This document shows positions 1 to 64,000 of a stretch of DNA of 64,000 nt, piece after piece. Each line of letters starts with the position of its first letter. The stretch's first letter is position 1. The position numbers were made by a program, and so were the translations under genes. Location of the stretch: assembly GCF_042242105.1 (NCBI RefSeq), contig NC_092035.1:14720977-14784976 (forward strand), given 5' to 3'. The DNA is from Pempheris klunzingeri. Lineage: Eukaryota > Chordata > Actinopteri > Acropomatiformes > Pempheridae. Below the pieces are notes generated by a model, which saw only the letters and a program-made list of their open reading frames with translations, was not told where the DNA came from and ran no database searches.

Positions 1-887
1 TTATTATTCCTTTGATCAAGTATATATTCTACAGGTTCCACTACATCAAAGTGGCTCTTATAGTATGCTTTTCGCCTCCAAGCACTGGAAAGTGAACCTT
101 TATCTCCAATTGCTTTTTTAACAGGGTTTGTTTCGCAGAGGGTACTGGCTAGTTTTTCAACAACTGAGGGGTCAATTTGGCATTGGTGGTTTTGTAATAT
201 TTGCCTAATTGTCTTTTGAGTACCTGGAAGAGACAGAGATCCAATCAAATAGTTTAACTCGTGCAAGAGCTCATCTAAAGCTGCATTTGACACAAGAAAG
301 ACACTTTCTAACTTTAGAAGAACTGATGCAAGTTTAAGTTCAATGTCCTTGTCTAAGTTTTCAGAGTCAGAATCTAAATTTGCATTACACTCTATGGTAC
401 TTTCTTCATCTGGATTATCACTAGCAACTTGGGCACAAGATTCTTCAGCAGAATGTATGTTTTTTGTTTCAACTATCCCACGCTTAAATTCATTCACTGT
501 GCCAGAATGTTTTCTGTATTTATGACTTCTGTAGTTCTCATAATTGTTTGTTTTATATGCACAGTTCTGAAACACACATTTGACAGTCTCCTTATTTTTA
601 AGATGCTGAAAGATATACTGAAAATATTCCCTTTCTGTGGAGAGTTGATTATGCCCACAAGTATGACATATGAATGTGTTTAAGTCTCTGGCAACTGTTC
701 GTTGGGTAGGATGATTTCTTGATAAATGGCTCAGTAAAGCATTCCAGGTCTTGAATCTACATGGACAACTTAAATAGGTGCAGGGATAAGAAAAGCCCCA
801 TCCATAATGCCTATGATTCAGTTTATAGTGCTTGAGCAGTTCAGATCTTCTTTTAAATGTTGTCTTGCAGTCTTTGCATCTCCACAT
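1..887 (-). CDS. N-terminal part of C2H2 zinc-finger CACTA/EnSpm-like transposase, cut by window edge
   Basis: Reading the minus strand from an ATG at 885-887 gives about 295 codons without a stop to the window edge. The first ~60 residues hold two C2H2-like fingers (CKDC...HYKLNH and CPCRF...HLSRNH), followed by a further Cys/His segment and an acidic linker. The end reads EPVEYILDQ. The second copy at 42.4-44.0 kb has the same order (fingers, acidic linker, EPVQYIL), then a block reading DDFEICNPLGTSRKKHK. I recognise this as a multicopy fish transposon protein. The CACTG ends seen on relatives at 34.4 and 42.4 kb point to EnSpm/CACTA, but that clade call is inference. Unlike the 43-kb copy it carries no visible lesion. 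The true start may lie in an upstream exon. Confidence 0.6.
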   Translation of the reverse strand, partial: MWRCKDCKTTFKRRSELLKHYKLNHRHYGWGFSYPCTYLSCPCRFKTWNALLSHLSRNHPTQRTVARDLNTFICHTCGHNQLSTEREYFQYIFQHLKNKETVKCVFQNCAYKTNNYENYRSHKYRKHSGTVNEFKRGIVETKNIHSAEESCAQVASDNPDEESTIECNANLDSDSENLDKDIELKLASVLLKLESVFLVSNAALDELLHELNYLIGSLSLPGTQKTIRQILQNHQCQIDPSVVEKLASTLCETNPVKKAIGDKGSLSSAWRRKAYYKSHFDVVEPVEYILDQRNN

Positions 888-1343
888 GAAGTGCAACACT
901 GAAACAGCAAGAGATGGACTTTAATACCAAAATCTTTGTGAGTGTAAATACTTCCGGAAAAACACGAGTTGATCTGATGCAGTTCTACACAAAAGTCCAT
1001 TGCTAAAGAATGAAAAAGTCACAGTTTTAAGGTCCTTAAAACATCTCTAGATGTTCATTGATAATGTTATTGCTGTTTGCAATTGTTCCTTCTGTCCACA
1101 ATAGCTGCATATTTGTAATATGTTAAGTGATTTCAACATACATGATGCGGAGACAACAGAGCCTTGTTTTGTTTATAACTCTAATAATTTTTTATGAGTA
1201 TGAAAATACTATGAGGCTTCAGTAGTCTGAGCAAGTAATTAAGTATTAAGTGAGAATCTTCCAAAGTTAGACTTGGTTTTAAACTTATCAGACAAAGTTC
1301 TCTGAGCTGCAACAGAGGACAAGTAAAAAAAGAAGAATATATA
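888..1343. other. AT-rich spacer upstream of the transposase-like gene
   Basis: I see no coding frame with recognisable motifs here. The segment separates the zinc-finger gene from the Tc1 insertion and may be an intron or 5' region of that gene. Confidence 0.3.
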
Positions 1344-2700
1344 CAGTGCCGTGAAAAAGTATTTGCCCCCTTCCCGATTTCTGTGTTTTTTGCATATTTA
1401 TCACAAACCAATTTTAATATCACACAGAGACAACCCAAGGAAATACAAAATGCAGTTTCTAAATGATGATTCAATTCATTAAGGCACAAAAAAAAAATCC
1501 AAACCTATCTGGCCCTATGTGAAAAAGTAATTGCCCCCTGAACCTAATAGCGAGTTGTGCCACCTTTGGCAGCAATAACTGAAATCAAGCGTTTGCAATA
1601 ATTGGTGATGAGTCTTACACAGCGCTGTGGAGGAATTTTGGCCCACTCTTCTTTGCAGAATTGTTTCAACTCTGCCATATTGGAGGGTTTTCTAGCATGA
1701 ACTGCCTGTTTAAGGTCACACCACAGCATCTCAATTGGATTTAAATCCGGACTTTGACTTGGCCACTCCAAAACCTTAATTTTGTTTTTTTTTAGCCTTG
1801 CTGGTGTGTTTCTGATCGTTGTCCTGCTGCATGATCCAAGAGCGCTTGAGTTTGAGGGCACAAACTGATGACCGGACGTTCTCCTTCAGGATCTTCTGGT
1901 AAACAGCAGAATTCATTTTTCCGCCTTTGTGTTCTTTTGTGACAGCAGTGGTTTTCACCTGGGAACTCTCCCATGGATGCCATTTTTGGCCAGTGTCTTT
2001 CTTATAGTGGAGTCGTGAACACTGACCTTAACTGAGGCCAGCAAGGCCTGCAGTTCTTTCGATGTTTTTCTAGGTTCTTTTGTGACCTCCTGGATGAGTT
2101 GTCGTTGCACTCTTGGAGTAATCTTAGTTGGTCGACCACTCCTGGGAAGGTTTGCCACTGTTCCCAGTTTTCTCCATTTGTGGATAATGGCTCTGACAGT
2201 GGTTCGCTGGAGCCCCAGAGCCTTGGAAATGGCTTTGTAACCTTTTCCAAACTGATAGATTTCAATCACTTTTTTTCTCATTTCTTCTTGAATTCCTTTG
2301 GATTGTGGCATGATGCGTTTGTTCTTGAGATTTTGTAGCCTACTTCACTTTGTCTAACAGATTCTATTTAAGTGATTTCTTGATTCAACAAAGGTGGTGG
2401 CAATCAGGTTTGGGTGTGGCCTGTGAAATTGAACTCAGCTTTCCCAAAACTGTGGTTAGTCACACTTACTTTGTGATTTAACAAGGGGGGGAATTACTTT
2501 TTCACATAGGGTCAGATAGGTTTGTATTTTTTTTTCCCCCTTGGTAAATAAAATCATCATTTAGAAACTGTATTTTGTATTTCCTTGGGTTGTCTCTGTG
2601 TGATATTAAAATTGGTTTGATGAACTGAAACCTTTGCGAGTGATAAATATGCAAAAAACACAGAAATCAGGAAGGGGGCAAATACTTTTTCACGGCACTG
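1344..2700 (-). mobile_element. Tc1-like transposon with long terminal inverted repeats
   Basis: The element starts CAGTGCCGTGAAAAAGTATT and ends with its reverse complement. TA dinucleotides flank it at 1342-1343 and 2701-2702, the expected Tc1/mariner target duplication. The inverted repeats extend about 200 bp each (1344-1545 and about 2500-2700). They keep a second copy of the CACATAGGG/AAAAAGTAATT motif at their inner ends, an IR/DR-like arrangement. The total of 1357 bp is shorter than the usual ~1.6 kb because the transposase gene has lost its middle. The element is therefore non-autonomous. Confidence 0.9.
1544..2311 (-). pseudogene. Tc1 transposase, internally deleted and frameshifted
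   Basis: The N-terminal 118 codons (1955-2311) carry the paired-like helix-turn-helix DNA-binding region (MPQSKGIQEEMRKKVIEIY, then a GRPTKI hinge). The C-terminal part (1544-1861) keeps the block with the last catalytic Glu ([11 protein letters not shown]). The second Asp block ([11 protein letters not shown]) lies in a third frame at 1776-1958. The region that should hold the first Asp (WTDE) is absent, so roughly 100 residues are deleted between finger and catalytic core. Two frame changes finish the inactivation. The gene once catalysed cut-and-paste transposition. Confidence 0.85.
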
Positions 2701-2702
2701 TA

Positions 2703-4481
2703 TACAGTAGTTCTAGTACTGGTTCAAGTCAGGAAGGAGACTGGCATCAAATAAATTTTAACAAATAATTTATTGTATACGTTTTTCAAGCTTCATAACA
2801 AACTCATCAAATTTTAATGTAAATGTCTCATATTTGGACTACAGAATGAATTTCTGCACTCTGAAGTAAATTCAAATCAGTATTTTGTCAAACTACAAAA
2901 CTTTTTTCAGTGGGTGGTCTTTGAGTTGAGTATGAACAGAAAGAATAATAACAAACAAGCATGATTTCTAAGTACAGCTATTTTTAGACATATTAACTGA
3001 TTCTTTAAATATCCTCTCACTGCAAGGGTTGAAGACTTCCACAAAATCTTTGCAAAAATTAACTTTTCAAACAATTGTCTTTCTGTTAGAGGTTTTTCAG
3101 GATTATGATCAATTTATCAATCATTTAAAAGTTTAAACAGACATTGATTAGTAAATTGAAGTTGTGGCTAAGATTAGATTTTTATGTCAAGATTACATAA
3201 AATGCCACATCACCTGCACTCCACTGCACTTCACCTTAACTGTCACTGCGGATATTCAGCTTAGTTTTTGAGTCCATTGATATTTAATTTACTGCAGACC
3301 ATACCATACTTTCATTTATATATATGTATATATAACACATCAGCCTATTGCAGAGCCCTGTTATTAATTGGAATTACATTCTATTACATTTCTTTATTAA
3401 TTTAATACAAGACCTTACTGACAGCTGAAAATAAAAAAATATAGCTCACCTTAAGTAGTCCAGTGAGTCTTGAGTCCTGGCCTGACACTACCAGCACAAG
3501 TCTGGGATGGGGGGGACGTAAAGAAAAAAATATTAGTCCATTAATATTACTGAACAGGAAACAGTGGGGCCTGTATGCCATGCTTAGGTTGAATAGCTCT
3601 CTGTTTAAGAACAACGAAAACAGAGAGGGACAACAGCGTTAGCTGCAGCAGCTCAATCTACTCACAGAGCAACCGATTAACACACTGAATTAGCACAACT
3701 GAGGGGGGTAACTTAGCTTTGCGCTAGCCCCCAGGAGAGTTAAAAAATAATTTATACCGCAACAGTTAATTACCGTCGCGTCCATAACTTCCAGCTTTAA
3801 CATTTAACAGCCATCTTACCGTGAGCGGCTATCACCGCTGCAGCTCCCGCACAGCACAAGGGTCGGCTTTCCTCCGGCCCTGCACCAGAGTCAGGTGCTC
3901 GTGCTCGGTTAGAACTCACAAAGGCGGCGGCAGCAAATAACCGCTTTCTGAAAGCACTGAGACATGCCAGCAAGAGTGTGTACGTAATTTAAAATAATGA
4001 CTGCACAGTCTGGTGCCGAAAATAACGTATGATACCGCATGAAGTTACACAGAGAGCTGACGGCCTCTGACCCGCGGCCTGTCTCGTTTCCAGGCTAAAC
4101 TACAGCTAACCTACCCGGCTCTTTGTAGCTGCGCTACTAATAAGCGCCAACACAAAAACACACTGACGGATTGAATAGAGGACAAAAATAAAATAGCACG
4201 TAAACGTTTACTAAATTAATGCAACGAAGTTCAAGTGTACACCCGTGTTATTTTGCTGACATTAGCTAGCATACTGTTGTTGCTCAGGCTTATTATCTTT
4301 ACTAAATACTTGACAAAAAGTAAAACATAACGATATGAAGTGAATAAAACAATTATATATTCAATGGAACACATTAAATCAATACAAAATAAGATTTTGC
4401 AGCTAGACTTACCCTCCAAATCTTGGGCTGTAATCACGCTCAAACCAAATGGCAACTGTTCATTTACATAATAATAATAAT
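2703..4481. other. Gene-free spacer with a CpG-rich patch
   Basis: No coding frame is convincing. About 3770-4150 is clearly richer in C+G and CpG than its surroundings and could be a CpG-island-like promoter, perhaps for the minus-strand gene at 1-887. Minus-strand GTGAGC and GTAAGT motifs near 3445 and 4412 could be donors of non-coding exons, which I cannot prove. Confidence 0.25.
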
Positions 4482-5066
4482 AATTCATTTACACTCTGAG
4501 AGAAGCCAATTGAGTCCAATAGTGAGACAAAAGCAGTGCTGAGACTATCATTTTCATTATCCACATGAATATTAAAGTCACCTACTATAATCACTTTGTC
4601 CACACTAAGGATTAAGTCTACCAACCAACACTGGTTTTAGAGTTTTCCAGGTTGGGTGTGAAACACTAAGAACAAGGCTTTCAAAGGAGTTATAATTAAG
4701 TTTGGGTCTAGGTTGGACTATTAAACTAGAGTTAAAGATTGCTGCAACTCCACCTCCACGTCCAGAATCTCTGGGAATGTGAGTATTTGTATGACTGGGA
4801 GGAGTGGCCTCATTAAGGCTAACATACTCCTCAGGACGTAGCCAGGTTTCAGTCAGACACAATAAATCAATTTCATTGTCAGATATCAGATCATTAACTA
4901 AAACAGCTTTGGATGGCAGAGATCTGATGTTTAAAAGTCCACATTTAACTCTCCTGTCCTGTTTCATAGTACCAGTGATATTAACTCTGATTAAATGTTT
5001 ATGCTGAACTCCTTTCCTGTTGGACTTAATAGATCTAAAAGGTCTGAGTGGTCGGGGGACAGACAC
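4482..5066 (-). pseudogene. LINE ORF2 fragment: apurinic-like endonuclease domain, truncated
   Basis: The reading begins [10 protein letters not shown] and carries endonuclease motifs [20 protein letters not shown] and the glycine-rich GRGGGVAA strand. The frame breaks at about 4620. The GDFNIHVDNE motif is still readable in another frame at 4540-4600. The reverse transcriptase is absent. In an active element this domain nicks target DNA to prime reverse transcription. Confidence 0.8.
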
Positions 5067-5162
5067 AGTCTCTATGGGATGTTGGGTGGGTGACTGTACT
5101 AATGGAGGAGCAGAGAAGTGTGTAAGACTGCAGCTCTGCTTCCTGGTCTCGACTCTGGATTG

Positions 5163-6038
5163 TCAAGTTTTAGGACTAATAAACTTCGCCATATTTCTAG
5201 ATAAGAGCGCAGCTCCGTCCAAAGTGGGATGGATGCCGTCTCTTCTAATGAGACCAGGTTTTCCCCAGAAAGACTTCCAATTGTCTATGAAGCCCACATT
5301 GTTAGCTGGGTACCACCTCAACAGCCAGCGGTTAAATGATAACATGCGGCTGTACATGTCATCACTGGTCAGGTTGGGCAGGGGACCAGAGAAAACTACG
5401 GAGTCCGACATTGTTTTAGCAAAGTTACACACCGACTCCACATTAATTTTAGTGACCTCCGATTGGCGTAATCGGGTGTCATTAACACCGACGTGAATTA
5501 CAATCTTACCAAATTTACGATTAGCCTTCGCCAGCAGTTTTAAATTTGACTCTATGTCGCCCGCTCTGGCCCCCGGGATGCACTTAACTATGTTCGCTGG
5601 TGCCGCTAGCTTCACGTTCCTGACTATGGAGCTTCCAATGACCAGAGTCTGTTTGTCAGCGGGTGTGTCGCTGAGTGGGGAGAATCGGTTGGAAACCTGA
5701 AGGTGGTGGTGCACCATGGGCTTCTCCTTTGGGCTATGTTTCCTCCGGACAGTCACCCAGCCGCCCTGGTTTCCCGGCTGCGCGGGAACCGCTGGGGGAG
5801 TAGGAGCTAAGCTAGGTCGGCCCGCACCGGCTACTGGGGGCTGGCTAGCTACAGCTGACTTATGCTCCATGGTGTGGAACCGTGCCTCCAACTCACTAAG
5901 CCTCGCCTCCAGTACAGCAAATAAACTACACTTATTACAGGTACCACAGGTTTCACCAAAGGAGGCAGAAGAGTGACTAAACATATGGCACACTGAGCAG
6001 GAGACAGCAGGAGACTGAGAGGGAGAGAGAGAAGCCAT
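5163..6038 (-). CDS. LINE ORF1 protein with SGNH/esterase-like domain
   Basis: This is a 291-residue open frame starting [10 protein letters not shown]. Residues ~15-45 hold a Cys-rich segment (CSVCHMF, CGTCNKC) that could bind zinc. A short coiled-coil-like stretch ([12 protein letters not shown]) follows, then a Pro/Ala-rich linker. The second half has SGNH-hydrolase-like blocks: VIGSSIVRN around the nucleophile Ser, HVGVNDTR with Asn, and DGIHPT with the Asp/His pair. Esterase-like ORF1 proteins are known in CR1/L2 LINEs, where ORF1p binds RNA in the retrotransposition particle. The frame is intact, but the element cannot move alone because ORF2 is truncated. Confidence 0.8.
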
Positions 6039-6166
6039 TGTAGAGGTTTTAGCTTTAATAAGCTAGCTAGTGATTTAAGTATAAAGCTACAGAAATAACG
6101 AAATTATCACCACAAGAAGTGAGAAATATGTGTGCAGGTTTTAAATTTAAATGTACAGCTGGTGGT

Positions 6167-6503
6167 TGTTAGAAGGTTTTTCTCATGTAACATGATTCTG
6201 TAGGAACTTGTGTCTTACATGGTATATATGTTACTCTCAAGTCAGCATACTACTCTTCCGACTCCGCTTTGTCTGGACTGGTTGTTCTAAGGAAAGATCA
6301 AGTCCATCTTGGGACATGCTCTCATGTATCCGAAACCAGATATAGTTTGTAGAATCCTATATATGTGGTAGCTTTACTCTGTATTCCTTAGTCTCATCTA
6401 TGCCTGTGATGTTGGACTCCGAGCTCGTACACCTACATAAACTTCTTGAATGAATCTTGGGCTCCTCTCTTCATTGCTACAACCACAGAAAAGCATCCCT
6501 ACA
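6167..6503 (+). repeat. ERV copy 1 5' LTR (337 bp)
   Basis: It begins TGTTAGAAGG and ends CATCCCTACA. The 3' copy at 14721-15055 matches it almost base for base, apart from two small indels (extra AAC in the 3' copy, extra GATG-type bases in the 5' copy) and a few substitutions. Retroviral LTRs supply promoter and polyadenylation signals. Confidence 0.95.
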
Positions 6504-6506
6504 ATT

Positions 6507-6524
6507 TGGCGGCACGAACCTGAC
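6507..6524 (+). promoter_or_regulatory. Putative tRNA primer-binding site
   Basis: Three bases after the 5' LTR the sequence reads TGGCGGCACGAACCTGAC. TGG pairs with a tRNA CCA end, and the internal CGAACC is the complement of a T-arm GGTTCG. I could not assign the tRNA species. Confidence 0.6.
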
Positions 6525-6839
6525 GGTGCGGCTTTAAAGGTAAGCAGATTTTATCATTCGTTATACTTATGATTACTCTCTGCTTACCTGATAGACGTGC
6601 TGTAAAGAACTTTGATGATGCATTGTGGTTCATTTTTATGAGATTAATTATAAATGGCAGTATTGATTGGATTGTCATAATAGACATAACATTTCTTTAC
6701 AACTAAATCCTTTTGGCTGCTGAGTATCAATGCTGATCGACTATATCTGTAGGCCTACTTATAGTTTTTTGTGTGTTTTTTAAAAAAAGGAAAGGCAATA
6801 AATAGGAAGAGGGGAGCTCCTCCATTTAGAGTGGTGTCT

Positions 6840-7135
6840 ACGACACGCACTGACTGCGCAGTCCAGGGAAAAGCGTCAGGTCACTTATAAAGTGACGCTG
6901 GACGGCTTATAAAGAAAAGCGTCAGGTCACTTGTAGAGTGTCGCTGGACGACTTATAAAGAGCGTTAGGTCACAGGAAGTGTCGCTGAACGGCTCATAAT
7001 AAACGCGTGAGGTCATTGAGATGACGCTGCACGGCTTAATAAGAGAGTGAGGACACGCAGGGAGTGTCGCTGCACTGCGCAAAGTAAAAGCGTCAGGTTG
7101 CGCAGGTCGCTTCGCTGGACGGCTTATGTATGTTG
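6840..7135 (+). repeat. Degenerate ~50-60 bp tandem repeats with hairpin potential in the ERV leader
   Basis: The motif GCGTCAGGTCAC...GTGACGCTGGACGGCTTAT recurs about six times with variation. Within each unit GCGTCA and TGACGC can pair, so the RNA would form a row of stem-loops. The repeats lie between the primer-binding site and the gag start. Confidence 0.75.
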
Positions 7136-7400
7136 TAGTTGTGTACACACTGCTATCTTGACGGCCTGCTCGCATTGACGAACCCGATTTCTTGATGTGC
7201 AAGTGTTGTTGTTCTTGTTTCTATTATATATATAAATATCATTGTCATATACTGATCGAGCAGCATTGAGACATAGCAGCCTACCCTAAATTTAGCTGAC
7301 AAAATAATATGATCAATTGAGAAAATACAAAGATATACAAACGAGCTTCATTCAAGTCTTTTGTATGTTTTGTTTTTACTAACTGTATGTAATATTAATC

Positions 7401-7749
7401 ATGGGGTCACAAAACAGTAAAGTGTCTAGAGGAAATACGATAACCATTTAACCCCGGGAGAAGAGGTTATGGATTTAGAGGGGTCACTGATGTTTGTCAT
7501 TATTGCCAACAAGCTGGACATTGGATACGAGACTGCCCCAAGAGGAGGCAGGAAGTATACCAAAATATGAATCCAGCGCATGTTTACAGCCCATTTCTTC
7601 GCAGAACAGGGCTCCTTACATACAGCAGCAGAGACAGGGAAGTGATCAGCAACCTGACACGGCCCCTGAACACAGACCATTCAATGCATTATGGAAGCCA
7701 TAGGAAAACCGACAGTGGGACACGGACGAAGATCAACATTTCAAAATAA
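7401..7749 (+). pseudogene. Gag remnant: start peptide plus nucleocapsid zinc knuckle
   Basis: An ATG at 7401 begins MGSQNSKV, an N-myristoylation-type start as expected for retroviral matrix. After about 15 codons the frame stops. In another frame a basic segment with one CCHC knuckle follows (CHYCQQAGHWIRDC, at about 7495-7536). Matrix and capsid coding (normally more than 1 kb) is missing, so most of gag was removed by one deletion near 7435. No particle could be built from this copy. Confidence 0.8.
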
Positions 7750-8087
7750 TAATAAACGCTTCTCAATTTCAAATCTCTAATAAACCATCTGAGATACCTC
7801 AATTAAGTTTATCTGTTTTAGGAAAAAGAATCCCATTTTTAGTTGACACAGGAGCCACAATCTCGTGCATTAGACAAAAAGATTTGAAATGTCCTTTAAG
7901 TAGACAAACTGTCCAGTCTGTCGGTATTAGTGGTGTCCCACAAACAGAATCATTGTCTATCCCGTTACAAGTTGACTTAGAAGACATTAAGTTGCAACAT
8001 TCATTTGTAGTAAGTACTACAGCACCCATGTCTCTATTAGGAAGAGACATATTGAGCAAACAATGCTGTTATTTCATGTTCATCTGA
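7750..8087 (+). pseudogene. Retroviral aspartic protease region
   Basis: The active-site motif FLVDTGATIS is at 7836-7865 and the second conserved block LLGRDIL near 8035. The frame closes with TGA at 8085-8087. The downstream reverse-transcriptase frame is different, so either a frameshift mutation or an out-of-frame junction separates them. The protease would cleave Gag and Gag-Pol; it cannot be supplied in a normal fusion here. Confidence 0.75.
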
Positions 8088-8148
8088 TGGTCTTGAAATC
8101 CATATTCCTTCAAATAAAATATATCAGCTCTTTTCTTACAATGAAGGT

Positions 8149-10600
8149 ATGACTTACAAAGCTACAACTACCCTAACAAATGAAGATTTCATTTGTAGGA
8201 TGTTTACCATGGATGAAATAAAGAAACTAGCATCATGTCAATCAGCAGTAGCCGCCAAAATTCTAAACCTGAAGCCAGTTGATCCTCAATTCTCGAATGT
8301 ACAAATTAACAATGTGAAAATGCAAGAAGTTCCACAACGTTTCTATATATGTTCATATGGACTTGTAATGTTGTGGAAAGATGTATCGGATAAAATTCAA
8401 TTCTTTGTATGTGCTGTGCGAACAGATTTCACAGATGTTGAACCCTTACTGAAATCATGTAACACTTACCTTAACAAAGTACCAGATAATAAAGATCAAA
8501 ATAAAGGCTATATCGTCTGGTCCTATAAACATGACCCAACACATTTTTTTGTAAAAATATTACAAAATGATATTAAGCCACAAATCTTGGAAAGAGAAAA
8601 GGGAATTGTATTAAAACCACCTTCAATACTAGCATCAGTACCCTCAGAACTATGGGCACTCCATGCTAACCATGTAGGATTATTGAAAGTGCCGCCGTAC
8701 CAAGCTAAAATTAATCCTAATAAATACCCAGTATATGTAAAACAATATCCTCTGTCGAAAGAAAAAGAGGAAGGGATTCGACCTGTTATTGAAAGCTTAC
8801 TGCAACAAGGAGTCATTATTAAGAGAAGATCACAAAACAACACACCCATAAACCCAATATTAAAGCATGGGACAAATAAATACCGATTCACACAAGATTT
8901 GAGAAGGATTAATGAAGCAGTTTATCCCATTGCTCCAGTTGTGCCAGATACAAACTCCTCCTCAGACTCTAAGTATTATACAGTAGTTGATTTGAGTTCA
9001 GCATACTTTTCCATCCCAGTACATGAAAATACGCAAGACTTGTGTGGTGCCGACTTCCAATGGGTTTTGTTGATTCTGCAGCAGTTTATTCCGCAGCAGT
9101 TAATATGCACCTGTCTCTATTGACCTTACCCGGACCGTCTACGCTTCTACAGTATGTCGATGACCTTTTGGTGGCATCTCCTACGGAATGTGACTGTCTC
9201 CAAGACTCCCTTGCCCTTTTGACCCACTTAGCTAGAGGCGGACACAGAGCTTCACTAGCCAAACTGCAGTTTTGCCAGCAAGCAGTCAACTACTTGGGAT
9301 ATGTATTGAGAGATGGATGCCGATACTTATCGCCAGAACGAGTAAAAGCCATCAAAGACATTAAAAGACCCCAAACAAAGACTGAACTGTTATAATTTTT
9401 GGGGTTAGTCAACTATTGTCGATCCTGGCTTGCGGACTATGCAACATATGACTCAGTGTTGCGAAGAGCCACGCTCAAGAGTGCTCCTGAAAAAGTTCAA
9501 TGGACTGATGAAGTGAAACAAGCCTTCCGACACATCAAATACCTCCTCTGTACAGCCCCAGCCCTGGGCCTGCCTGATTACAAGTTGCAATTCCACCTTT
9601 ATGTTGCAGAAAATGGCTTCGTCGCCTCCGCTGTGTTAGCCCAAACGCATGGTTACAGGTTAAGACCAGTTGCATATTACTCCAAAACTCTTCCATTAAT
9701 TATTCAAGGAATGGTCCCATGTCTACGAGCTGTCGCCGCTGCTGCCATTATGGTGGAAAAGGCACAAACTATAGTTTTAGCTCATCCTTTAATGTTACAT
9801 ACAACACATGCCGTTAATGTCATACTACTCAATATAACCACACAACACATGACCAGTCAGAGACGTAGTAATTACGAACACATTTTAACAGGAACTCAAA
9901 ATCTTACAATTTCAACAACAGCTCACATAAATCCAGCTCTACACTTAAAAGCATTGCTACATGGCAATGAGGTAGAAGATGAAGATATACCTCATGATTG
10001 TATGGAACTGATTAATGCCACGTCGAGCATCAGGGCAGATCTACAACAAACGCTGTTAGAAAGTAATGATTTCATTTTGTATTGTGATGGATCATCCATG
10101 AAACCAGATGATAAAACTATATTGTCAGGATACGCAATTGTTAATGACAAAGGTCAGTGTATAGAAGCACATAAGTTACCAGTATCCTCAGCTCAAGCAG
10201 CAGAATTGATAGCATTAACAAGAGCATGCATACTGGCGGAAAACAAAGCTGTAACCATTTATACAGACTCTAAATACGCTTTTTCAGTGGCACATGATTT
10301 CAGTAAGATTTGGGAAAACAGAGGATTTATAACAAATGCTGGAAAACCAATTCAACATTTAAGAATTTATTAACAGCTATGATGCTGCCAGCACAGATTG
10401 CTATAGTAAAATGTGTGGGACATTCAAAGTTAAACTCAGATGTGGCTAAAGGAAACAACTTGACAAACACGCTAAGGATGCAGCGATTAATGCACCTTTT
10501 CCATTTTGGATGCCCACTACTTTAATCTTAGCACAACTCCCTGACCCACCTTTTACAGTTGAAGATCTAATTACTTTCCAATCTCAAGCTGATGACGCAG
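8149..10600 (+). pseudogene. ERV copy 1 reverse transcriptase and RNase H, disrupted
   Basis: 8149-9123 holds a pre-RT segment and RT fingers (YPLSKEKEEGI, FTQDLRRIN, VVDLSSAYFSIPV). A deletion with frame change near 9035-9045 removes part of the palm. The frame continues with LPMGFVDS and the catalytic LLQYVDDLLVAS (about 9155). An in-frame TAA at 9393-9395 interrupts the thumb. RNase H follows (FILYCDGSS, AAELIALTRA, TIYTDSKYAF) and is itself broken near 10365. At least three lesions prevent a functional polymerase. Confidence 0.88.
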
Positions 10601-11719
10601 AAATAAGATTATGGGAAAAGAAAAAAATGCTACAAAGATGGTGACAAGTTATGGAAATCCAGCGATCAACGTGTAGTGTTACCAAGATTAGCATATGATT
10701 CTCTTATTACTTATGTGCATGGTGTAGCTCATGTGAATTACAAAGCAGTAACTGAATATATCTCTAAACTGTTTTTCACAATAGGATTAGAAAAGCAGGT
10801 AAGACAATTCATTCAACGGTGTCTGATTTGTGCGCGATGTAATCCACATGTAAATCCACCAAAACATGACTATTTGCCAAGACCAGAGGGACCATTCCAG
10901 TCATTGCAAATCGATTTCACACATATGCCAAAATGCAAGGGTTATTCATACCTTTTGGTAATTGTGGACAGGTTTTCAAAATGGCCGGAAGCGTTTCCCG
11001 CAAGGAAGGAAAATGCACAAACTGTGGTAAAATGCTTAATGGAACATGTAATTCCCAGATTCGGAATACTGTTGAGTATAGATTCTGATAATGGAACACC
11101 GTTTACGTCACGAGTAACTAAACAATTGGCACAAACTTTGGGAATTAAATGGACTTTTCATATTCCCTATCATCCACAAAGTTCAGGACAAGTAGAAAGA
11201 ACAAACAGAACAATCAAAGAGAAATTAATTAAAATTCATCAATCACGACAGATGAATTGGATAGAAGCATTGCCCTTAACGCTTCTTTCGATAAGAGCAA
11301 TGCCTAATAAGACCACTGGTTTATCACCTCATGAGGTACAAATGGCACGTCCTTTTCCTTTATGTGTTCAAGTAAATGAAAATTCAATGTTGGATTTAAC
11401 ACATTTGCAAGAAATGCAACACATTTATGTTAAACACTTGTTTTCTTTTGTCTCTAAGTATTCCCAGCAGGTGATAGATTCTCTCCCCTTTCCAGCTGAC
11501 AAGCCTATGCACACTTTTCAACCAGGTGACTACGTTTTGGTACGCAGTTTGAAGCCGACAGGAGGTGAGCCACGCTACGGGCCTCCAACGCAAGTGCTTC
11601 TGGTAACACGCACCGCAGTCAAAGTCAAAGGTCAACATCAATGGATTCACGCAACCAGACTCAAGACTGCACCTCTAGCACCAGCACCAATGATATCTGT
11701 GGCACCATCGACGGCATAG
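10600..11719 (+). CDS. ERV copy 1 integrase
   Basis: This part of pol is open. It has the HHCC zinc domain (HGVAH and CLICARC), the catalytic core with Asp in LQIDFTHM, Asp in SIDSDNGTPF and Glu in SSGQVERTN, and a C-terminal SH3-like part around QPGDYVLV. Length and motif order fit a full retroviral integrase, which joins viral DNA ends to host DNA. The last 79 bases overlap the start of env in another frame. No independent start is expected because it is normally cut from a Gag-Pol precursor. Confidence 0.88.
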
Positions 11720-13209
11720 AAATCGTCAGCAATGAAGTCAGGGCCACCCAAGAAAGACGTGATGTTAAGAGACAGCATGGGAAAACTACTAAATTTAAAA
11801 TGTTGCAGACACATCATTTTATTGGCTTGGCGATTCCATTTATTATTATTGCATGCTGCATGCTTGTTTTTTGTGAATTTATTAAATTCGAGAAATACAA
11901 AAATGAAAAAAACAACATAAAATACGAAACAAAAGAAGAAAATGTAGTAGGAAGACCATGGGAGCATGAAGCTTTAAGAATGCTTGCACGCATGAAGAGA
12001 ACAGACAAATCCACAAATCTGAAACCTAGATCCCACTTAGATGTAGACATGTTGGAACACGTCCCAGTGACAGAATCTGAAATGCAATGTTTGTATTACC
12101 CATTAACTCCTAATGCAACTGCATCTTATTACATTAACAAAGTCATCTTTGTGACAATAGAAGCTCAGGAAGTAGATGTTCGTGTTGATTATCAATCCAC
12201 AATCAACGAACACATTAGTACTAGAATTATGGTATTAAATTCAGTGACCAAAAGACCTACGGTAGAATTTTGTAATAACCTATGGAAACATTTAACACCT
12301 AATTTCTATGTACATTTGGATTCTGAAGCGTCTGCAGATTTTCAACCTATAGTTCTTCAGGCAATCCAGTACCCAGTTCCTCAAGTATGTGTGAATGCAA
12401 TAACCAGCATTATACGACATAACATGGGATTTACCCAGGGATGTAGCCACAATTTATTTGTTTTTGCTCATTACCCGTTTCCAGCATTTCATTGTCTAAT
12501 TTGGCTGTGTGGAGAAAACTTGTATACCTTTATCCCATCTGATTGGCAAGGATCTTGTGCACCATATTGGATTCCAAAAACAGCCAATTTTAGTTCAAGG
12601 TCAGAACGAGGACTCGACACAAAAGTTCGAGACGCTGATACAGCAGTTAAAACAACAGGTAAAGATCTGAAAACATTTGAGTGGCCGTCCCCAATACCAT
12701 ATGATTCTAATACACCATGGATCATTCAAGAAAACAGTGAAAACCTACAGTATAAAGACGTGGAAATACATGCAGAATCTGATCATCCTTTTGCCTCAAA
12801 TTTATGGTATCAGTCAATTCAAAGAAGGGTTAGAAGAATGACAAACAAATCATGTTATGCTTGCTCTCTTCTACCCCAATCAACTCAGGATTTATTCGTG
12901 CTAGTGGCTAAACCCCTTATAGGTCTTAAAGGTTTACCTTCTTTGTGCACGTTAGCTTATCAATATGTAATTCAGAAACACCCCAAAACAGGGACTCACG
13001 AATTATCCATGTCAGCTCCAAGGCCCATAATTAAACTTAATAAAATGCAATTCGGTCAAACCACTAAATTTGTTCATAAGATTAACAATTCTTTCTATAA
13101 TGTGATTCAATATGCCATTTACTCTAACATCACCATTAGTAAGGGAGAAGGGGATGATGCTTCTGTTCTAAATGTAATAAAGTTTAAATCTACTGAGAAT
13201 TATCCCTGA
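11641..13209 (+). CDS. ERV copy 1 Env, N-terminal and surface part
   Basis: This is an open frame of 522 codons overlapping the integrase 3' end. Residues ~60-80 form a hydrophobic segment (IGLAIPFIIIACCMLVF) preceded by ~55 polar residues, so the N-terminus looks like a long leader or signal-anchor rather than a short signal peptide. A basic RRVRR motif near residue 396 is followed by a CYAC dithiol motif. Several NXT/S glycosylation sites are present. The frame stops before the transmembrane subunit, so Env is broken here. Confidence 0.75.
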   Translation: MDSRNQTQDCTSSTSTNDICGTIDGIEIVSNEVRATQERRDVKRQHGKTTKFKMLQTHHFIGLAIPFIIIACCMLVFCEFIKFEKYKNEKNNIKYETKEENVVGRPWEHEALRMLARMKRTDKSTNLKPRSHLDVDMLEHVPVTESEMQCLYYPLTPNATASYYINKVIFVTIEAQEVDVRVDYQSTINEHISTRIMVLNSVTKRPTVEFCNNLWKHLTPNFYVHLDSEASADFQPIVLQAIQYPVPQVCVNAITSIIRHNMGFTQGCSHNLFVFAHYPFPAFHCLIWLCGENLYTFIPSDWQGSCAPYWIPKTANFSSRSERGLDTKVRDADTAVKTTGKDLKTFEWPSPIPYDSNTPWIIQENSENLQYKDVEIHAESDHPFASNLWYQSIQRRVRRMTNKSCYACSLLPQSTQDLFVLVAKPLIGLKGLPSLCTLAYQYVIQKHPKTGTHELSMSAPRPIIKLNKMQFGQTTKFVHKINNSFYNVIQYAIYSNITISKGEGDDASVLNVIKFKSTENYP

Positions 13210-13334
13210 CTGATGGAATGTCCAACCTTTTATGAGAAATACATTTCAAGAATTCCTGCCGATTTAGCAATCACGCCCATTTAATCTTCAGCATTGCTTA
13301 ACTCTTCGGACATATTTGACGTATATCTAGAAGG

Positions 13335-14376
13335 ATGTCAGAGTATACGACGAGGCCAAATTGGTTGAAAATAGAACAGTGCCGTTTTATAATTGATTCA
13401 GAAAGTGATTATGCCCAATTAGCACAAATGGGCACCCCACCAACTACAAATTTTTATTGGTGTTGTGGAACTAATGTGTGGAACAGTTTACCTCCATTAT
13501 TTCAAGGTAGATGTGGATTGTGCATGTTACACGACATAACTTATGTTGTTGAGCCTGTTCAATATCTTCCCACACACATGAATTCATCACGTTCTAAAAG
13601 AGATTTAACAGAGGTAACTGGATACATACATCTCAAGAATTCGAACCCCACCGATTTGGCTACAAGATACTTTGAATTGGAAGACAATTTTCAAATTTAC
13701 ACCCATTCTCAATTAGTTTTTAGGTCAATATTTTGGAATACAGAGCTACAATATGCTAACCATTATCTTATAGCGCTTACACGCCATGATCTAGCATTGG
13801 TAGGTAACGCCACACTTATGGGATTTCACTTATGAATTGGATTTAATTCGTAGGTTTGTTAGTGATAATAGAGTAGCTTTAGATGCTTTAACAGCCCCTC
13901 AAGGAGGAGTATGTGCTATTGCTGGTGAAGGTTGTTGCACATATCTTCCATCAGAGTCAGAAGGAATTGGTAATTTGACCATTGCCATTAAGAATCTTAA
14001 AAGGATTCAAGAAGGGATTGTTAACATTAATAGGGAAGCACAACTCACTGGAGGATATATAAACAACAAAGCATGGGATTCTATTAGCAAGTTCTTTGGA
14101 GGGAATGCCATTATTGCATGGTTAGTAGGACTAGGCGTTCCCATCATGGGAATTGTTCTCATTGTTGCTATAGTGATATGTTGTTGCCTACCCATCATTC
14201 GAGCACTAATTTTGAAATCTGTCTCTTCTATCACTAATATGACTATGATACAGAACCCAGTTAAGACAGTGAACATCTATGCGCATGTGGAGAGAGACGA
14301 ATCTGACTCCACCTCCGTTTCTTCGAACTCATCATCTGAGGACGAGTCCGAGAGATATATGGACAGAGTGGATTGA
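13335..14376 (+). pseudogene. ERV copy 1 Env, transmembrane subunit in two frames
   Basis: 13335-13835 contains a furin-type RSKR motif near 13593, which would mark the surface/transmembrane junction. The frame breaks at 13835-13845, where copy 2 differs by extra bases. 13837-14376 continues with the CX6CC motif (CAIAGEGCC), a long hydrophobic membrane anchor (GVPIMGIVLIVAIVI) and an acidic, Ser-rich cytoplasmic tail. The subunit would drive membrane fusion in an exogenous virus. Here the precursor cannot be made as one chain. Confidence 0.8.
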
Positions 14377-14689
14377 GAAGAAAAAACTACAATCATTCAA
14401 AAGATATTAATAACATGAACGATTGAAGAATCAGCATCATTGTACCGAAGGATTTGCCTGGGAAGGATTCTGCCCTCTCATATGTAGCATGGGAAGTCTG
14501 GGTGAACGGGGGGGTCGGGTTTAAAACAATAGGTCCCTCGTCCCCGGAGCCCAGCATGAAGGATAAGCCATGCTACATTTAGGAAGGGGTAGAAAGAACC
14601 AGATGAGTGTTAGAGAGATCTACTTTTGAAAGTGTGAAGTGTTCAAATTTGTTAAAAAAATAAATAGAAATGATGAAGTTAAAATGTTA

Positions 14690-14720
14690 TATAAAAAAAA
14701 AAAAAAAAAAAGGGTGAAAT
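14690..14720 (+). promoter_or_regulatory. Purine-rich tract before 3' LTR
   Basis: A run of about 20 A followed by GGGTGAAAT abuts the 3' LTR. It is the expected place for the plus-strand primer of reverse transcription. Copy 2 has the complementary T-run at about 58457-58471. Confidence 0.6.
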
Positions 14721-15055
14721 TGTTAGAAGGTTTTTCTCATGTAACATGATTCTGTAGGAACTTGTGTCTTACATGGTATATATGTTACTCTCAAGTCAGC
14801 ATACTACTCTTCAGACTCCGCTTTGTCTGGACAACTGGTTGTTCTAAGGAAAGATCAAGTCCATCTTGGGACATGCTCTCATGTATCCGAAACCAGATAT
14901 AGTTTGTAGAATCCTATATATGTGGTAGCTTTACTCTGTATTCCTTAGTCTCATCTATGCCTGTTGGACTCCGAGCTCGTACACCTACATAAACTTCTTG
15001 AATGAATCTTGGGCTCCTCTCTTCATTGCTACAACCACAGAAAAGCATCCCTACA
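14721..15055 (+). repeat. ERV copy 1 3' LTR (335 bp)
   Basis: TGTTAGAAGG...CATCCCTACA, followed directly by the target duplication GTGGT at 15056-15060. Confidence 0.95.
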
Positions 15056-15060
15056 GTGGT

Positions 15061-15627
15061 TAAGACAGTAAAGCGTGAAAATAGATCCAGTGGAGAAAAA
15101 GGAATGTGAGGCGCTGTTGATAGCACAGTACACGGAAACTCTGATAGCCGGAAATGACGCTTACCGTAACAGGAACAGGAAGACAGGAAGTGACCGTATG
15201 TGACAGTATGTGACAGCATCATAACTTCCTCTGTGCTGTGTAAACTAGCAATATTTACCATTCTAAGTATAAACAGAGCAAAACTTTCAAGGTCCCGGCT
15301 GTTTTCCAGTGTTTTCATAACAAGTTCCATAAACAAGCTTATCAGGCCGAGAGACTACTAAAACAGACATTCAGCTCTCAGCACCAAAACACAGCTGTTT
15401 TCCAGAGTTTTCATAACAAGTTCCATAAACAAGCTTATCAGGCCGAGAGACGACTAAAACAGACATTCAGCTCTTAGCACCAAAACACAGCATCATAACT
15501 TCCTCTGTGCTGTGTAAACTAGCAATATTTACCATTCTAAATATAAACAGAGCAAAACATTCAAGGTCCCGGCTGTTTTCCAGTGTTTTCACAACAAGTT
15601 CCATAAACAAGCTAATCAGGCCGAGAA
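15061..15627. repeat. Tandemly repeated segment, possibly the LINE 5' region right of the ERV
   Basis: The stretch TTTTCATAACAAGTTCCATAAACAAGC occurs three times with its surroundings, and the block starting CAGCATCATAACTTCCTCTG occurs twice (about 15217 and 15489). Units are about 130 and 140 bp. Because the ERV inserted in the 5' side of a minus-strand LINE, these repeats may be promoter repeats of that LINE. That link is inference. Confidence 0.65.
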
Positions 15628-15925
15628 TGGTAAATGGTAAATGATCTGTATTTGTACAGCGCCTTTCTAGTTATTTCAACTACTCAAAGCGCTTTACATG
15701 ACATCCTCATTCACCCATTCACACATCATTCATGCAGGAGGGATCTAATTTGGAGGAGACTATTCTTTCGTACTCATTCATATACTGAAGCCATGCTTCA
15801 GGAGCAAGTTGGGGTTCAGTGTCTTGCCCAAGGACACTTCGACATGTTGACCCATAGGGTCGGGGATTGAACCCCCGACCTTCTGATTGAGGGACAACTC
15901 ACTCTACCACTGAGCCAGAGCCACC
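15628..15925 (-). mobile_element. tRNA-derived SINE
   Basis: On the minus strand the head reads GGCTCTGGCTCAGTGGTAG (A-box-like) and continues to GGTCGGGGGTTCAATCC (B-box-like), the internal RNA polymerase III promoter layout. The body contains the common fish words AAGCGCTTTACATGACATCC and CACCCATTCACACATCATTC. The 3' tail is AATGGTAAATGGTAAATG on the plus strand. A second, shorter copy lies at 30613-30871. Confidence 0.8.
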
Positions 15926-15939
15926 CTTGAAGCCATTGA

Positions 15940-16500
15940 ACTACTTCCAAATTCCAAATTCTCAATTCCAAATTCTGAAATTCCAAATTTCAGCTTTCTG
16001 CAAGCTTCCAACATGACATTCTTGCTGATATAAGCCCTTGAAATACTTAATCAGCCTCCTACCTCTCAATCTCATTGAGATATAAGCCCTTGAAATAACT
16101 CCAAATTTTCTTCTGACACATAATAGATGTAAATTTGGAATGTTTTTGATTCGTTATATCTTCTCAATGCTTGTATCTAAAGTAATGCAACTATCCCATC
16201 ATGATGCACCCAGCTTCCTTTTGGTCCAGGAATCAGCTTCCTACATGTCATTCTCACTGAGATATGAGCCCTTGAAATTCTTCAAAATTCTCTTCTGAAA
16301 CAATACAATAGATGTAAATTTGGAATGTCTTTGTTCTGTTACATCTCCTCCATGCTTGTATCTAGAGTGATCCTCATACTTGTGCAACTATCTGCAAGCT
16401 TCCACCTGGCCCAGGAATCAGCTTCCTACGTGTCATTTTTGCTGAGATATAAGCCCTTGAAATACTTCAAAATTCTCTACTGCTTTCGTGTACTGCTCCA
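15940..16500. repeat. ~175-bp satellite-like tandem repeats, block 1
   Basis: Recurring words are GATATAAGCCCTTGAAAT, CAGGAATCAGCTTCCTAC and CTCAATGCTTGTATCTA. About three degenerate monomers are present. Related blocks are at 17600-18010, 40052-40192 and 41799-41960. Confidence 0.75.
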
Positions 16501-16504
16501 CGTC

Positions 16505-17200
16505 CTGACCTGAAGCAATACACGACAGCAGTCTTGGATTGCAAAAAGTTCTGCAAGGACATAACCACTGTGGACAGGAGCATCAGGGTTTACCCCAAGG
16601 AAAAACCCTGGATGACAAATCAGGTGCAGAGCCTGCTCAGGGAGAGGGACACTGCCTTCGGGTGTGCTGACAGCGAGCTGTACAGCACTGCCAGAGCCGT
16701 CCTGAAGAGGGGAATGAGAGAGGAAAAGGCATCACATAAATGGAGAATAGAGGACTGCTTCAAGAGCAGGGTGGGTGCCTCGGCCTGCAGCTGAAGGAGC
16801 TGCTGAGTCAGTCCTCCTCTCACCCACCTCCTGTATGGAGTCCAGGGAGCAGTCCAGGAGAGAAGCGGCCCTCCTGACCAGTCTGTTGAGTCTCTTTTTG
16901 TGCAATGTGTTCACTGTCCCTCTCCGTGCTCCCTCCTCCCCAGCAGACCACTGCATAGAGGACTGCAGACGCCACCACAGTGTCATAAATCTTACAGAAT
17001 GTACACAGCTGTATAGTTTACATTTACAAAGTGAGCTACAGCTTATGATAGTGATAAGACAGTGATAGTCTCTGCCGTTAGGAGGTGCTGGGTGCTGCAG
17101 TGTTGTGCAGGTTGGGTGCCTCAGCCTACTGCTGAAGGAGCTGCTGAGTCCTCCTCTCACCCACCTCCCGTATGGAGTCCAGGGAGCAGTCCAGGAGAGA
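16505..17200. pseudogene. Rearranged fragments of a Rex1/L2-like LINE ORF2
   Basis: 16534-16794 (+) encodes a piece between endonuclease and RT (PKEKPWMTNQVQSLLRERD). On the minus strand, 16800-16960 and 17110-17200 encode repeated pieces of the RT C-terminus (LNRLVRRAASLLDCSLDSI). Very similar sequence recurs at 36530-36960 and 41960-42390, so the assembly was amplified as a unit with the satellite. Confidence 0.7.
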
Positions 17201-17600
17201 GGTCTTGACCTGCTCTTTATGTAAAGCTTCTTGAGATAGCGCTGTTATGAATTGGTGCTTTATAAATAAAGAAAACAATGAGCTACAGATGTCGTTCTGA
17301 CATATGTGATAAAGCTCTTTGAGAGCTTTCGGGAACACTTGGCCCTGCGTCCCTAACCCTTTACGTTGTCACGTTATGGCCGTTTAGCTTAGAAAGGTCA
17401 AAAAGGTCAAAAAGTCAAGCTCGCCACACAAGTCTTTTTGGGCCCTGTTCGGTCATAGAGCCAGCTAGAGACTGGCAACCACTTCTGGCTCAAAGCTGGC
17501 ATTCCCCCCATGGCCAGTGGTCATTTTTGTGTCAGTGGACCCACAAGAACCACCCCCAAAAGCCCACACTAAATATTCTGGAAGCGTTTTCTATGAGCCC
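17200..17600. repeat. Unit shared with 36980-37350
   Basis: The stretch from CTTGAGATAGCGCTGTTATG to AATATTCTGGAAGCGTTTTC is almost identical to 37005-37340, including GGTCAAAAAGTCAAGCTCGC. It is part of the composite repeat. No coding function is seen. Confidence 0.75.
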
Positions 17601-18010
17601 CAATTAGAAAGTGGAATTTTACAATGTGTGTTATATCTCCTCAATGCTTGTACCTAGAGTGATGCAACTACCTCATTGTGATGCACCTATCTGCAAGCTT
17701 CCACCTGGTCCAGGAATCAGCTTCCTACATGTCATTTTCACTGAGATATAAGCCCTTGAAATTCTTCAAAATTCTCTTGACACAATACAATAGATGTGAA
17801 TCTGGAATGTCTTTGATCTGTTATATCTCCTCAATGCTTGTATCTAGGGTGATGCAACTACCTCTCCTTGATGCAGCGGTCTGCAAGCTTCCATTCATTC
17901 CAACAGTCAGCCTCCTATCTCCCACTCTCTTTGAAATCTCAACCTTTGAAGTATTTCCAAATTCTCATCCATTACACACCCACCAGATGAGAATTGTGAT
18001 TGTTGTGGTT
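17600..18010. repeat. ~175-bp satellite-like tandem repeats, block 2
   Basis: Two to three further monomers with GATATAAGCCCTTGAAATTC and TATATCTCCTCAATGCTTG. Confidence 0.75.
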
Positions 18011-18845
18011 CCATTATAAGTCATTATTGCTCATGTATAGAGTGACTCACAAGCATTGGGACATTCCTGGAACAGTTCACATTATTCTTATTGACTATAT
18101 GTGCATTTCAAAATCTTTTGAACCGCATTTGTCTCAAAATGAAATACATAAATAAAAAACCTTTTCTGTGCCAAAAGAAATATTGAAAAAATCTTTTTTG
18201 TTGCTAAGCTGTCAACAAATGTGTGACAGCAAATATGGCCTTTGAATAAACATACTACCAAAACAGAAAATTTTCTAACTCAACAGTGACCAAACATGAC
18301 TGTCGTATGTATGTAATGTTGTATGGAAGACCTGGTCTGACAGCAGAACTGTGCAACTTGTGCAGTACCCAAAATTTGTGTATGCTGAACAGTCAATTTT
18401 CCTTAAAAACCTGTTTCCCCTTCCACAAAAAAGAAAGTCTTCATGGATCTCATTTTTTCATGTGTACGGTCATTCACGGGCTTCATTGTCGCATACACAT
18501 GGTTCACCTCAGGCTTTTTTTCATCTTGCTTCCTCGCCATGTTGACCTTCACTTTGTCCTGTACAAAAATAGACAACATGACTGAGTAAATCGATTTTTA
18601 CAGTTGCTCCATTTGTTCAATTACATGTACTGACTTCCATGTTCACAATTATTGACACACATCCAAATTCACCTACATTAAAGCCACCTATAGAAGTCAT
18701 CTTTCAGGGTTTGTATTACATCAAAAACACAAAATCAAATTTTTCATTGTGCAGTCATTAGATATTACACACCTCTTTTATGTACTGGACATTTTTTGGC
18801 ACAATCTGGTGACTCTCCTTAGACAGCCGTTTGTGGGGAGGCAGT
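18011..18845. other. Unassigned AT-rich stretch
   Basis: No recognised gene, repeat end or coding motif. Its proximal part would be the 3' UTR of the minus-strand CXADR-like gene. Confidence 0.3.
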
Positions 18846-19739
18846 TCAGATCTTATTGCCTAAATCCTCCCGATTTTTTCTGTTGTGACAGAGGACAATG
18901 ACAATGGCAGTGATGATGAGGGCCATGAGCGGAACGACTATGGCTGCTGCTACTGCTGCTCGAATGTTGACATCAACTGCTGGGTTGAACTGGAGTATTA
19001 ACGGACATGTCTCGAAACCCACAAGGTTTTGAGCTGCACAGACATACGTCCCTGAGACAGATTCTCCAGTGATTGCTAAGTGCAGCTCACCTTGCACAGA
19101 ATCAACAATGGCACCACGGGGGATCCTCTTGTCTCCGCTTTCCTTGGACCATTTGTACCACATGGGGAGGCTGCCTTTTGTGCTCTTACATCTGAGCACC
19201 ACCTTGTGATTCACCTCAAACAAACCTTCCAGGTAACATTCAGGTCTAGTTGGCCTCTCCATCACATCCAGGCGAATGATGATGAAGTTGATTCCGGGAA
19301 CTTTCCGAACCTTGCATTGGTAGGTGTTTGCGTCTGTTGGTTTCAAATCGGTAATGCTTATTGAAGCATTGCCACTTGCAGGATCAGAAGACACAAACTG
19401 TACTCTGCCTCTGAATGGATCATCACCATCATATATGTGACCTCCAGCATACCAGATGACTAGTGTCTCGTTTTCACCAAAATCTGAAGGCTTCATGCTC
19501 CATGCAATATCCAGCACTCCAAGGTCCTCAGGACCAAGGAGAAAGTGACAGTTGAGGGTCACACTCTCTCCCACTGCCACATATGTAGGTGACACTGACT
19601 TTGAGACTATCTTCAATCCATAAGTGACAGGCAAAAATGAGACAAGAAGGAAGAAATACCACAGCTCAAGCCTGGTGATGAGGAGTCTTCGATGACGCCT
19701 TTTCAACGTCCTTTTCAAAAATCTTCTGGAGATGGGCAT
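18846..19739 (-). CDS. CXADR-like immunoglobulin-superfamily membrane protein, intronless
   Basis: A 297-residue open frame. Residues 27-40 are a hydrophobic signal segment after a very basic N-terminus. Residues 44-158 form a V-set domain (Cys64 and Cys142, with the DANTYQC signature) containing LGPEDLGVLDIAW and HIYDGDDP. Residues 163-252 form a C2-set domain (Cys184, Cys234, plus Cys168/Cys245). Residues 261-283 are a membrane helix, followed by a 14-residue tail. This order and wording fit the CTX/CXADR family of junctional adhesion molecules; VSIG8 is the next-best fit. Family genes normally have several introns, whereas both Ig domains, signal and helix are in one exon here. That suggests a retrocopy. 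The tail is much shorter than in CXADR and lacks a PDZ-binding end. The frame is intact. Confidence 0.75.
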   Translation of the reverse strand: MPISRRFLKRTLKRRHRRLLITRLELWYFFLLVSFLPVTYGLKIVSKSVSPTYVAVGESVTLNCHFLLGPEDLGVLDIAWSMKPSDFGENETLVIWYAGGHIYDGDDPFRGRVQFVSSDPASGNASISITDLKPTDANTYQCKVRKVPGINFIIIRLDVMERPTRPECYLEGLFEVNHKVVLRCKSTKGSLPMWYKWSKESGDKRIPRGAIVDSVQGELHLAITGESVSGTYVCAAQNLVGFETCPLILQFNPAVDVNIRAAVAAAIVVPLMALIITAIVIVLCHNRKNREDLGNKI

Positions 19740-20044
19740 CCTTTTTGAAATTTTGACTAATAAATAAAGGAAAAGAAAAACAATGTTAAAATTTAGCTTT
19801 GAATAGCTTTAATTGTGGATTTTTGTAAATATTTTTAGATGAAAATATGGAAGCTGACCTCATTGTGATCCTGTTTCAATCTATTATACTAGCACATTAG
19901 CATGCTAATTAGCGAAATCAAAGGTGCCTATTAAAAAGTTAGATTTAAACAAAATACTTTTTTTTTGTAACACTTTTTATTAGTTTTTCCATTTTTTCCA
20001 CAACAACAGAACTTAAACAGTCTGAGAACCATGAAACAAATATA

Positions 20045-20075
<31 letters not shown>

Positions 20076-20220
20076 TACATACACATACACACACATATAC
20101 ATATAAAAATAATAATAAATAAATAAATAAAAAGAAAAAAAGGGGGTTACGCAAGTAGACAAAACTAGAAAAAGGCAAAATTGAATCTGTTGTGTTACAC
20201 AGGATAAATAATTATATAAT
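19740..20220. repeat. AT-rich spacer with TA/CA microsatellites
   Basis: 20043-20100 is a (TA)n run passing into (CA)n-type repeats, followed by AATA-rich sequence at 20105-20135. No gene is seen. Confidence 0.7.
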
Positions 20221-20221
20221 A

Positions 20222-20345
20222 CATAATGGCGATTGCTAAAGGTTCCAGTGCCAGCGCAAAAATTAATGGGCTTAGGGGACAGCCCTGTCTTGTACCTCTA
20301 AAGAGTGAAAAAGGTGTAGACCTCCTTCCATTTGTTAAGACTGAA
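20222..20345 (-). pseudogene. L1-clade LINE reverse-transcriptase fragment
   Basis: The minus strand encodes [19 protein letters not shown] followed by [10 protein letters not shown], the highly conserved [12 protein letters not shown] block of L1-type reverse transcriptases. Only this short piece is readable. It differs from the L2/Rex1-type LINEs elsewhere in the window. Confidence 0.7.
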
Positions 20346-21099
20346 GCCCTGGGACAATGATACAGCAATTTGACCCAATTTACGCAGCGAACGTGGAGAT
20401 CAAAACAATATGGCGGTCACTGACCTATGACCTCTGTGATTCTAAAATTTCATAAGTTGCCAAACTAACTTTGTCTGACATATGTGATAGGGTTTAGCAC
20501 AAAGTACTCTGAGTCAAATTTTAGGTGCACTGACCCCACCCTACCTGTGGTTAGCGCCTCATTTGTCACTTCCGCATTACAACCTGTGAGCGCACCCATA
20601 TTCCATAAATCCATTCCTTTACATTTTAATGTCTCTGATTTAGGAGGCATTGTAACTTTACAGGAAAAAAGGTGTGTGAGTTTCTGAACAATAAAGCAAC
20701 TGTCAACAAATGTAATGTAATATGGGATGCAAATGAAAAAACAAAACAAAAGATATTCCTTTTTTTATTTGTAAGACTATGTTTATAAAATTAATAGAAA
20801 AAATGTCATAAATAAAATAAAGTGCCGGCATACATTAGAAATAAATGTATTTTCTTCATCTTGCTGTGATTTTTCTTTCCTACTCCAAATTATGTTCTGT
20901 CAAATATCATGTTTAAATAGGAAAAATAAACAAACAAACAAAGGGTTAGGGTAAACAAAAAAAACATGATGGGTACATCTAACATGTTGATCAGCATCAC
21001 TGAACCTCTCAAACCTAAGTAAACGTGACCCAAAAAGTCTTAGGACTTAGGACCTTTGACTGAGGATTCTCGCATGCATTTGGGTGTCTACTGTATGGG
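20346..21099. other. Unassigned spacer
   Basis: No recognised gene. It contains short A-rich runs and a partial echo (CTGACATATGTGATA at about 20475) of the composite repeat at 17290 and 37070. Confidence 0.3.
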
Positions 21100-21605
21100 A
21101 ATTAGGGGGGCTGGCACTGACCCTGGAGCCTGCTCTGCAGGGGGTGCCTGCACACTTCCTGTGGCCATCGTGGTCAGGGGTTCAGGCTCACGTCCTGGCT
21201 CCTCTTCAACTGTGGGTGCTGGCACTGACCCTGGAGCCTGCTCTGCAGGGGGTGCCTGCACACTTCCTGTGGTCATCGTAGTCAGGGGCTCAGACTCACA
21301 TCTTGGCTCCTCTTCAACTGTGGGTGCTGCCATGCACATGACGCTCTGCTCAGCCTGGGGTGCTGGTTGAGCTGATGGCTCATCAAGGGGTGAATTCTTA
21401 CACTCTTTGCTCTGCTTGTGCAGGGGCTCAGTTGCATTCATTTTGTTCTGAAAATAATCTGCATGAAGCCTGCTCTGCAGGGGGTGCCTGCACACTTCCT
21501 GTGGTCATTGTAGTCAGGGGCTCAGACTCATATCTTGGCTCCTCTTCAACTGTGGGTGCTGGCACAGTTGCATTCATTTTGTACAGAAAATAATGTTCAA
21601 CAGGT
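21100..21605 (-). repeat. Pro/Glu-coding minisatellite, unit ~96-120 bp
   Basis: The unit contains TGGAGCCTGCTCTGCAGGGG, TGCCTGCACACTTCCTGTGG and CTCCTCTTCAACTGTGGGTG and recurs three times (about 21116, 21228 and 21470, the last after an interruption). The minus strand stays open through 21088-21495 and encodes repeats like PAPTVEEEPGREPEPLTTM. It lies just downstream of the last exon of the SET/recombinase gene and could be 3' UTR or an alternative C-terminus. Confidence 0.75.
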
Positions 21606-21609
21606 TGTC

Positions 21610-22127
21610 TCAACCTGTCGTCCACCACAGAGCACTTAGTGTGTAAACAGTTTGTGGCGGCTTACTCTTTCGGACTTCAGACTGCCTTGATTTATGCGAG
21701 AAAGTCAATCTCCTCTTTGCCGTGGAAGTTCCAGCTGATGGGAGCTCGTTCTCTGATGATGAGGAAGCCTCACGCTTGCCAGTCTCTCCACATCCCCGTT
21801 GTAACCTTCCACGTCTCTTGTTCATGATCCTTACCTCCTCCGAAGATGACGATGAGCTTGACTCAGGTCCATCATCATATACAGGTTCCTCACCAGCAGA
21901 GCTTGTGTCCGGTGTCTCTATGGAGGCCGCCTCCTCATCAGAACTGATTTGTTCCTCTTGGGAGGGCTTTGCAGCAGCAATCTTCAGGGCCTTCATTCGC
22001 AGTCTTCTTGTTTTATAGGCTGTCTCTTTATCTGGTAAAGAGACATAAAACTTCTCTGCAGTGCTGGGATCGTGGCACATAGATTTTGCCACCTGCTTTC
22101 TCGCCTTCTCTGAGAGGTGTTGTTGGC
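21610..22127 (-). pseudogene. Exon 10: His/Tyr catalytic end and acidic tail
   Basis: Acceptor GGTTTTCAG. It encodes QQHLSEKARKQVAKSMCH, then DPSTAEKFYVSLPD; the His and Tyr match the last His and nucleophilic Tyr of tyrosine recombinases. The rest is acidic and Ser-rich (SSSSSSSEE) with basic KRRGR and AKRR patches that could be nuclear signals, ending LSALWWTTG. Joining to exon 9 gives a one-base phase mismatch. Confidence 0.75.
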
Positions 22128-22309
22128 CTGAAAACCAAAATAAAGACATTGTAAAAAAAAAAAAGTCATATCAAAGCAGTCCTTTTTGCCACTGTGTCTA
22201 AACAATTTTAGTCAATGCTCTGAAAAAACGTATGACAGTCACTCATCACCCCCTAAATTGTGTGCGCACCAAATTTTACCGAGCTGCAAACATTCATGTT
22301 CATTCAAGA

Positions 22310-22800
22310 ACCCAAATGGCCTGAACCCCCAGAGCAAGCCCTAAGGTGACAGTGGCAAGAAAAAAACTCCCTTTTGACAGGAATAAACCTTTTTTCAATA
22401 TTTCCATATTGCTAATGCTAATTTATTAGTCACACTCCTATTGTAAGTGCTATAGTCACTGTTAGCATGTTGGTTGCTGATTGTGTTGTCTCTGTCTCTC
22501 TGTTTGTCTCTCTCTGTCTCCCTCTCTCTCTCACTCTGTCCAATCCGGACATGGACCCTGACAGAAGCCGCCCACATTGAGCCTGGGTCTGTTCGAGGTT
22601 TCTTTCCTTGCCACTGTTGCTCAATATAATATCTGATGCTGCTCATGTGGGAATCCTTGAATCCTTCATTTTGAATTCCTGAATTGTTGGGTTTCTCTCT
22701 AATTAAAGAGTTTGGTCTAGGCCTGCTCTTTATGTAAAGCGTCTTGAGATAACGCTGTTATGAATTGGCGCTCTATAAATAAAGACTGATTGATTGATTG
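22310..22800 (+). mobile_element. 3' end of an L2/CR1-type LINE
   Basis: It contains CAAGCCCTAAGGTGACAGTG, a (CTCT)n/(GTCTCT)n stretch, and ends CTTGAGATAACGCTGTTATG...ATAAATAAAGACTGATTGATTGATTG. The GATT tandem tail is typical of fish LINE 3' ends. It lies in the intron between exons 10 and 9. Confidence 0.65.
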
Positions 22801-22906
22801 AACTCCAGTACCCAACTATTCCAACTTTGAAATTCTAATCAATGACCACGTTACAACTTACAAATTCTATTCTACAGCCAGATTCCAACCTAAATCTAGT
22901 TCTTAC

Positions 22907-23152
22907 CTGAGCAGAGACACTACTCCGGATCTTGTTAAACGTTATGGTACTAGGCATCCCAGAGTCCCCCCAAGCCAGATTCAGGAAGTTAGAGGGCTTC
23001 ACAATCTGCTTGCCAAGTACTGTGTGGAACACATAATTGCTCCCTTGACGACAGCACTTGCCATCACTCAGGTGTTGAAGCCACCCAAACTCCTTCTTAT
23101 TAAGGCTGAGTGCAGCATGACCAAATGACCGCACAGTTTTGTGTTCATCCAC
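22907..23152 (-). pseudogene. Exon 9: catalytic core (Lys and second Arg)
   Basis: An 82-codon exon between TTTCCCAAG and CAG|GTAAGA. It encodes VDEHKTVRSFGHAALSLNKK, then FNKIRSSVSAQ. Lys of EHKT fits the beta-hairpin Lys. Arg of NKIR fits the second catalytic Arg (H-x-x-R box with Asn for His). Open, phase 0 to 0. Confidence 0.8.
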
Positions 23153-23517
23153 CTTGGGAAATAAAATGCAGAAAATTAGCACATAACAGTGGATAGGTGG
23201 ACTTCTATTGAGAATTCTGTAAATTCTGGACTGTAAAACCAGGGACAACAAAACAATAGACCTTCTGTATGCTAATGTTAAGGACGCATACAGCGCCACA
23301 GCTCTACCTCCACTTGGCAGAGCTGACCATAACATACTGCATTTAAAGCCACGCTACATTCCTGCAGTCCAGCGGCAACCTGTGACCACCAGAACTGTTT
23401 GGCGGTGGTCACAGGAAGCAGAAGAGACTCTCCAGGGATGTTTTGAGGTGACCAACTGGGATGTTCTCTGTGACGCGCAGGGGGAGGACATTGAAGGACT
23501 CACAGACTGCATCACAG

Positions 23518-23895
23518 AGTAGACTTAGACTTAGACTTCTTTATTTTATCCCCCATAGGGGGAAATTTTCTTGTTACAGCAGCAACAATATAAACAGGGA
23601 GAGTGAAAGAAACAAAGCAATAGAAAAGACAAAAAATAGCAAATATAAATATAAATATAAATATATGGATTGTGATGAAATGAAATAAATATTTACACCA
23701 TAGGATATTTACACTTTAGACAGGAATGGAATGACATGGATGGTAGGCAGTATATTAACATCAGCCAGTGATGCTAGTGTTATAGAGTCTGATGGCTGAT
23801 GGGAGAAATGACCTGCGGTAGCGTTCCTTCTTGCAGGGTGGGTGCCTCAGCCTGCTGCTGAAAGAGCTGCTGAGGGCCCCCACAGTCTCATGCAG
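23518..23895 (-). mobile_element. Nested LINE 3'-end copy
   Basis: It interrupts the ITEYINFC reading of the host LINE; GAGT occurs at both junctions (23516 and 23900 region). The plus strand begins with the TAGACT tail and TTATCCCCCATAGGGGGAAA and ends in RT C-terminal words (TGCTGCTGAAAGAGCTGCTG). The inverted relative at 28140-28330 shares the CCCCCTATGGGGGATCAAAT motif. Confidence 0.65.
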
Positions 23896-24043
23896 GGGGT
23901 GAGTACATCAACTTCTGCACAAATAACATCATCCCCACTAAGACTGTGCGCTGTTACCCGAACAACAAAGCAAGGACATCAAGGCAACACTGAACAGGAA
24001 GAAGGCTGCATTCAGGAGTGGAGACAAAGAGGAGCTGAAGAGG

Positions 24044-25652
24044 GTGCAGAGTGAACTGAAGGTGAAGATCTCAGAGGGGAAGGACTGTTACAGGAAGAAG
24101 CTGGAGAACAAGCTCCAGCAAAACAACATGAGGGAGGTGTGGAGTGGGTTGAGAACCATCACTGGTCATGGTAAGAAGGATGACCAGAGGATGGAAGGAG
24201 ACCTACAGGAGGCCAATCAGCTAAACCTGTTTTTCAACAGGTTTGACAATGCAGCCTCTGCCCACCCTCCCCCCAGCTCCTCTCATGACGCTTCCCCCAC
24301 TGCTCACTCAATTCACACCTCCTCGACCATCCTCCTCCCCCCGATTTTCCAGCACATCTTCACCTTGAGCCTGAGCCAGATGGTTGTCCCCGACCGTTGG
24401 AAAACTTCATGCCTGGTTCCTGTGCCCAAGAAGAAGCATCCCAACATGCACAGTGACTACAGACCAGTGGCCCTGACGTCACATGTCATGAAGTCACTGG
24501 AGAGGCTCGTCCTGAAGCACCTCCGCACAGTCGTCAGACCATCGCTGGACCCCCTGCAGTTTGCGTACCAGCCCCATATTGGAGTGGAGGATGCCATCAT
24601 CTACCCGCTGCACAGAGTTTATTCTCACCTGGAGGAGCAGCACTGTGAGAGTCATGTTCTTTGACTTCTCCAGTGCGTTCAAAACCATCCGACCTACTCT
24701 CCTTGGCAACAAACTTTTGGACATGCAGGTGGATGCTCCACTGGTGGCCTGGATTACCAACTACCTCATAGGCCGCCCACAGTATGTGAGGCTGCGGGAC
24801 ATCACGTCGGACACCATTGTGAGCAGCACGGGGGCGCCTCAGGGGACGGTCCTGTCTCCCTTCCTGTTCACACTCTACACCTCAGACTTCAGGTTCCGCT
24901 CACAGTCCTGCCACCTGCAGAAGTTCTCAGACGACTCTGCCATCGTGGGCTGTATCAGCAGGGACCAGGAGGCTGAGTACAGGAGTGTGGTGGACAGGTT
25001 CGTGGAGTCGTGTGGACTGAACCATCTACAGCTCAACGTCACCAAGACAAAGGAGCTGGTGGTGGACTTCAGGAAGCAGAGGACCTGTCCAAACCCCATC
25101 ACCATCAACGGATTAGAGGTGGACATCGTGGAGGACTACAAGTACCTCGGTGTCCACATAGACAATAAACTGGACTGGTCTAGAAACACCCACGCCGTCT
25201 ACAAGAATGGTCAGAGCCGACTGTACTTCCTCAGGAGGCTCAGATCTTTCAATGTCTGCAGAACCATGATGCAGATGTTCTATCATTCTGTGGTAGCCAG
25301 CGTCACCTTCTACGCTGTAGTGTGCTGGGGCAGCAGACTGAAGACAGCTGACGCCAACAGACTCAACAAGCTCATCAGGAGAGCTGGTTCTGTCCTGGGA
25401 GTCGAGTTGGAGTCTGTGGTGGAGGTGTCTGAGAGGAGGATGCTGAAGAAGCTGCTCAGCATCATGGACAACACCTCCCACCCCCTGCACGCCACACTGA
25501 GAGCACCTTCAGTCGTTGACTCAGACCACCAAGGTGCACCACAGAACGCCACAGGAGGTCTTTCCTACCTGTGGCTATTAGACTGTATAACGCCTCCTCC
25601 ACCAGCAGGAGGGACACGTAACGGACTCATTCAGCAGAATCATGTGCAATAA
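24044..25652 (+). pseudogene. LINE ORF2 reverse transcriptase, frameshifted
   Basis: 24044-24664 covers the pre-RT linker and the first RT blocks (LVPVPKKKH, PLQFAYQPHIGVEDAI). 24640-25652 covers the palm and thumb (FFDFSSAF, GAPQGTVLSPFLFTLYT, the catalytic FSDDSAIVG, NHLQLNVTKTKELVVDF). A one-base shift near 24640 separates them. The usual segment with SGKAAGPDG is missing between TSSTILLPP and FQHIFTLSL, so an internal deletion is also present. The C-terminus keeps LYFLRRLRSFNVC and VVCWGSRL. Confidence 0.85.
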
Positions 25653-26130
25653 CCGTGAAGGTCATTCCCTTTCACTTTGTCTCCCGTTTTGCAGTTTGCA
25701 CTTTGCACATATCTTATTTAATTGTTAAAGTCTATTCTGTATAGTTTCACTTACTTTGCACACTTCACCTCACACACTGTGACACTTCTCACAAATTTGT
25801 ACTTTTCAATCTGTACTTTTTGTTTTAAAAAGGGACAGACTATTTAATTTAATTGTATTTTATTGTGTCTAAGTTTCTGTTCAATTTTTGTATTTTAATA
25901 TTTTGTATTGTTGTGACGACCTCTGTACCGCACTCTGGCACAACAATTTCCTCCGGGATAAATAAAGTCGGTCTTATTCTTATTCTTATTCTTAATTCAG
26001 CTGATTTAAGACACGGGTCAAAGCTGACCCGTTAACATAAGAGATGGTAACAGAAAGCTAGCACAAGAGGAAGGTTAATTCAACAAATTAACTGTTTATC
26101 ACATGGTCCCTCCCCCTTAAAAAGACTAAC

Positions 26131-26303
26131 CAGAACTTGGAATTTGTTTCCATGATCCCATCTCTCACAGTTGACCACACTTTCCTTCATCATGTTTGTG
26201 AGTACCACGGATCTGTGTCCAGTAATGATGCACAGATAGCACATGATGTACCCCGTGATCAAGGCATGATTGTTGTCAGGAGCTCCATTGCGGCCAAAAC
26301 ATT
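26131..26303 (-). pseudogene. Exon 8: catalytic-domain start with first Arg
   Basis: Acceptor TTTTGTAG and donor CTG|GTTAGT. It encodes CFGRNGAPDNNHALITGYIM, then LCIITGHRSVVLTNMMKES. The Arg of TGHR is at the position of the first catalytic Arg of tyrosine recombinases. It is open and in phase with exons 7 and 9. Confidence 0.75.
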
Positions 26304-26385
26304 CTACAAAACATAGTAAGATATGCATAAAAAAAATACAGCTTGTTAAGAATGAAAGCTTGCAAAGAAGGAATACAATGTGAAG

Positions 26386-26745
26386 TCTAGGGCTGCACAG
26401 TGGCTTGGTGGTTGGCACTTTCACCTTGCAGCTAGAAGATCCCTGGTTCGCGTCCCGGCCTTCCTGGGATCTTTCTGCATGGAGTTTGCATATTCTTCCT
26501 ATGCATGCGTGGGTTTTCTCCGGGTACTCCGGCTTCCTCACACCAAAAACATGCTCAGATTAATTGGTAACTCTAATAGGTGTGAATGCGAGAGTGACTG
26601 TCTGTATATGTAGCCCTGCGATAGACTGGCGACCTGTCCAGGGTGTCCCCTGCCTTCGCTTTAAGTCAGCTGGGATAGGCTCAAGCCCCCCCGCGACCCT
26701 AATGAGGATTACGCGGTGTATAGATGATGGATCGATGAATGATTA
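26386..26745 (+). mobile_element. tRNA-derived fish SINE with GATG-type tail
   Basis: It begins GGGCTGCACAGTGGCTTGGT (A-box region), with GGTTCGCGTCCCGGCC as B-box, then GGAGTTTGCATATTCTTCC and GGGTTTTCTCCGGGTACTCC. It ends GCGACCCTAATGAGGATTAC followed by GATGGATCGATGAATGA. The tail resembles RTE/Rex3-mobilised SINEs. It lies between exons 8 and 7. Confidence 0.85.
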
Positions 26746-26756
26746 AGTCTACTTAC

Positions 26757-26828
26757 CAAACAGTTCAGGAATTTTTTTCCTGGCAATCACCAAGAATTGG
26801 CTTTCCTGGTCTGCATCAAGCTGATTTT
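26757..26828 (-). pseudogene. Exon 7
   Basis: A 72-nt exon between TTTTTACAG and G|GTAAGT. It encodes NQLDADQESQFLVIARKK followed by IPELF. Phases are 1 to 1, consistent with both neighbours, and no lesion is seen. Confidence 0.7.
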
Positions 26829-26973
26829 CTGTAAAAACAGTGTGATGGGCACCACGCATTTATGAGGTTCCAAGTTGCAGTTTATTAAGATGACAACATA
26901 TATACAGCACACAAAATAATAATTTTTTTGAAAGAACGCAATATCAAGGATAACAGATGGTGACAACATCTAC

Positions 26974-27174
26974 CTGTCTTTTTCCGCAACACTTTCTGCT
27001 GGTGGACGACAACTCTTCTTTGGACCTCAGCCTGAATCCTCTTCATTTCATATTGAATGTTCTTCAAGTTCTTTGGGTTTCAGCTTACTCGCACTCAGAA
27101 ATGAGTTTTCAATGTCTGCAGAACATGACGACGTCGGTCAACACGTTTTTCACTGACGTGGGTGCATATCCCTT
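26974..27174 (-). pseudogene. Exon 6: core-binding-like region with two frame changes
   Basis: Acceptor CCTTTTTCAG and donor ACAG|GTAGAT. The reading is GYAPTSVKNVLTDVVMF, then (next frame) IENSFLSASKLKPKEL, then (third frame) KNIQYEMKRIQAEVQRRVVV and HQQKVLRKKT. Each part fits the family in order, and the last frame joins exon 7 in phase. Two small indels therefore appear inside the exon. Confidence 0.7.
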
Positions 27175-27915
27175 CTGAAAAAGGTATTTATTTATTTATT
27201 TATTTAACAGGGACGGTACACATTAGTGAACATTTCTGTAAATGTGCCAGTATTAGCGTAAGGAAGCTATTTTTCAACTGTTGTCCCTGGGCAAGGTGTA
27301 AAATGCCAGCAGTCCATTTTTACAGTGGGGGGAAAGTGGGGAGGAAAACAGGAGGAGAGAGAGAGGGGAGGAGAAAAAACATGCGACACCAGACTGTACT
27401 CGTGGAGTGCAGTGTGGGACCGGTAAAAAAAACCCTCAGCACAAATTTTTAGCACATCACATGACAATAACAACATTGCAACAGGGGAGGGGAAAAGGGG
27501 AGTGGAGATATTCCAGCACCGCAGGAGGCAGGCTGCTGGCTACAGCCCCGATAGGCGAACCCTTGGACCACGCCCCTCGTACTGGAGGGGTGGAAGCTGG
27601 CGAAGGCGTTGGATGTAGGGCAGGAGTAAGTCCTGATGTGTTGCTCATCAGTTCCCAAAACCCGCCTCAGTTCATTCGCGGTTGTCGGCGATAACATGGT
27701 GGTTGCCATGGAGATGTCCCTGGTCTGGTTCCAGACAAGTCAACAAGCATCAGGTGGATGGGGGTGGCATGGGGAAGAGCGTCCCAGCTGCAGTGAACTC
27801 AGAGGGGAGATTATTCCAGTAGTGACCTTGGCCAAGGCCACTGCTTAGGGGAGGCCAATTCAGATTAGATTATTTGGGTTAGAGCGAGACAGCCATATTC
27901 AATAGACTTGGCTTA
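27175..27915. other. Intronic stretch with (TTTA)n and G-rich sequence
   Basis: 27184-27208 is (TTTA)n. The rest is G-rich to mixed and contains no motif I recognise, though it looks like part of a mobile element. Confidence 0.35.
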
Positions 27916-27917
27916 CT

Positions 27918-28517
27918 CTATTGTCCATTCTGGTCACTCAATCGATCCAATCCTTTTTGCAGAGCCGAAAGCTTCTCCAAGATGTTATCCGTGTGGTTGA
28001 GGACCGCGGCCTGAGCCCTGCCTAAATCCTCAATCATGGCCGGCAGCGGAGTAGGGCCCTTGACTGCTGCCACCGTCTTCCAGTTTTGACGATACATCAG
28101 TGCAATGCATAATCCAATCAGCAGAACACCTATTATCATGGTTCCAAGTGTAAATATCCCATAGTGTAAATATTTATTTCATCACAGCCATATATTTATA
28201 TTTATATTTATTTGCTATTGCTATTTTTTCTTCTACTATTGCTTCTTTTCACTCTCCCTGTTCAATTGTTGCTGCTGTAACATGAAAATTTCCCCCTATG
28301 GGGGATCAAATAAAGAAAAGTCAAAGTCAAACAGATAAACATCTTCCACGACCTCAATGGATAGTTCCGCCAGGCACATGGTCCTCCACTTATCCCACGA
28401 GTCGACCATGTAGCCAGCTGGAAATGTTCCTTGAGGGCATGCCGGTTCCCCAGGCACCACTCTTCTGGTGCTGAAAATTTTATTAACTGCATGGAGAGAC
28501 CAGTTCACTAATTCCAT
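27918..28517 (-). pseudogene. Unrecognised small membrane-protein ORF, broken by a LINE end
   Basis: 28331-28517 encodes MELVNWSLHAVNKIF and WDKWRTMCLAELSIEVVEDV. After a 190-bp insertion, 27918-28139 encodes a hydrophobic segment (MIIGVLLIGLCIALMY), a Pro-rich link and a heptad-like tail (ILEKLSALQKGLDRLSDQ) to a stop. Together they would be a ~135-residue single-pass protein with a coiled-coil tail. I do not recognise the family. A retroelement accessory or envelope-like piece is possible. Confidence 0.4.
28140..28330 (+). mobile_element. LINE 3' end inserted in the membrane-protein ORF
   Basis: Contains TAAATATTTATTTCATCACA and TTCCCCCTATGGGGGATCAA, ending in AAAGAAAAGTCAAAGTCAAA. It is the inverted relative of 23520-23720. 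Confidence 0.7.
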
Positions 28518-28519
28518 GG

Positions 28520-28864
28520 TTAAGGTTTAGAGTTTTAGAGAACAGTGCAGAGAGAGGCTCCTAGTCAAGACAAGACTGAGAGCAGAGCAGGAAAAGATAA
28601 GGGAAGGAGAGAGAGGGGAGAGTGCGACCGCCTTCGTCAAGAGCCAAGGAAGAAGAGGTAGGTTGGCCAGCTATGGAAAAAGGTACACAGTTACAAGTTA
28701 CTTGATCTTCCACCACAAAATATCTCAATCCATACTGCAACATCCAAATTTTCACCTACTTTGAAACATAATAGATTACAAAGTGAAAGCTATAGATAAG
28801 AATATGTCATTTGTGCCAAGATATCTATGATAATTAGCATATTTTAGGTCAAGAAAAATATTAC
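28520..28864. other. Unassigned intronic stretch
   Basis: No recognised gene or repeat end. Confidence 0.3.
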
Positions 28865-29050
28865 TCATGCACGCAACTTGTCCATTTGGTTGAGGAACCT
28901 TAGGTCATGTGAGATGGAACTGGATGGGAGGCCAGCAGCCATGTAAAGGCAAAAGCGACGAGCATGGCATGAGGACTGCCTTGCATTTTCCATGTCCTTC
29001 CTTCCAGTCCGTGGGCCCAAGTGAAACTTTTCAGTCTGGAACAATCTTTT
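28865..29050 (-). pseudogene. Exon 5: recombinase N-terminal (core-binding-like) region
   Basis: Acceptor TTTTTATTGCAG. It encodes FHLGPRTGRKDMENARQS, HARRFCLYMAAGLPSSS and LRFLNQMDKLRA, matching the helical N-terminal part of Crypton-like fish proteins. The last codon before a GTAATA donor is TGA. Relatives have Trp there, so a TGG to TGA nonsense change is likely. Confidence 0.65.
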
Positions 29051-29175
29051 CTGCAATAAAAAGCTTTAAACATTAGTTGTACAATCCAAATACAAAAACA
29101 AAGGTGAAACAAATTTACTGTAACTGTCAAAATTCTCTCAGAAACTTCTAGTTGAAAGGAAAGGAAACCTTACCT

Positions 29176-29833
29176 CACATATGTCAAACTCAAGGCCTGC
29201 AATACAATTATATACGGCCCGCGAGATAATTTCATGTGACTATTAAGAATGACCTGTGCAGCAGCCCCTCCTCCCGATCAATGCCTCGCTCAGCACTGTT
29301 ATAGCGACACTTATGGCGCGTTTCCACTAGTACCTACTCAGCTCTACTAGGCGTAGGTATGGAGTAGGTACTAGTGGAAACGCACCATTAAGCTAGCCCC
29401 CCCAAAATAAATGGCTAAACGAAAAGTGGACTTTGAAAACAGAGACTTTGAAAACAGAGACTTTCAAAGCAGGTGGGGGGCAGAATTTTACCTGTTTGTC
29501 GATATCGGAGGAAAACCTGTGTGTCTTGTTTGTGGAGCTGATGTGGCTATAATTAAAGAATATAAATATAAGACGACACTACAGCAGGAGAAGTACAAAA
29601 AAAGAAAACAGTTATTTAAAATTCTATTTATTTTATTGAGGAAAAGTTGTTGAAGTTTGGCTGTTTAAATTCATATTTCTGGATAAAATATATATATATA
29701 TATTATATTATATTATATACTATAATAAAAGAGTCACTATTAGAGTCTTCACTAAATGTTGAGCCTGTTTGGCCCGCGACTTAGACCGTGTTTTAAATTT
29801 TGGCCCTTTCTTTGATTGAGTTTGACACCCCTG
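29176..29833 (+). mobile_element. hAT-like element at the exon 4 splice donor
   Basis: A perfect 8-bp duplication CCTTACCT flanks it (29168-29175, 29834-29841). The right end in reverse complement is CAGGGGTGTCAAACTCAA and the left end CACATATGTCAAACTCAA. 29411-29653 (+) encodes a BED-type finger start (MAKRKVDFENRDF, PVCLVCGADVA) like hAT-derived fish proteins, truncated at 80 residues. A 15-bp direct duplication (GACTTTGAAAACAGA) lies in it. At 658 bp it is non-autonomous. Confidence 0.85.
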
Positions 29834-29839
29834 CCTTAC

Positions 29840-30171
29840 CTAATAAAGGACCGCACTTCTTTTCTTTCCCTAAATGTTCCCCTTTTTGAACCGATAGAGG
29901 TGGTTTACGTGGTGTGCTGTTTGGTGTCTGTGGCTGCATTGTCATCATTCGGTCCACCTTTTGCTCCAGCAGCTGTAACCTGGTTTCAACCTGCTCCCAG
30001 CGGGAGTTGCATGAGCACACCTTTGACATCGAGCCAATCACATTTTCACTCTGGCCACTCAAGTGTCCCGGAAGGTTGGATGAAGGTAGGTCACTCTCAC
30101 AGGATGCAGGATTCATGGATGAAGGAAGTTGATACGAAGAAAGGGAAGAGGGGGTTTGGGTCCCAGAAACA
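29840..30171 (-). pseudogene. Exon 4: Ser/Pro-rich linker with short coiled coil
   Basis: The acceptor CCTTCAACCAG abuts a SINE fragment. The donor TTAG|GTAAGG lies exactly at a hAT insertion. It encodes a Ser/Thr/Pro-rich stretch (GTQTPSSLSSYQLPSS) and a heptad-like WEQVETRLQLLEQKVDRM. It starts in phase 2 as exon 3 requires and ends in phase 1. The next recognised block starts in phase 0, so a small exon is unseen or an indel exists. Confidence 0.65.
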
Positions 30172-30255
30172 CTGGTTGAAGGAAGTGGCTGGATAGGCTC
30201 CAGCTCCCCCGCAACCCTTACGGATAAGCGTATAGAAAATGAGATGAGATGAGAC
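30172..30255 (+). mobile_element. 3' fragment of a tRNA-type SINE
   Basis: GGCTGGATAGGCTCCAGCTC...GCAACCCTTACGGATAAGCG, ending in a GAGAT repeat tail, matches the 3' part of the fish SINE at 26386-26745. It sits against the polypyrimidine tract of exon 4. Confidence 0.65.
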
Positions 30256-30304
30256 AATGTTAGGTTTGGGTTAGTGTATAAATATACACATTTCCTAATC
30301 TCAC

Positions 30305-30426
30305 CGTGCATTCCCATATTTCATTAGAAGTTGAAACTCCTGTTTGTTTGGAATTGTGTGACACGCTATTAGGTGTTGCTTCAAGTTGGCGAAGTTTCCG
30401 AAACACAATCCACACAGTTTCTTCCT
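30305..30426 (-). pseudogene. Exon 3: C2H2-type zinc finger
   Basis: The acceptor is TTATTTGTCCACAG and the donor CG|GTGAGA. It encodes KKLCGLCFGNFANLKQHLIA followed by CH: a Cys-X2-Cys and His-X3/4-His pattern. The phase is 0 to 2, matching exon 4. The finger probably binds nucleic acid or stabilises the linker. Confidence 0.75.
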
Positions 30427-30515
30427 CTGTGGACAAATAAAAGTGACGCACCAAATTGAGGCTCTGTGTCTTCAGCATACTAATGTAAAGTAACACCATG
30501 TTTTTATCTACTTAC

Positions 30516-30562
30516 CATCTTTTCAACAACTCTTCCAGATGAATGCTGAAACAACTTACAAG
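30516..30562 (-). pseudogene. Exon 2: start of zinc-finger linker
   Basis: A 47-nt exon with acceptor CTTCATAG and donor ATG|GTAAGT. It reads CKLFQHSSGRVVEKM after the split codon. The phase (1 to 0) matches both neighbours. Confidence 0.7.
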
Positions 30563-30612
30563 CTATGAAGAAAAGCAAGCACAATGAATGTTTTTCACGT
30601 TTTGATCAGAAC

Positions 30613-30871
30613 AAGCACTAAATGGTTTGCATTTGTATAGCACCTTTCTAGTTATTTGAACTACTTAAAGCGCTTTACATGACATCCTCATTCACCCATT
30701 CACACATCATTCATACAGGAGGAATGTAATTTGGAGGAGACTTTTCTTTCATGCTTCAGGAGTGTCTTGCCCAAGGACACTTCGACATGTTGACCCATAG
30801 GAGCTGGGGATCGAACCCCCGCCCTTCTGATTGAGGGACGACCCAGTCTACCACTGAGCCACAGCCGCCCC
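30613..30871 (-). mobile_element. tRNA-derived SINE, second copy
   Basis: Same family as 15628-15925 (CAAGGACACTTCGACATGTTGA; minus-strand head GGCTGTGGCTCAGTGGTAG), with a short internal deletion. It lies in the intron between exons 1 and 2. Confidence 0.8.
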
Positions 30872-31677
30872 AGTACAGTCAAGCAACGCTTTGCCTCTTT
30901 AATGACAATATCTTCCACATGCTAACCTGCTGATTGTTTATTAACATGATTTGGCATCGTCTCTGATCATTTAACAGCAATCTTGTCCTAACATACTTCT
31001 TTAACTTTTTTTTCACAGCACATGTCCAACAGATTGATTCTTTCACTTCCTCACTTTTAATTTATCATTAGTTTTGAAAATCTTTCCCTCGTGCTTCTGT
31101 TACCTTCACACTTAAGGCTCTCCTGTCGTCCTCCCGGACTCTTCTGGGCTGTGAACACTCTTCTTTTTGACTCTGCTGTCAGAGCCGGTCCAGAAGTTGG
31201 CTTTACCACCTCATTTCTTTCCCTGTCTTCAGAGGTCTTTTCTGCTCCTACACCTTGCGGCACTGATGACCTATTTTGGTTAACTGTGAGGTATTGTTCT
31301 CTCTCAGCTCTCATGGACCTTTCCTCTCCTGCCTCAGCAGTTGCATTTTGAGGTGTGTCAGTGATGCAAGGTTCAGTGCTGCTGTACTTGTTGCTTTGAC
31401 TTTCTGAGATTGCATCCTCAGACTTCTCATTTGCTATTGTGTTGCAGGTTAGGCCTGCACCACTCTTCTCTCTGTGATGACAAATATATCTCTTTTTCAG
31501 GTGATAGTTTTGGCTCACAGTGTCCTTTGTTGTTTCCGAGTCATGCTGCTTCCCCTGGTGTTTGAAGTGACCCTTTCCATTACTCTCACAGGTGCAACAT
31601 TCACACATTTCATTTCCATCCCCAAAAAAGCTATCACCATAGTAATATGTCAACTCCTCCCCAGGTGAGATTGGTCG

Positions 31678-33127
31678 TGTGGCGAGCGGAGGGTCAGGAA
31701 AATAAAGAAATAGTCGTTCTTACTCTATTTAACAAATCAAGTTGCCAGACAACGCCACTTTGGGATCTCAGCCCAAAGAACTGAATGATGCACCTTTAAA
31801 GGCGCACAGGTCCGTTCACTCAAATAGCAAGTGTTCCAATCTCAAACAAAATAAGTTTTATGAACAGAATTTGATTAAAATGATATAAAAACACACCATT
31901 CACACGGGGATTAAACTAAGGGACTAAATTAAAGCTGAGGATACCGGTGCACGAGTTGATGGAGCGGTGAATCCCAACAAAAACAAAAAAAAGAGAAGAC
32001 ACCCAGCTGTGACAGTCACACACACACACGTGAAGGATACCCGAATCCCAGGGAGCACAGCACACAAAAGGGGATCCCACCACCAGACCACCGGACCTCA
32101 GCAACTAAAACAAAAGGAACACACACACACACACACACACACACAGGTTAGTGGGGTTACAATAATCCAACAGAACAAACAATATACAAAAACTTGGAAA
32201 CAAATAAATGGCAGCAGAAATCAATTAAACTAAACAAAACTACCAGTTGCCAAATATAAATTACTCAAAATACAAAGAAAAATAAACAAGGTAAGAAACA
32301 AGAAAAACTCTGCCCAAATGAAATATCTAAACAAATAAATCTAAATACAAAAATAATCAATACAACAAATCAAGACAACGGAGCAGGGCAATGAAAACAA
32401 AAATGCAACCCACACTCCCAACAAACAGACTTTAAAAAGGGCTCCAATCAAGCCAGTCAATTAATAACAGTCAGCACACCAGAGTACCACGCAATACTTG
32501 CGAGTGATGTAAGCCAGGGGAAAAGCAATTGTCTTAAGAAGGCAGGTCCACAGCTGGTGAAGTAGAACCTCTCCACCAGACGGATGATGGAAATCGACGC
32601 GTTATAGCGGACACGCCGAGGAAACTCACTGACGCCGATCTCCACAAAGCAGCAGCGATCCACACAACGCAGCAACGATCCACACAACGCAGCAGCAATC
32701 CACACAACGCAGCAGCGATCCACACAAAGCAGGTCCCCACAAAGCAGGTCCCAACAAAGCAGGTCCCAATAAAGCAGCAGCAATCCCCAGCTACGAGCAG
32801 CGCCAACTGTGTAGTCAGCTGCTGACGCCACACACCTGACCGCAAAAATCACCGTGCCGACAGTGAGCAGGGTACACGATCCATAAAAACTCCGGGGCAC
32901 TCGAACCAAGGGCCCTGCAGTACAACACAGCAATTAATAATAACCCACAGGCCTACACAGAAGGTGAGCAGACTAGCCGCCTTACCTGCCCGATATGAGC
33001 GTGGTCGAGCCGGCAGTGACGTAATCCACCCCTTAAATAGCCATGGCGCCATCAGTGGTTGGCTATGGTGCTGCCAATTGGCACCGTCAGAGTAGAATAA
33101 TGGCAGCACAATTTCTATGCTGCTACA
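31678..33127 (-). mobile_element. LTR-type insertion (solo LTR or TRIM-like) inside the SET exon
   Basis: On the minus strand it starts TGTAGCAGCATAG and ends CGCTCGCCACA (TG...CA). It is flanked by GTCG at 31674-31677 and 33128-33131. No coding domain is visible. The interior has a TATA-like CTATTTAAGG on the minus strand near 33040, a (CA)n run at 32120-32145 and a minisatellite at 32640-32775. A 1450-bp solo LTR fits best. An alternative is a short 5' LTR ending near 32808, followed by TTGGCGCTGC as primer site. Confidence 0.7.
32636..32775. repeat. ~19-21 bp minisatellite
   Basis: Units such as GCAGCAGCGATCCACACAAC and CAAAGCAGGTCCC repeat about seven times within the LTR-type insertion. 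Confidence 0.8.
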
Positions 33128-33739
33128 GTCGAATCACTTCAATATAAGCAATATTCTTCTCACCAGGATGGAGCTTGCAGTTTGGGTTGCAGTCATGGTT
33201 AATAAAAACTGCAGGCCCAAGGAACAGCTGACTGCAGCGTTGGCGTTTGGAATACATCACACTGAAGTCATTGACACCTGCCCTCAGCATCTGGCTGTCA
33301 GCGGGACTCAAGTTTGCTGTGCAGGCCAGCAAGAACTCCAGATGCTGTCCTGCAAACCAGTGCTTTGTTGAAGTTACCTTTGCTCCATTGATCTTTAAAG
33401 AGTACCTGTCACAGGACTCTATCTTGACACCGTCCAACGCGAAGGCACTGAGATAGCAATACACATGTTGCCGTAGTAGCTCCTGACGATGGCCAGAGAT
33501 TGAAAGTAGTTACCAGCCAGTTCGCCCACTGTCAGGGCCTCAAATGTTGCATTGAAATCACAAATAAGCTGAAATTGCATCAGGGTATTTTTGAGATGAT
33601 CCCAACATGGTAACACTGGTGGAGGACTAATGTTCATTTTATGGGTGCTGAAGCCCAGCAGTGGGTCCAGCACCAAACCGGTGGCAAGGTCATCAGTCTC
33701 ACATAGTTCCTTAACAATCAATCTGTTCCATCTGTCCAT

Positions 33740-34192
33740 TGCGTCTTACCAATGGGAGGTACTAGGAGTCCGCGTGTCACTTATGGAATTTGTCTGGTTG
33801 TTGGTGATATTCAATACTGAATTACAGAGGCAGAAACATTGAACGATGACAAATTAGTCTGAAACGTATGTATTAGTAGTTATATTGTAACATTTTCTTG
33901 TCCAACACAAACTCAATTAAATTTGTGTTTTTCAACATTAAAAAGTGCATAAAAACACTGGTAATTGTGACATAGGGATGTTATACTGCAATAACACCAG
34001 TGGTGAAACAAGTTTCAATATGTTTTCTAGAAGAAAAATCATGAAATTACTCACCATGTGCTTCTTACTGCTGCTGCTGGTGAGTCACTTCCTACTTCCT
34101 GTTTACACAGGAAATACAGGTTTTCATCTATATGCAAGAGCTAATCTATAGATTGAATTCTGGAAGGTAATTACATTTCAGATTAAATCTAA

Positions 34193-34224
<32 letters not shown>

Positions 34225-34282
34225 CTCTACTTCCTGTATAGAAAGGAAATCCAGCTTTTCATCCATGTTCAATGGATGAAAA
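33740..34282. other. Unassigned spacer with poly-A run
   Basis: (A)n at about 34199-34224. A segment around CTACTTCCTGT...GGTTTTCATC appears twice (34090 and 34231), suggesting a local duplication. Confidence 0.4.
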
Positions 34283-34373
34283 GTGCATAGAGGACTGCAG
34301 ACACCACCACAGTGTCATAAATCTTACAGAATGTACACAGCTGTATAGTTTACATTTACAAAGTGAGCTATTG

Positions 34374-36514
34374 CACTGTCAGCCCGGATAAGTAGAGTTT
34401 ACTTAAAAAATTTGAGGCAAGTGATTGCACTTAAATTATTTGATTATAGGTTTAACTTTAATGCTAAAAGTATTGGACTTAAATTATTAAGTAGAAAGGA
34501 CTAAAAGACAAGTTATTTGTACTTGAAATGCTGAGTTGAATGGTTGGATAGTGGGGTTGATTTTACAACAGATTTAAAGGTAAACTGACTAATTTTCTTA
34601 ATTGCAATCAGATTAATTCATCATTGATTAAACAACTTTTTTTAAGTTAATCAAACTCAAAATCCTATCTCTAACCAAAATAGTTATTTGTGTTAATAAA
34701 AAACATTTAATAAACACAAAATGCAGGGATTTAAATGAACAATTTTGTTTAACATTGCCAAATAAAAAGTAGCTATGTAGCAATAGGCCAAAAAAACATT
34801 ACATGAAAAAGTTTTGTGGTGCTTGCTCTTGCACAGAGTAGAACAAAGCTTTTACAACCTCTGTAGATGTAAGATATCTCAATTTAAAACATTTTTGTAT
34901 TTTGAACATCAGTTGCAACTCCTAATATTCTTAAGGAGAACAAGAAAGGAAGAACAGAGTTTAACCTCTGACAAGACAATGAACAATTATCTAAACAAAT
35001 GCTTATAGTGCAAGATGTGGTAATGCTAGTGTTGTCCATCACATGAAAAGGACCCTCTGTCAACAGCATTAAAGGACGTACATTCTTTGTGCACCTTTTA
35101 AGGTCTTATGCTTGCTGCTCACCAGTCAGCATGAACTCTTTTATGAAAATAAAACATGTTTCTATTATATTGTTGAACTACAACATAGACATATAAATCT
35201 AGCTTGAACTAAAACTTGCACTTTACGTACACAATGAACACTCTGGTGCTATGATCAATCTTACAGGGCAAGTGCATTCTTTAGAGTCTGAAGTTTGTGT
35301 GGTAGCACACTTGACCCAGGTTTAGCATCACTTGCTGAATGAAGGTGAGTGTATTCTTCATACACTTTGGATACTCCAAATGGAGGGCATATGTTAGGCC
35401 AAACAAAACACACATCGCCTGAGGTAGGTTGATGAGGTCATCGATCACAAGGCTGCCCTCTATGATGACCCCTGCTCTGCTTGGGTTCAGCAGCGATGGG
35501 TTTTGGGCACCACTTTCTTCAGAGCAGAGGATACCCACCGGAACATTCAACACGTCTCTGTCATGAAGGTCTTACAAAATTTGAGTAACAAGAGAAACAA
35601 AGATATTCATGCCAGTTATAATTTTTTTGAAAATAGTTATACAGTTAGTTGACCTTAAAGCACTGCAGAAAAATCAAATCTTCAATAAACTTTTAGTTGT
35701 GGGGACACAATAGCAAAGGAAACAACAGTTTTCATACTCTATACTTTTCATACTTTTTCATACTCCATACTCCATTCATACTAACCCTATTTCCAAAGCA
35801 TTTAGGACTGATGTTCAAAATATCTACCTTTTGAATAAAATTAGAAACTTTGCTTGTTGGGAAGTGTGTAACCTCTAGGGCCCAAAAAAGGAAAATGATT
35901 TGTTTTTACTGTCAACTACCTTGACCAAATAACGTGACAATATTTTGAGGTTACACGACAGGATGTGTATGTACCACAATTAACAGAAATTAAATTAAAT
36001 TTTAGGCTTCAGTGACAACATTTAAATATACAAGAGAAAACAACTCACCAAATTCCAGAATGTGAAGAAAAGAGAATCGTCTTAAACACTGTCAACCGTA
36101 AGATTTTCCAGCCCTCTGTGCACAGCAAATAAATTGCTTAATCCAGAGAATTTTCAAATTACTTAATTTCTATTAAGTAAGGGAAAGCTGTGTAAAAACA
36201 AGAAAATGGCAGATTCTCCCTCAAACAAGTCCAGACTAATTTAGAGGTAACCAGCCAATCAGATTCACACCTCACTTCAGTTGTTTCTAAACTTCAGTTT
36301 CAAGTTGATTAAACTAAACATTTTTAGTGAACCCTGTATTTGGGTTAAAAATTGATATTATAAATTTTCATAACTCAGAACTTTGAGTGCACTCTGCCAT
36401 CACATTCTAATAGTAAACTTCACTAAAATAGTTTGAGTAATCCAACAAAACTTGTTTTTTAAATTAAACCTTACTTAGAAAATTTGCTTATAAACAATTT
36501 CTGGGTTAACAGTG
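34374..36514 (-). mobile_element. CACTG-ended EnSpm-like transposon
   Basis: The left end is CACTGTCAGCCCGGAT. The right end in reverse complement is CACTGTTAACCCAGAA. The outer flanks (AAGTGAGCTA and TAATAGTGATAAGAC) are adjacent in the paralogous repeat at 17028-17060, so 34374-36514 is an insertion. CACTG termini are usual for animal EnSpm/CACTA. It contains a terminal exon at 35281-35567 and no transposase, so it is internally deleted. Confidence 0.7.
35281..35567 (-). CDS. Terminal exon of a multicopy fish transposon-associated protein
   Basis: An acceptor TTTTGTAAG precedes a frame ending with a stop at 35281-35283. The reading includes DVLNVPVGILCSEES, VIIEGSLVIDDLINLPQ and LFGLTYALHLEYPKCM, then TFIQQVMLNLGQ. 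I recognise this C-terminal region from many unnamed fish predicted proteins. A related ending is at 57302-57520. Its location inside a CACTG-ended element suggests it is a transposon gene rather than a host gene. No function is assigned. Confidence 0.55.
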
Positions 36515-37418
36515 TGGTTATAATAGTGATAAGACGGTGATAGTCTCTGCCGTTAGGAGGTGCTGGGTGCTGCGGTGTTGTGCAGGGTGGGTGCCTCGGC
36601 CTGCTGCTGAAGGAGCTGCCGAGTCCTCCTCTCATCCACGTCCTGTATGAGTCCAGGGAGCAGTCCAGGAGAGAGGTGGCCCTCCTGACCAGTCTGTTCA
36701 GTCTCTTTCTGTGCAGTCTGTTCAATGTCCCTCTCATTGCTGCAGACGCCACCACAGTGTCATAAATCTTACAGAATGTACACAGCCTGCTGCTGAAGGA
36801 GTTGCTGAGTCCTCCTCTCACCCACCTCCTGTATGGAGTCCAGGGAGCAGTCCAGGAGAGAGGCGGCCGGAGACTGCAGACGCCATCACAGTGTCATAAA
36901 AAGTCCTGAGCAGAGTCCTGCACACTCCAAAGGATCTCAGTCTCCTCAGCAGGTGGACACGACTTTGGCCCACTGTCCAGGGAGCAGTCCAGGAGAGAGG
37001 TCTTCTTGAGATAGCGCTGTTATGAATTGGTGAATAAATAAAGAAAACAATGAGCTACAGATGTCGTTCTGACATATGTGATAAAGCTCTTTGAGAGCTT
37101 TCGGGAACACTTGGCCCCGCGTCCCTAGCCCTTTACGTTGTCACGTTATGGCCGGTCAAAAAGTCAAGCTCGCCACACAACAAGTCTTTTTGGGCCCTGT
37201 TCGGCCATAGAGCCAGCTAGAGACTGGCCACCACTTCTGGCTCAAAGCTGGCATCCCCCTCATGGCCAGTGGTCATTTTTGTGTCAGTGGACCCACAAGA
37301 ACCAGCCCCAGAAGCCCACACTAAATATTCTGGAAGCGTTTTCCATGAGTTCCAAGTTCTCAATTCCAAATTCTCAAATTGCAAATTCCAGCTCTCTGAG
37401 AGCTTCCAACATGACATT

Positions 37419-40051
37419 CAGAATCAAAATCAGAATTACTTTAATAATCCCCACGGGGGAAATTGCTTTTTGTTACACACAGCTCCAAAAGAATAAGAAT
37501 AAGAATACACTTCAAACACAAGTAAAATACAAATATATAAACGTATGAATAAAAAAAAAAAAAATGTATTAAAAATTATTACAAATTATTACACAGAGGT
37601 AAATTACTGCACCAGGTGAGTCCAGAGTCTTATAATAATAATAATAATAATAACAATAATACCACTACTAATAAAAATATATAACATGCACAATCATAGT
37701 AAGGCGCTGTACTATATAATACCAATAATACTACTACCACTACTACTACTACCAACAATAATATATAACAACATGTACACTCAGAATGAGGAGCTGAATC
37801 ATATAATAATAATAATAGTAATAACATACAACAACATGTACACTCAGAGTGAGGAGTTGTGTAGATTAATGGCCACAGGCAGGAATGATTTCCTGTGGTG
37901 CTCTGTAGTGCATCGTGGTACAATTAGTCTGGCACTGAAAGAACTCCTATATCTAACCAGCACTTCATGGAGTGGGTTGGACACATTGTCCAAAATAGCT
38001 CCCACTTTGTGAAGCATTCTCCTCTCTGACACCACCGTCAGAGAGTCGAGCTTCACTCCTACAACGTCACTGGCCCTGCTTATCAGTCTGTTCAGTCTAT
38101 TGACATCCTCTACCCTCAGCCTGCTGCCCCAGCATACCACAGCATAGAAGATAACACTGGCTACCACAGACTCATAGAACATAGTCCTGCAGATGTTGAA
38201 GGACCTCAACCGCCTCAGAAAATAGAGGCGGCTCTGGCCCTTCCTATAAAGGGCATCAGTGTTCATCCCCCAGTCCAGTTTGTTATCAATGTGTACCTCC
38301 AAGTACTTATAATACTCAACAATGTCCACACTGACCCCCTGAATGAAAACAGGGGACACCGGCACCTTGGTCCTCCTCAGATCCACCACCAGTTCCTTTG
38401 TCTTTGTCACATTGAGCTGTAGATGGTTCTGCTCACACCATGTGACAAAGTTGTCCACAACAGCCCTGTACTCAACCTCATCACCCTTACTGATACATCC
38501 AACTACTGCTGAGTCATCAGAAAACTTCTGGAGATGACAGGTCTCTGTGCAGTAGTTGAAGTCTGTGGTGTAGAGGGTGAAGAGGAAAGGAGAGAGGACA
38601 GTCCCCTGTGGGGCCCCGGTGTTGCTGACCACTCTGTCTGACACACAGCGTTTCAGGCGCACATACTGTAGTCTGCCAGTCAGATAGTCCACAACCCAGG
38701 ACACGATGGCGGGGTCCACCTGCATCGCTGACATCTTCTCACCCAGTAGACCTGGGCTGATGGTGTTGAAAGCACTGGAGAAGTAAAAAAACATGACTCT
38801 CACAGTGCTCGCCGTCTTGTCCAGATGAGTGTAGACGCGGTCAAGCGGGTAGATGATGGCATCCTCCACTCCAAGTTGGGGCTGGTAGGCGAACTGTAGG
38901 GGGTCCAAAAATGATTTGACCACGGGCCGGAGCTGCTCCAAGATGAGTCTCTCCAGGGTCTTCATGATGTGGGAGTTCAGCGCCACAGGTCTGTAGTCCT
39001 TAGAGTCACCGGGGCGCAGCTTCTTCGGCACAGGAACTAGGCGGGATGTCTTCCACATCACTGGGACCCTCCGCAGACTCAAACTCATGTTGAAGACATG
39101 CTGAAGAACTCCACAGAGCTGGATGGCACAGGTTTTGAGCACCCTGGGGCTGACACCATCAGGGCCTGCAGCCTTGCCAGAGTGAAGTTTTGACAGCTGT
39201 CTTCTAACATCTTCAGCTGTGATAGTCACTGAAGATGGGGGTGAGGGGGTGGGGATAGAGGTGAGAGAGTGGCCTTCCCTTGAAGATGAGAGGCTGAAAG
39301 GAGGGTGAGGGGGAGAGCGTGGAGTAGGTGTTGTTGGGGGCAGAACAATCAAGGTATTGATGTTAGTGTCTATAGGGAGTGCAGGGGACTGGGCATCAAA
39401 TCTGTTGAAGAACAGATTAAGCTCATTGGCCCATTCCACACTGCCTTCAACTCCACTGTTGCCAGCTGACTTAAAACCAGTGATTGTTCTCATCCCTCTC
39501 CAGACCTCTCTGTTGTTATTATGCTGGACTTTCTGCTCCAACTTCTTCCTGTATTCCTCCTTAGCCTCTCTGATCTTGTACTTCAGGTGTCTCTGTGTGA
39601 TTCTCATTTCCTCCTTGTTGCCAGCCCTGAAATCCCTCTTCTTATCATTCAGGAGGGCCTTAATGTCCTTTGTTACCCACGGCTTGTTGTTTGGGTAACA
39701 GTGAACAGTCTCTACAGGAACAATGGAGTCTACACAGAAGTTGATATAGTCCGTGATGCACTCTGTGAGCCCGTCGATGTCTTCTCCATTTGGCTCACAG
39801 AGTGCCTGCCAGTCTGTGACCTCAAAACATCCCTGCAGTTCCACATACACTTCTTCCGACCATCTCCTCATTGTCTTTACGGTCACAGGCTGTCTTTTTA
39901 CCAGAGGCAAATAAGTGGGACTGAGGTGTATGAGATTGTGGTTAGACCTGCCCAGAGGGGGGAGGGGAGAGGAGCTGTATGCAAAGAAAACTAGCAGGAG
40001 CAATCGTAACAGGCAGCATATACTCAGCACATGCGCACAGGAACACAATAT
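37419..40051 (-). mobile_element. Rex1/L2-like LINE, 5'-truncated, nearly intact RT
   Basis: On the minus strand it starts in the endonuclease and ends in a tail of GATTCTG/GATTTTG-type repeats (plus strand CAGAATCAAAATCAGAATTA at 37419). The flanks GACATT and CTTGCTGATATAAGCCC are joined directly at 16011-16040 in the paralogous satellite, defining the borders. 37500-37860 is 3' UTR rich in (TAA)n. Confidence 0.85.
37844..40048 (-). CDS. LINE ORF2: endonuclease C-terminus plus complete reverse transcriptase
   Basis: An open frame of 734 codons. Residues ~30-55 are the last endonuclease block (LPPLGRSNHNLIHLSP), so most of the endonuclease is missing. A linker of ~230 residues follows (YPNNKPWVTKDIKALL), then RT blocks: SGKAAGPDGVSPRVLKTC, LVPVPKKLRPGDSKDYRPVA, MFFYFSSAFNTI (first Asp replaced by Tyr), GAPQGTVLSPFLFTLYTTDF, the catalytic FSDDSAVVG and NHLQLNVTKTKELVVDL. 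The C-terminal domain has LYFLRRLRSFNIC and VVCWGSRL. The D-to-Y change in the first catalytic block probably abolishes activity even though no stop is present. Confidence 0.88.
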   Translation of the reverse strand: MCSCAHVLSICCLLRLLLLVFFAYSSSPLPPLGRSNHNLIHLSPTYLPLVKRQPVTVKTMRRWSEEVYVELQGCFEVTDWQALCEPNGEDIDGLTECITDYINFCVDSIVPVETVHCYPNNKPWVTKDIKALLNDKKRDFRAGNKEEMRITQRHLKYKIREAKEEYRKKLEQKVQHNNNREVWRGMRTITGFKSAGNSGVEGSVEWANELNLFFNRFDAQSPALPIDTNINTLIVLPPTTPTPRSPPHPPFSLSSSREGHSLTSIPTPSPPSSVTITAEDVRRQLSKLHSGKAAGPDGVSPRVLKTCAIQLCGVLQHVFNMSLSLRRVPVMWKTSRLVPVPKKLRPGDSKDYRPVALNSHIMKTLERLILEQLRPVVKSFLDPLQFAYQPQLGVEDAIIYPLDRVYTHLDKTASTVRVMFFYFSSAFNTISPGLLGEKMSAMQVDPAIVSWVVDYLTGRLQYVRLKRCVSDRVVSNTGAPQGTVLSPFLFTLYTTDFNYCTETCHLQKFSDDSAVVGCISKGDEVEYRAVVDNFVTWCEQNHLQLNVTKTKELVVDLRRTKVPVSPVFIQGVSVDIVEYYKYLEVHIDNKLDWGMNTDALYRKGQSRLYFLRRLRSFNICRTMFYESVVASVIFYAVVCWGSRLRVEDVNRLNRLISRASDVVGVKLDSLTVVSERRMLHKVGAILDNVSNPLHEVLVRYRSSFSARLIVPRCTTEHHRKSFLPVAINLHNSSL

Positions 40052-40192
40052 CTTGCTGATATAAGCCCTTGAAATACTTAATCAGCCTCCTACATCTCAC
40101 TTTCATTGAGATATAAGCCCTTGAAATAATTCCAAATTTTCTTCTGACACATAACAATGGATGTAGATTTGGAACGTTTTTGATACGTTATA

Positions 40193-41798
40193 CACTACTG
40201 TTCAAAAGTTTGGGGTCACCCAGACAATTTTGTGTTTTCCATGAAAAGTCACACTTTAATTTATCAAATGAGTTGCAAAATGAATAGAAAATATAGTCAA
40301 GACATTGACAAGGTTAGAAATAATTATTATTATTTGAAATAATAATTTTCTCCTTCAAACTTTGCTTTCGTCAAAGAATGCTCCATTTGCAGCAATTACA
40401 GCATTGCAGACCTTCGGCATTTTAGCTGTTAATTTGTTGAGGTAATCTGGAGAAATTGCACCCCATACTTCCAGAAGCCCCTCCCACAAGTTGGATTGGC
40501 TTGATGGGCACTTCTTGCGTACCATACGGTCAAGCTGCTCCCACAACAGCTCAATGGGGTTGAGATCTGGTGACTGCGCTGGCCACTCCATTACAGATAG
40601 AATACCAGCTGCCTGCTTCTTCCCTAAATAGTTCTTGCATAATTTGGAGGTGTGCTTTGGGTCATTGTCCTGTTGTAGGATGAAATTGGCTCCAACCAAG
40701 CGCTGTCCACAGGGTATGGCATGGCGTTGCAAAATGGAGTGATAGCCTTCCTTATTCAAAATCCTTTTTACCTTGTACAAATCTCCCACTTTACCAGCAC
40801 CAAAGCAACCCAGACCATCACATTACCTCCACCATGCTTGACAGATGGCGTCAGGCACTCTTCCAGCATTTTTTCAGTTGTTCTGCGTCTCACAAATGTT
40901 CTTCTGTGTGATCCAAACACCTCAAACTTCGATTCGTCTGTCCATAACACTTTTTTCCAATCTTCCTCTGTCCAATGTCTGTGTTGTTTTGCCCATATTA
41001 ATCTTTTCCTTTTATTGGCCAGTCTCAGATATGGCTTTTTCTTTGCCACTCTGCCCTGAAGGCCAGCATCCCGGCGTCGCCTCTTCACTGTAGACGTTGA
41101 CACTGGCGTTTTGCGGGTACTATTTAATGAAGCTGCCAGTTGAGGACCTGTGAGGCGTCTATTTCTCAAACTAGAGACTCTAATGTACTTGTCTTCTTGC
41201 TCAGTTGTGCAGCGGGGCCTCCCACTCCTCTTTCTACTCTGGTTAGAGCCTGTTTGTGCTGTTCTCTGAAGGGAGTAGTACACACCGCTGTAGGAAATCT
41301 TCAGTTCCTTGGCAATTTCTTGCATGGAATAGCCTTCATTTCTAAGAACAAGAATAGACTGTCGAGTTTCACATGAAAGTTCTCTTTTTCTGGCCATTTT
41401 TAGAGTTTAATCGAACCCACAAATGTGATGCTCCAGATACTCAACTAGCTCAAAGGAAGGTCAGTTTTATACCTTCTCTAACCAGCTAAACTGTTTTCAG
41501 CTGTGCTAACATAATTGCACAAGGGTTTTCTAATCATCCATTAGCCTTCTAACGCAATTAGCAAACACAATGTACCATTAGAACACTGGAGTGATGGTTG
41601 CTGGAAATGGGCCTCTATACACCTATGTAGATATTGCATTAAAAACCAGACATTTGCAGCTAGAATAGTCATTTACCACATTAACAATGTATAGAGTGTA
41701 TTTCTGATTAGTTTAATGTTATCTTCATTGAAAAAACAGTGCTTTTCTTTCAAAAATAAGGAAATTTCTAAGTGACCCCAAACTTTTGAACGGTAGTG
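40193..41798 (-). mobile_element. Tc1-like transposon, 1606 bp
   Basis: Termini CACTACTGTTCAAAAGTTTG and its reverse complement, with TA on each side. The paralogous satellite at 16152-16170 reads CGTTATATCTTCTCAATGC with no element, matching GTTA|TA...TA|TCTCCTCAATGC here. Length and ends are full-size for fish Tc1-like elements. Confidence 0.93.
40355..41397 (-). pseudogene. Tc1 transposase with one frameshift
   Basis: 40768-41397 encodes the helix-turn-helix domain (MARKRELSCETRQSILVLR, SGRPRCT hinge) and the first catalytic Asp in VLWTDESKFEVFG. 40355-40789 encodes the second Asp (ILQQDNDPKHTS) and the Glu ([14 protein letters not shown]), a DD34E layout. A single frame change near 40780 (after GGGNVMVWV) separates them. 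Otherwise it looks complete (about 340 residues). Confidence 0.9.
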
Positions 41799-42389
41799 TA
41801 TCTCCTCAATGCTTGTATCTAGGGTGATGCAACTACCTCATACTTATGCATCTATGTGCAGGCTTCCACCTGGTCTAGGAACCAGCTTCCTACGTGGCAT
41901 TTTTGCTGAGATATAAGCCCTTGAAATACTTCAAAATTCTCTAATGCTTTCGTGTGCTGCTCCACGTCCTGACCTGAAGCAATACACGACAGCATTCTTG
42001 GATTGCATAAAGTTCTGCAAGGACATCACCACTCAGGGTTTACCCCAAGGAAAAACCCTGGATGACAAATCAGGTGCAGAGCCTGTTCAGGGAGAGGGAC
42101 ACTGCCTTCGGGTGTGCTGACAGCGAGCTGTACAGCACTGCCAGAGCCGAGCGAGGCAAAGGCAGCACATAAAAGGAGAATAGAGGACTGCTTCAAGAGC
42201 CTTCTTGCAGGGTGGGTGCCTCGGCCTGCTGCTGAAGGAGCTGCTGAGTCCTCCTCTCACCCACCTCCTGTATGGAGTCCAGGGAGCAGTCCAGGAGAGA
42301 GGCGGCCCTCCTGACCAGTCTGTTCAGTCTCTTTCTGTGCAGTCTGTTCACTGTCCCTCTCCGTGCTCCCTCCTCCTCAGCAGGCCACT

Positions 42390-44000
42390 CACTGTAAAAA
42401 CTGCTGCTTAAGTCCAACTCAAAAAAAATGTTTCAACACTTTCCAAGCATTTTTTAGTAGTTTTGTGAACTTCTTGTTTTTTTGATTTTGGAAAACTCAA
42501 AAAATTGTATTTCACTGTGTTAAAACTTTTTAGTATAGCCTTGAAGAAAAACCTCACTTCCTTTGTTTGGAAGTCTGATCGCTCTCCAACACAAAATCTA
42601 CAAATGTAGGGCCCAGAGAAATTTTGCACAAGTCCAGATAATGAGTGTGCACCAAGATTATCTGCGACTACACAAAAAACACTGCCTTTCACTTTTTTGC
42701 CAACGGAGGAAATGTATATGCCATCACGCTCTAAGATTGAAATGTCTTTTAACAGAGGGGCAAGCACTTCAGCATAACCAAATCTTTTGATGTCAACTGC
42801 TTTGCATAAAAGTGCCAGGTATACAGAGTTGAGAGAAGCATGAGGGATGTTGCCAAAAGCCCAATATACTGCTGTTACTTTATGCTTTTTTCTTGATGTT
42901 CCCAGCGGGTTACAAATCTCAAAGTCATCCACATACAGTACAAGAGGTATTCTTATTTCTTTGGAATAAAATTAATTTTCTTTGTAGACTGTACCATCAA
43001 GGTATGATCTATATTCTGCAGATGATGACTGGTCCTATTCTTTCGTTAGTGCCTTTTCTCTCAAAATGTCTTTACGCAAAATTTGAACCAAAGACTGAAG
43101 AATTGGGACATACTAGAAACTTCTCTTCTCATTTGGTTTAAGGATGTATTGAACAGGCTCAGCAACTTTGAATTTTTCTTTATAATACGTATGTCTCCTG
43201 AATGATGATGAAAGAGGACCACTGGCTTCAAGTGCTTTGCTTAGAGGATTGGATTTGCACAATTCCTCAACAAGAGATGTAACAAATGTGTTATCAATAG
43301 TATGGTTATTTTTCTTTAACTGAGAAACAACAATATCTCTAATTGCAGCTACTGGTGCAGAACTTGCTATGAAGTAAAGGTCATCTACCAATTCATCAAT
43401 GCATCTAACTGACACATTATGAACACTTTCTAATTTCAACAGGAGGGACGCTATGTATTCGACACACACATCACTTCCATCTTCCTCTTCATACTGTTCA
43501 TTTGAGGTAGTTACTTCATAATTGTCATCATTGCCATCAATATCCTCTTCAGAAGCTTCCAAATTACGTGGCTTGCTTGACTCTGCTAGCTGTCTTTGAC
43601 TAATGATCTCTGGTTTGAAATCTTGTTAAGAATGGGGGCTGTGCTTTCTGTGTTTATGTGTTGCAAAGGTCGAATAAACATTAGTTTGATGATCAAAGCC
43701 TGCAAAGACACACTTTATGGTCTCATTATTCTTTAGATGATGATGCATATGTTCAAAAAAATCCTTTTCACTCGGAAATCCAGGTCTTTGACACACTAGG
43801 CAGGTGAACAAAAGAGTTGCATGACAGCGGAGGGCACTCCAGTGTTTAAAAGAGCATGGGCAGCCTATGTGTATACAAGGCAAGGCATGGCTTTGTCCAT
43901 AGGTTCCATGATGCAGTCTGTAATGCTTTAAAATATCAGCCTTTTCTTGTACAACACAGCTGCATAATTTACAGGGCCATCCCATCTGTCACAGAACAAA
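42390..44000 (-). mobile_element. Second CACTG-ended EnSpm-like element, one end visible
   Basis: The composite repeat stops at 42389 and CACTGTAAAAACTGCTGCTT follows, the start expected of an animal EnSpm terminus. The transposase-like reading lies just inside. I could not find the other end; it may be lost near the LINE at 44.6 kb. Confidence 0.55.
42408..43985 (-). pseudogene. Decayed zinc-finger CACTA/EnSpm-like transposase
   Basis: 43626-43985 encodes C2H2-like fingers (MGWPCKLCSC, HYRLHHGTYG, HKHRKHS). 43113-43562 encodes the acidic linker and EPVQYILKPNEKRSF. A degraded stretch with stops follows (YVPILQSL, EYRSYLDGTVYKEN). 42408-42932 encodes DDFEICNPLGTSRKKHKVTA, VVADNLGAHSLSGLV and YICRFCVGE. 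The C-terminus is missing. At least three stops or frame changes make it a pseudogene, whereas the copy at 1-887 is open over the same part. Confidence 0.75.
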
Positions 44001-44639
44001 ATTAAGAAAGGTATTACTATAGGTATAGGTTTTAACAAAAGTCCCACTCTATAGCAATTGTTTAGGAGAATGCTGAGAATTATTTAATCTATGTTTTTTT
44101 CCTGTGAAGCTTTAGAAAAGTTTAATTGACTATTGCACTTCACCTAACTAGCCATCAGCATAATGGGTGAGGAGAAGACTGAACACCTTAAATCTGTGTG
44201 TAAATTACAGTATGACACAAAAACCTTGTATTGCAATAACCTCTAACCTGGTAGATTTACTTAAGGATTTAAATTGCTGTACCTGATGTTGACACAGGGT
44301 TTCTGGGATGAATCTCTCTGATCCAAAGGGAAGGTTTTCTGAAGAAGCAACAAAAACATCAAAAGTGATTTCAATGCAAAGAACCACCTGATCAAAAAAT
44401 TTTTGGTCACAACCTGGAGCCCTGTTATGATAACATAAATATCATTCATTTATCAGATTAAGAAATATACATCTCTCTGGGGCCACATGAAATGACCTGG
44501 CCAGCAGTATTCGACCTTTGAGTTTGTCATGTGATTAACCAGAAATGGTCCCGGTTGAGGCCCAGGTCACCACACACTGCTAACATTAGCTGCACTAAGG
44601 AATATCCAGAGCTCCAAAACGGTGTTTCACAGAGCCCTA
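44001..44639. other. Unassigned spacer
   Basis: No recognised gene. Short AT-rich sequence between the EnSpm-like copy and the LINE. Confidence 0.3.
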
Positions 44640-44711
44640 GACATCGATTCTGTATGGCCATCTGTACACTGGCATAAAAGGAACTGCATTAAGCTGGTTT
44701 AAGTCTTATTT

Positions 44712-45314
44712 AGGGCGGCTGGGTGACTGTCTGGAGGAAACATAGTCCAAAGGAGAAGCCCACGGTGCACCACCACCTTCAGGTTTCCAACCGATTTTCC
44801 CCACTTAGCGACACACCCGCTGAGAACCAGACTCTGGTCATTGGAAGCTCCATAGTCAGGAACGTGAAGCTAGTGGCACCAGCGAACATAGTTAAGTGCA
44901 TCCCGGGGGCCAGAGCGGGCGACATCGAATCAAACTTAAAGCTGCTGGCGAAGGCTAAACGTAGATTTGGTAAGATTGTAATTCACGTCTGCGTTAATGA
45001 CACCCGATGACGCCAATCGGAGGTCACTAAAATTAATGTGGAGTCGGTGTGTAACTTTGCTAAAACAATGTCGGACTCCGTAGTTTTCTCTGGTCCCCTG
45101 CCCAATCTGACCAGTGATGACATGTACAGCCACGTCATCATTTAACCGCTGGCTGTTGAGGTGGTGCCCAGCTAACAATGTGGGCTTCATAGACAATTGG
45201 CAGTCTTTCTGGGGAAAACCTGGTCTCATTAGAAGAGACGGCATCCATCCCACTTTGGACGGAGCTGCGCTCTTATCTAGAAATATGGCGAAGTTTATTA
45301 GTCCTAAAACCTGA
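44712..45314 (+). pseudogene. LINE ORF1, 5'-truncated and broken
   Basis: SGNH-type blocks VIGSSIVRN and DGIHPTLDG are readable. A TGA after VNDTR (TTA in copy 1) and an indel near 45130 break the frame. Confidence 0.8.
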
Positions 45315-45410
45315 CAATCCAGAGTCGAGACCAGGAGGCAGAGCTGCAGTCTTACACACTTCTCTGCTCCTCTATTAGTACAGTCACCCACTCAACATCC
45401 CATAGAGATT

Positions 45411-46736
45411 GTGTCTGTCCCCCGACCACTCAGATCATTTAAGTTTATTAAGTCCAACAGGAGAGAAGTTCAGCATAAACATTTAATCAGAGTTAATACC
45501 ACCACTGGCACTATGAAACAGGACAGGAGAGTGAAATGTGGACTTTTAAACATCAGATCTCTGCCATCCAAAGCTGTTTTAGTAAATGATCTGATATCTG
45601 ACAATGAAATTGATTTATTGTATCTGACTGAAACCTGGCTACGTCCTGAGGAGTATGTTAGCCTTAATGAGGCCACTCTTCCCAGTCATATTAATACTCA
45701 TATTCCCAGAGATTCTGGACGTGGAGGTGGAGTTGCAGCAATCTTTAACTCTAGCTTAATAGTCCAACCTAGACCCAAACTTAATTATAACTCCTTTGAA
45801 AGCCTTGTTCTTAGTTTTTCACACCCAACCTGTAAAACTCTAAAACCAGTGTTGGTTGTCACAGTGTACCGCCCTCCTGGCCCGTACTCTGAATTCTTAA
45901 CTGAGTTTTCAGAGTTTTTATCAGATTTAGTCCCCAGTGTGGACAAAGTGATTATAGTAGGTGATATTCATGTGGATAATGAAAATGATAGTCTTAGCAC
46001 TGCTTTTGTCTCACTATTGGACTCAATTGGCTTCTCCCAGAGTGTAAATGAACCAACTCACTGTTTTAACCACACTCTCGACCTTGTTTTGGCTTATGGT
46101 GTTGAAATTGAACAGTTAACAGTCTTTCCACATAACTCTATTTTATCGGACCATTACCTGATAACATTTGATTTCTTGCTACAAGACTATGCACTATATG
46201 ACAGAGAGGTCCTCACTAGATCCTTATCTGATAGTGCTGTTGCCAAAATTAAGGAGGTGATTCCTTCAGTATTTCAGCCAGTGTGTCCCTGTGCTGCGGA
46301 TGACCCCCATGTTAATCTCAGCCCTTCCCAAATTGATTATCTGGTCGATAGTGCTGCAGGTTCACTGCGAATGACACTAGACTTTATTGCCCCTCTAAAA
46401 AAGAAGAGAATTAAAGAAAAGAGACAAGCTCCGTGGTATAACTCCCAGACACGTGAGCTTAAGCAACACTCACGAAGGCTAGAAAGGACATGGCGGGCCA
46501 CCAAAGTGGAAGAATCCCGTTTAATCTGGCAAGATAGTCTTAAAACCTATAGAAAGGCCCTCTGTAATGCCAGAGCCGCCTACTACTCCTCATTAATAGA
46601 AGAAAATAAAAGCAACCCTAGATTACTTTTTAGCACAATAGCTAGGCTGACAAAGAGCCAGACCTCTGTTGATCCTTGTGTTCCCTTAGAGCTCAGCAGT
46701 AACGACTTCATGAGCTTCTTTAATGATAAATTCTAA
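45411..46736 (+). pseudogene. LINE ORF2 endonuclease and linker
   Basis: A 441-codon frame with [36 protein letters not shown] and SDHYLITFD, the endonuclease motifs in order. Copy 1 has GDFNIHVDN, but here it is GDIHVDN, a 6-base in-frame deletion removing the conserved Asn. The frame stops before RT. Confidence 0.85.
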
Positions 46737-46894
46737 CTGTTAGGGACAAAATTCAGCACCTCCTACCCTTAACAGGGTCTGATCCAACCTCAAACCTAGG
46801 AACCATAGAAACAGCTGTTACACCTGATGTGTACTTGGACTGTTTTTCTCCAATTGATCTTGCTGAATTGACCTCAATAATCTCCTCATCTAGA

Positions 46895-46951
46895 CCGTCA
46901 ACATGTTAAACATGTTACAACATGTTAAACATGTTACAACATGTTACCTTT
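46895..46951 (+). repeat. Short AACATGTTA tandem at the RT deletion scar
   Basis: ACATGTTAAACATGTTACA repeats about three times exactly where the RT palm coding is missing. Confidence 0.85.
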
Positions 46952-47524
46952 AACTCCCACATAAAACAGATTTCTAGAACTGCCTTTTTCCATCTACGCA
47001 ATATTGCCAAAATCAGGCCCATCATATCCACTGACGATGCAGAAAAATTGGTCCATGCATTTGTCACTTCTAGGTTGGACTATTGTAACTCATTACTATC
47101 AGGCTGCCCCAATAAGTCGTTAAAGACTCTCCAGCTTGTCCAGAATGCTGCTGCTCGTGTTCTGACGAGAACTAAGAGAAGAGACCACATTTCTCCTGTA
47201 CTGGCTTCTCTTCATTGGCTTCCAGTAAAATCTAGAATAGAGTTTAAAATCCTTCTCCTCACCTACAAGGCTCTTAAGGGTCAGGCCCCATCATATCTTA
47301 AAGAGCTTATAGTACCGTACTACCCTACTAGAGCACTGCGCTCCCAGAATGCAGGTCTACTGGTGGTTCCCAAAGTCTCCAAAAGTAGTTCAGGAGGCAG
47401 AGCCTTCAGCTATCAGGCTCCTCTCCTGTGGAACCTCCTTCCAGTTTGGGTTCGGGGGGCAGACACCCTCTCTGCATTTAAGAGTAGACTAAAAACCTTC
47501 CTTTTTGACAAAGCATATATTTAA
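46922..47524 (+). pseudogene. LINE ORF2 C-terminal domain
   Basis: The reading includes RLDYCNSLLSGCPNKSLKTL, ARVLTRTKRRDHISPVLASL and WLPVKSRIEFKILLLTYKAL, then GADTLSAFKSRLKTFLF. This is the standard C-terminus of L2/CR1-type ORF2. It is intact to its stop but disconnected from the catalytic RT. Confidence 0.85.
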
Positions 47525-47724
47525 GGGCTGGCTCAGGCCTTAGACCAGCCCCTAGTTATGCTGCTATAGGCTTAGACTGCCGGGGGACTCCTATGGTGCA
47601 CTGGGCTCCTCTATTCTCTCTCCTCCTCTTCCTCTCCATCGTTATGTCTCATGTCAGTCAAATGTCTGCCTCTAACTTGCTATCTTCCCCGGAGCGTTTC
47701 TGTGCTTTCTCATCTCTCAAGTTC

Positions 47725-47905
47725 CTGTGGATCCTGTGGATCCTGGTCCTGGCCCTGCTGATGTGGTTCTCTGGTTCCTGTGGGTCCTGGTCCCAGTCCC
47801 GCCGATGTGGTTCTCTGGTTTCTGTGGATCCTGGTCCTGGTTCTGCTGATGTGGTTCCCTGGTTCCTATGGATCCTGGTCCTGGTCCCGCTGATGTGGTT
47901 CTCCA
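47725..47905 (+). repeat. ~45-bp minisatellite in LINE 3' UTR
   Basis: Four units of the type GGATCCTGGTCCTGG...GATGTGGTTCTCTGGTTCC. Confidence 0.85.
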
Positions 47906-48413
47906 TCAGCCAATGGATGTGCGTCTGTCCAAGGCTACAGCCTGTCCGTCCTTGGGAGCTGGATCTCTCCTTCACTGTGGTGCTCCCGGAGGTTTCTCTT
48001 TTCCCACTGGGTTTTTTGAGTTTTTCCTTCCCGAAGAAGGAGGGTCATAAAGAGCAGGTGATGCCTCGGACTGATCCATCGGCTTCATCGACTGCTGGAC
48101 TCTTTATTAGATTGTTTGTTCGCTTACACTTGTTTATTTCAGTGAACTTTGTAAAGCACTATGAGACACTCTGTTGTGATATTGGGCTATACAAACAAAT
48201 TGAATTGAATTGAAAAAATAAATTGAATTGAAAAAAACACATGGGGGGGTTCATGTTATCATTATTTTTGTGTGGTGGCCATACTCAGTATTTCAGGACC
48301 ATATGAGCCCTCACTGAACAAAAATACCTCTACAACAATTATCAGTACAGCAACGATCAAAAATGGTGAATACATTTTTTAGAAGAAAATACATTGTCCC
48401 AAATTACTGTACG

Positions 48414-48604
48414 GAATTTGGAATTCCATAATTGTAACCCACATTTGTATCTACTAGACGTGAAGTGGGAATTTGGAATGTGGAATTACATAATTATAAC
48501 TCACATTTGTATCTACTAGACGTGAAGTTGGAATTTGGAATGTGGAATTCCATAATTGTAACCCACATTTGTATCTACTAGACGTGAAGTGGGAATTTGG
48601 AATG
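48414..48604 (+). repeat. Three ~62-bp tandem units
   Basis: The unit contains CCATAATTGTAACCCACATT and TGTATCTACTAGACGTGAAG, repeated three times with few differences. Confidence 0.9.
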
Positions 48605-48667
48605 AATCAATTTCTGTGTGTCTGACTGGATGGACTGAGGTAGTGGTATGTAATGTTTCCTATTGCT

Positions 48668-48979
48668 GCACAGCAAAATCATGAGTGTTAATATAACTCA
48701 CACAGTGTTAAAATCAACACTTCTTCTGAGTTTATATAATTCTCACAGAGTTTGAGTTAAATTTACACTTTGGAAAGTGTTAATATTTTAACTCTTTAAT
48801 AGTGTTAAATATCTGACACTGTCAGTGTTGTTTAATGACACATGAAAGTGTATTTTTACCACTAAATTGTGTTACTCCTTTTCACTCTGAGTGTTAATTT
48901 TTAACATTCATTGTGTTGTCTTATGACACATGAAAGTGTATTTTTAACACTAAATTGTGTTATTTCCTTTCACTAGGAG
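48668..48979. repeat. GTGTTAA-rich transposon-end sequence and ~86-bp tandem, target of the BEL element
   Basis: Words TGACACATGAAAGTGTATTT and AACACTAAATTGTGTTA recur at 48830 and 48915 and again right of the BEL element at about 56065. It may be the end of a third EnSpm-like element whose genes lie at 56.9-58.1 kb. Confidence 0.6.
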
Positions 48980-49532
48980 TGTGCTGCCTTTAATGGCAGT
49001 AGTTTGAATTAATAATTGTAAAGCAGTTAAATGTTCATAACAGTTGTATTGAGCCGTGGTGCACAAACCTGCCACCTGCTGGTGAGCGGTAATTCAGCCG
49101 GCAGACCGGCAGATTGTACAGTGAAGCAGAAAGGCAGAGACGTGTATGATTCGTGTGGTGCTGAGTGTTTTCGACACGCTTATGCCTTGGAAGCCATTTG
49201 TCTGTAAGTACATTGTGTGTTACAGTGAGTAAGCCGATGTATGTTAATAAGGTCTCATTAGAGAATGGTATCCAAGTGTTTAATGTGCTCTGTTAGCTTG
49301 TTAGCTTACAGGTTTGTTGCAGCTAACTTTTCCTCGTGCTGATATGTGTTTGTGTATAACGTGTATTTATGTAATATGCTGATTTATGTTTCTGTCATGT
49401 TTCAGTTTTACAAATTTGTGAAGTTCACGAAGTAAAGTCAAGTCAAGAGCAGTCTTGTTTGGTTTATTGGACTTCACGCTGTTATCTGGCTGTCAAGCCA
49501 CGCCAAAGAGAACGCGTAGCGAGGGCAGTACA
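48980..49532 (+). repeat. BEL 5' LTR
   Basis: TGTGCTGCCTTTAATGGCAG...GCGAGGGCAGTACA. It matches the 3' copy at 55500-56035 except for the 17-bp indel and scattered changes. Confidence 0.93.
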
Positions 49533-49587
49533 GTAAAAAGACAAGAGCTCGGCGGGCTACAGCATCAGAAAACAACACGCAGTCAAC

Positions 49588-50044
49588 ATGAGTCTACGCT
49601 CAGGAAAGAGCTATATGAGGGACTACGCTTATATACAACAACAAGGAGCTAGTGGAAAGCAACAAGCAGAGGTTTCAGAGCCAGCACCTGAGAGACAGGA
49701 GCACCCTCGAGCATTCGATGCTAAGTCATAGTCATCTAGAGCATCCACCAGATGCTCTCAGCAATCTTCATCAGCTGCCTCTTCAGCCACAAAAGCTTAT
49801 GCTAAAGCAAAAGCTGCCCAAGCTCAACTAGCATATGCAGAAAAAAAAGCTAACATGATGAAACATAAGGCAGAATTAGAAGCAAGCATGCTTAAACAAA
49901 AGGCTGACTGACCCTAACCCTGAAGCTGAGCTTACAGCTTATGAGGATGTTGAGAGTGGGAAGCTAGGCCAAGAACCTTGTGTTGAAGAGGAGCCCCTCA
50001 CCTCAATCCAGCGCACAAGTGAGTACATCCAGCAGCAGTCAGAG
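49588..50044 (+). pseudogene. BEL gag N-terminus, broken
   Basis: An ATG at 49588 gives MSLRSGKSYMRDYAY, a typical BEL gag beginning. A TAG at about 49728 and further stops around 49908-49920 interrupt it. An Ala/Lys-rich coiled-coil-like stretch (YAKAKAAQAQLAYAEKKA) lies between. The frame differs from the main ORF. Confidence 0.7.
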
Positions 50045-53000
50045 TTGTTTTTGGAGCTGCCTCTAAAACAGGACACTGTGTACTCACCTGATAAAATTAC
50101 AAGACATTTAGAAGCACATAACACTGAACCTGTAACTCACCATGTTATCCAAGGCAAAACACAGCAGCCTTGCAGAGACATTAAAATAGAGCCTCCTACC
50201 ATACAGCACACAGCCAATCCTGAAAGAAGGCACTCACCTGAACCTCAAGGTGCACAAGACTTTGCAAAATATCTTCTCCGGCGAGAAATGGTGAGGGCTG
50301 GTCTTCTGCAATTTGATGACAAACCTGAAAATTATTGGTCATGGAAAGCCTCCTTTTGTAGTGCTACAAAGGACTTGAACCTGTCACTCAGGGAAGAACT
50401 GGACCTGCTCTCAAAGTGGCTTGGACCTGAATCGTCAGAACAGGCTAAGAGAATTCGAGCAGTACATGTCCTCAATCCCACAGCAGGGGTTAACATGGTC
50501 TGGCAACGTCTTGAAGAGAGTTATGGGACGCCAGAAGTCATCGAGGACGCATTGCTCAAAAAGATAGAAAACTTTCCAAGACTGACCAATAAAGACAATG
50601 TTAAGCTGAGAGAGCTAGGTGACATTCTCCTTGAACTAGAGTGTGCTAAGGAAGATGGTGCTCTACAAGGACTGTCATATTTGGATACAGCTCGTGGAGT
50701 CAAACACATTGTGGAAAAACTCCCCTATAACCTGCAAGAACGATGGACAACCGTTGGAAGCAAGTACAAGGAGGGTTATGGAGTTGCTTTTCCTCCCTTC
50801 ACTGTCTTCTCCAAATTTGTCCGGCAACAGGCAAAGATAAAAAATGACCCAAGCTTCATGTTATCCACCTCCAGCTGTTATGCCTCCTTCAGGACAGAAA
50901 AGCCTATGGGGAACAGTAAGAAAACATCTATCACTGCACACAAAACAGACATCTCTGCAGAATTAACAGGCATCCAGACAAGTTCTGTTATGAAGTTGGA
51001 TGAACCAGATCGTCAGTGTCCGATACACAAGAAGCCCCACCCACTGAAAAAGTGTAAGCTCTTCAGAGACAAAACCCTTGAGGAGCACAAAACATATCTT
51101 AGAGAGAATCGTATCTGCTACAGATGCAGTGGGTCTACTCAGCATTTTGCAAAGGACTGTAAGATAACTGTTAAGTGTCTTGAATGTGACAGTGACAAGC
51201 ACATTGCAGCTCTGCATCCAGGTCCACCTCCTGTAACCACACAAAGAGTCATGGCTAACAAAGATGACAGCGGGGAGCAAGGTGACAGTTCACATTCTTC
51301 TGTCACCTCCAAGTGTACAGAGATTTATGGGAATACAGGAAGTGCACGCTCATGTTCCAAAATATGCCTGGTAAAAGCATATCCTGCTGGAAAAAGGGCC
51401 AAAGCTGTTCTAATGTATGCTGTGTTGGATGAACAGAGCAACAAGTCCCTTGCCAAGACAGAGTTCTTCAACCTCTTTGAGTTAAAGGCCAGCTACACAC
51501 CATACACCCTGAAAACCTGTTCTGGGAAAATTGAGACTTCAGGTAGAAGAGCATCTAACTTCATGATCGAGTCTATGGATGGGAAGTTGCAGGTTCCCTT
51601 ACCTACCTTAATTGAGTGTGACATGGTGCCTGATGACAGGACAGAAATTCCCACCGCAGAGATTGCACACCATCATCCACACCTGCAGCGAGTTGCTGAC
51701 AAGATTCAACCTGTAGACCAAGACGCTCCTATCCTTCTGCTCTTAGGAAGAGACATCCTACGGGTGCACAAGGTACGTGAGCAGATCAACGGGCCACATA
51801 ACGCACCTTACGCACAGAGGCTGGACCTAGGTTGGGTGATTGTGGGAGAAGTGTGTTTGGGAACAGCTCACAAGCCATCAGAGGTCAATATCTATAAAAC
51901 AAACATATTACAAAATGGACGCACATCCTTTCTCAGACCATGTCTAAACAGTATACATGTGAAGGACAACTACAGTGTTGTGACACAGCATTGCATTCCA
52001 ACCTCACCTACATGTGAAGAGAACACAAGTATCACAATGAGTCCAGAAAACATAGGGTGTTCAGTATTCGACAGGTGCAAAGATGATGACAAGCCAGCAC
52101 TCTCTATAGAGGACAAGGCTTTCCTGGCAATCATGGATGCAGAGGTAACCCAGAATAAAGAAAACAGCTGGGTGGCACCTTTACCATTTCGCTTACCTAG
52201 ACATCACCTTCCAAGCAATAGGGAGCAAGCTTTAAATCGTCTCCGCTCACTGCAGAGAATGCTGAAGAATAAGCCAAAAATGGAGGATGATTATGTCAAC
52301 TTCATGCAGAATATGGTAAACAATGAGCAAGCAGAACCTGCCCCACCCTTAGACCAAGGTAAAGAACACTGGTACCTGCCATCATTCGGTGTTTATCACC
52401 CACAGAAGTCAGACCAGATACGTGTTGTCTTTGATGCAAGTGCTCAGTGCAACGGAACATCACTCAATGATGTGCTTATCAGTGGACCAGACTTAAACAA
52501 CAAGCTGTTGGGAGTTCTGCTGCGATTCCGAAAAGAACCCATAGCCCTCACAGCAGATGTGCAGCAAATGTTTTATTGCTTCCTTGTCCGAGAAGATCAC
52601 AGAGACTATCTGCGGTACCTTTGGTTTGATGAAAATGACATCAACAAGGACGTGGTTGAGTACAGGATGATGGTGCATGTATTTGGAAACAAACCTTCAC
52701 CTGCAGTAGCCATCTACTGTATGAGACGAGCAGCTGAAAACGGTGCGCTTGAACATGGTTCTGATGCAAGACAGTTTGTTGAGAGACAGTTTTACGTGGA
52801 TGATGGTCTCACCTCAGTAGCCACACCAGAGGAGGCAATAGACCTTCTCACACGAACCAGGGAGATGTTGGCAGAATCCAACCTACGACTGCATAAAGTA
52901 GCATCCAATAGTAGTCAGGTGATGGAAGCATTCCCAGCAGAGGACCGTGCCAAAGATCTGAAGAATCCGGACCTTGGAGTGGATCCTCTCCCTCTTCAAA

Positions 53001-54994
53001 GGAGCCTAGGGCTCTCCTGGAACTTACGAACCGACAGTTTCACTTATCTGGTGTCATGTGAAGAAAAGCCATTCACACGAAGAGGTGTGCTGTCTACAGT
53101 CAACAGTTTGTATGACCCCTTGGGCTTTGTAGCTCCCATAACAATGCAAGGGAAAGCGTTGGTTCGAGAGCTGTCAGCTGAACAAAGTGAATGGGATGTT
53201 CCTCTCCTTCCACAAAAGCAAGCAGAGTGGAACCTGTGGAAGGATTCTTTAAAGGCCCTTGAAGACCTTCACATACAGAGGTGCTACATTCCAGTCTCAC
53301 TGTCTTCAACACAGAGAAAAGAACTGTGTATCTTTTCAGATGCTTCCACAGTAGCTGTAGGAGCTGTAGCCTACTTGAGAGCTGCCGACACTGAGGGACA
53401 ATACCATGTTGGGTTTGTCATGGGGAAGTCAAAATTAGCCCCTCGCCCTGCTCACACCATTCCACGTCTGGAGCTTTGTGCAGCGGTGCTGGCTGTAGAG
53501 CTATACGAGCTAATAAGAGAGGAGATTGACATTGTGGCGGATTCTGTACAGTTCTTCACAGACAGTAAGATCGTGCTTGGTTATATTCACAACTCCACCA
53601 GAAGATTTTCTGTTTATGTTGCCAACCGGGTAAATCGGATTAGGAGATCCACACACCCTCACCAGTGGAACTACGTCTCTACAGACTCAAATCCTGCAGA
53701 CCACGCAACCAGGTCGGTACCAGCAACCCAGCTCCAACATACCAACTGGTTTTCAGGTCCAGCTTTCTTATATCATGACAAAGCAGCAGAAACATCTGAA
53801 TTCCATCTCTTCACACTGGTTGACCCTGAAGCAGATGATGAGATCTGTCCTGAGGTCACAGCTCTGGCAACGAAGGCAGCTCCCAGCTCACAACGCTGGG
53901 AGCGCTGTTCGAGCTGGAGAAAACTCTACAGAGCTATAGCCAGGCTCATTCATGTCGCTGCATCCTTCAAGGGAAGGTCAGACAACTCAGAAAAGACAGG
54001 ATGGAAATGTTTTAAGGAAACGCCCAACATAAGTGAGCTCTCACAAGCCAAAGCCGTGATCATTCGTTCCGTCCAGCACGATGCATTTGAGGAGGAATTG
54101 TATTGTATTGAACATAGACAGGCATGTCTCAAAAGAAGCAAACTCAGGAAGTTAAATCCAGTTGTAGATAAGGATGGTCTGTTTCGCATCGGAGGCCGTC
54201 TTTCTCTAGCTGATCTGTCAGAGGAAGAAAAGCACCCACTGATCATCCCACGCAACCATCATGTTGCCACGTTGTTAGTGAGACACTTCCATGAACAAGT
54301 AGCGCACCAAGGACGACATATTACGGAGGGAGCTATCCGAGCAGCTGGATACTGGATAATTGGGAGTAAGCGTCTGGTGTCTTATGTCATCCACAAGTGT
54401 GTTACTTGTCGCAAACTACGAGGGAAGTTGGAGGAGCAGAAGATGGCAGACCTGCCTGCTGACAGGCTCACTCCACAACCTCCATTCACCAGTGTTGGCC
54501 TTGATATTTTTGGACCGTGGCCTATCACAACACGGCGCAAAAGAGGAGGAAGTACGGACAGCAAACGCTGGGCTGTGCTTTTCACATGCATGTCAACCAG
54601 AGCAGTGCATATTGAGCTGATTGAAACCATGTCATCGGACAGCTTTATTAACGCTTTGAGAAGATTCTTCTCTATTCGTGGTCCAGCAAAACTTCTGCGG
54701 TCTGACAGAGGGACAAACATTGTAGGAGCTTGTAAGGAGTTGGATATAAACACAGACGATGCAGGAGTTAAGGACTATCTTCAGGAGAAAGGATGCTCAT
54801 GGGTGTTTAATCCACCTCATGCCTCTCACATGGGTGGCTCCTGGGAGAGGCTCATTGGAGTTGCCAGGCGCATTTTGGATGCTTTGTTGCTGCGGAAAGG
54901 GCCTACTCGTCTCACACATGAGATCCTGAGCACCTTCATGGCAGAGGTGATGGTAACCATGAATGCAAGACCCCTTTGTGCCCGTATCCACTGA
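50045..54994 (+). CDS. BEL/Pao Gag-Pol polyprotein (main open frame)
   Basis: 1649 open codons. Order: a DUF1759-like gag region (LLQFDDKPENYWSWKASF); zinc knuckles (CYRCSGSTQHFAKDC, CLECDSDKH) near residues 357-390; a BEL-type aspartic protease (AVLDEQSNKSLA); reverse transcriptase (VVFDASAQCNGTSLND, ALTADVQQMFY and the catalytic RQFYVDDGLTS near residue 915); RNase H (LCIFSDASTVAVGAVAYL, VQFFTDSKIVLGYI); integrase zinc domain (HFHEQVAHQGRH, CVTCRKLRG) and core (VGLDIFGPW, LRSDRGTNIVG, HMGGSWERLIG). The first codon is not a real start; coding should begin in gag upstream. It stops early in the integrase tail. Confidence 0.93.
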   Translation: MFLELPLKQDTVYSPDKITRHLEAHNTEPVTHHVIQGKTQQPCRDIKIEPPTIQHTANPERRHSPEPQGAQDFAKYLLRREMVRAGLLQFDDKPENYWSWKASFCSATKDLNLSLREELDLLSKWLGPESSEQAKRIRAVHVLNPTAGVNMVWQRLEESYGTPEVIEDALLKKIENFPRLTNKDNVKLRELGDILLELECAKEDGALQGLSYLDTARGVKHIVEKLPYNLQERWTTVGSKYKEGYGVAFPPFTVFSKFVRQQAKIKNDPSFMLSTSSCYASFRTEKPMGNSKKTSITAHKTDISAELTGIQTSSVMKLDEPDRQCPIHKKPHPLKKCKLFRDKTLEEHKTYLRENRICYRCSGSTQHFAKDCKITVKCLECDSDKHIAALHPGPPPVTTQRVMANKDDSGEQGDSSHSSVTSKCTEIYGNTGSARSCSKICLVKAYPAGKRAKAVLMYAVLDEQSNKSLAKTEFFNLFELKASYTPYTLKTCSGKIETSGRRASNFMIESMDGKLQVPLPTLIECDMVPDDRTEIPTAEIAHHHPHLQRVADKIQPVDQDAPILLLLGRDILRVHKVREQINGPHNAPYAQRLDLGWVIVGEVCLGTAHKPSEVNIYKTNILQNGRTSFLRPCLNSIHVKDNYSVVTQHCIPTSPTCEENTSITMSPENIGCSVFDRCKDDDKPALSIEDKAFLAIMDAEVTQNKENSWVAPLPFRLPRHHLPSNREQALNRLRSLQRMLKNKPKMEDDYVNFMQNMVNNEQAEPAPPLDQGKEHWYLPSFGVYHPQKSDQIRVVFDASAQCNGTSLNDVLISGPDLNNKLLGVLLRFRKEPIALTADVQQMFYCFLVREDHRDYLRYLWFDENDINKDVVEYRMMVHVFGNKPSPAVAIYCMRRAAENGALEHGSDARQFVERQFYVDDGLTSVATPEEAIDLLTRTREMLAESNLRLHKVASNSSQVMEAFPAEDRAKDLKNPDLGVDPLPLQRSLGLSWNLRTDSFTYLVSCEEKPFTRRGVLSTVNSLYDPLGFVAPITMQGKALVRELSAEQSEWDVPLLPQKQAEWNLWKDSLKALEDLHIQRCYIPVSLSSTQRKELCIFSDASTVAVGAVAYLRAADTEGQYHVGFVMGKSKLAPRPAHTIPRLELCAAVLAVELYELIREEIDIVADSVQFFTDSKIVLGYIHNSTRRFSVYVANRVNRIRRSTHPHQWNYVSTDSNPADHATRSVPATQLQHTNWFSGPAFLYHDKAAETSEFHLFTLVDPEADDEICPEVTALATKAAPSSQRWERCSSWRKLYRAIARLIHVAASFKGRSDNSEKTGWKCFKETPNISELSQAKAVIIRSVQHDAFEEELYCIEHRQACLKRSKLRKLNPVVDKDGLFRIGGRLSLADLSEEEKHPLIIPRNHHVATLLVRHFHEQVAHQGRHITEGAIRAAGYWIIGSKRLVSYVIHKCVTCRKLRGKLEEQKMADLPADRLTPQPPFTSVGLDIFGPWPITTRRKRGGSTDSKRWAVLFTCMSTRAVHIELIETMSSDSFINALRRFFSIRGPAKLLRSDRGTNIVGACKELDINTDDAGVKDYLQEKGCSWVFNPPHASHMGGSWERLIGVARRILDALLLRKGPTRLTHEILSTFMAEVMVTMNARPLCARIH

Positions 54995-55410
54995 CCCAGA
55001 TGTGCCTGAAGTACTCACTCCGGCTATGCTCCTCACCCAGAAGGTGAGCGCTCTTTCAGCCCCCTCAGGAAATTGGGACACACCACAGTTGTTTAGGAAA
55101 CAGTGGAAGCAAGTCCAGTGTCTGGCCGACACTTTTTGGAAAAGATGGAAAGGAGAGTATCTGTCAACTCTACAGAGCCGCCGGAAGTGGACACAAGACA
55201 AGAGGAACATTAAAGAAATGGCTGTCTTTCTTAATGAAAGACAGCCAGGCCCACCGGAATGAGTGGCCAATGGGACTGATTGTTAAAGTCTTGCCCAGCA
55301 GTGACCAGAGGGTCCGCAAGGTGGAGGTTCGGACTGTGAAGGATGGAACAGCCAAGGTTTTCCTGAGACCAGTTTCAGAGACTGTGATTCTTCTTTCAGA
55401 GACTGAGTGA
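54963..55410 (+). pseudogene. BEL integrase C-terminal tail in shifted frames
   Basis: 54963-55262 continues with LTPAMLLTQK and QWKQVQCLADTFWKRW, the conserved BEL integrase tail, in another frame. From about 55262 a third frame carries WPMGLIVKVLPS and VFLRPVSETVILL to a stop near 55410. Two indels therefore separate the tail from the main ORF. Confidence 0.85.
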
Positions 55411-55499
55411 CTCTTAAGTATGTTGCTGCGACAGGACTTTGCCTTGTTGATTGTTGATTGTGTTTGTTGTGATATAATGTTATTATATCAAGCGGGGAG

Positions 55500-56035
55500 T
55501 GTGCTGCCTTTAATGGCAGTAGTTTGAATTAATAATTGTAAAGCAGTTAAATGTTCATAACAGTTGTATTGAGCCGTGGTGCACAACACTGCCACCTGCT
55601 GGTGAGCGGTAATTCAGCCGGCAGACCGGCAGATTGTACAGTGAAGCAGAAAGGCAGAGACGTGTATGATTCGTGTGGTGCTGAGTGTTTTCGACACGCT
55701 TATGCCTTGGAAGCCATTTGTCTGTAAGTACATTGTGTGTTACAGTGAGTAAGCCGATGTATGTTAATAAGGTCTAATTAGAGAATGGTATCCAAGTGTT
55801 TAACGTGCTCTGTTAGCTTGTTAGCTTACAGGTTTGTTGCAGCTAACTTTTCCTCGTGCTGATATGTGTTTGTGTATAACGTGTATTTATGTAATATGCT
55901 GATTTATGTTTCTGTCATGTTTCAGTTTTACAAATTTGGGAAGTTCACGAAGCAGTCTTGTTTGGTTTATTGGACTTCACGCTGTTATCTGGCTGTCAAG
56001 CCACGCCAAAGAGAACGCGTAGCGAGGGCAGTACA
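55500..56035 (+). repeat. BEL 3' LTR
   Basis: TGTGCTGCC...GGCAGTACA, followed by the AGGAG duplication. Confidence 0.93.
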
Positions 56036-56087
56036 AGGAGTGTTAATTTTAAATATTCTTTGTGTTGTTTTATGACATATGAAAGTG

Positions 56088-56091
<4 letters not shown>

Positions 56092-56141
<50 letters not shown>
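56092..56141. repeat. (TA)n microsatellite
   Basis: Nearly pure TA run, interrupted by one TG, directly left of the mariner-like MITE, which probably inserted at one of its TA sites. Confidence 0.95.
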
Positions 56142-56143
<2 letters not shown>

Positions 56144-56666
56144 GGGTTCACAAAAAGTTAGGGATATTCGACTTTCAGGTGAAATTTATGGAAAATGTAA
56201 AAAGTTAATGCTACAGTGATATTATATCATGAAAGTAGGACATTTAAGTATCAGCATGCAATGGTAGTTTCTTCATCTTAAACAATTTATTGAAAGAAAA
56301 TCTACCAACAGTAGAGGGTAAACGAGGGTAAACGTAAAATTGGGATGTGGCCAAAGGACGTCCACTCCTCTCCTTTCTGTGACTCTTCCAGTCTCTGCAT
56401 CTCTGTTGCAACATGCTGATGACACTCTGTGACCCTCTAAGCTCAGTGGACACTTCTGTCTGAGGACCTGTTTGAAGCCTCCAGTTTTGAGGTGCTGCTG
56501 ATCAATAGTTAGGTGTCGTCTTGGTCTCATGATGTCAGAATGTGAACAGCACGATGAGGAGGACTGTTAAAATACCAATTCTAACTGAACCAGGAAATGT
56601 ATTGGTGGTGGTTCATCCTGAAATTTCACCTGAAAGCCGAATATCCCTAACTTTTTGTGAGTAGTG
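56142..56666 (-). mobile_element. Tc1/mariner-like MITE
   Basis: The left end is CAGGGTTCACAAAAAGTTAG. The right end in reverse complement is CACTACTCACAAAAAGTTAG. The inverted repeats run ~50 bp through GGATATTCG and TTTCAGGTGAAATTT, with TA on both sides. At 525 bp it has no transposase catalytic motif; a minus-strand remnant starts MRPRRHLTIDQQ. Confidence 0.85.
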
Positions 56667-56904
56667 TAAGTGTTTCAGTGTGTTTAATAAAAGTATACAT
56701 GTTTTCACCAAATCTGAAAATGCTTCTAGTCACCTGCAAGGCTACAGAAAAACAGTTATGAACACTATCATGCTGTAAATCTCTTTATCATCTGTGCTTA
56801 CAGAAGCTTAAGTGTTAATCATTACAACAAATGTATCATTTAAATTTTTTTGAATTCACGACAAAACCATTGGGATTGGGCACAACTTAACTCTATGTGC
56901 ACAT

Positions 56905-57222
56905 TTACAAAGAAAATAATGGTACAATATAGAGGCTCTCATCTCCACCATAAGCACTTTGGAAGTCAAAAGGCTTATATATTTCTAGACTGTCTGCTTT
57001 GATAACATCTTTCTTATCACTATCAAATACTTGGTAAGCATGAAAATGCTCACTGAAAAGTATCTTTTTTATTCTGCAAAACACAGGCATTTCATGTTCA
57101 ATCTCACTGCAAATAATTAGTCCTGTCCTGTACTCTGTCCCACTGATAGTTACCCAGTTAGTCGAGCAGATGTCTTGCAGTACAGACTCAACATGCAGGG
57201 CTCGGGCAAAAACTGTGATCAA
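56905..57222 (-). pseudogene. C-terminal part of a CACTA/EnSpm-like transposase
   Basis: The frame ends with YGGDESLYIVPLFSL and includes WVTISGTEYRTGLIICSE, EMPVFCRIKKILF and EHFHAYQVF. I recognise this as the C-terminus of the zinc-finger transposon family whose N-termini are at 1-887 and 43.6-44.0 kb. The N-terminal parts are not next to it. Confidence 0.6.
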
Positions 57223-57301
57223 TTCTTAGTTGAGTTATCAAGGACTGGCAGAGAACATGCACAGCTTGACAAATGAAACACTTAAACATTTTGTCAGTGT
57301 T

Positions 57302-57630
57302 TTAGTTGATGAGTTTTGCACGTAACTCACGAACTCTTGGAGACTCATCTGTTGTGGTAACATCAATGTTATAGATTGTTGTCTGCACAAAAGTATAGAA
57401 CTGGACCAGGGACTCATCATAAGATAGGTTGAACACGTAGTGGGATTTAAATAGTTCATCAAAAGCACCCAACGAGCTGGCAGCTTGGCAGGGGATGAGC
57501 TGTTTGTCCACAACGATGTAGAAAGTGTCAGTCCTGTTCTGGGTTCAGCCAGTGGCAAGCATATGGCTGTTTACCCTCTCTTCCTCGCAGGTGTTCGTCA
57601 ATGCTGCAGCATGACTAAAAACAGAAAAAT
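57302..57630 (-). pseudogene. C-terminal exon of the second EnSpm-associated protein
   Basis: RTDTFYIVVDKQLIPC, AFDELFKSHYVFNLSYDESL and FYTFVQTTIYNIDV, ending RVRELRAKLIN and a stop. It is related in layout to the ending at 35281-35567. A TGA at about 57553 interrupts the upstream reading (EEERVNSHMLATG). The acceptor CTGTTTTTAG is at 57621-57630. Confidence 0.5.
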
Positions 57631-57787
57631 TACAGTAATAACATGAACATCTTAAATTAGTTAGATTAGTCCTCTGTCTTTTTGCAAACATACATCTCTA
57701 GGGGAACCACATGCCTTTGCAAGTTGTTTCTAATTGAGATAATTAGAAAACTGGCTTGTTGGATTTGAACAGATGAGACGAACATAC

Positions 57788-57852
57788 CTTGTGAAAGTGT
57801 ACCATTTTGTCCACTGCATTACTGGAACTTATCTTGGCCCTCTTCCGTCCAG
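57788..57852 (-). pseudogene. Small exon of the same gene
   Basis: 65 nt between CCACCCACAG and AAG|GTATGT. It reads GRKRAKISSSNAVDKMV and fits the phase of the upstream exon. Confidence 0.5.
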
Positions 57853-58018
57853 CTGTGGGTGGCAAGAGTTGGAGAAGGAGCAGCAGAGAAGGCATGTCAC
57901 TGTCCTAGTCTATCAGGAGGAAAATGGGGCAAAACACATCATTAGTACCTACTTAGAAAGCACAAAGCAAATAGCACTAGCTGTTTGGAATATAAACCAA
58001 GCATGTCATGTAACTTAC

Positions 58019-58104
58019 TCGTGTCATCGTTCTCTGTGAGTTTCTCAGAAGCTTTCAGAAGTCGGCACAGCTCAGTTGACTGAGTCAGGTGTTTGGCCTC
58101 TTTG
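58019..58104 (-). pseudogene. Exon interrupted by ERV copy 2
   Basis: VIKEAKHLTQSTELCRLL and SEKLTENDDT end at a GTAAGT donor (58013-58018). The upstream part is cut by the provirus at 58105-58109, so the gene was broken by that insertion. The family is not recognised with certainty. Confidence 0.5.
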
Positions 58105-58109
58105 ATAAC

Positions 58110-58449
58110 TGTAGGGATGCTTTTCTGTGGTTGCAGCAATGAAGAGAGGAGTCCAAGATTCATTCAAGAAGTTTATGTAGGTGTACGAGCTCGGAGTCCA
58201 ACATCACAGGCGTAGATGAGACTAAGGAATACAGAGTAAAGCTACCACATATATAGGATTCTACAAGCTATATCTGGTTTCAGATACATGAGAGCATGTC
58301 CCAAGATGGACTTGATCTTTCCTTAGAACAACCAGTTGTCCAGACAAAGCGGAGTCAGAAGAGTAGTATGCTGACTTGAGAGTAACATATATACCATGTA
58401 TGACGCAAGTTCCTACAGAATCATGTTACATGAGAAAAACCTTCTAACA
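58110..58449 (-). repeat. ERV copy 2 3' LTR (340 bp)
   Basis: On the minus strand TGTTAGAAGG...CATCCCTACA, closely matching both LTRs of copy 1. Confidence 0.93.
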
Positions 58450-58789
58450 ATTTCACCCTTTTTTTTTTTTTTATAACATTTTAACTTCATCATTTCTATT
58501 TGTATTTCAACAAATTTGAACACTCTTCACACTTTCAAAAGTAGATCTCTCTAACACTCCTCTGGTTCTTTCTACCCCTTCCTAAATGTAGCATGGCTAT
58601 CCTTCATGCTGGGCTCCGGGGACGAGGGACCTATTGTTTTAAACCCGACCCCCCCGTTCACCCAGACTTCCCATGCTACATATGAGAGGGCGGAATCCTT
58701 CCCAGGCAAATTCTTCAGTACAATGATGCTGATTCTTCAATCGTTCATGTTATTAATATCTTTTGAATGATTGTAGTTTTTTCTTCTTC

Positions 58790-59820
58790 TCAATCCTCTC
58801 TGTCCATGTATCTCTCGGACTCGTCCTCAGATGATGAGTTTGAAGAAACGGAGGTGGAGTCAGATTCGTCTCTCTCCGCATGCGCATAGATGTTCACTGT
58901 CTTAACCGGGTTCTGTATCATAGTCATATTAGTGATAGAAGAGACAGATTTCAAAATTAGTGCTCGAATGATGGGTAGGCAACAACATATCACTATAGCA
59001 ACAATGAGAACGATTCCCATGATGGGAACGCCTAGTCCTACTAACCATGCAATAATGGCATTCCCTCCAAAGAACTTGCTAATAGAATCCCATGCTTTGT
59101 TGTTTATATATCCTCCAGTGAGTCATGCTTCCCTGTTAATGTTAACAATCCCTTCTTGAATCCTTTCAAGATTCTTAATGGCAATGGTCAAATTACCAAT
59201 TCCTTCTGACTCTGATGGAAGATATGTGCAACATCCTTCACCAACAATAGCACATACTCCTCCTTGAGGGGCTGTTAAAGCATCTAAAGCTACTCTATTA
59301 TCACTAACAAACCTACGAATCGAATACGAAATTCATTACTGATAGCGTGAAATCCCATAAGTGTGGCGTTAGCTACCAATGCTAGATCATGGCGTGTAAG
59401 AGCTATAAGGTAATGGTTAGCATATTGTAGCTCTGTATTTCAAAATATTGATCTAAAAACTAATTGAGAATGGGTGTAAATTTGAAAGTTGTCTTCCAAT
59501 TCAAAGTATCTAGTAGCCAAATCAGTGGGGTTCGAATTCTTGAGATGCATGTATCCAGTTACCTCTGTTAGATCTCTTTTAGAACGTGATGAATTCACGT
59601 GTGTGGGAAGATATTGAACAGGTTCAACAACATAGGTTATGTCGTGTAACATGCACAATCCACATCTACCTTGAAATAATGGAGGTAAACTGTTCCACAC
59701 GTTAGTTTCACAACACCAATAAAAATTTGTAGTTGGTGGGGTGCCCATTTGTGCTAATTGGGCATAATCACTTTCTGAATCAATTATAAAACGGCACTGT
59801 TCTATTTTCAACCAACCCAT
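58790..59820 (-). pseudogene. ERV copy 2 Env transmembrane subunit, disrupted
   Basis: 59440-59820 carries the RSKR motif and the start of the subunit. The reading is broken around 59320-59440 (a different indel pattern from copy 1). The CX6CC region, the membrane anchor (GIVLIVAIVI) and the acidic tail follow down to 58790. Confidence 0.75.
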
Positions 59821-59996
59821 GATTTGGCCTTGCCGTCTACTCTGACGTCCTTCTAGACATACGTCAAATATGTCCGAAGAGTTAAGCGATGCTGAAGATT
59901 TAATGGGCGTGATTGCTAAATCGGCAGGAATTCTTGAAATATATTTCTCATAAAAAGGTTGGACATTCCATCAGTGAGGGATAATTCTCAGTAGAT

Positions 59997-61531
59997 TTAA
60001 ACTTTTACATTTAGAACAGAAACATCATCCCCTTCTCCCTTACTAATGGTGATGTTAGAGTAAATGGCATATTGAATCACATTATAGAAAGAATTGTTAA
60101 TCTTATGAACAAATTTAGTGGTTTGACCAAATTGCATTTTATTAAGTTTAATTATGGGCCTTGGAGCTGACCTGGATAATTCGTGAGTACCTGTTTTGGG
60201 GTGTTTCTGAATTACGTATTGATAGGCTAACGTGCACAAAGAAGGTAAACCTTTAAGACCTATAAGGGGTTTAGCCACTAGTACGAATAAATCCTGAGTT
60301 GATTGGGGTAGAAGAGAGCAAGCATAACATGATTTGTTTGTCATTCTTCTAACCCTTCTTTGAATTGACTGATACCATTAATTTGAGGCAAAAGGATGAT
60401 CAGATTCTGCATGTATTTCCACATCTTTATACTGTAGGTTTTCACTGTTTTCTTGAATGATCCACAGTGTATTAGAATCATATGGTATTGGGGACGGCCA
60501 CTCAAATGTTTTCAGATCTTTACCTGTTGTTTTAACTGCTGTATCAGCGTCTCGAACTTTTGTATCGAGTCCTCGTTCTGACCTTGAATTAAAATTGGCT
60601 GTTTTTGGAATCCAATATGGTGCACAAGACCCTTGCCAATTAGATGGGATAAAGGTGTACAAGTTTGTACACACAGCCAAATTAGACAATGAAATGCTGG
60701 AAACGGGTAATGAGCAAAAACAAATAAATTGTGGCTACATCCCTGGGTAAATCCCATGTTATATCGTATAATGCTGGTTATTGCATTCACACATACTTGA
60801 GGAACTGGGTACTGGATTGCCTGAAGAACTATAGGTTGAAAATCTGCAGACGCTTCAGAATCCAAATGTACATAGAGATTAGGTGTTAAATGTTTCCATA
60901 GGTTATTACAAAATTCTACCGTACGTCTTTTGGTCACTGAATTTAATACAATAATTCTAGTACTAATGTGTTCGTTGATTGTGGACTGATAATCAACACG
61001 AACATCTACTTCCTGAGCTTCTATTGTCACAAAGATGACTTTGTTAATGTAATAAGATGCAGTTGCATTAGGAGTTAATGGGTAATACAAACATTGCATT
61101 TCAGATTCTGTCACTGGGACGTGTTCCAACATGTCTACATCTAAGTGGGATCTAGGTTTCAGATTTGTGGATTTGTCTGTTCTCTTCATGCGTGCAAGCA
61201 TTCTTAAAGCTTCATGCTCCTGTCGTCTTCCTACTACATTTTCTTCATGTTTTATGTTGTTTTTTTCATTTTTGTATTTCTCGAATTTAATAAATTCACA
61301 AAAAACAAGCATGCAGCATGCAATAATAATAAATGGAATCGCCAAGCCAATAAAATGATGTGTCTGCAACATTTTAAATTTAGTAGTTTTCTCATGCTGT
61401 CTCTTAACGTCACATCTCCATTGGGTGGCCCTGATTTCGTTGCTGACGACTTCTATGCCGTCGATGGTGTCACAGATATCATTGGTGCTGGTGCTAGAGG
61501 TGCAGTCTTGAGTCTGGTTGTGTGAATCCAT
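59997..61531 (-). pseudogene. ERV copy 2 Env surface part, frameshifted
   Basis: 60512-61531 matches the copy 1 N-terminus, including the hydrophobic segment near residues 60-80. A shift occurs near 60690, after LIWLC. 60378-60689 continues in the copy 1 frame. A stop at about 60378 lies before the segment with CYACSLLPQ (59997-60344). No full Env is possible. Confidence 0.75.
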
Positions 61532-62470
61532 TGAGGTTGACCTTTGACTTTGACTGCGGTGCGTGTTACCAGAAGCACTTGCGTTGGAGGCCCGTAGTGT
61601 GGCTCACCTCCTGTCGGCTTCAAACTGCATACCAAAACATAGTCACCTGGTTGAAAAGTGTGCATAGGCTTGTCAGCTGGAAAGGGGAGAGAATCTATCA
61701 CCTGCTGGGAATACTTAGAGACAAAAGAAAACAAGTTTTTAACATAAATGTGTTGCATTTCTTGCAAATGTGTTAAATCCAACATTGAATTTTCATTTAC
61801 TTGAACACATAAAGGAAAAGGACGTGCCATTAGTACCTCATGAGGTGATAAACCAGTGGTCTTATTAGGCATTGCTCTTATCGAAAGAAGCGTTAAGGGC
61901 AATGCTTCTACCCAATTCATCTGTCGTGATTGATGAATTTTAATTAATTTCTCTTTGATTGTTCTTTCTACTTGTCCTGAACTTTGTGGATGATAGGGAA
62001 TATGAAAAGTCCATTTAATTCCCAAAGTTTGTGCCAATTGTTTAGTTACTCGTGACGTAAACGGTGTTCCATTATCGGAATCTATACTCAACAGTATTCC
62101 GAATCTGGGAATTACATGTTCCATTAAGCATTTTACCACAGTTTGTGCATTTTCCTTCCTTGTGGGGAACGCTTCCGGCCATTCTGAAAACCTGTCCACA
62201 ATTACCAAGAGGTATGAATAACCCTTGCATTTTGGCATATGTGTGAAATCAATTTGCAATGACTGGAATGGACCTTCTGGTCTTGGCAAATAATCATGTT
62301 TTGGTGGATTTACATGTGGATTACATTGCGCACAAATCAGACAACGTTGAATGAATTGTCTTACCTGCTTTTCTAATCCTATTGTGAAAAACAGTTTAGA
62401 GTTACTGCTTTGTAATTCACATGAGTTACGCCATGCACGTAAGTAATAAGAGAATCATATGCTAATCTTG
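61453..62470 (-). CDS. ERV copy 2 integrase
   Basis: The core is open, with LQIDFTHM, SIDSDNGTPF and SSGQVERT and the tail QPGDYVLV. Compared with copy 1 it lacks three residues directly after the catalytic Glu block (9-base deletion near 61965). The zinc domain (CLICA) lies at about 62320-62360; the part beyond ~62400 is less clear and may be frameshifted. Confidence 0.75.
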
Positions 62471-62531
62471 GTAACACTACACGTTGATCGCTGGATTTCC
62501 ATAGCTTGTCACCATCTTTGTAGCATTTTTT

Positions 62532-64000
62532 CTATTCCCATAATCTTATTTCTGCGTCATCAGCTTGAGATTGGAAAGTAATTAGATCTTCAACTGTAAA
62601 AGGTGGGTCAGGGAGTTGTGCTAAGATTAAGGTAGTGGGCATCCAAAGTGGAAAGGGTGCATTAATTGCTGCATCCTTAGTGTGTTTGTCAGCTAAATTG
62701 TTTCCTTTAGCCACATCTGAGTTTAGCTTTGAATGTCCCACACATTTTACTATAGCAATTTGTGCTGGCAGCATCATAGCTGTTAAATTCTTGACTAAGT
62801 CAGAATGTTGAATTGGTTTTCCAGCATTTGTTATAAATCCTCTGTTTTCCCAAATCTTACTGAAATCATGTGCCACTGAAAAAGCGTATTTAGAGTCTGT
62901 ATAAATAGTTACAGCTTTGTTTTCCGCCAGTATGCATGGTCTTGTTAATGCTATCAATTCTGCTGCTTGAGCTGAGGATACTGGTAACTTATGTGCTTCT
63001 ATACACTGACCTTTGTCGTTAACAATTGCGTATCCTGACAATATAGTATTTATCATCTGGTTTCATGGATGATCCATCACAATACAAAATGAAACCATTA
63101 CTTTCTAACGGCGTTTGTTGTAGATCTGCTCTGATGCTTGACGTGGCATTAATCAGTTCCATACAGTCATGAGGTATATCTTCATCTTCTACCTCATTGC
63201 CATGTAGCAATACTTTTAAATGTAGAGCTGGATTTATGTGAGCTGTTGTTGAAATTGTAAGATTTTAAAATGTGTTCGTAATTGCTAAGTCGCTGACTGG
63301 TCATGTGTTGTGCGGTTATATTGAGTAGTATGATGTTAACGGCATGTGTTGTATGTAACATTAAAGGATGAGCTAAAACTATAGTTTGTGCCTTTTCCAC
63401 CATAATGGCAGCAGCGGCGACAGCTCATGGGACCATTCCTTGAATAATTAATGGAAGGGTTTTGGAGTAATATGCAACTGGTCTTAACCTGTCACCATGC
63501 GTTTGGGATAACACAGCGGAGGCGACGAAGCCATTTTCTGCAACATAAAGATGGAATTGCAGCTTGTAATCAGGCAGGCCCAGGGCTGGGGCTGTACAGA
63601 GGAGGTATTTGATGTGTATTCCTCTTCAGTCCATTGAACTTTTCCAGGAGCACTCTTGAGCGTGGCTTTTCGCAACACTGAGTCATATGTTGCATAGTCC
63701 ACAAGCCAGGATCAACAATAGTTGACTAACCCCAAAAATGATAACAGTTCAGTCTTTTTTTGGGGTCTTTTAATGTCTTTGATGGCTTTTACTCGTTCTG
63801 GAGATAAGTATCGGCATCCATCTCTCAATACATATCCCAAGTAGTTGACTGACTGCTTGCTGGCAAAACTGCAGTTTGGCTAGTGAAGCTCTGTGTCCGC
63901 CTCTAGCAAAGTGGGTCAAAAGGGCGAGGGAGTCTTGGAGACAGTCACATTCCGTAGGAGATGCCACCAAGAGGTCATCCACATACTGTAATAGCATAGA
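62532..64000 (-). pseudogene. ERV copy 2 RNase H and reverse transcriptase, partial
   Basis: 62532-63210 has RNase H motifs (LYCDGSS, AAELIALTRP, TIYTDSKYAF) in two frames. Beyond it come the tether (63194-63403), thumb (63484-63702) and palm with LLQYVDDLLVAS (63770-63997). Several frame changes are present. RT continues past the window edge. Confidence 0.8.

What the first reader, a model, noticed from the sequence alone, without database searches (positions are those of the whole stretch)
21610..33739. Candidate SET + zinc-finger + tyrosine-recombinase fusion gene
Seen: minus-strand exon blocks run from a KMT5B/C-type SET domain ([18 protein letters not shown], post-SET CECCTCE) to a domain with Crypton-like recombinase wording. 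The SET exon donor (phase 1) and next acceptor join to give KCEAC, completing a Cys pair. Exons 2-4 and 6-9 keep phase. Known: SET enzymes of this class modify H4K20; Crypton-type recombinases have been domesticated in vertebrates. Inference: one gene couples a chromatin methyltransferase to a transposon-derived DNA-binding fold. I know no described gene with a Suv4-20-type SET domain in this arrangement.
Basis: partly seen in the sequence, partly recalled or inferred. Interest (0 to 1): 0.85.

Follow-up and report, generated by a model that had tools for sequence, protein, structure and literature searches.

The report
Decayed fish methyltransferase–recombinase fusion gene
In a fish genome lies the broken remnant of a gene that seems to have joined a copied histone-modifying enzyme to a jumping-gene recombinase; a wrasse has an annotated relative without visible breaks that keeps the enzyme and zinc fingers but not the recombinase core.

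Summary
The SET and recombinase parts are real, on one strand and in the order described, but the window copy is a dead gene and several "exon" readings are wrong. The SET part is KMT5C/SUV420H2-like. Its "intron" 33127–31678 is a 1,450-bp TG…CA insertion flanked by CGAC, like a solo LTR, inside one uninterrupted coding block. That block also has a frame change, and the recombinase exons carry several more. The second half belongs to a fish tyrosine-recombinase family with zinc fingers. "KCEAC" is KMT5C tail plus recombinase leader, a coincidence. The join is not a one-off: of 73 proteins fetched, one, Notolabrus celidotus LOC117825569, has both parts, its KMT5C tail ending at the same donor point before the zinc finger. 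Its SET shares a large deletion and 10 derived residues with the window and groups with it, 98/93. Best reading: fossil of a chimeric gene born in percomorphs by retroposition of KMT5C beside a recombinase element, SETMAR-like in plan. No transcript was seen; the recombinase parts of the two fusions do not group. Crypton membership is not shown.

The parts
33497..33739 (-). KMT5C-derived coding block, codons 1-81 (N-domain), first frame
33482..33503 (-). frame change inside the SET block, no splice sites
   Evidence: tblastn frames -1 and -3 overlap here
33128..33494 (-). KMT5C-derived SET block to IEVIR, second frame
31678..33127 (-). 1,450-bp insertion with TG...CA ends, solo-LTR-like, inside the SET block
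   Evidence: flanking CGAC duplication
33128..33131 (.). target duplication CGAC, left copy
31674..31677 (.). target duplication CGAC, right copy
31104..31677 (-). end of SET, post-SET and KMT5C tail (with a large internal deletion) to the donor
30865..31103 (-). KMT5C-like sequence running on past the donor; start of the intron of the fusion
   Evidence: tblastn P0012 740-791 at 31020-30865, E 8.4e-4 against the window; against 30600-31110 alone P0012 E 7.6e-6, P0007 7.6e-4
30619..30870 (-). repeat (SINE-like by look) inserted in the intron; second copy at 15638-15926, 80%
30516..30562 (-). exon 2: leader exon of the recombinase gene, ends in its ATG
   Evidence: relatives P0004, P0062 start M-x-x-K-L-C-G here
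30305..30426 (-). exon 3: first zinc finger
   Evidence: 72-82% to P0001, P0002, P0004, P0062
29840..30171 (-). exon 4: linker; the second zinc finger that should precede it is missing
28868..29050 (-). exon 5: core-binding domain, frame change near its start
26974..27174 (-). exon 6: core-binding domain, two frame changes
26757..26828 (-). exon 7
26131..26303 (-). exon 8: catalytic domain with Arg I (TGHR)
23942..25652 (+). LINE reverse-transcriptase-like fragment inside the intron between exons 8 and 9
   Evidence: 70% to 37851-39103, part of an RVT_1 ORF
22907..23152 (-). exon 9: catalytic Lys (EHKT) and Arg II (IRSS)
21610..22127 (-). exon 10: catalytic His and Tyr (MCHD...FY), homology out of frame with exon 9
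21208..21640 (-). C-terminal tail, further frame changes
   Evidence: tblastn P0001 787-875 in two other frames

Best explanation
The locus is a dead copy of a chimeric gene that arose once in percomorph fishes. Shown: a KMT5C-derived block without introns lies upstream, on the same strand, of a spliced tyrosine-recombinase gene; the block holds a splice donor at the point where KMT5C short isoforms diverge; the recombinase's own leader exon is the next acceptor; a Notolabrus protein carries both parts with a SET of common origin; the window copy is broken. Inferred: KMT5C messenger was copied back into DNA beside a recombinase element; its internal donor then spliced to the element's leader exon and gave a protein with methyltransferase, zinc fingers and (at first) recombinase fold. 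The likely action was to bring H4K20 methylation to sites bound by the zinc fingers and recombinase domain, for example copies of the element, silencing them. In the window species the gene later died by frame changes, loss of a zinc finger and an LTR-like insertion.
For: SET identity. Notolabrus LOC117825569 (P0002) aligns over SET, tail, donor point and first zinc finger, and again at the recombinase C-end. Same deletion REKS|(S/G)AGL and 10 derived residues not seen in any of 17 KMT5C; grouping 98/93, inside an 18-row set at 100/97. Parent Notolabrus KMT5C (P0021) is listed on a different contig (29.5 Mb) from P0002 (40.8 Mb). Models that skip or insert pieces (P0028, P0047, P0049, P0054, P0055) imply introns within the canonical SET, none in the window. 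KMT5C short isoforms diverge at the CTAE point (P0005, P0010, P0021). No stop in 273 SET codons of the window despite 54 private changes; neutral runs without a stop 10 of 300.
Against: No RNA evidence. The recombinase parts of window and P0002 do not group: the window pairs with Mastacembelus P0004 (88/88); holding them together is not rejected (p-AU 0.09). The leader stretches of the two fusions are not alike (15 residues before the Met in the window, 11 in P0002). SET changes hit invariant KMT5C sites nearly as often as variable ones (window 49 of 216 vs 15 of 60; P0002 39 of 216 vs 15 of 60), so KMT5C-like function was not closely kept. P0002 is a predicted protein whose DNA and exons I did not see; its open frame (13 of 300 neutral runs without a stop) is what any model would show. 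It is one of 73 proteins, and lacks the recombinase core. Both SETs are long branches. The silencing role is not tested.
Confidence: 0.6

Rival explanations
1. Mere neighbours: a KMT5C retropseudogene landed upstream of a recombinase element in an ancestor; they were inherited together but never made one protein, and the Notolabrus model is a gene-prediction chimera.
For: Other recombinase-family models carry unrelated upstream parts (P0058 with Pfam PF21787/PF21788, a transposase-type domain by recall; P0072 with an immunoglobulin-like stretch by eye). No transcript seen. The leader stretches of the two fusions differ. SET changes are not concentrated at variable sites.
Against: In both species the KMT5C tail stops at the same point and runs in frame into the zinc finger, and the window SET stayed free of stops longer than neutral simulation suggests (10 of 300).
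Confidence: 0.3
2. One reading: an intact working SET-zinc-finger-recombinase gene in this species.
For: Most splice sites and all five recombinase residues survive in the letters.
Against: Frame changes in the SET block and in exons 5, 6, 10 and the tail, a missing zinc finger and a 1,450-bp insertion in SET.
Confidence: 0.02
3. A mobile recombinase element that carries a captured KMT5C as cargo, so that the unit moves as a whole.
For: Several models of the recombinase family per species (4 in Knipowitschia, 3 in Siganus); recombinase parts of the two fusions do not group while SETs do.
Against: Only two fusions known (and the window); element ends not found; copy number in the window's genome could not be searched.
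Confidence: 0.06

Closest known systems
SETMAR/Metnase (primates)
   Same: SET methyltransferase gene joined to a downstream transposon enzyme; passages of PMC8994322 seen give two SET exons plus one Hsmar1 exon
   Different: There a mariner transposase and another SET gene; here a KMT5C retrocopy and a spliced tyrosine-recombinase gene, dead in this species
KMT5C/SUV420H2
   Same: N-domain, SET, post-SET motif, tail up to an alternative donor point
   Different: No introns in the window block, large tail deletion, frame change and insertion; best block identity 75% (P0012)
Crypton elements and Crypton-derived DUF3504 genes (ZMYM2/3/4, QRICH1, KCTD1, KIAA1958, WOC)
   Same: Eukaryotic tyrosine recombinase; precedent for vertebrate capture (PMC3212892, passages, section 8)
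   Different: Many introns, zinc fingers at the front, no DUF3504 match, His of HxxR replaced
Host-transposase fusion genes such as KRABINER and CSB-PGBD3
   Same: Host domain gains a transposon part (named in PMC12062965 passages)
   Different: Different host and transposon domains

Membership tests
KMT5C/Suv4-20 methyltransferase | Sequence relation over N-domain and SET | tested here: met
   E 6.6e-81 to 4au7 over residues 6-242
KMT5C/Suv4-20 methyltransferase | Intact reading frame in the window | tested here: not met
   frame change and insertion
Tyrosine recombinase | Catalytic R-K-R-H-Y, His to Tyr 9 residues | tested here: met
   All five in the window letters and in 18 of 25 relatives aligned (19 by the printed table, but the Arg I of P0053 lies in an unrelated stretch); rest truncated, exon-skipped or diverged; P0058 was left out
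Tyrosine recombinase | Fold | tested here: met
Crypton | His of box II (HxxR) | tested here: inconclusive
   N, T or G at that place in the rows that cover it; whether Cryptons allow this was not tested
Crypton | Similarity to DUF3504/Crypton recombinase | tested here: inconclusive
   No DUF3504 in the tables (one search shows 25 of 27 families); no Crypton sequences at hand
Crypton | Element ends and target | not tested
   No second copy of the recombinase exons was found in the window; ends unknown
Host-transposase fusion gene | Same join in more than one species | tested here: met
   window and P0002, by protein alignment
Host-transposase fusion gene | Spliced transcript | not testable with these tools
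   no RNA data
Host-transposase fusion gene | Selective constraint | tested here: inconclusive
   window SET free of stops longer than neutral, but invariant sites not spared

The most novel reading that the evidence does not exclude
A chimeric gene joining an H4K20 methyltransferase to a tyrosine-recombinase element was born once in percomorph fishes, worked for a long time as a sequence-targeted chromatin silencer, survives in a wrasse as a SET-zinc-finger protein, and is caught as a fossil in the window species.
Probability: 0.3. Interest if true: 0.75.

Novelty: new variant of a known kind. Interest (0 to 1): 0.5.

Why it matters
It would be an independent SETMAR-like birth of a chromatin enzyme aimed by a transposon protein, with a different SET enzyme and a different class of recombinase. 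It also suggests a route: a retrocopy of a long isoform carries an unused splice donor that can capture a neighbouring element's leader exon.

Tried and rejected
Intact gene in the window: rejected. KCEAC as a zinc ligand pair: rejected, not in P0002 and upstream of the recombinase's own start. Exon skipping as the cause of the shared deletion: less likely, both ends seem to fall inside stretches continuous in KMT5C isoforms. Sequence search of the recombinase part against solved structures gave one weak match, E 0.75. Pfam on ten window pieces found no recombinase family. tRNA and Rfam scans of the window were empty. Ten paper searches (two found no paper): no title or abstract start listed, and no passage opened, describes this fusion. 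Opened: PMC3212892 (passages and section 8), PMC8994322 (passages), PMC12062965 (passages), PMC10027918 (passages); the rest seen as listings only. That canonical KMT5C has introns in SET rests on predicted protein models, not genomic DNA. Protein searches were capped to the candidates sharing most words (7,986, 7,985 and 7,991 scored).

Full report
What is there. On the minus strand, 33739 to 31465 encodes a KMT5C/SUV420H2-type N-domain, SET and post-SET (E 6.6e-81 to 4au7), followed by a KMT5C tail to a GT donor after 31104. Exons follow that begin at 30562, 30426, 30171, 29050, 27174, 26828, 26303, 23152 and 22127 (the end of exon 5, which begins at 29050, is doubtful). They match a fish protein family without a given name.

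The SET part. Two things break it. Between 33503 and 33482 the frame changes without splice sites. Between 33127 and 31678 lies a 1,450-bp stretch beginning TG and ending CA, with CGAC on both sides. Codons on either side read IEVIR and PISPGEE, as in KMT5C, so this is an insertion into coding sequence, like a solo LTR, not an intron. Apart from it the block is uninterrupted from codon 1 to the donor. Predicted KMT5C proteins of five fishes (P0028, P0047, P0049, P0054, P0055) lack or insert pieces inside the same region, which implies several introns there. So the block looks like a processed copy. KMT5C-like sequence also runs on past the donor to 30865 (P0012 E 8.4e-4; E 7.6e-6 in a search of that stretch alone), up to a repeat at 30870-30619. 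The donor therefore lies inside KMT5C sequence; short KMT5C isoforms of Lates, Paralichthys and Notolabrus diverge at this point.

Decay. Exon 5 has a frame change, exon 6 two, exon 10 is out of frame with exon 9, the tail changes frame again, and the second zinc finger is missing. The gene is dead.

The fusion in another fish. Of the 73 proteins fetched match SET, 26 match the recombinase or zinc-finger part, and one matches both: Notolabrus celidotus LOC117825569 (P0002, 916 aa). It has SET, tail, CTAE|G junction, two zinc fingers and the recombinase C-end, without the core. Its DNA was not seen. Its SET and the window's share a large internal deletion at the same point and 10 residues seen in none of 17 KMT5C (C4W, I124V, R128K, E134Q, I143T, W175F, C201Y, C252S, L270I, R271C). 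They group at 98/93 in a tree of the window and 26 chosen proteins (bootstrap not fully settled, both long branches). The parent KMT5C of Notolabrus is listed on another contig. Against a simple story, the recombinase parts do not group in a tree of 20 rows (the window and 19 of the 26 family proteins; p-AU 0.09, a third of columns filled for P0002), and the leader stretches differ.

Was it a working gene? In 273 codons with 54 private changes the window SET has no stop; 10 of 300 neutral runs did as well. For P0002 the figure is 13 of 300, but a predicted protein has no stops by construction. The frameshift expectation in that script (1 per 12-20 substitutions) is my assumption. On the other side, changes are almost as common at invariant as at variable KMT5C sites. 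I read this as a protein kept for some time with relaxed or altered SET function.

Known or new. SETMAR is the nearest plan (PMC8994322 passages). Crypton capture in vertebrates is known (PMC3212892, passages and section 8), but this family could not be shown to be Crypton. The paper searches named under Tried and rejected showed no description of this fusion; most subscription papers are not in the library. The host species of the window was not identified.

Noticed in passing
6166-15055 and 58107-64000: An LTR retroelement-like unit with about 340-bp near-identical ends (97%), and a second copy in inverse orientation, about 95% identical over 5.97 kb, cut by the window end.
   Followed up: partly
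18846-19808 (-): Single open frame of 320 aa with V-set and Ig domains (Pfam), looks like a CXADR-type protein without introns; possible retrocopy. The CXADR likeness is recalled, not searched.
   Followed up: partly
37844-40081 (-): LINE reverse-transcriptase ORF (RVT_1 E 2.5e-23), 745 aa stop to stop, related to the fragment in the exon 8/9 intron.
   Followed up: partly
49880-54994 (+): Open frame of 1704 aa with a Pao retrotransposon peptidase match (E 1.4e-44) and a weak integrase match.
   Followed up: no
40355-41406 (-): Tc1-like transposase, seemingly in two overlapping frames (HTH_Tnp_Tc3_2 E 2.3e-14 for 40768-41406; the other frame was not scanned).
   Followed up: no
35281-35571 (-): 96-aa frame upstream of the SET block with no Pfam match; resembles a widespread fish repeat-gene fragment by recall only.
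   Followed up: no
P0058, P0072: Recombinase-family exons annotated in one model with unrelated upstream parts in Siganus and Scortum; prediction chimeras or further captures.
   Followed up: no
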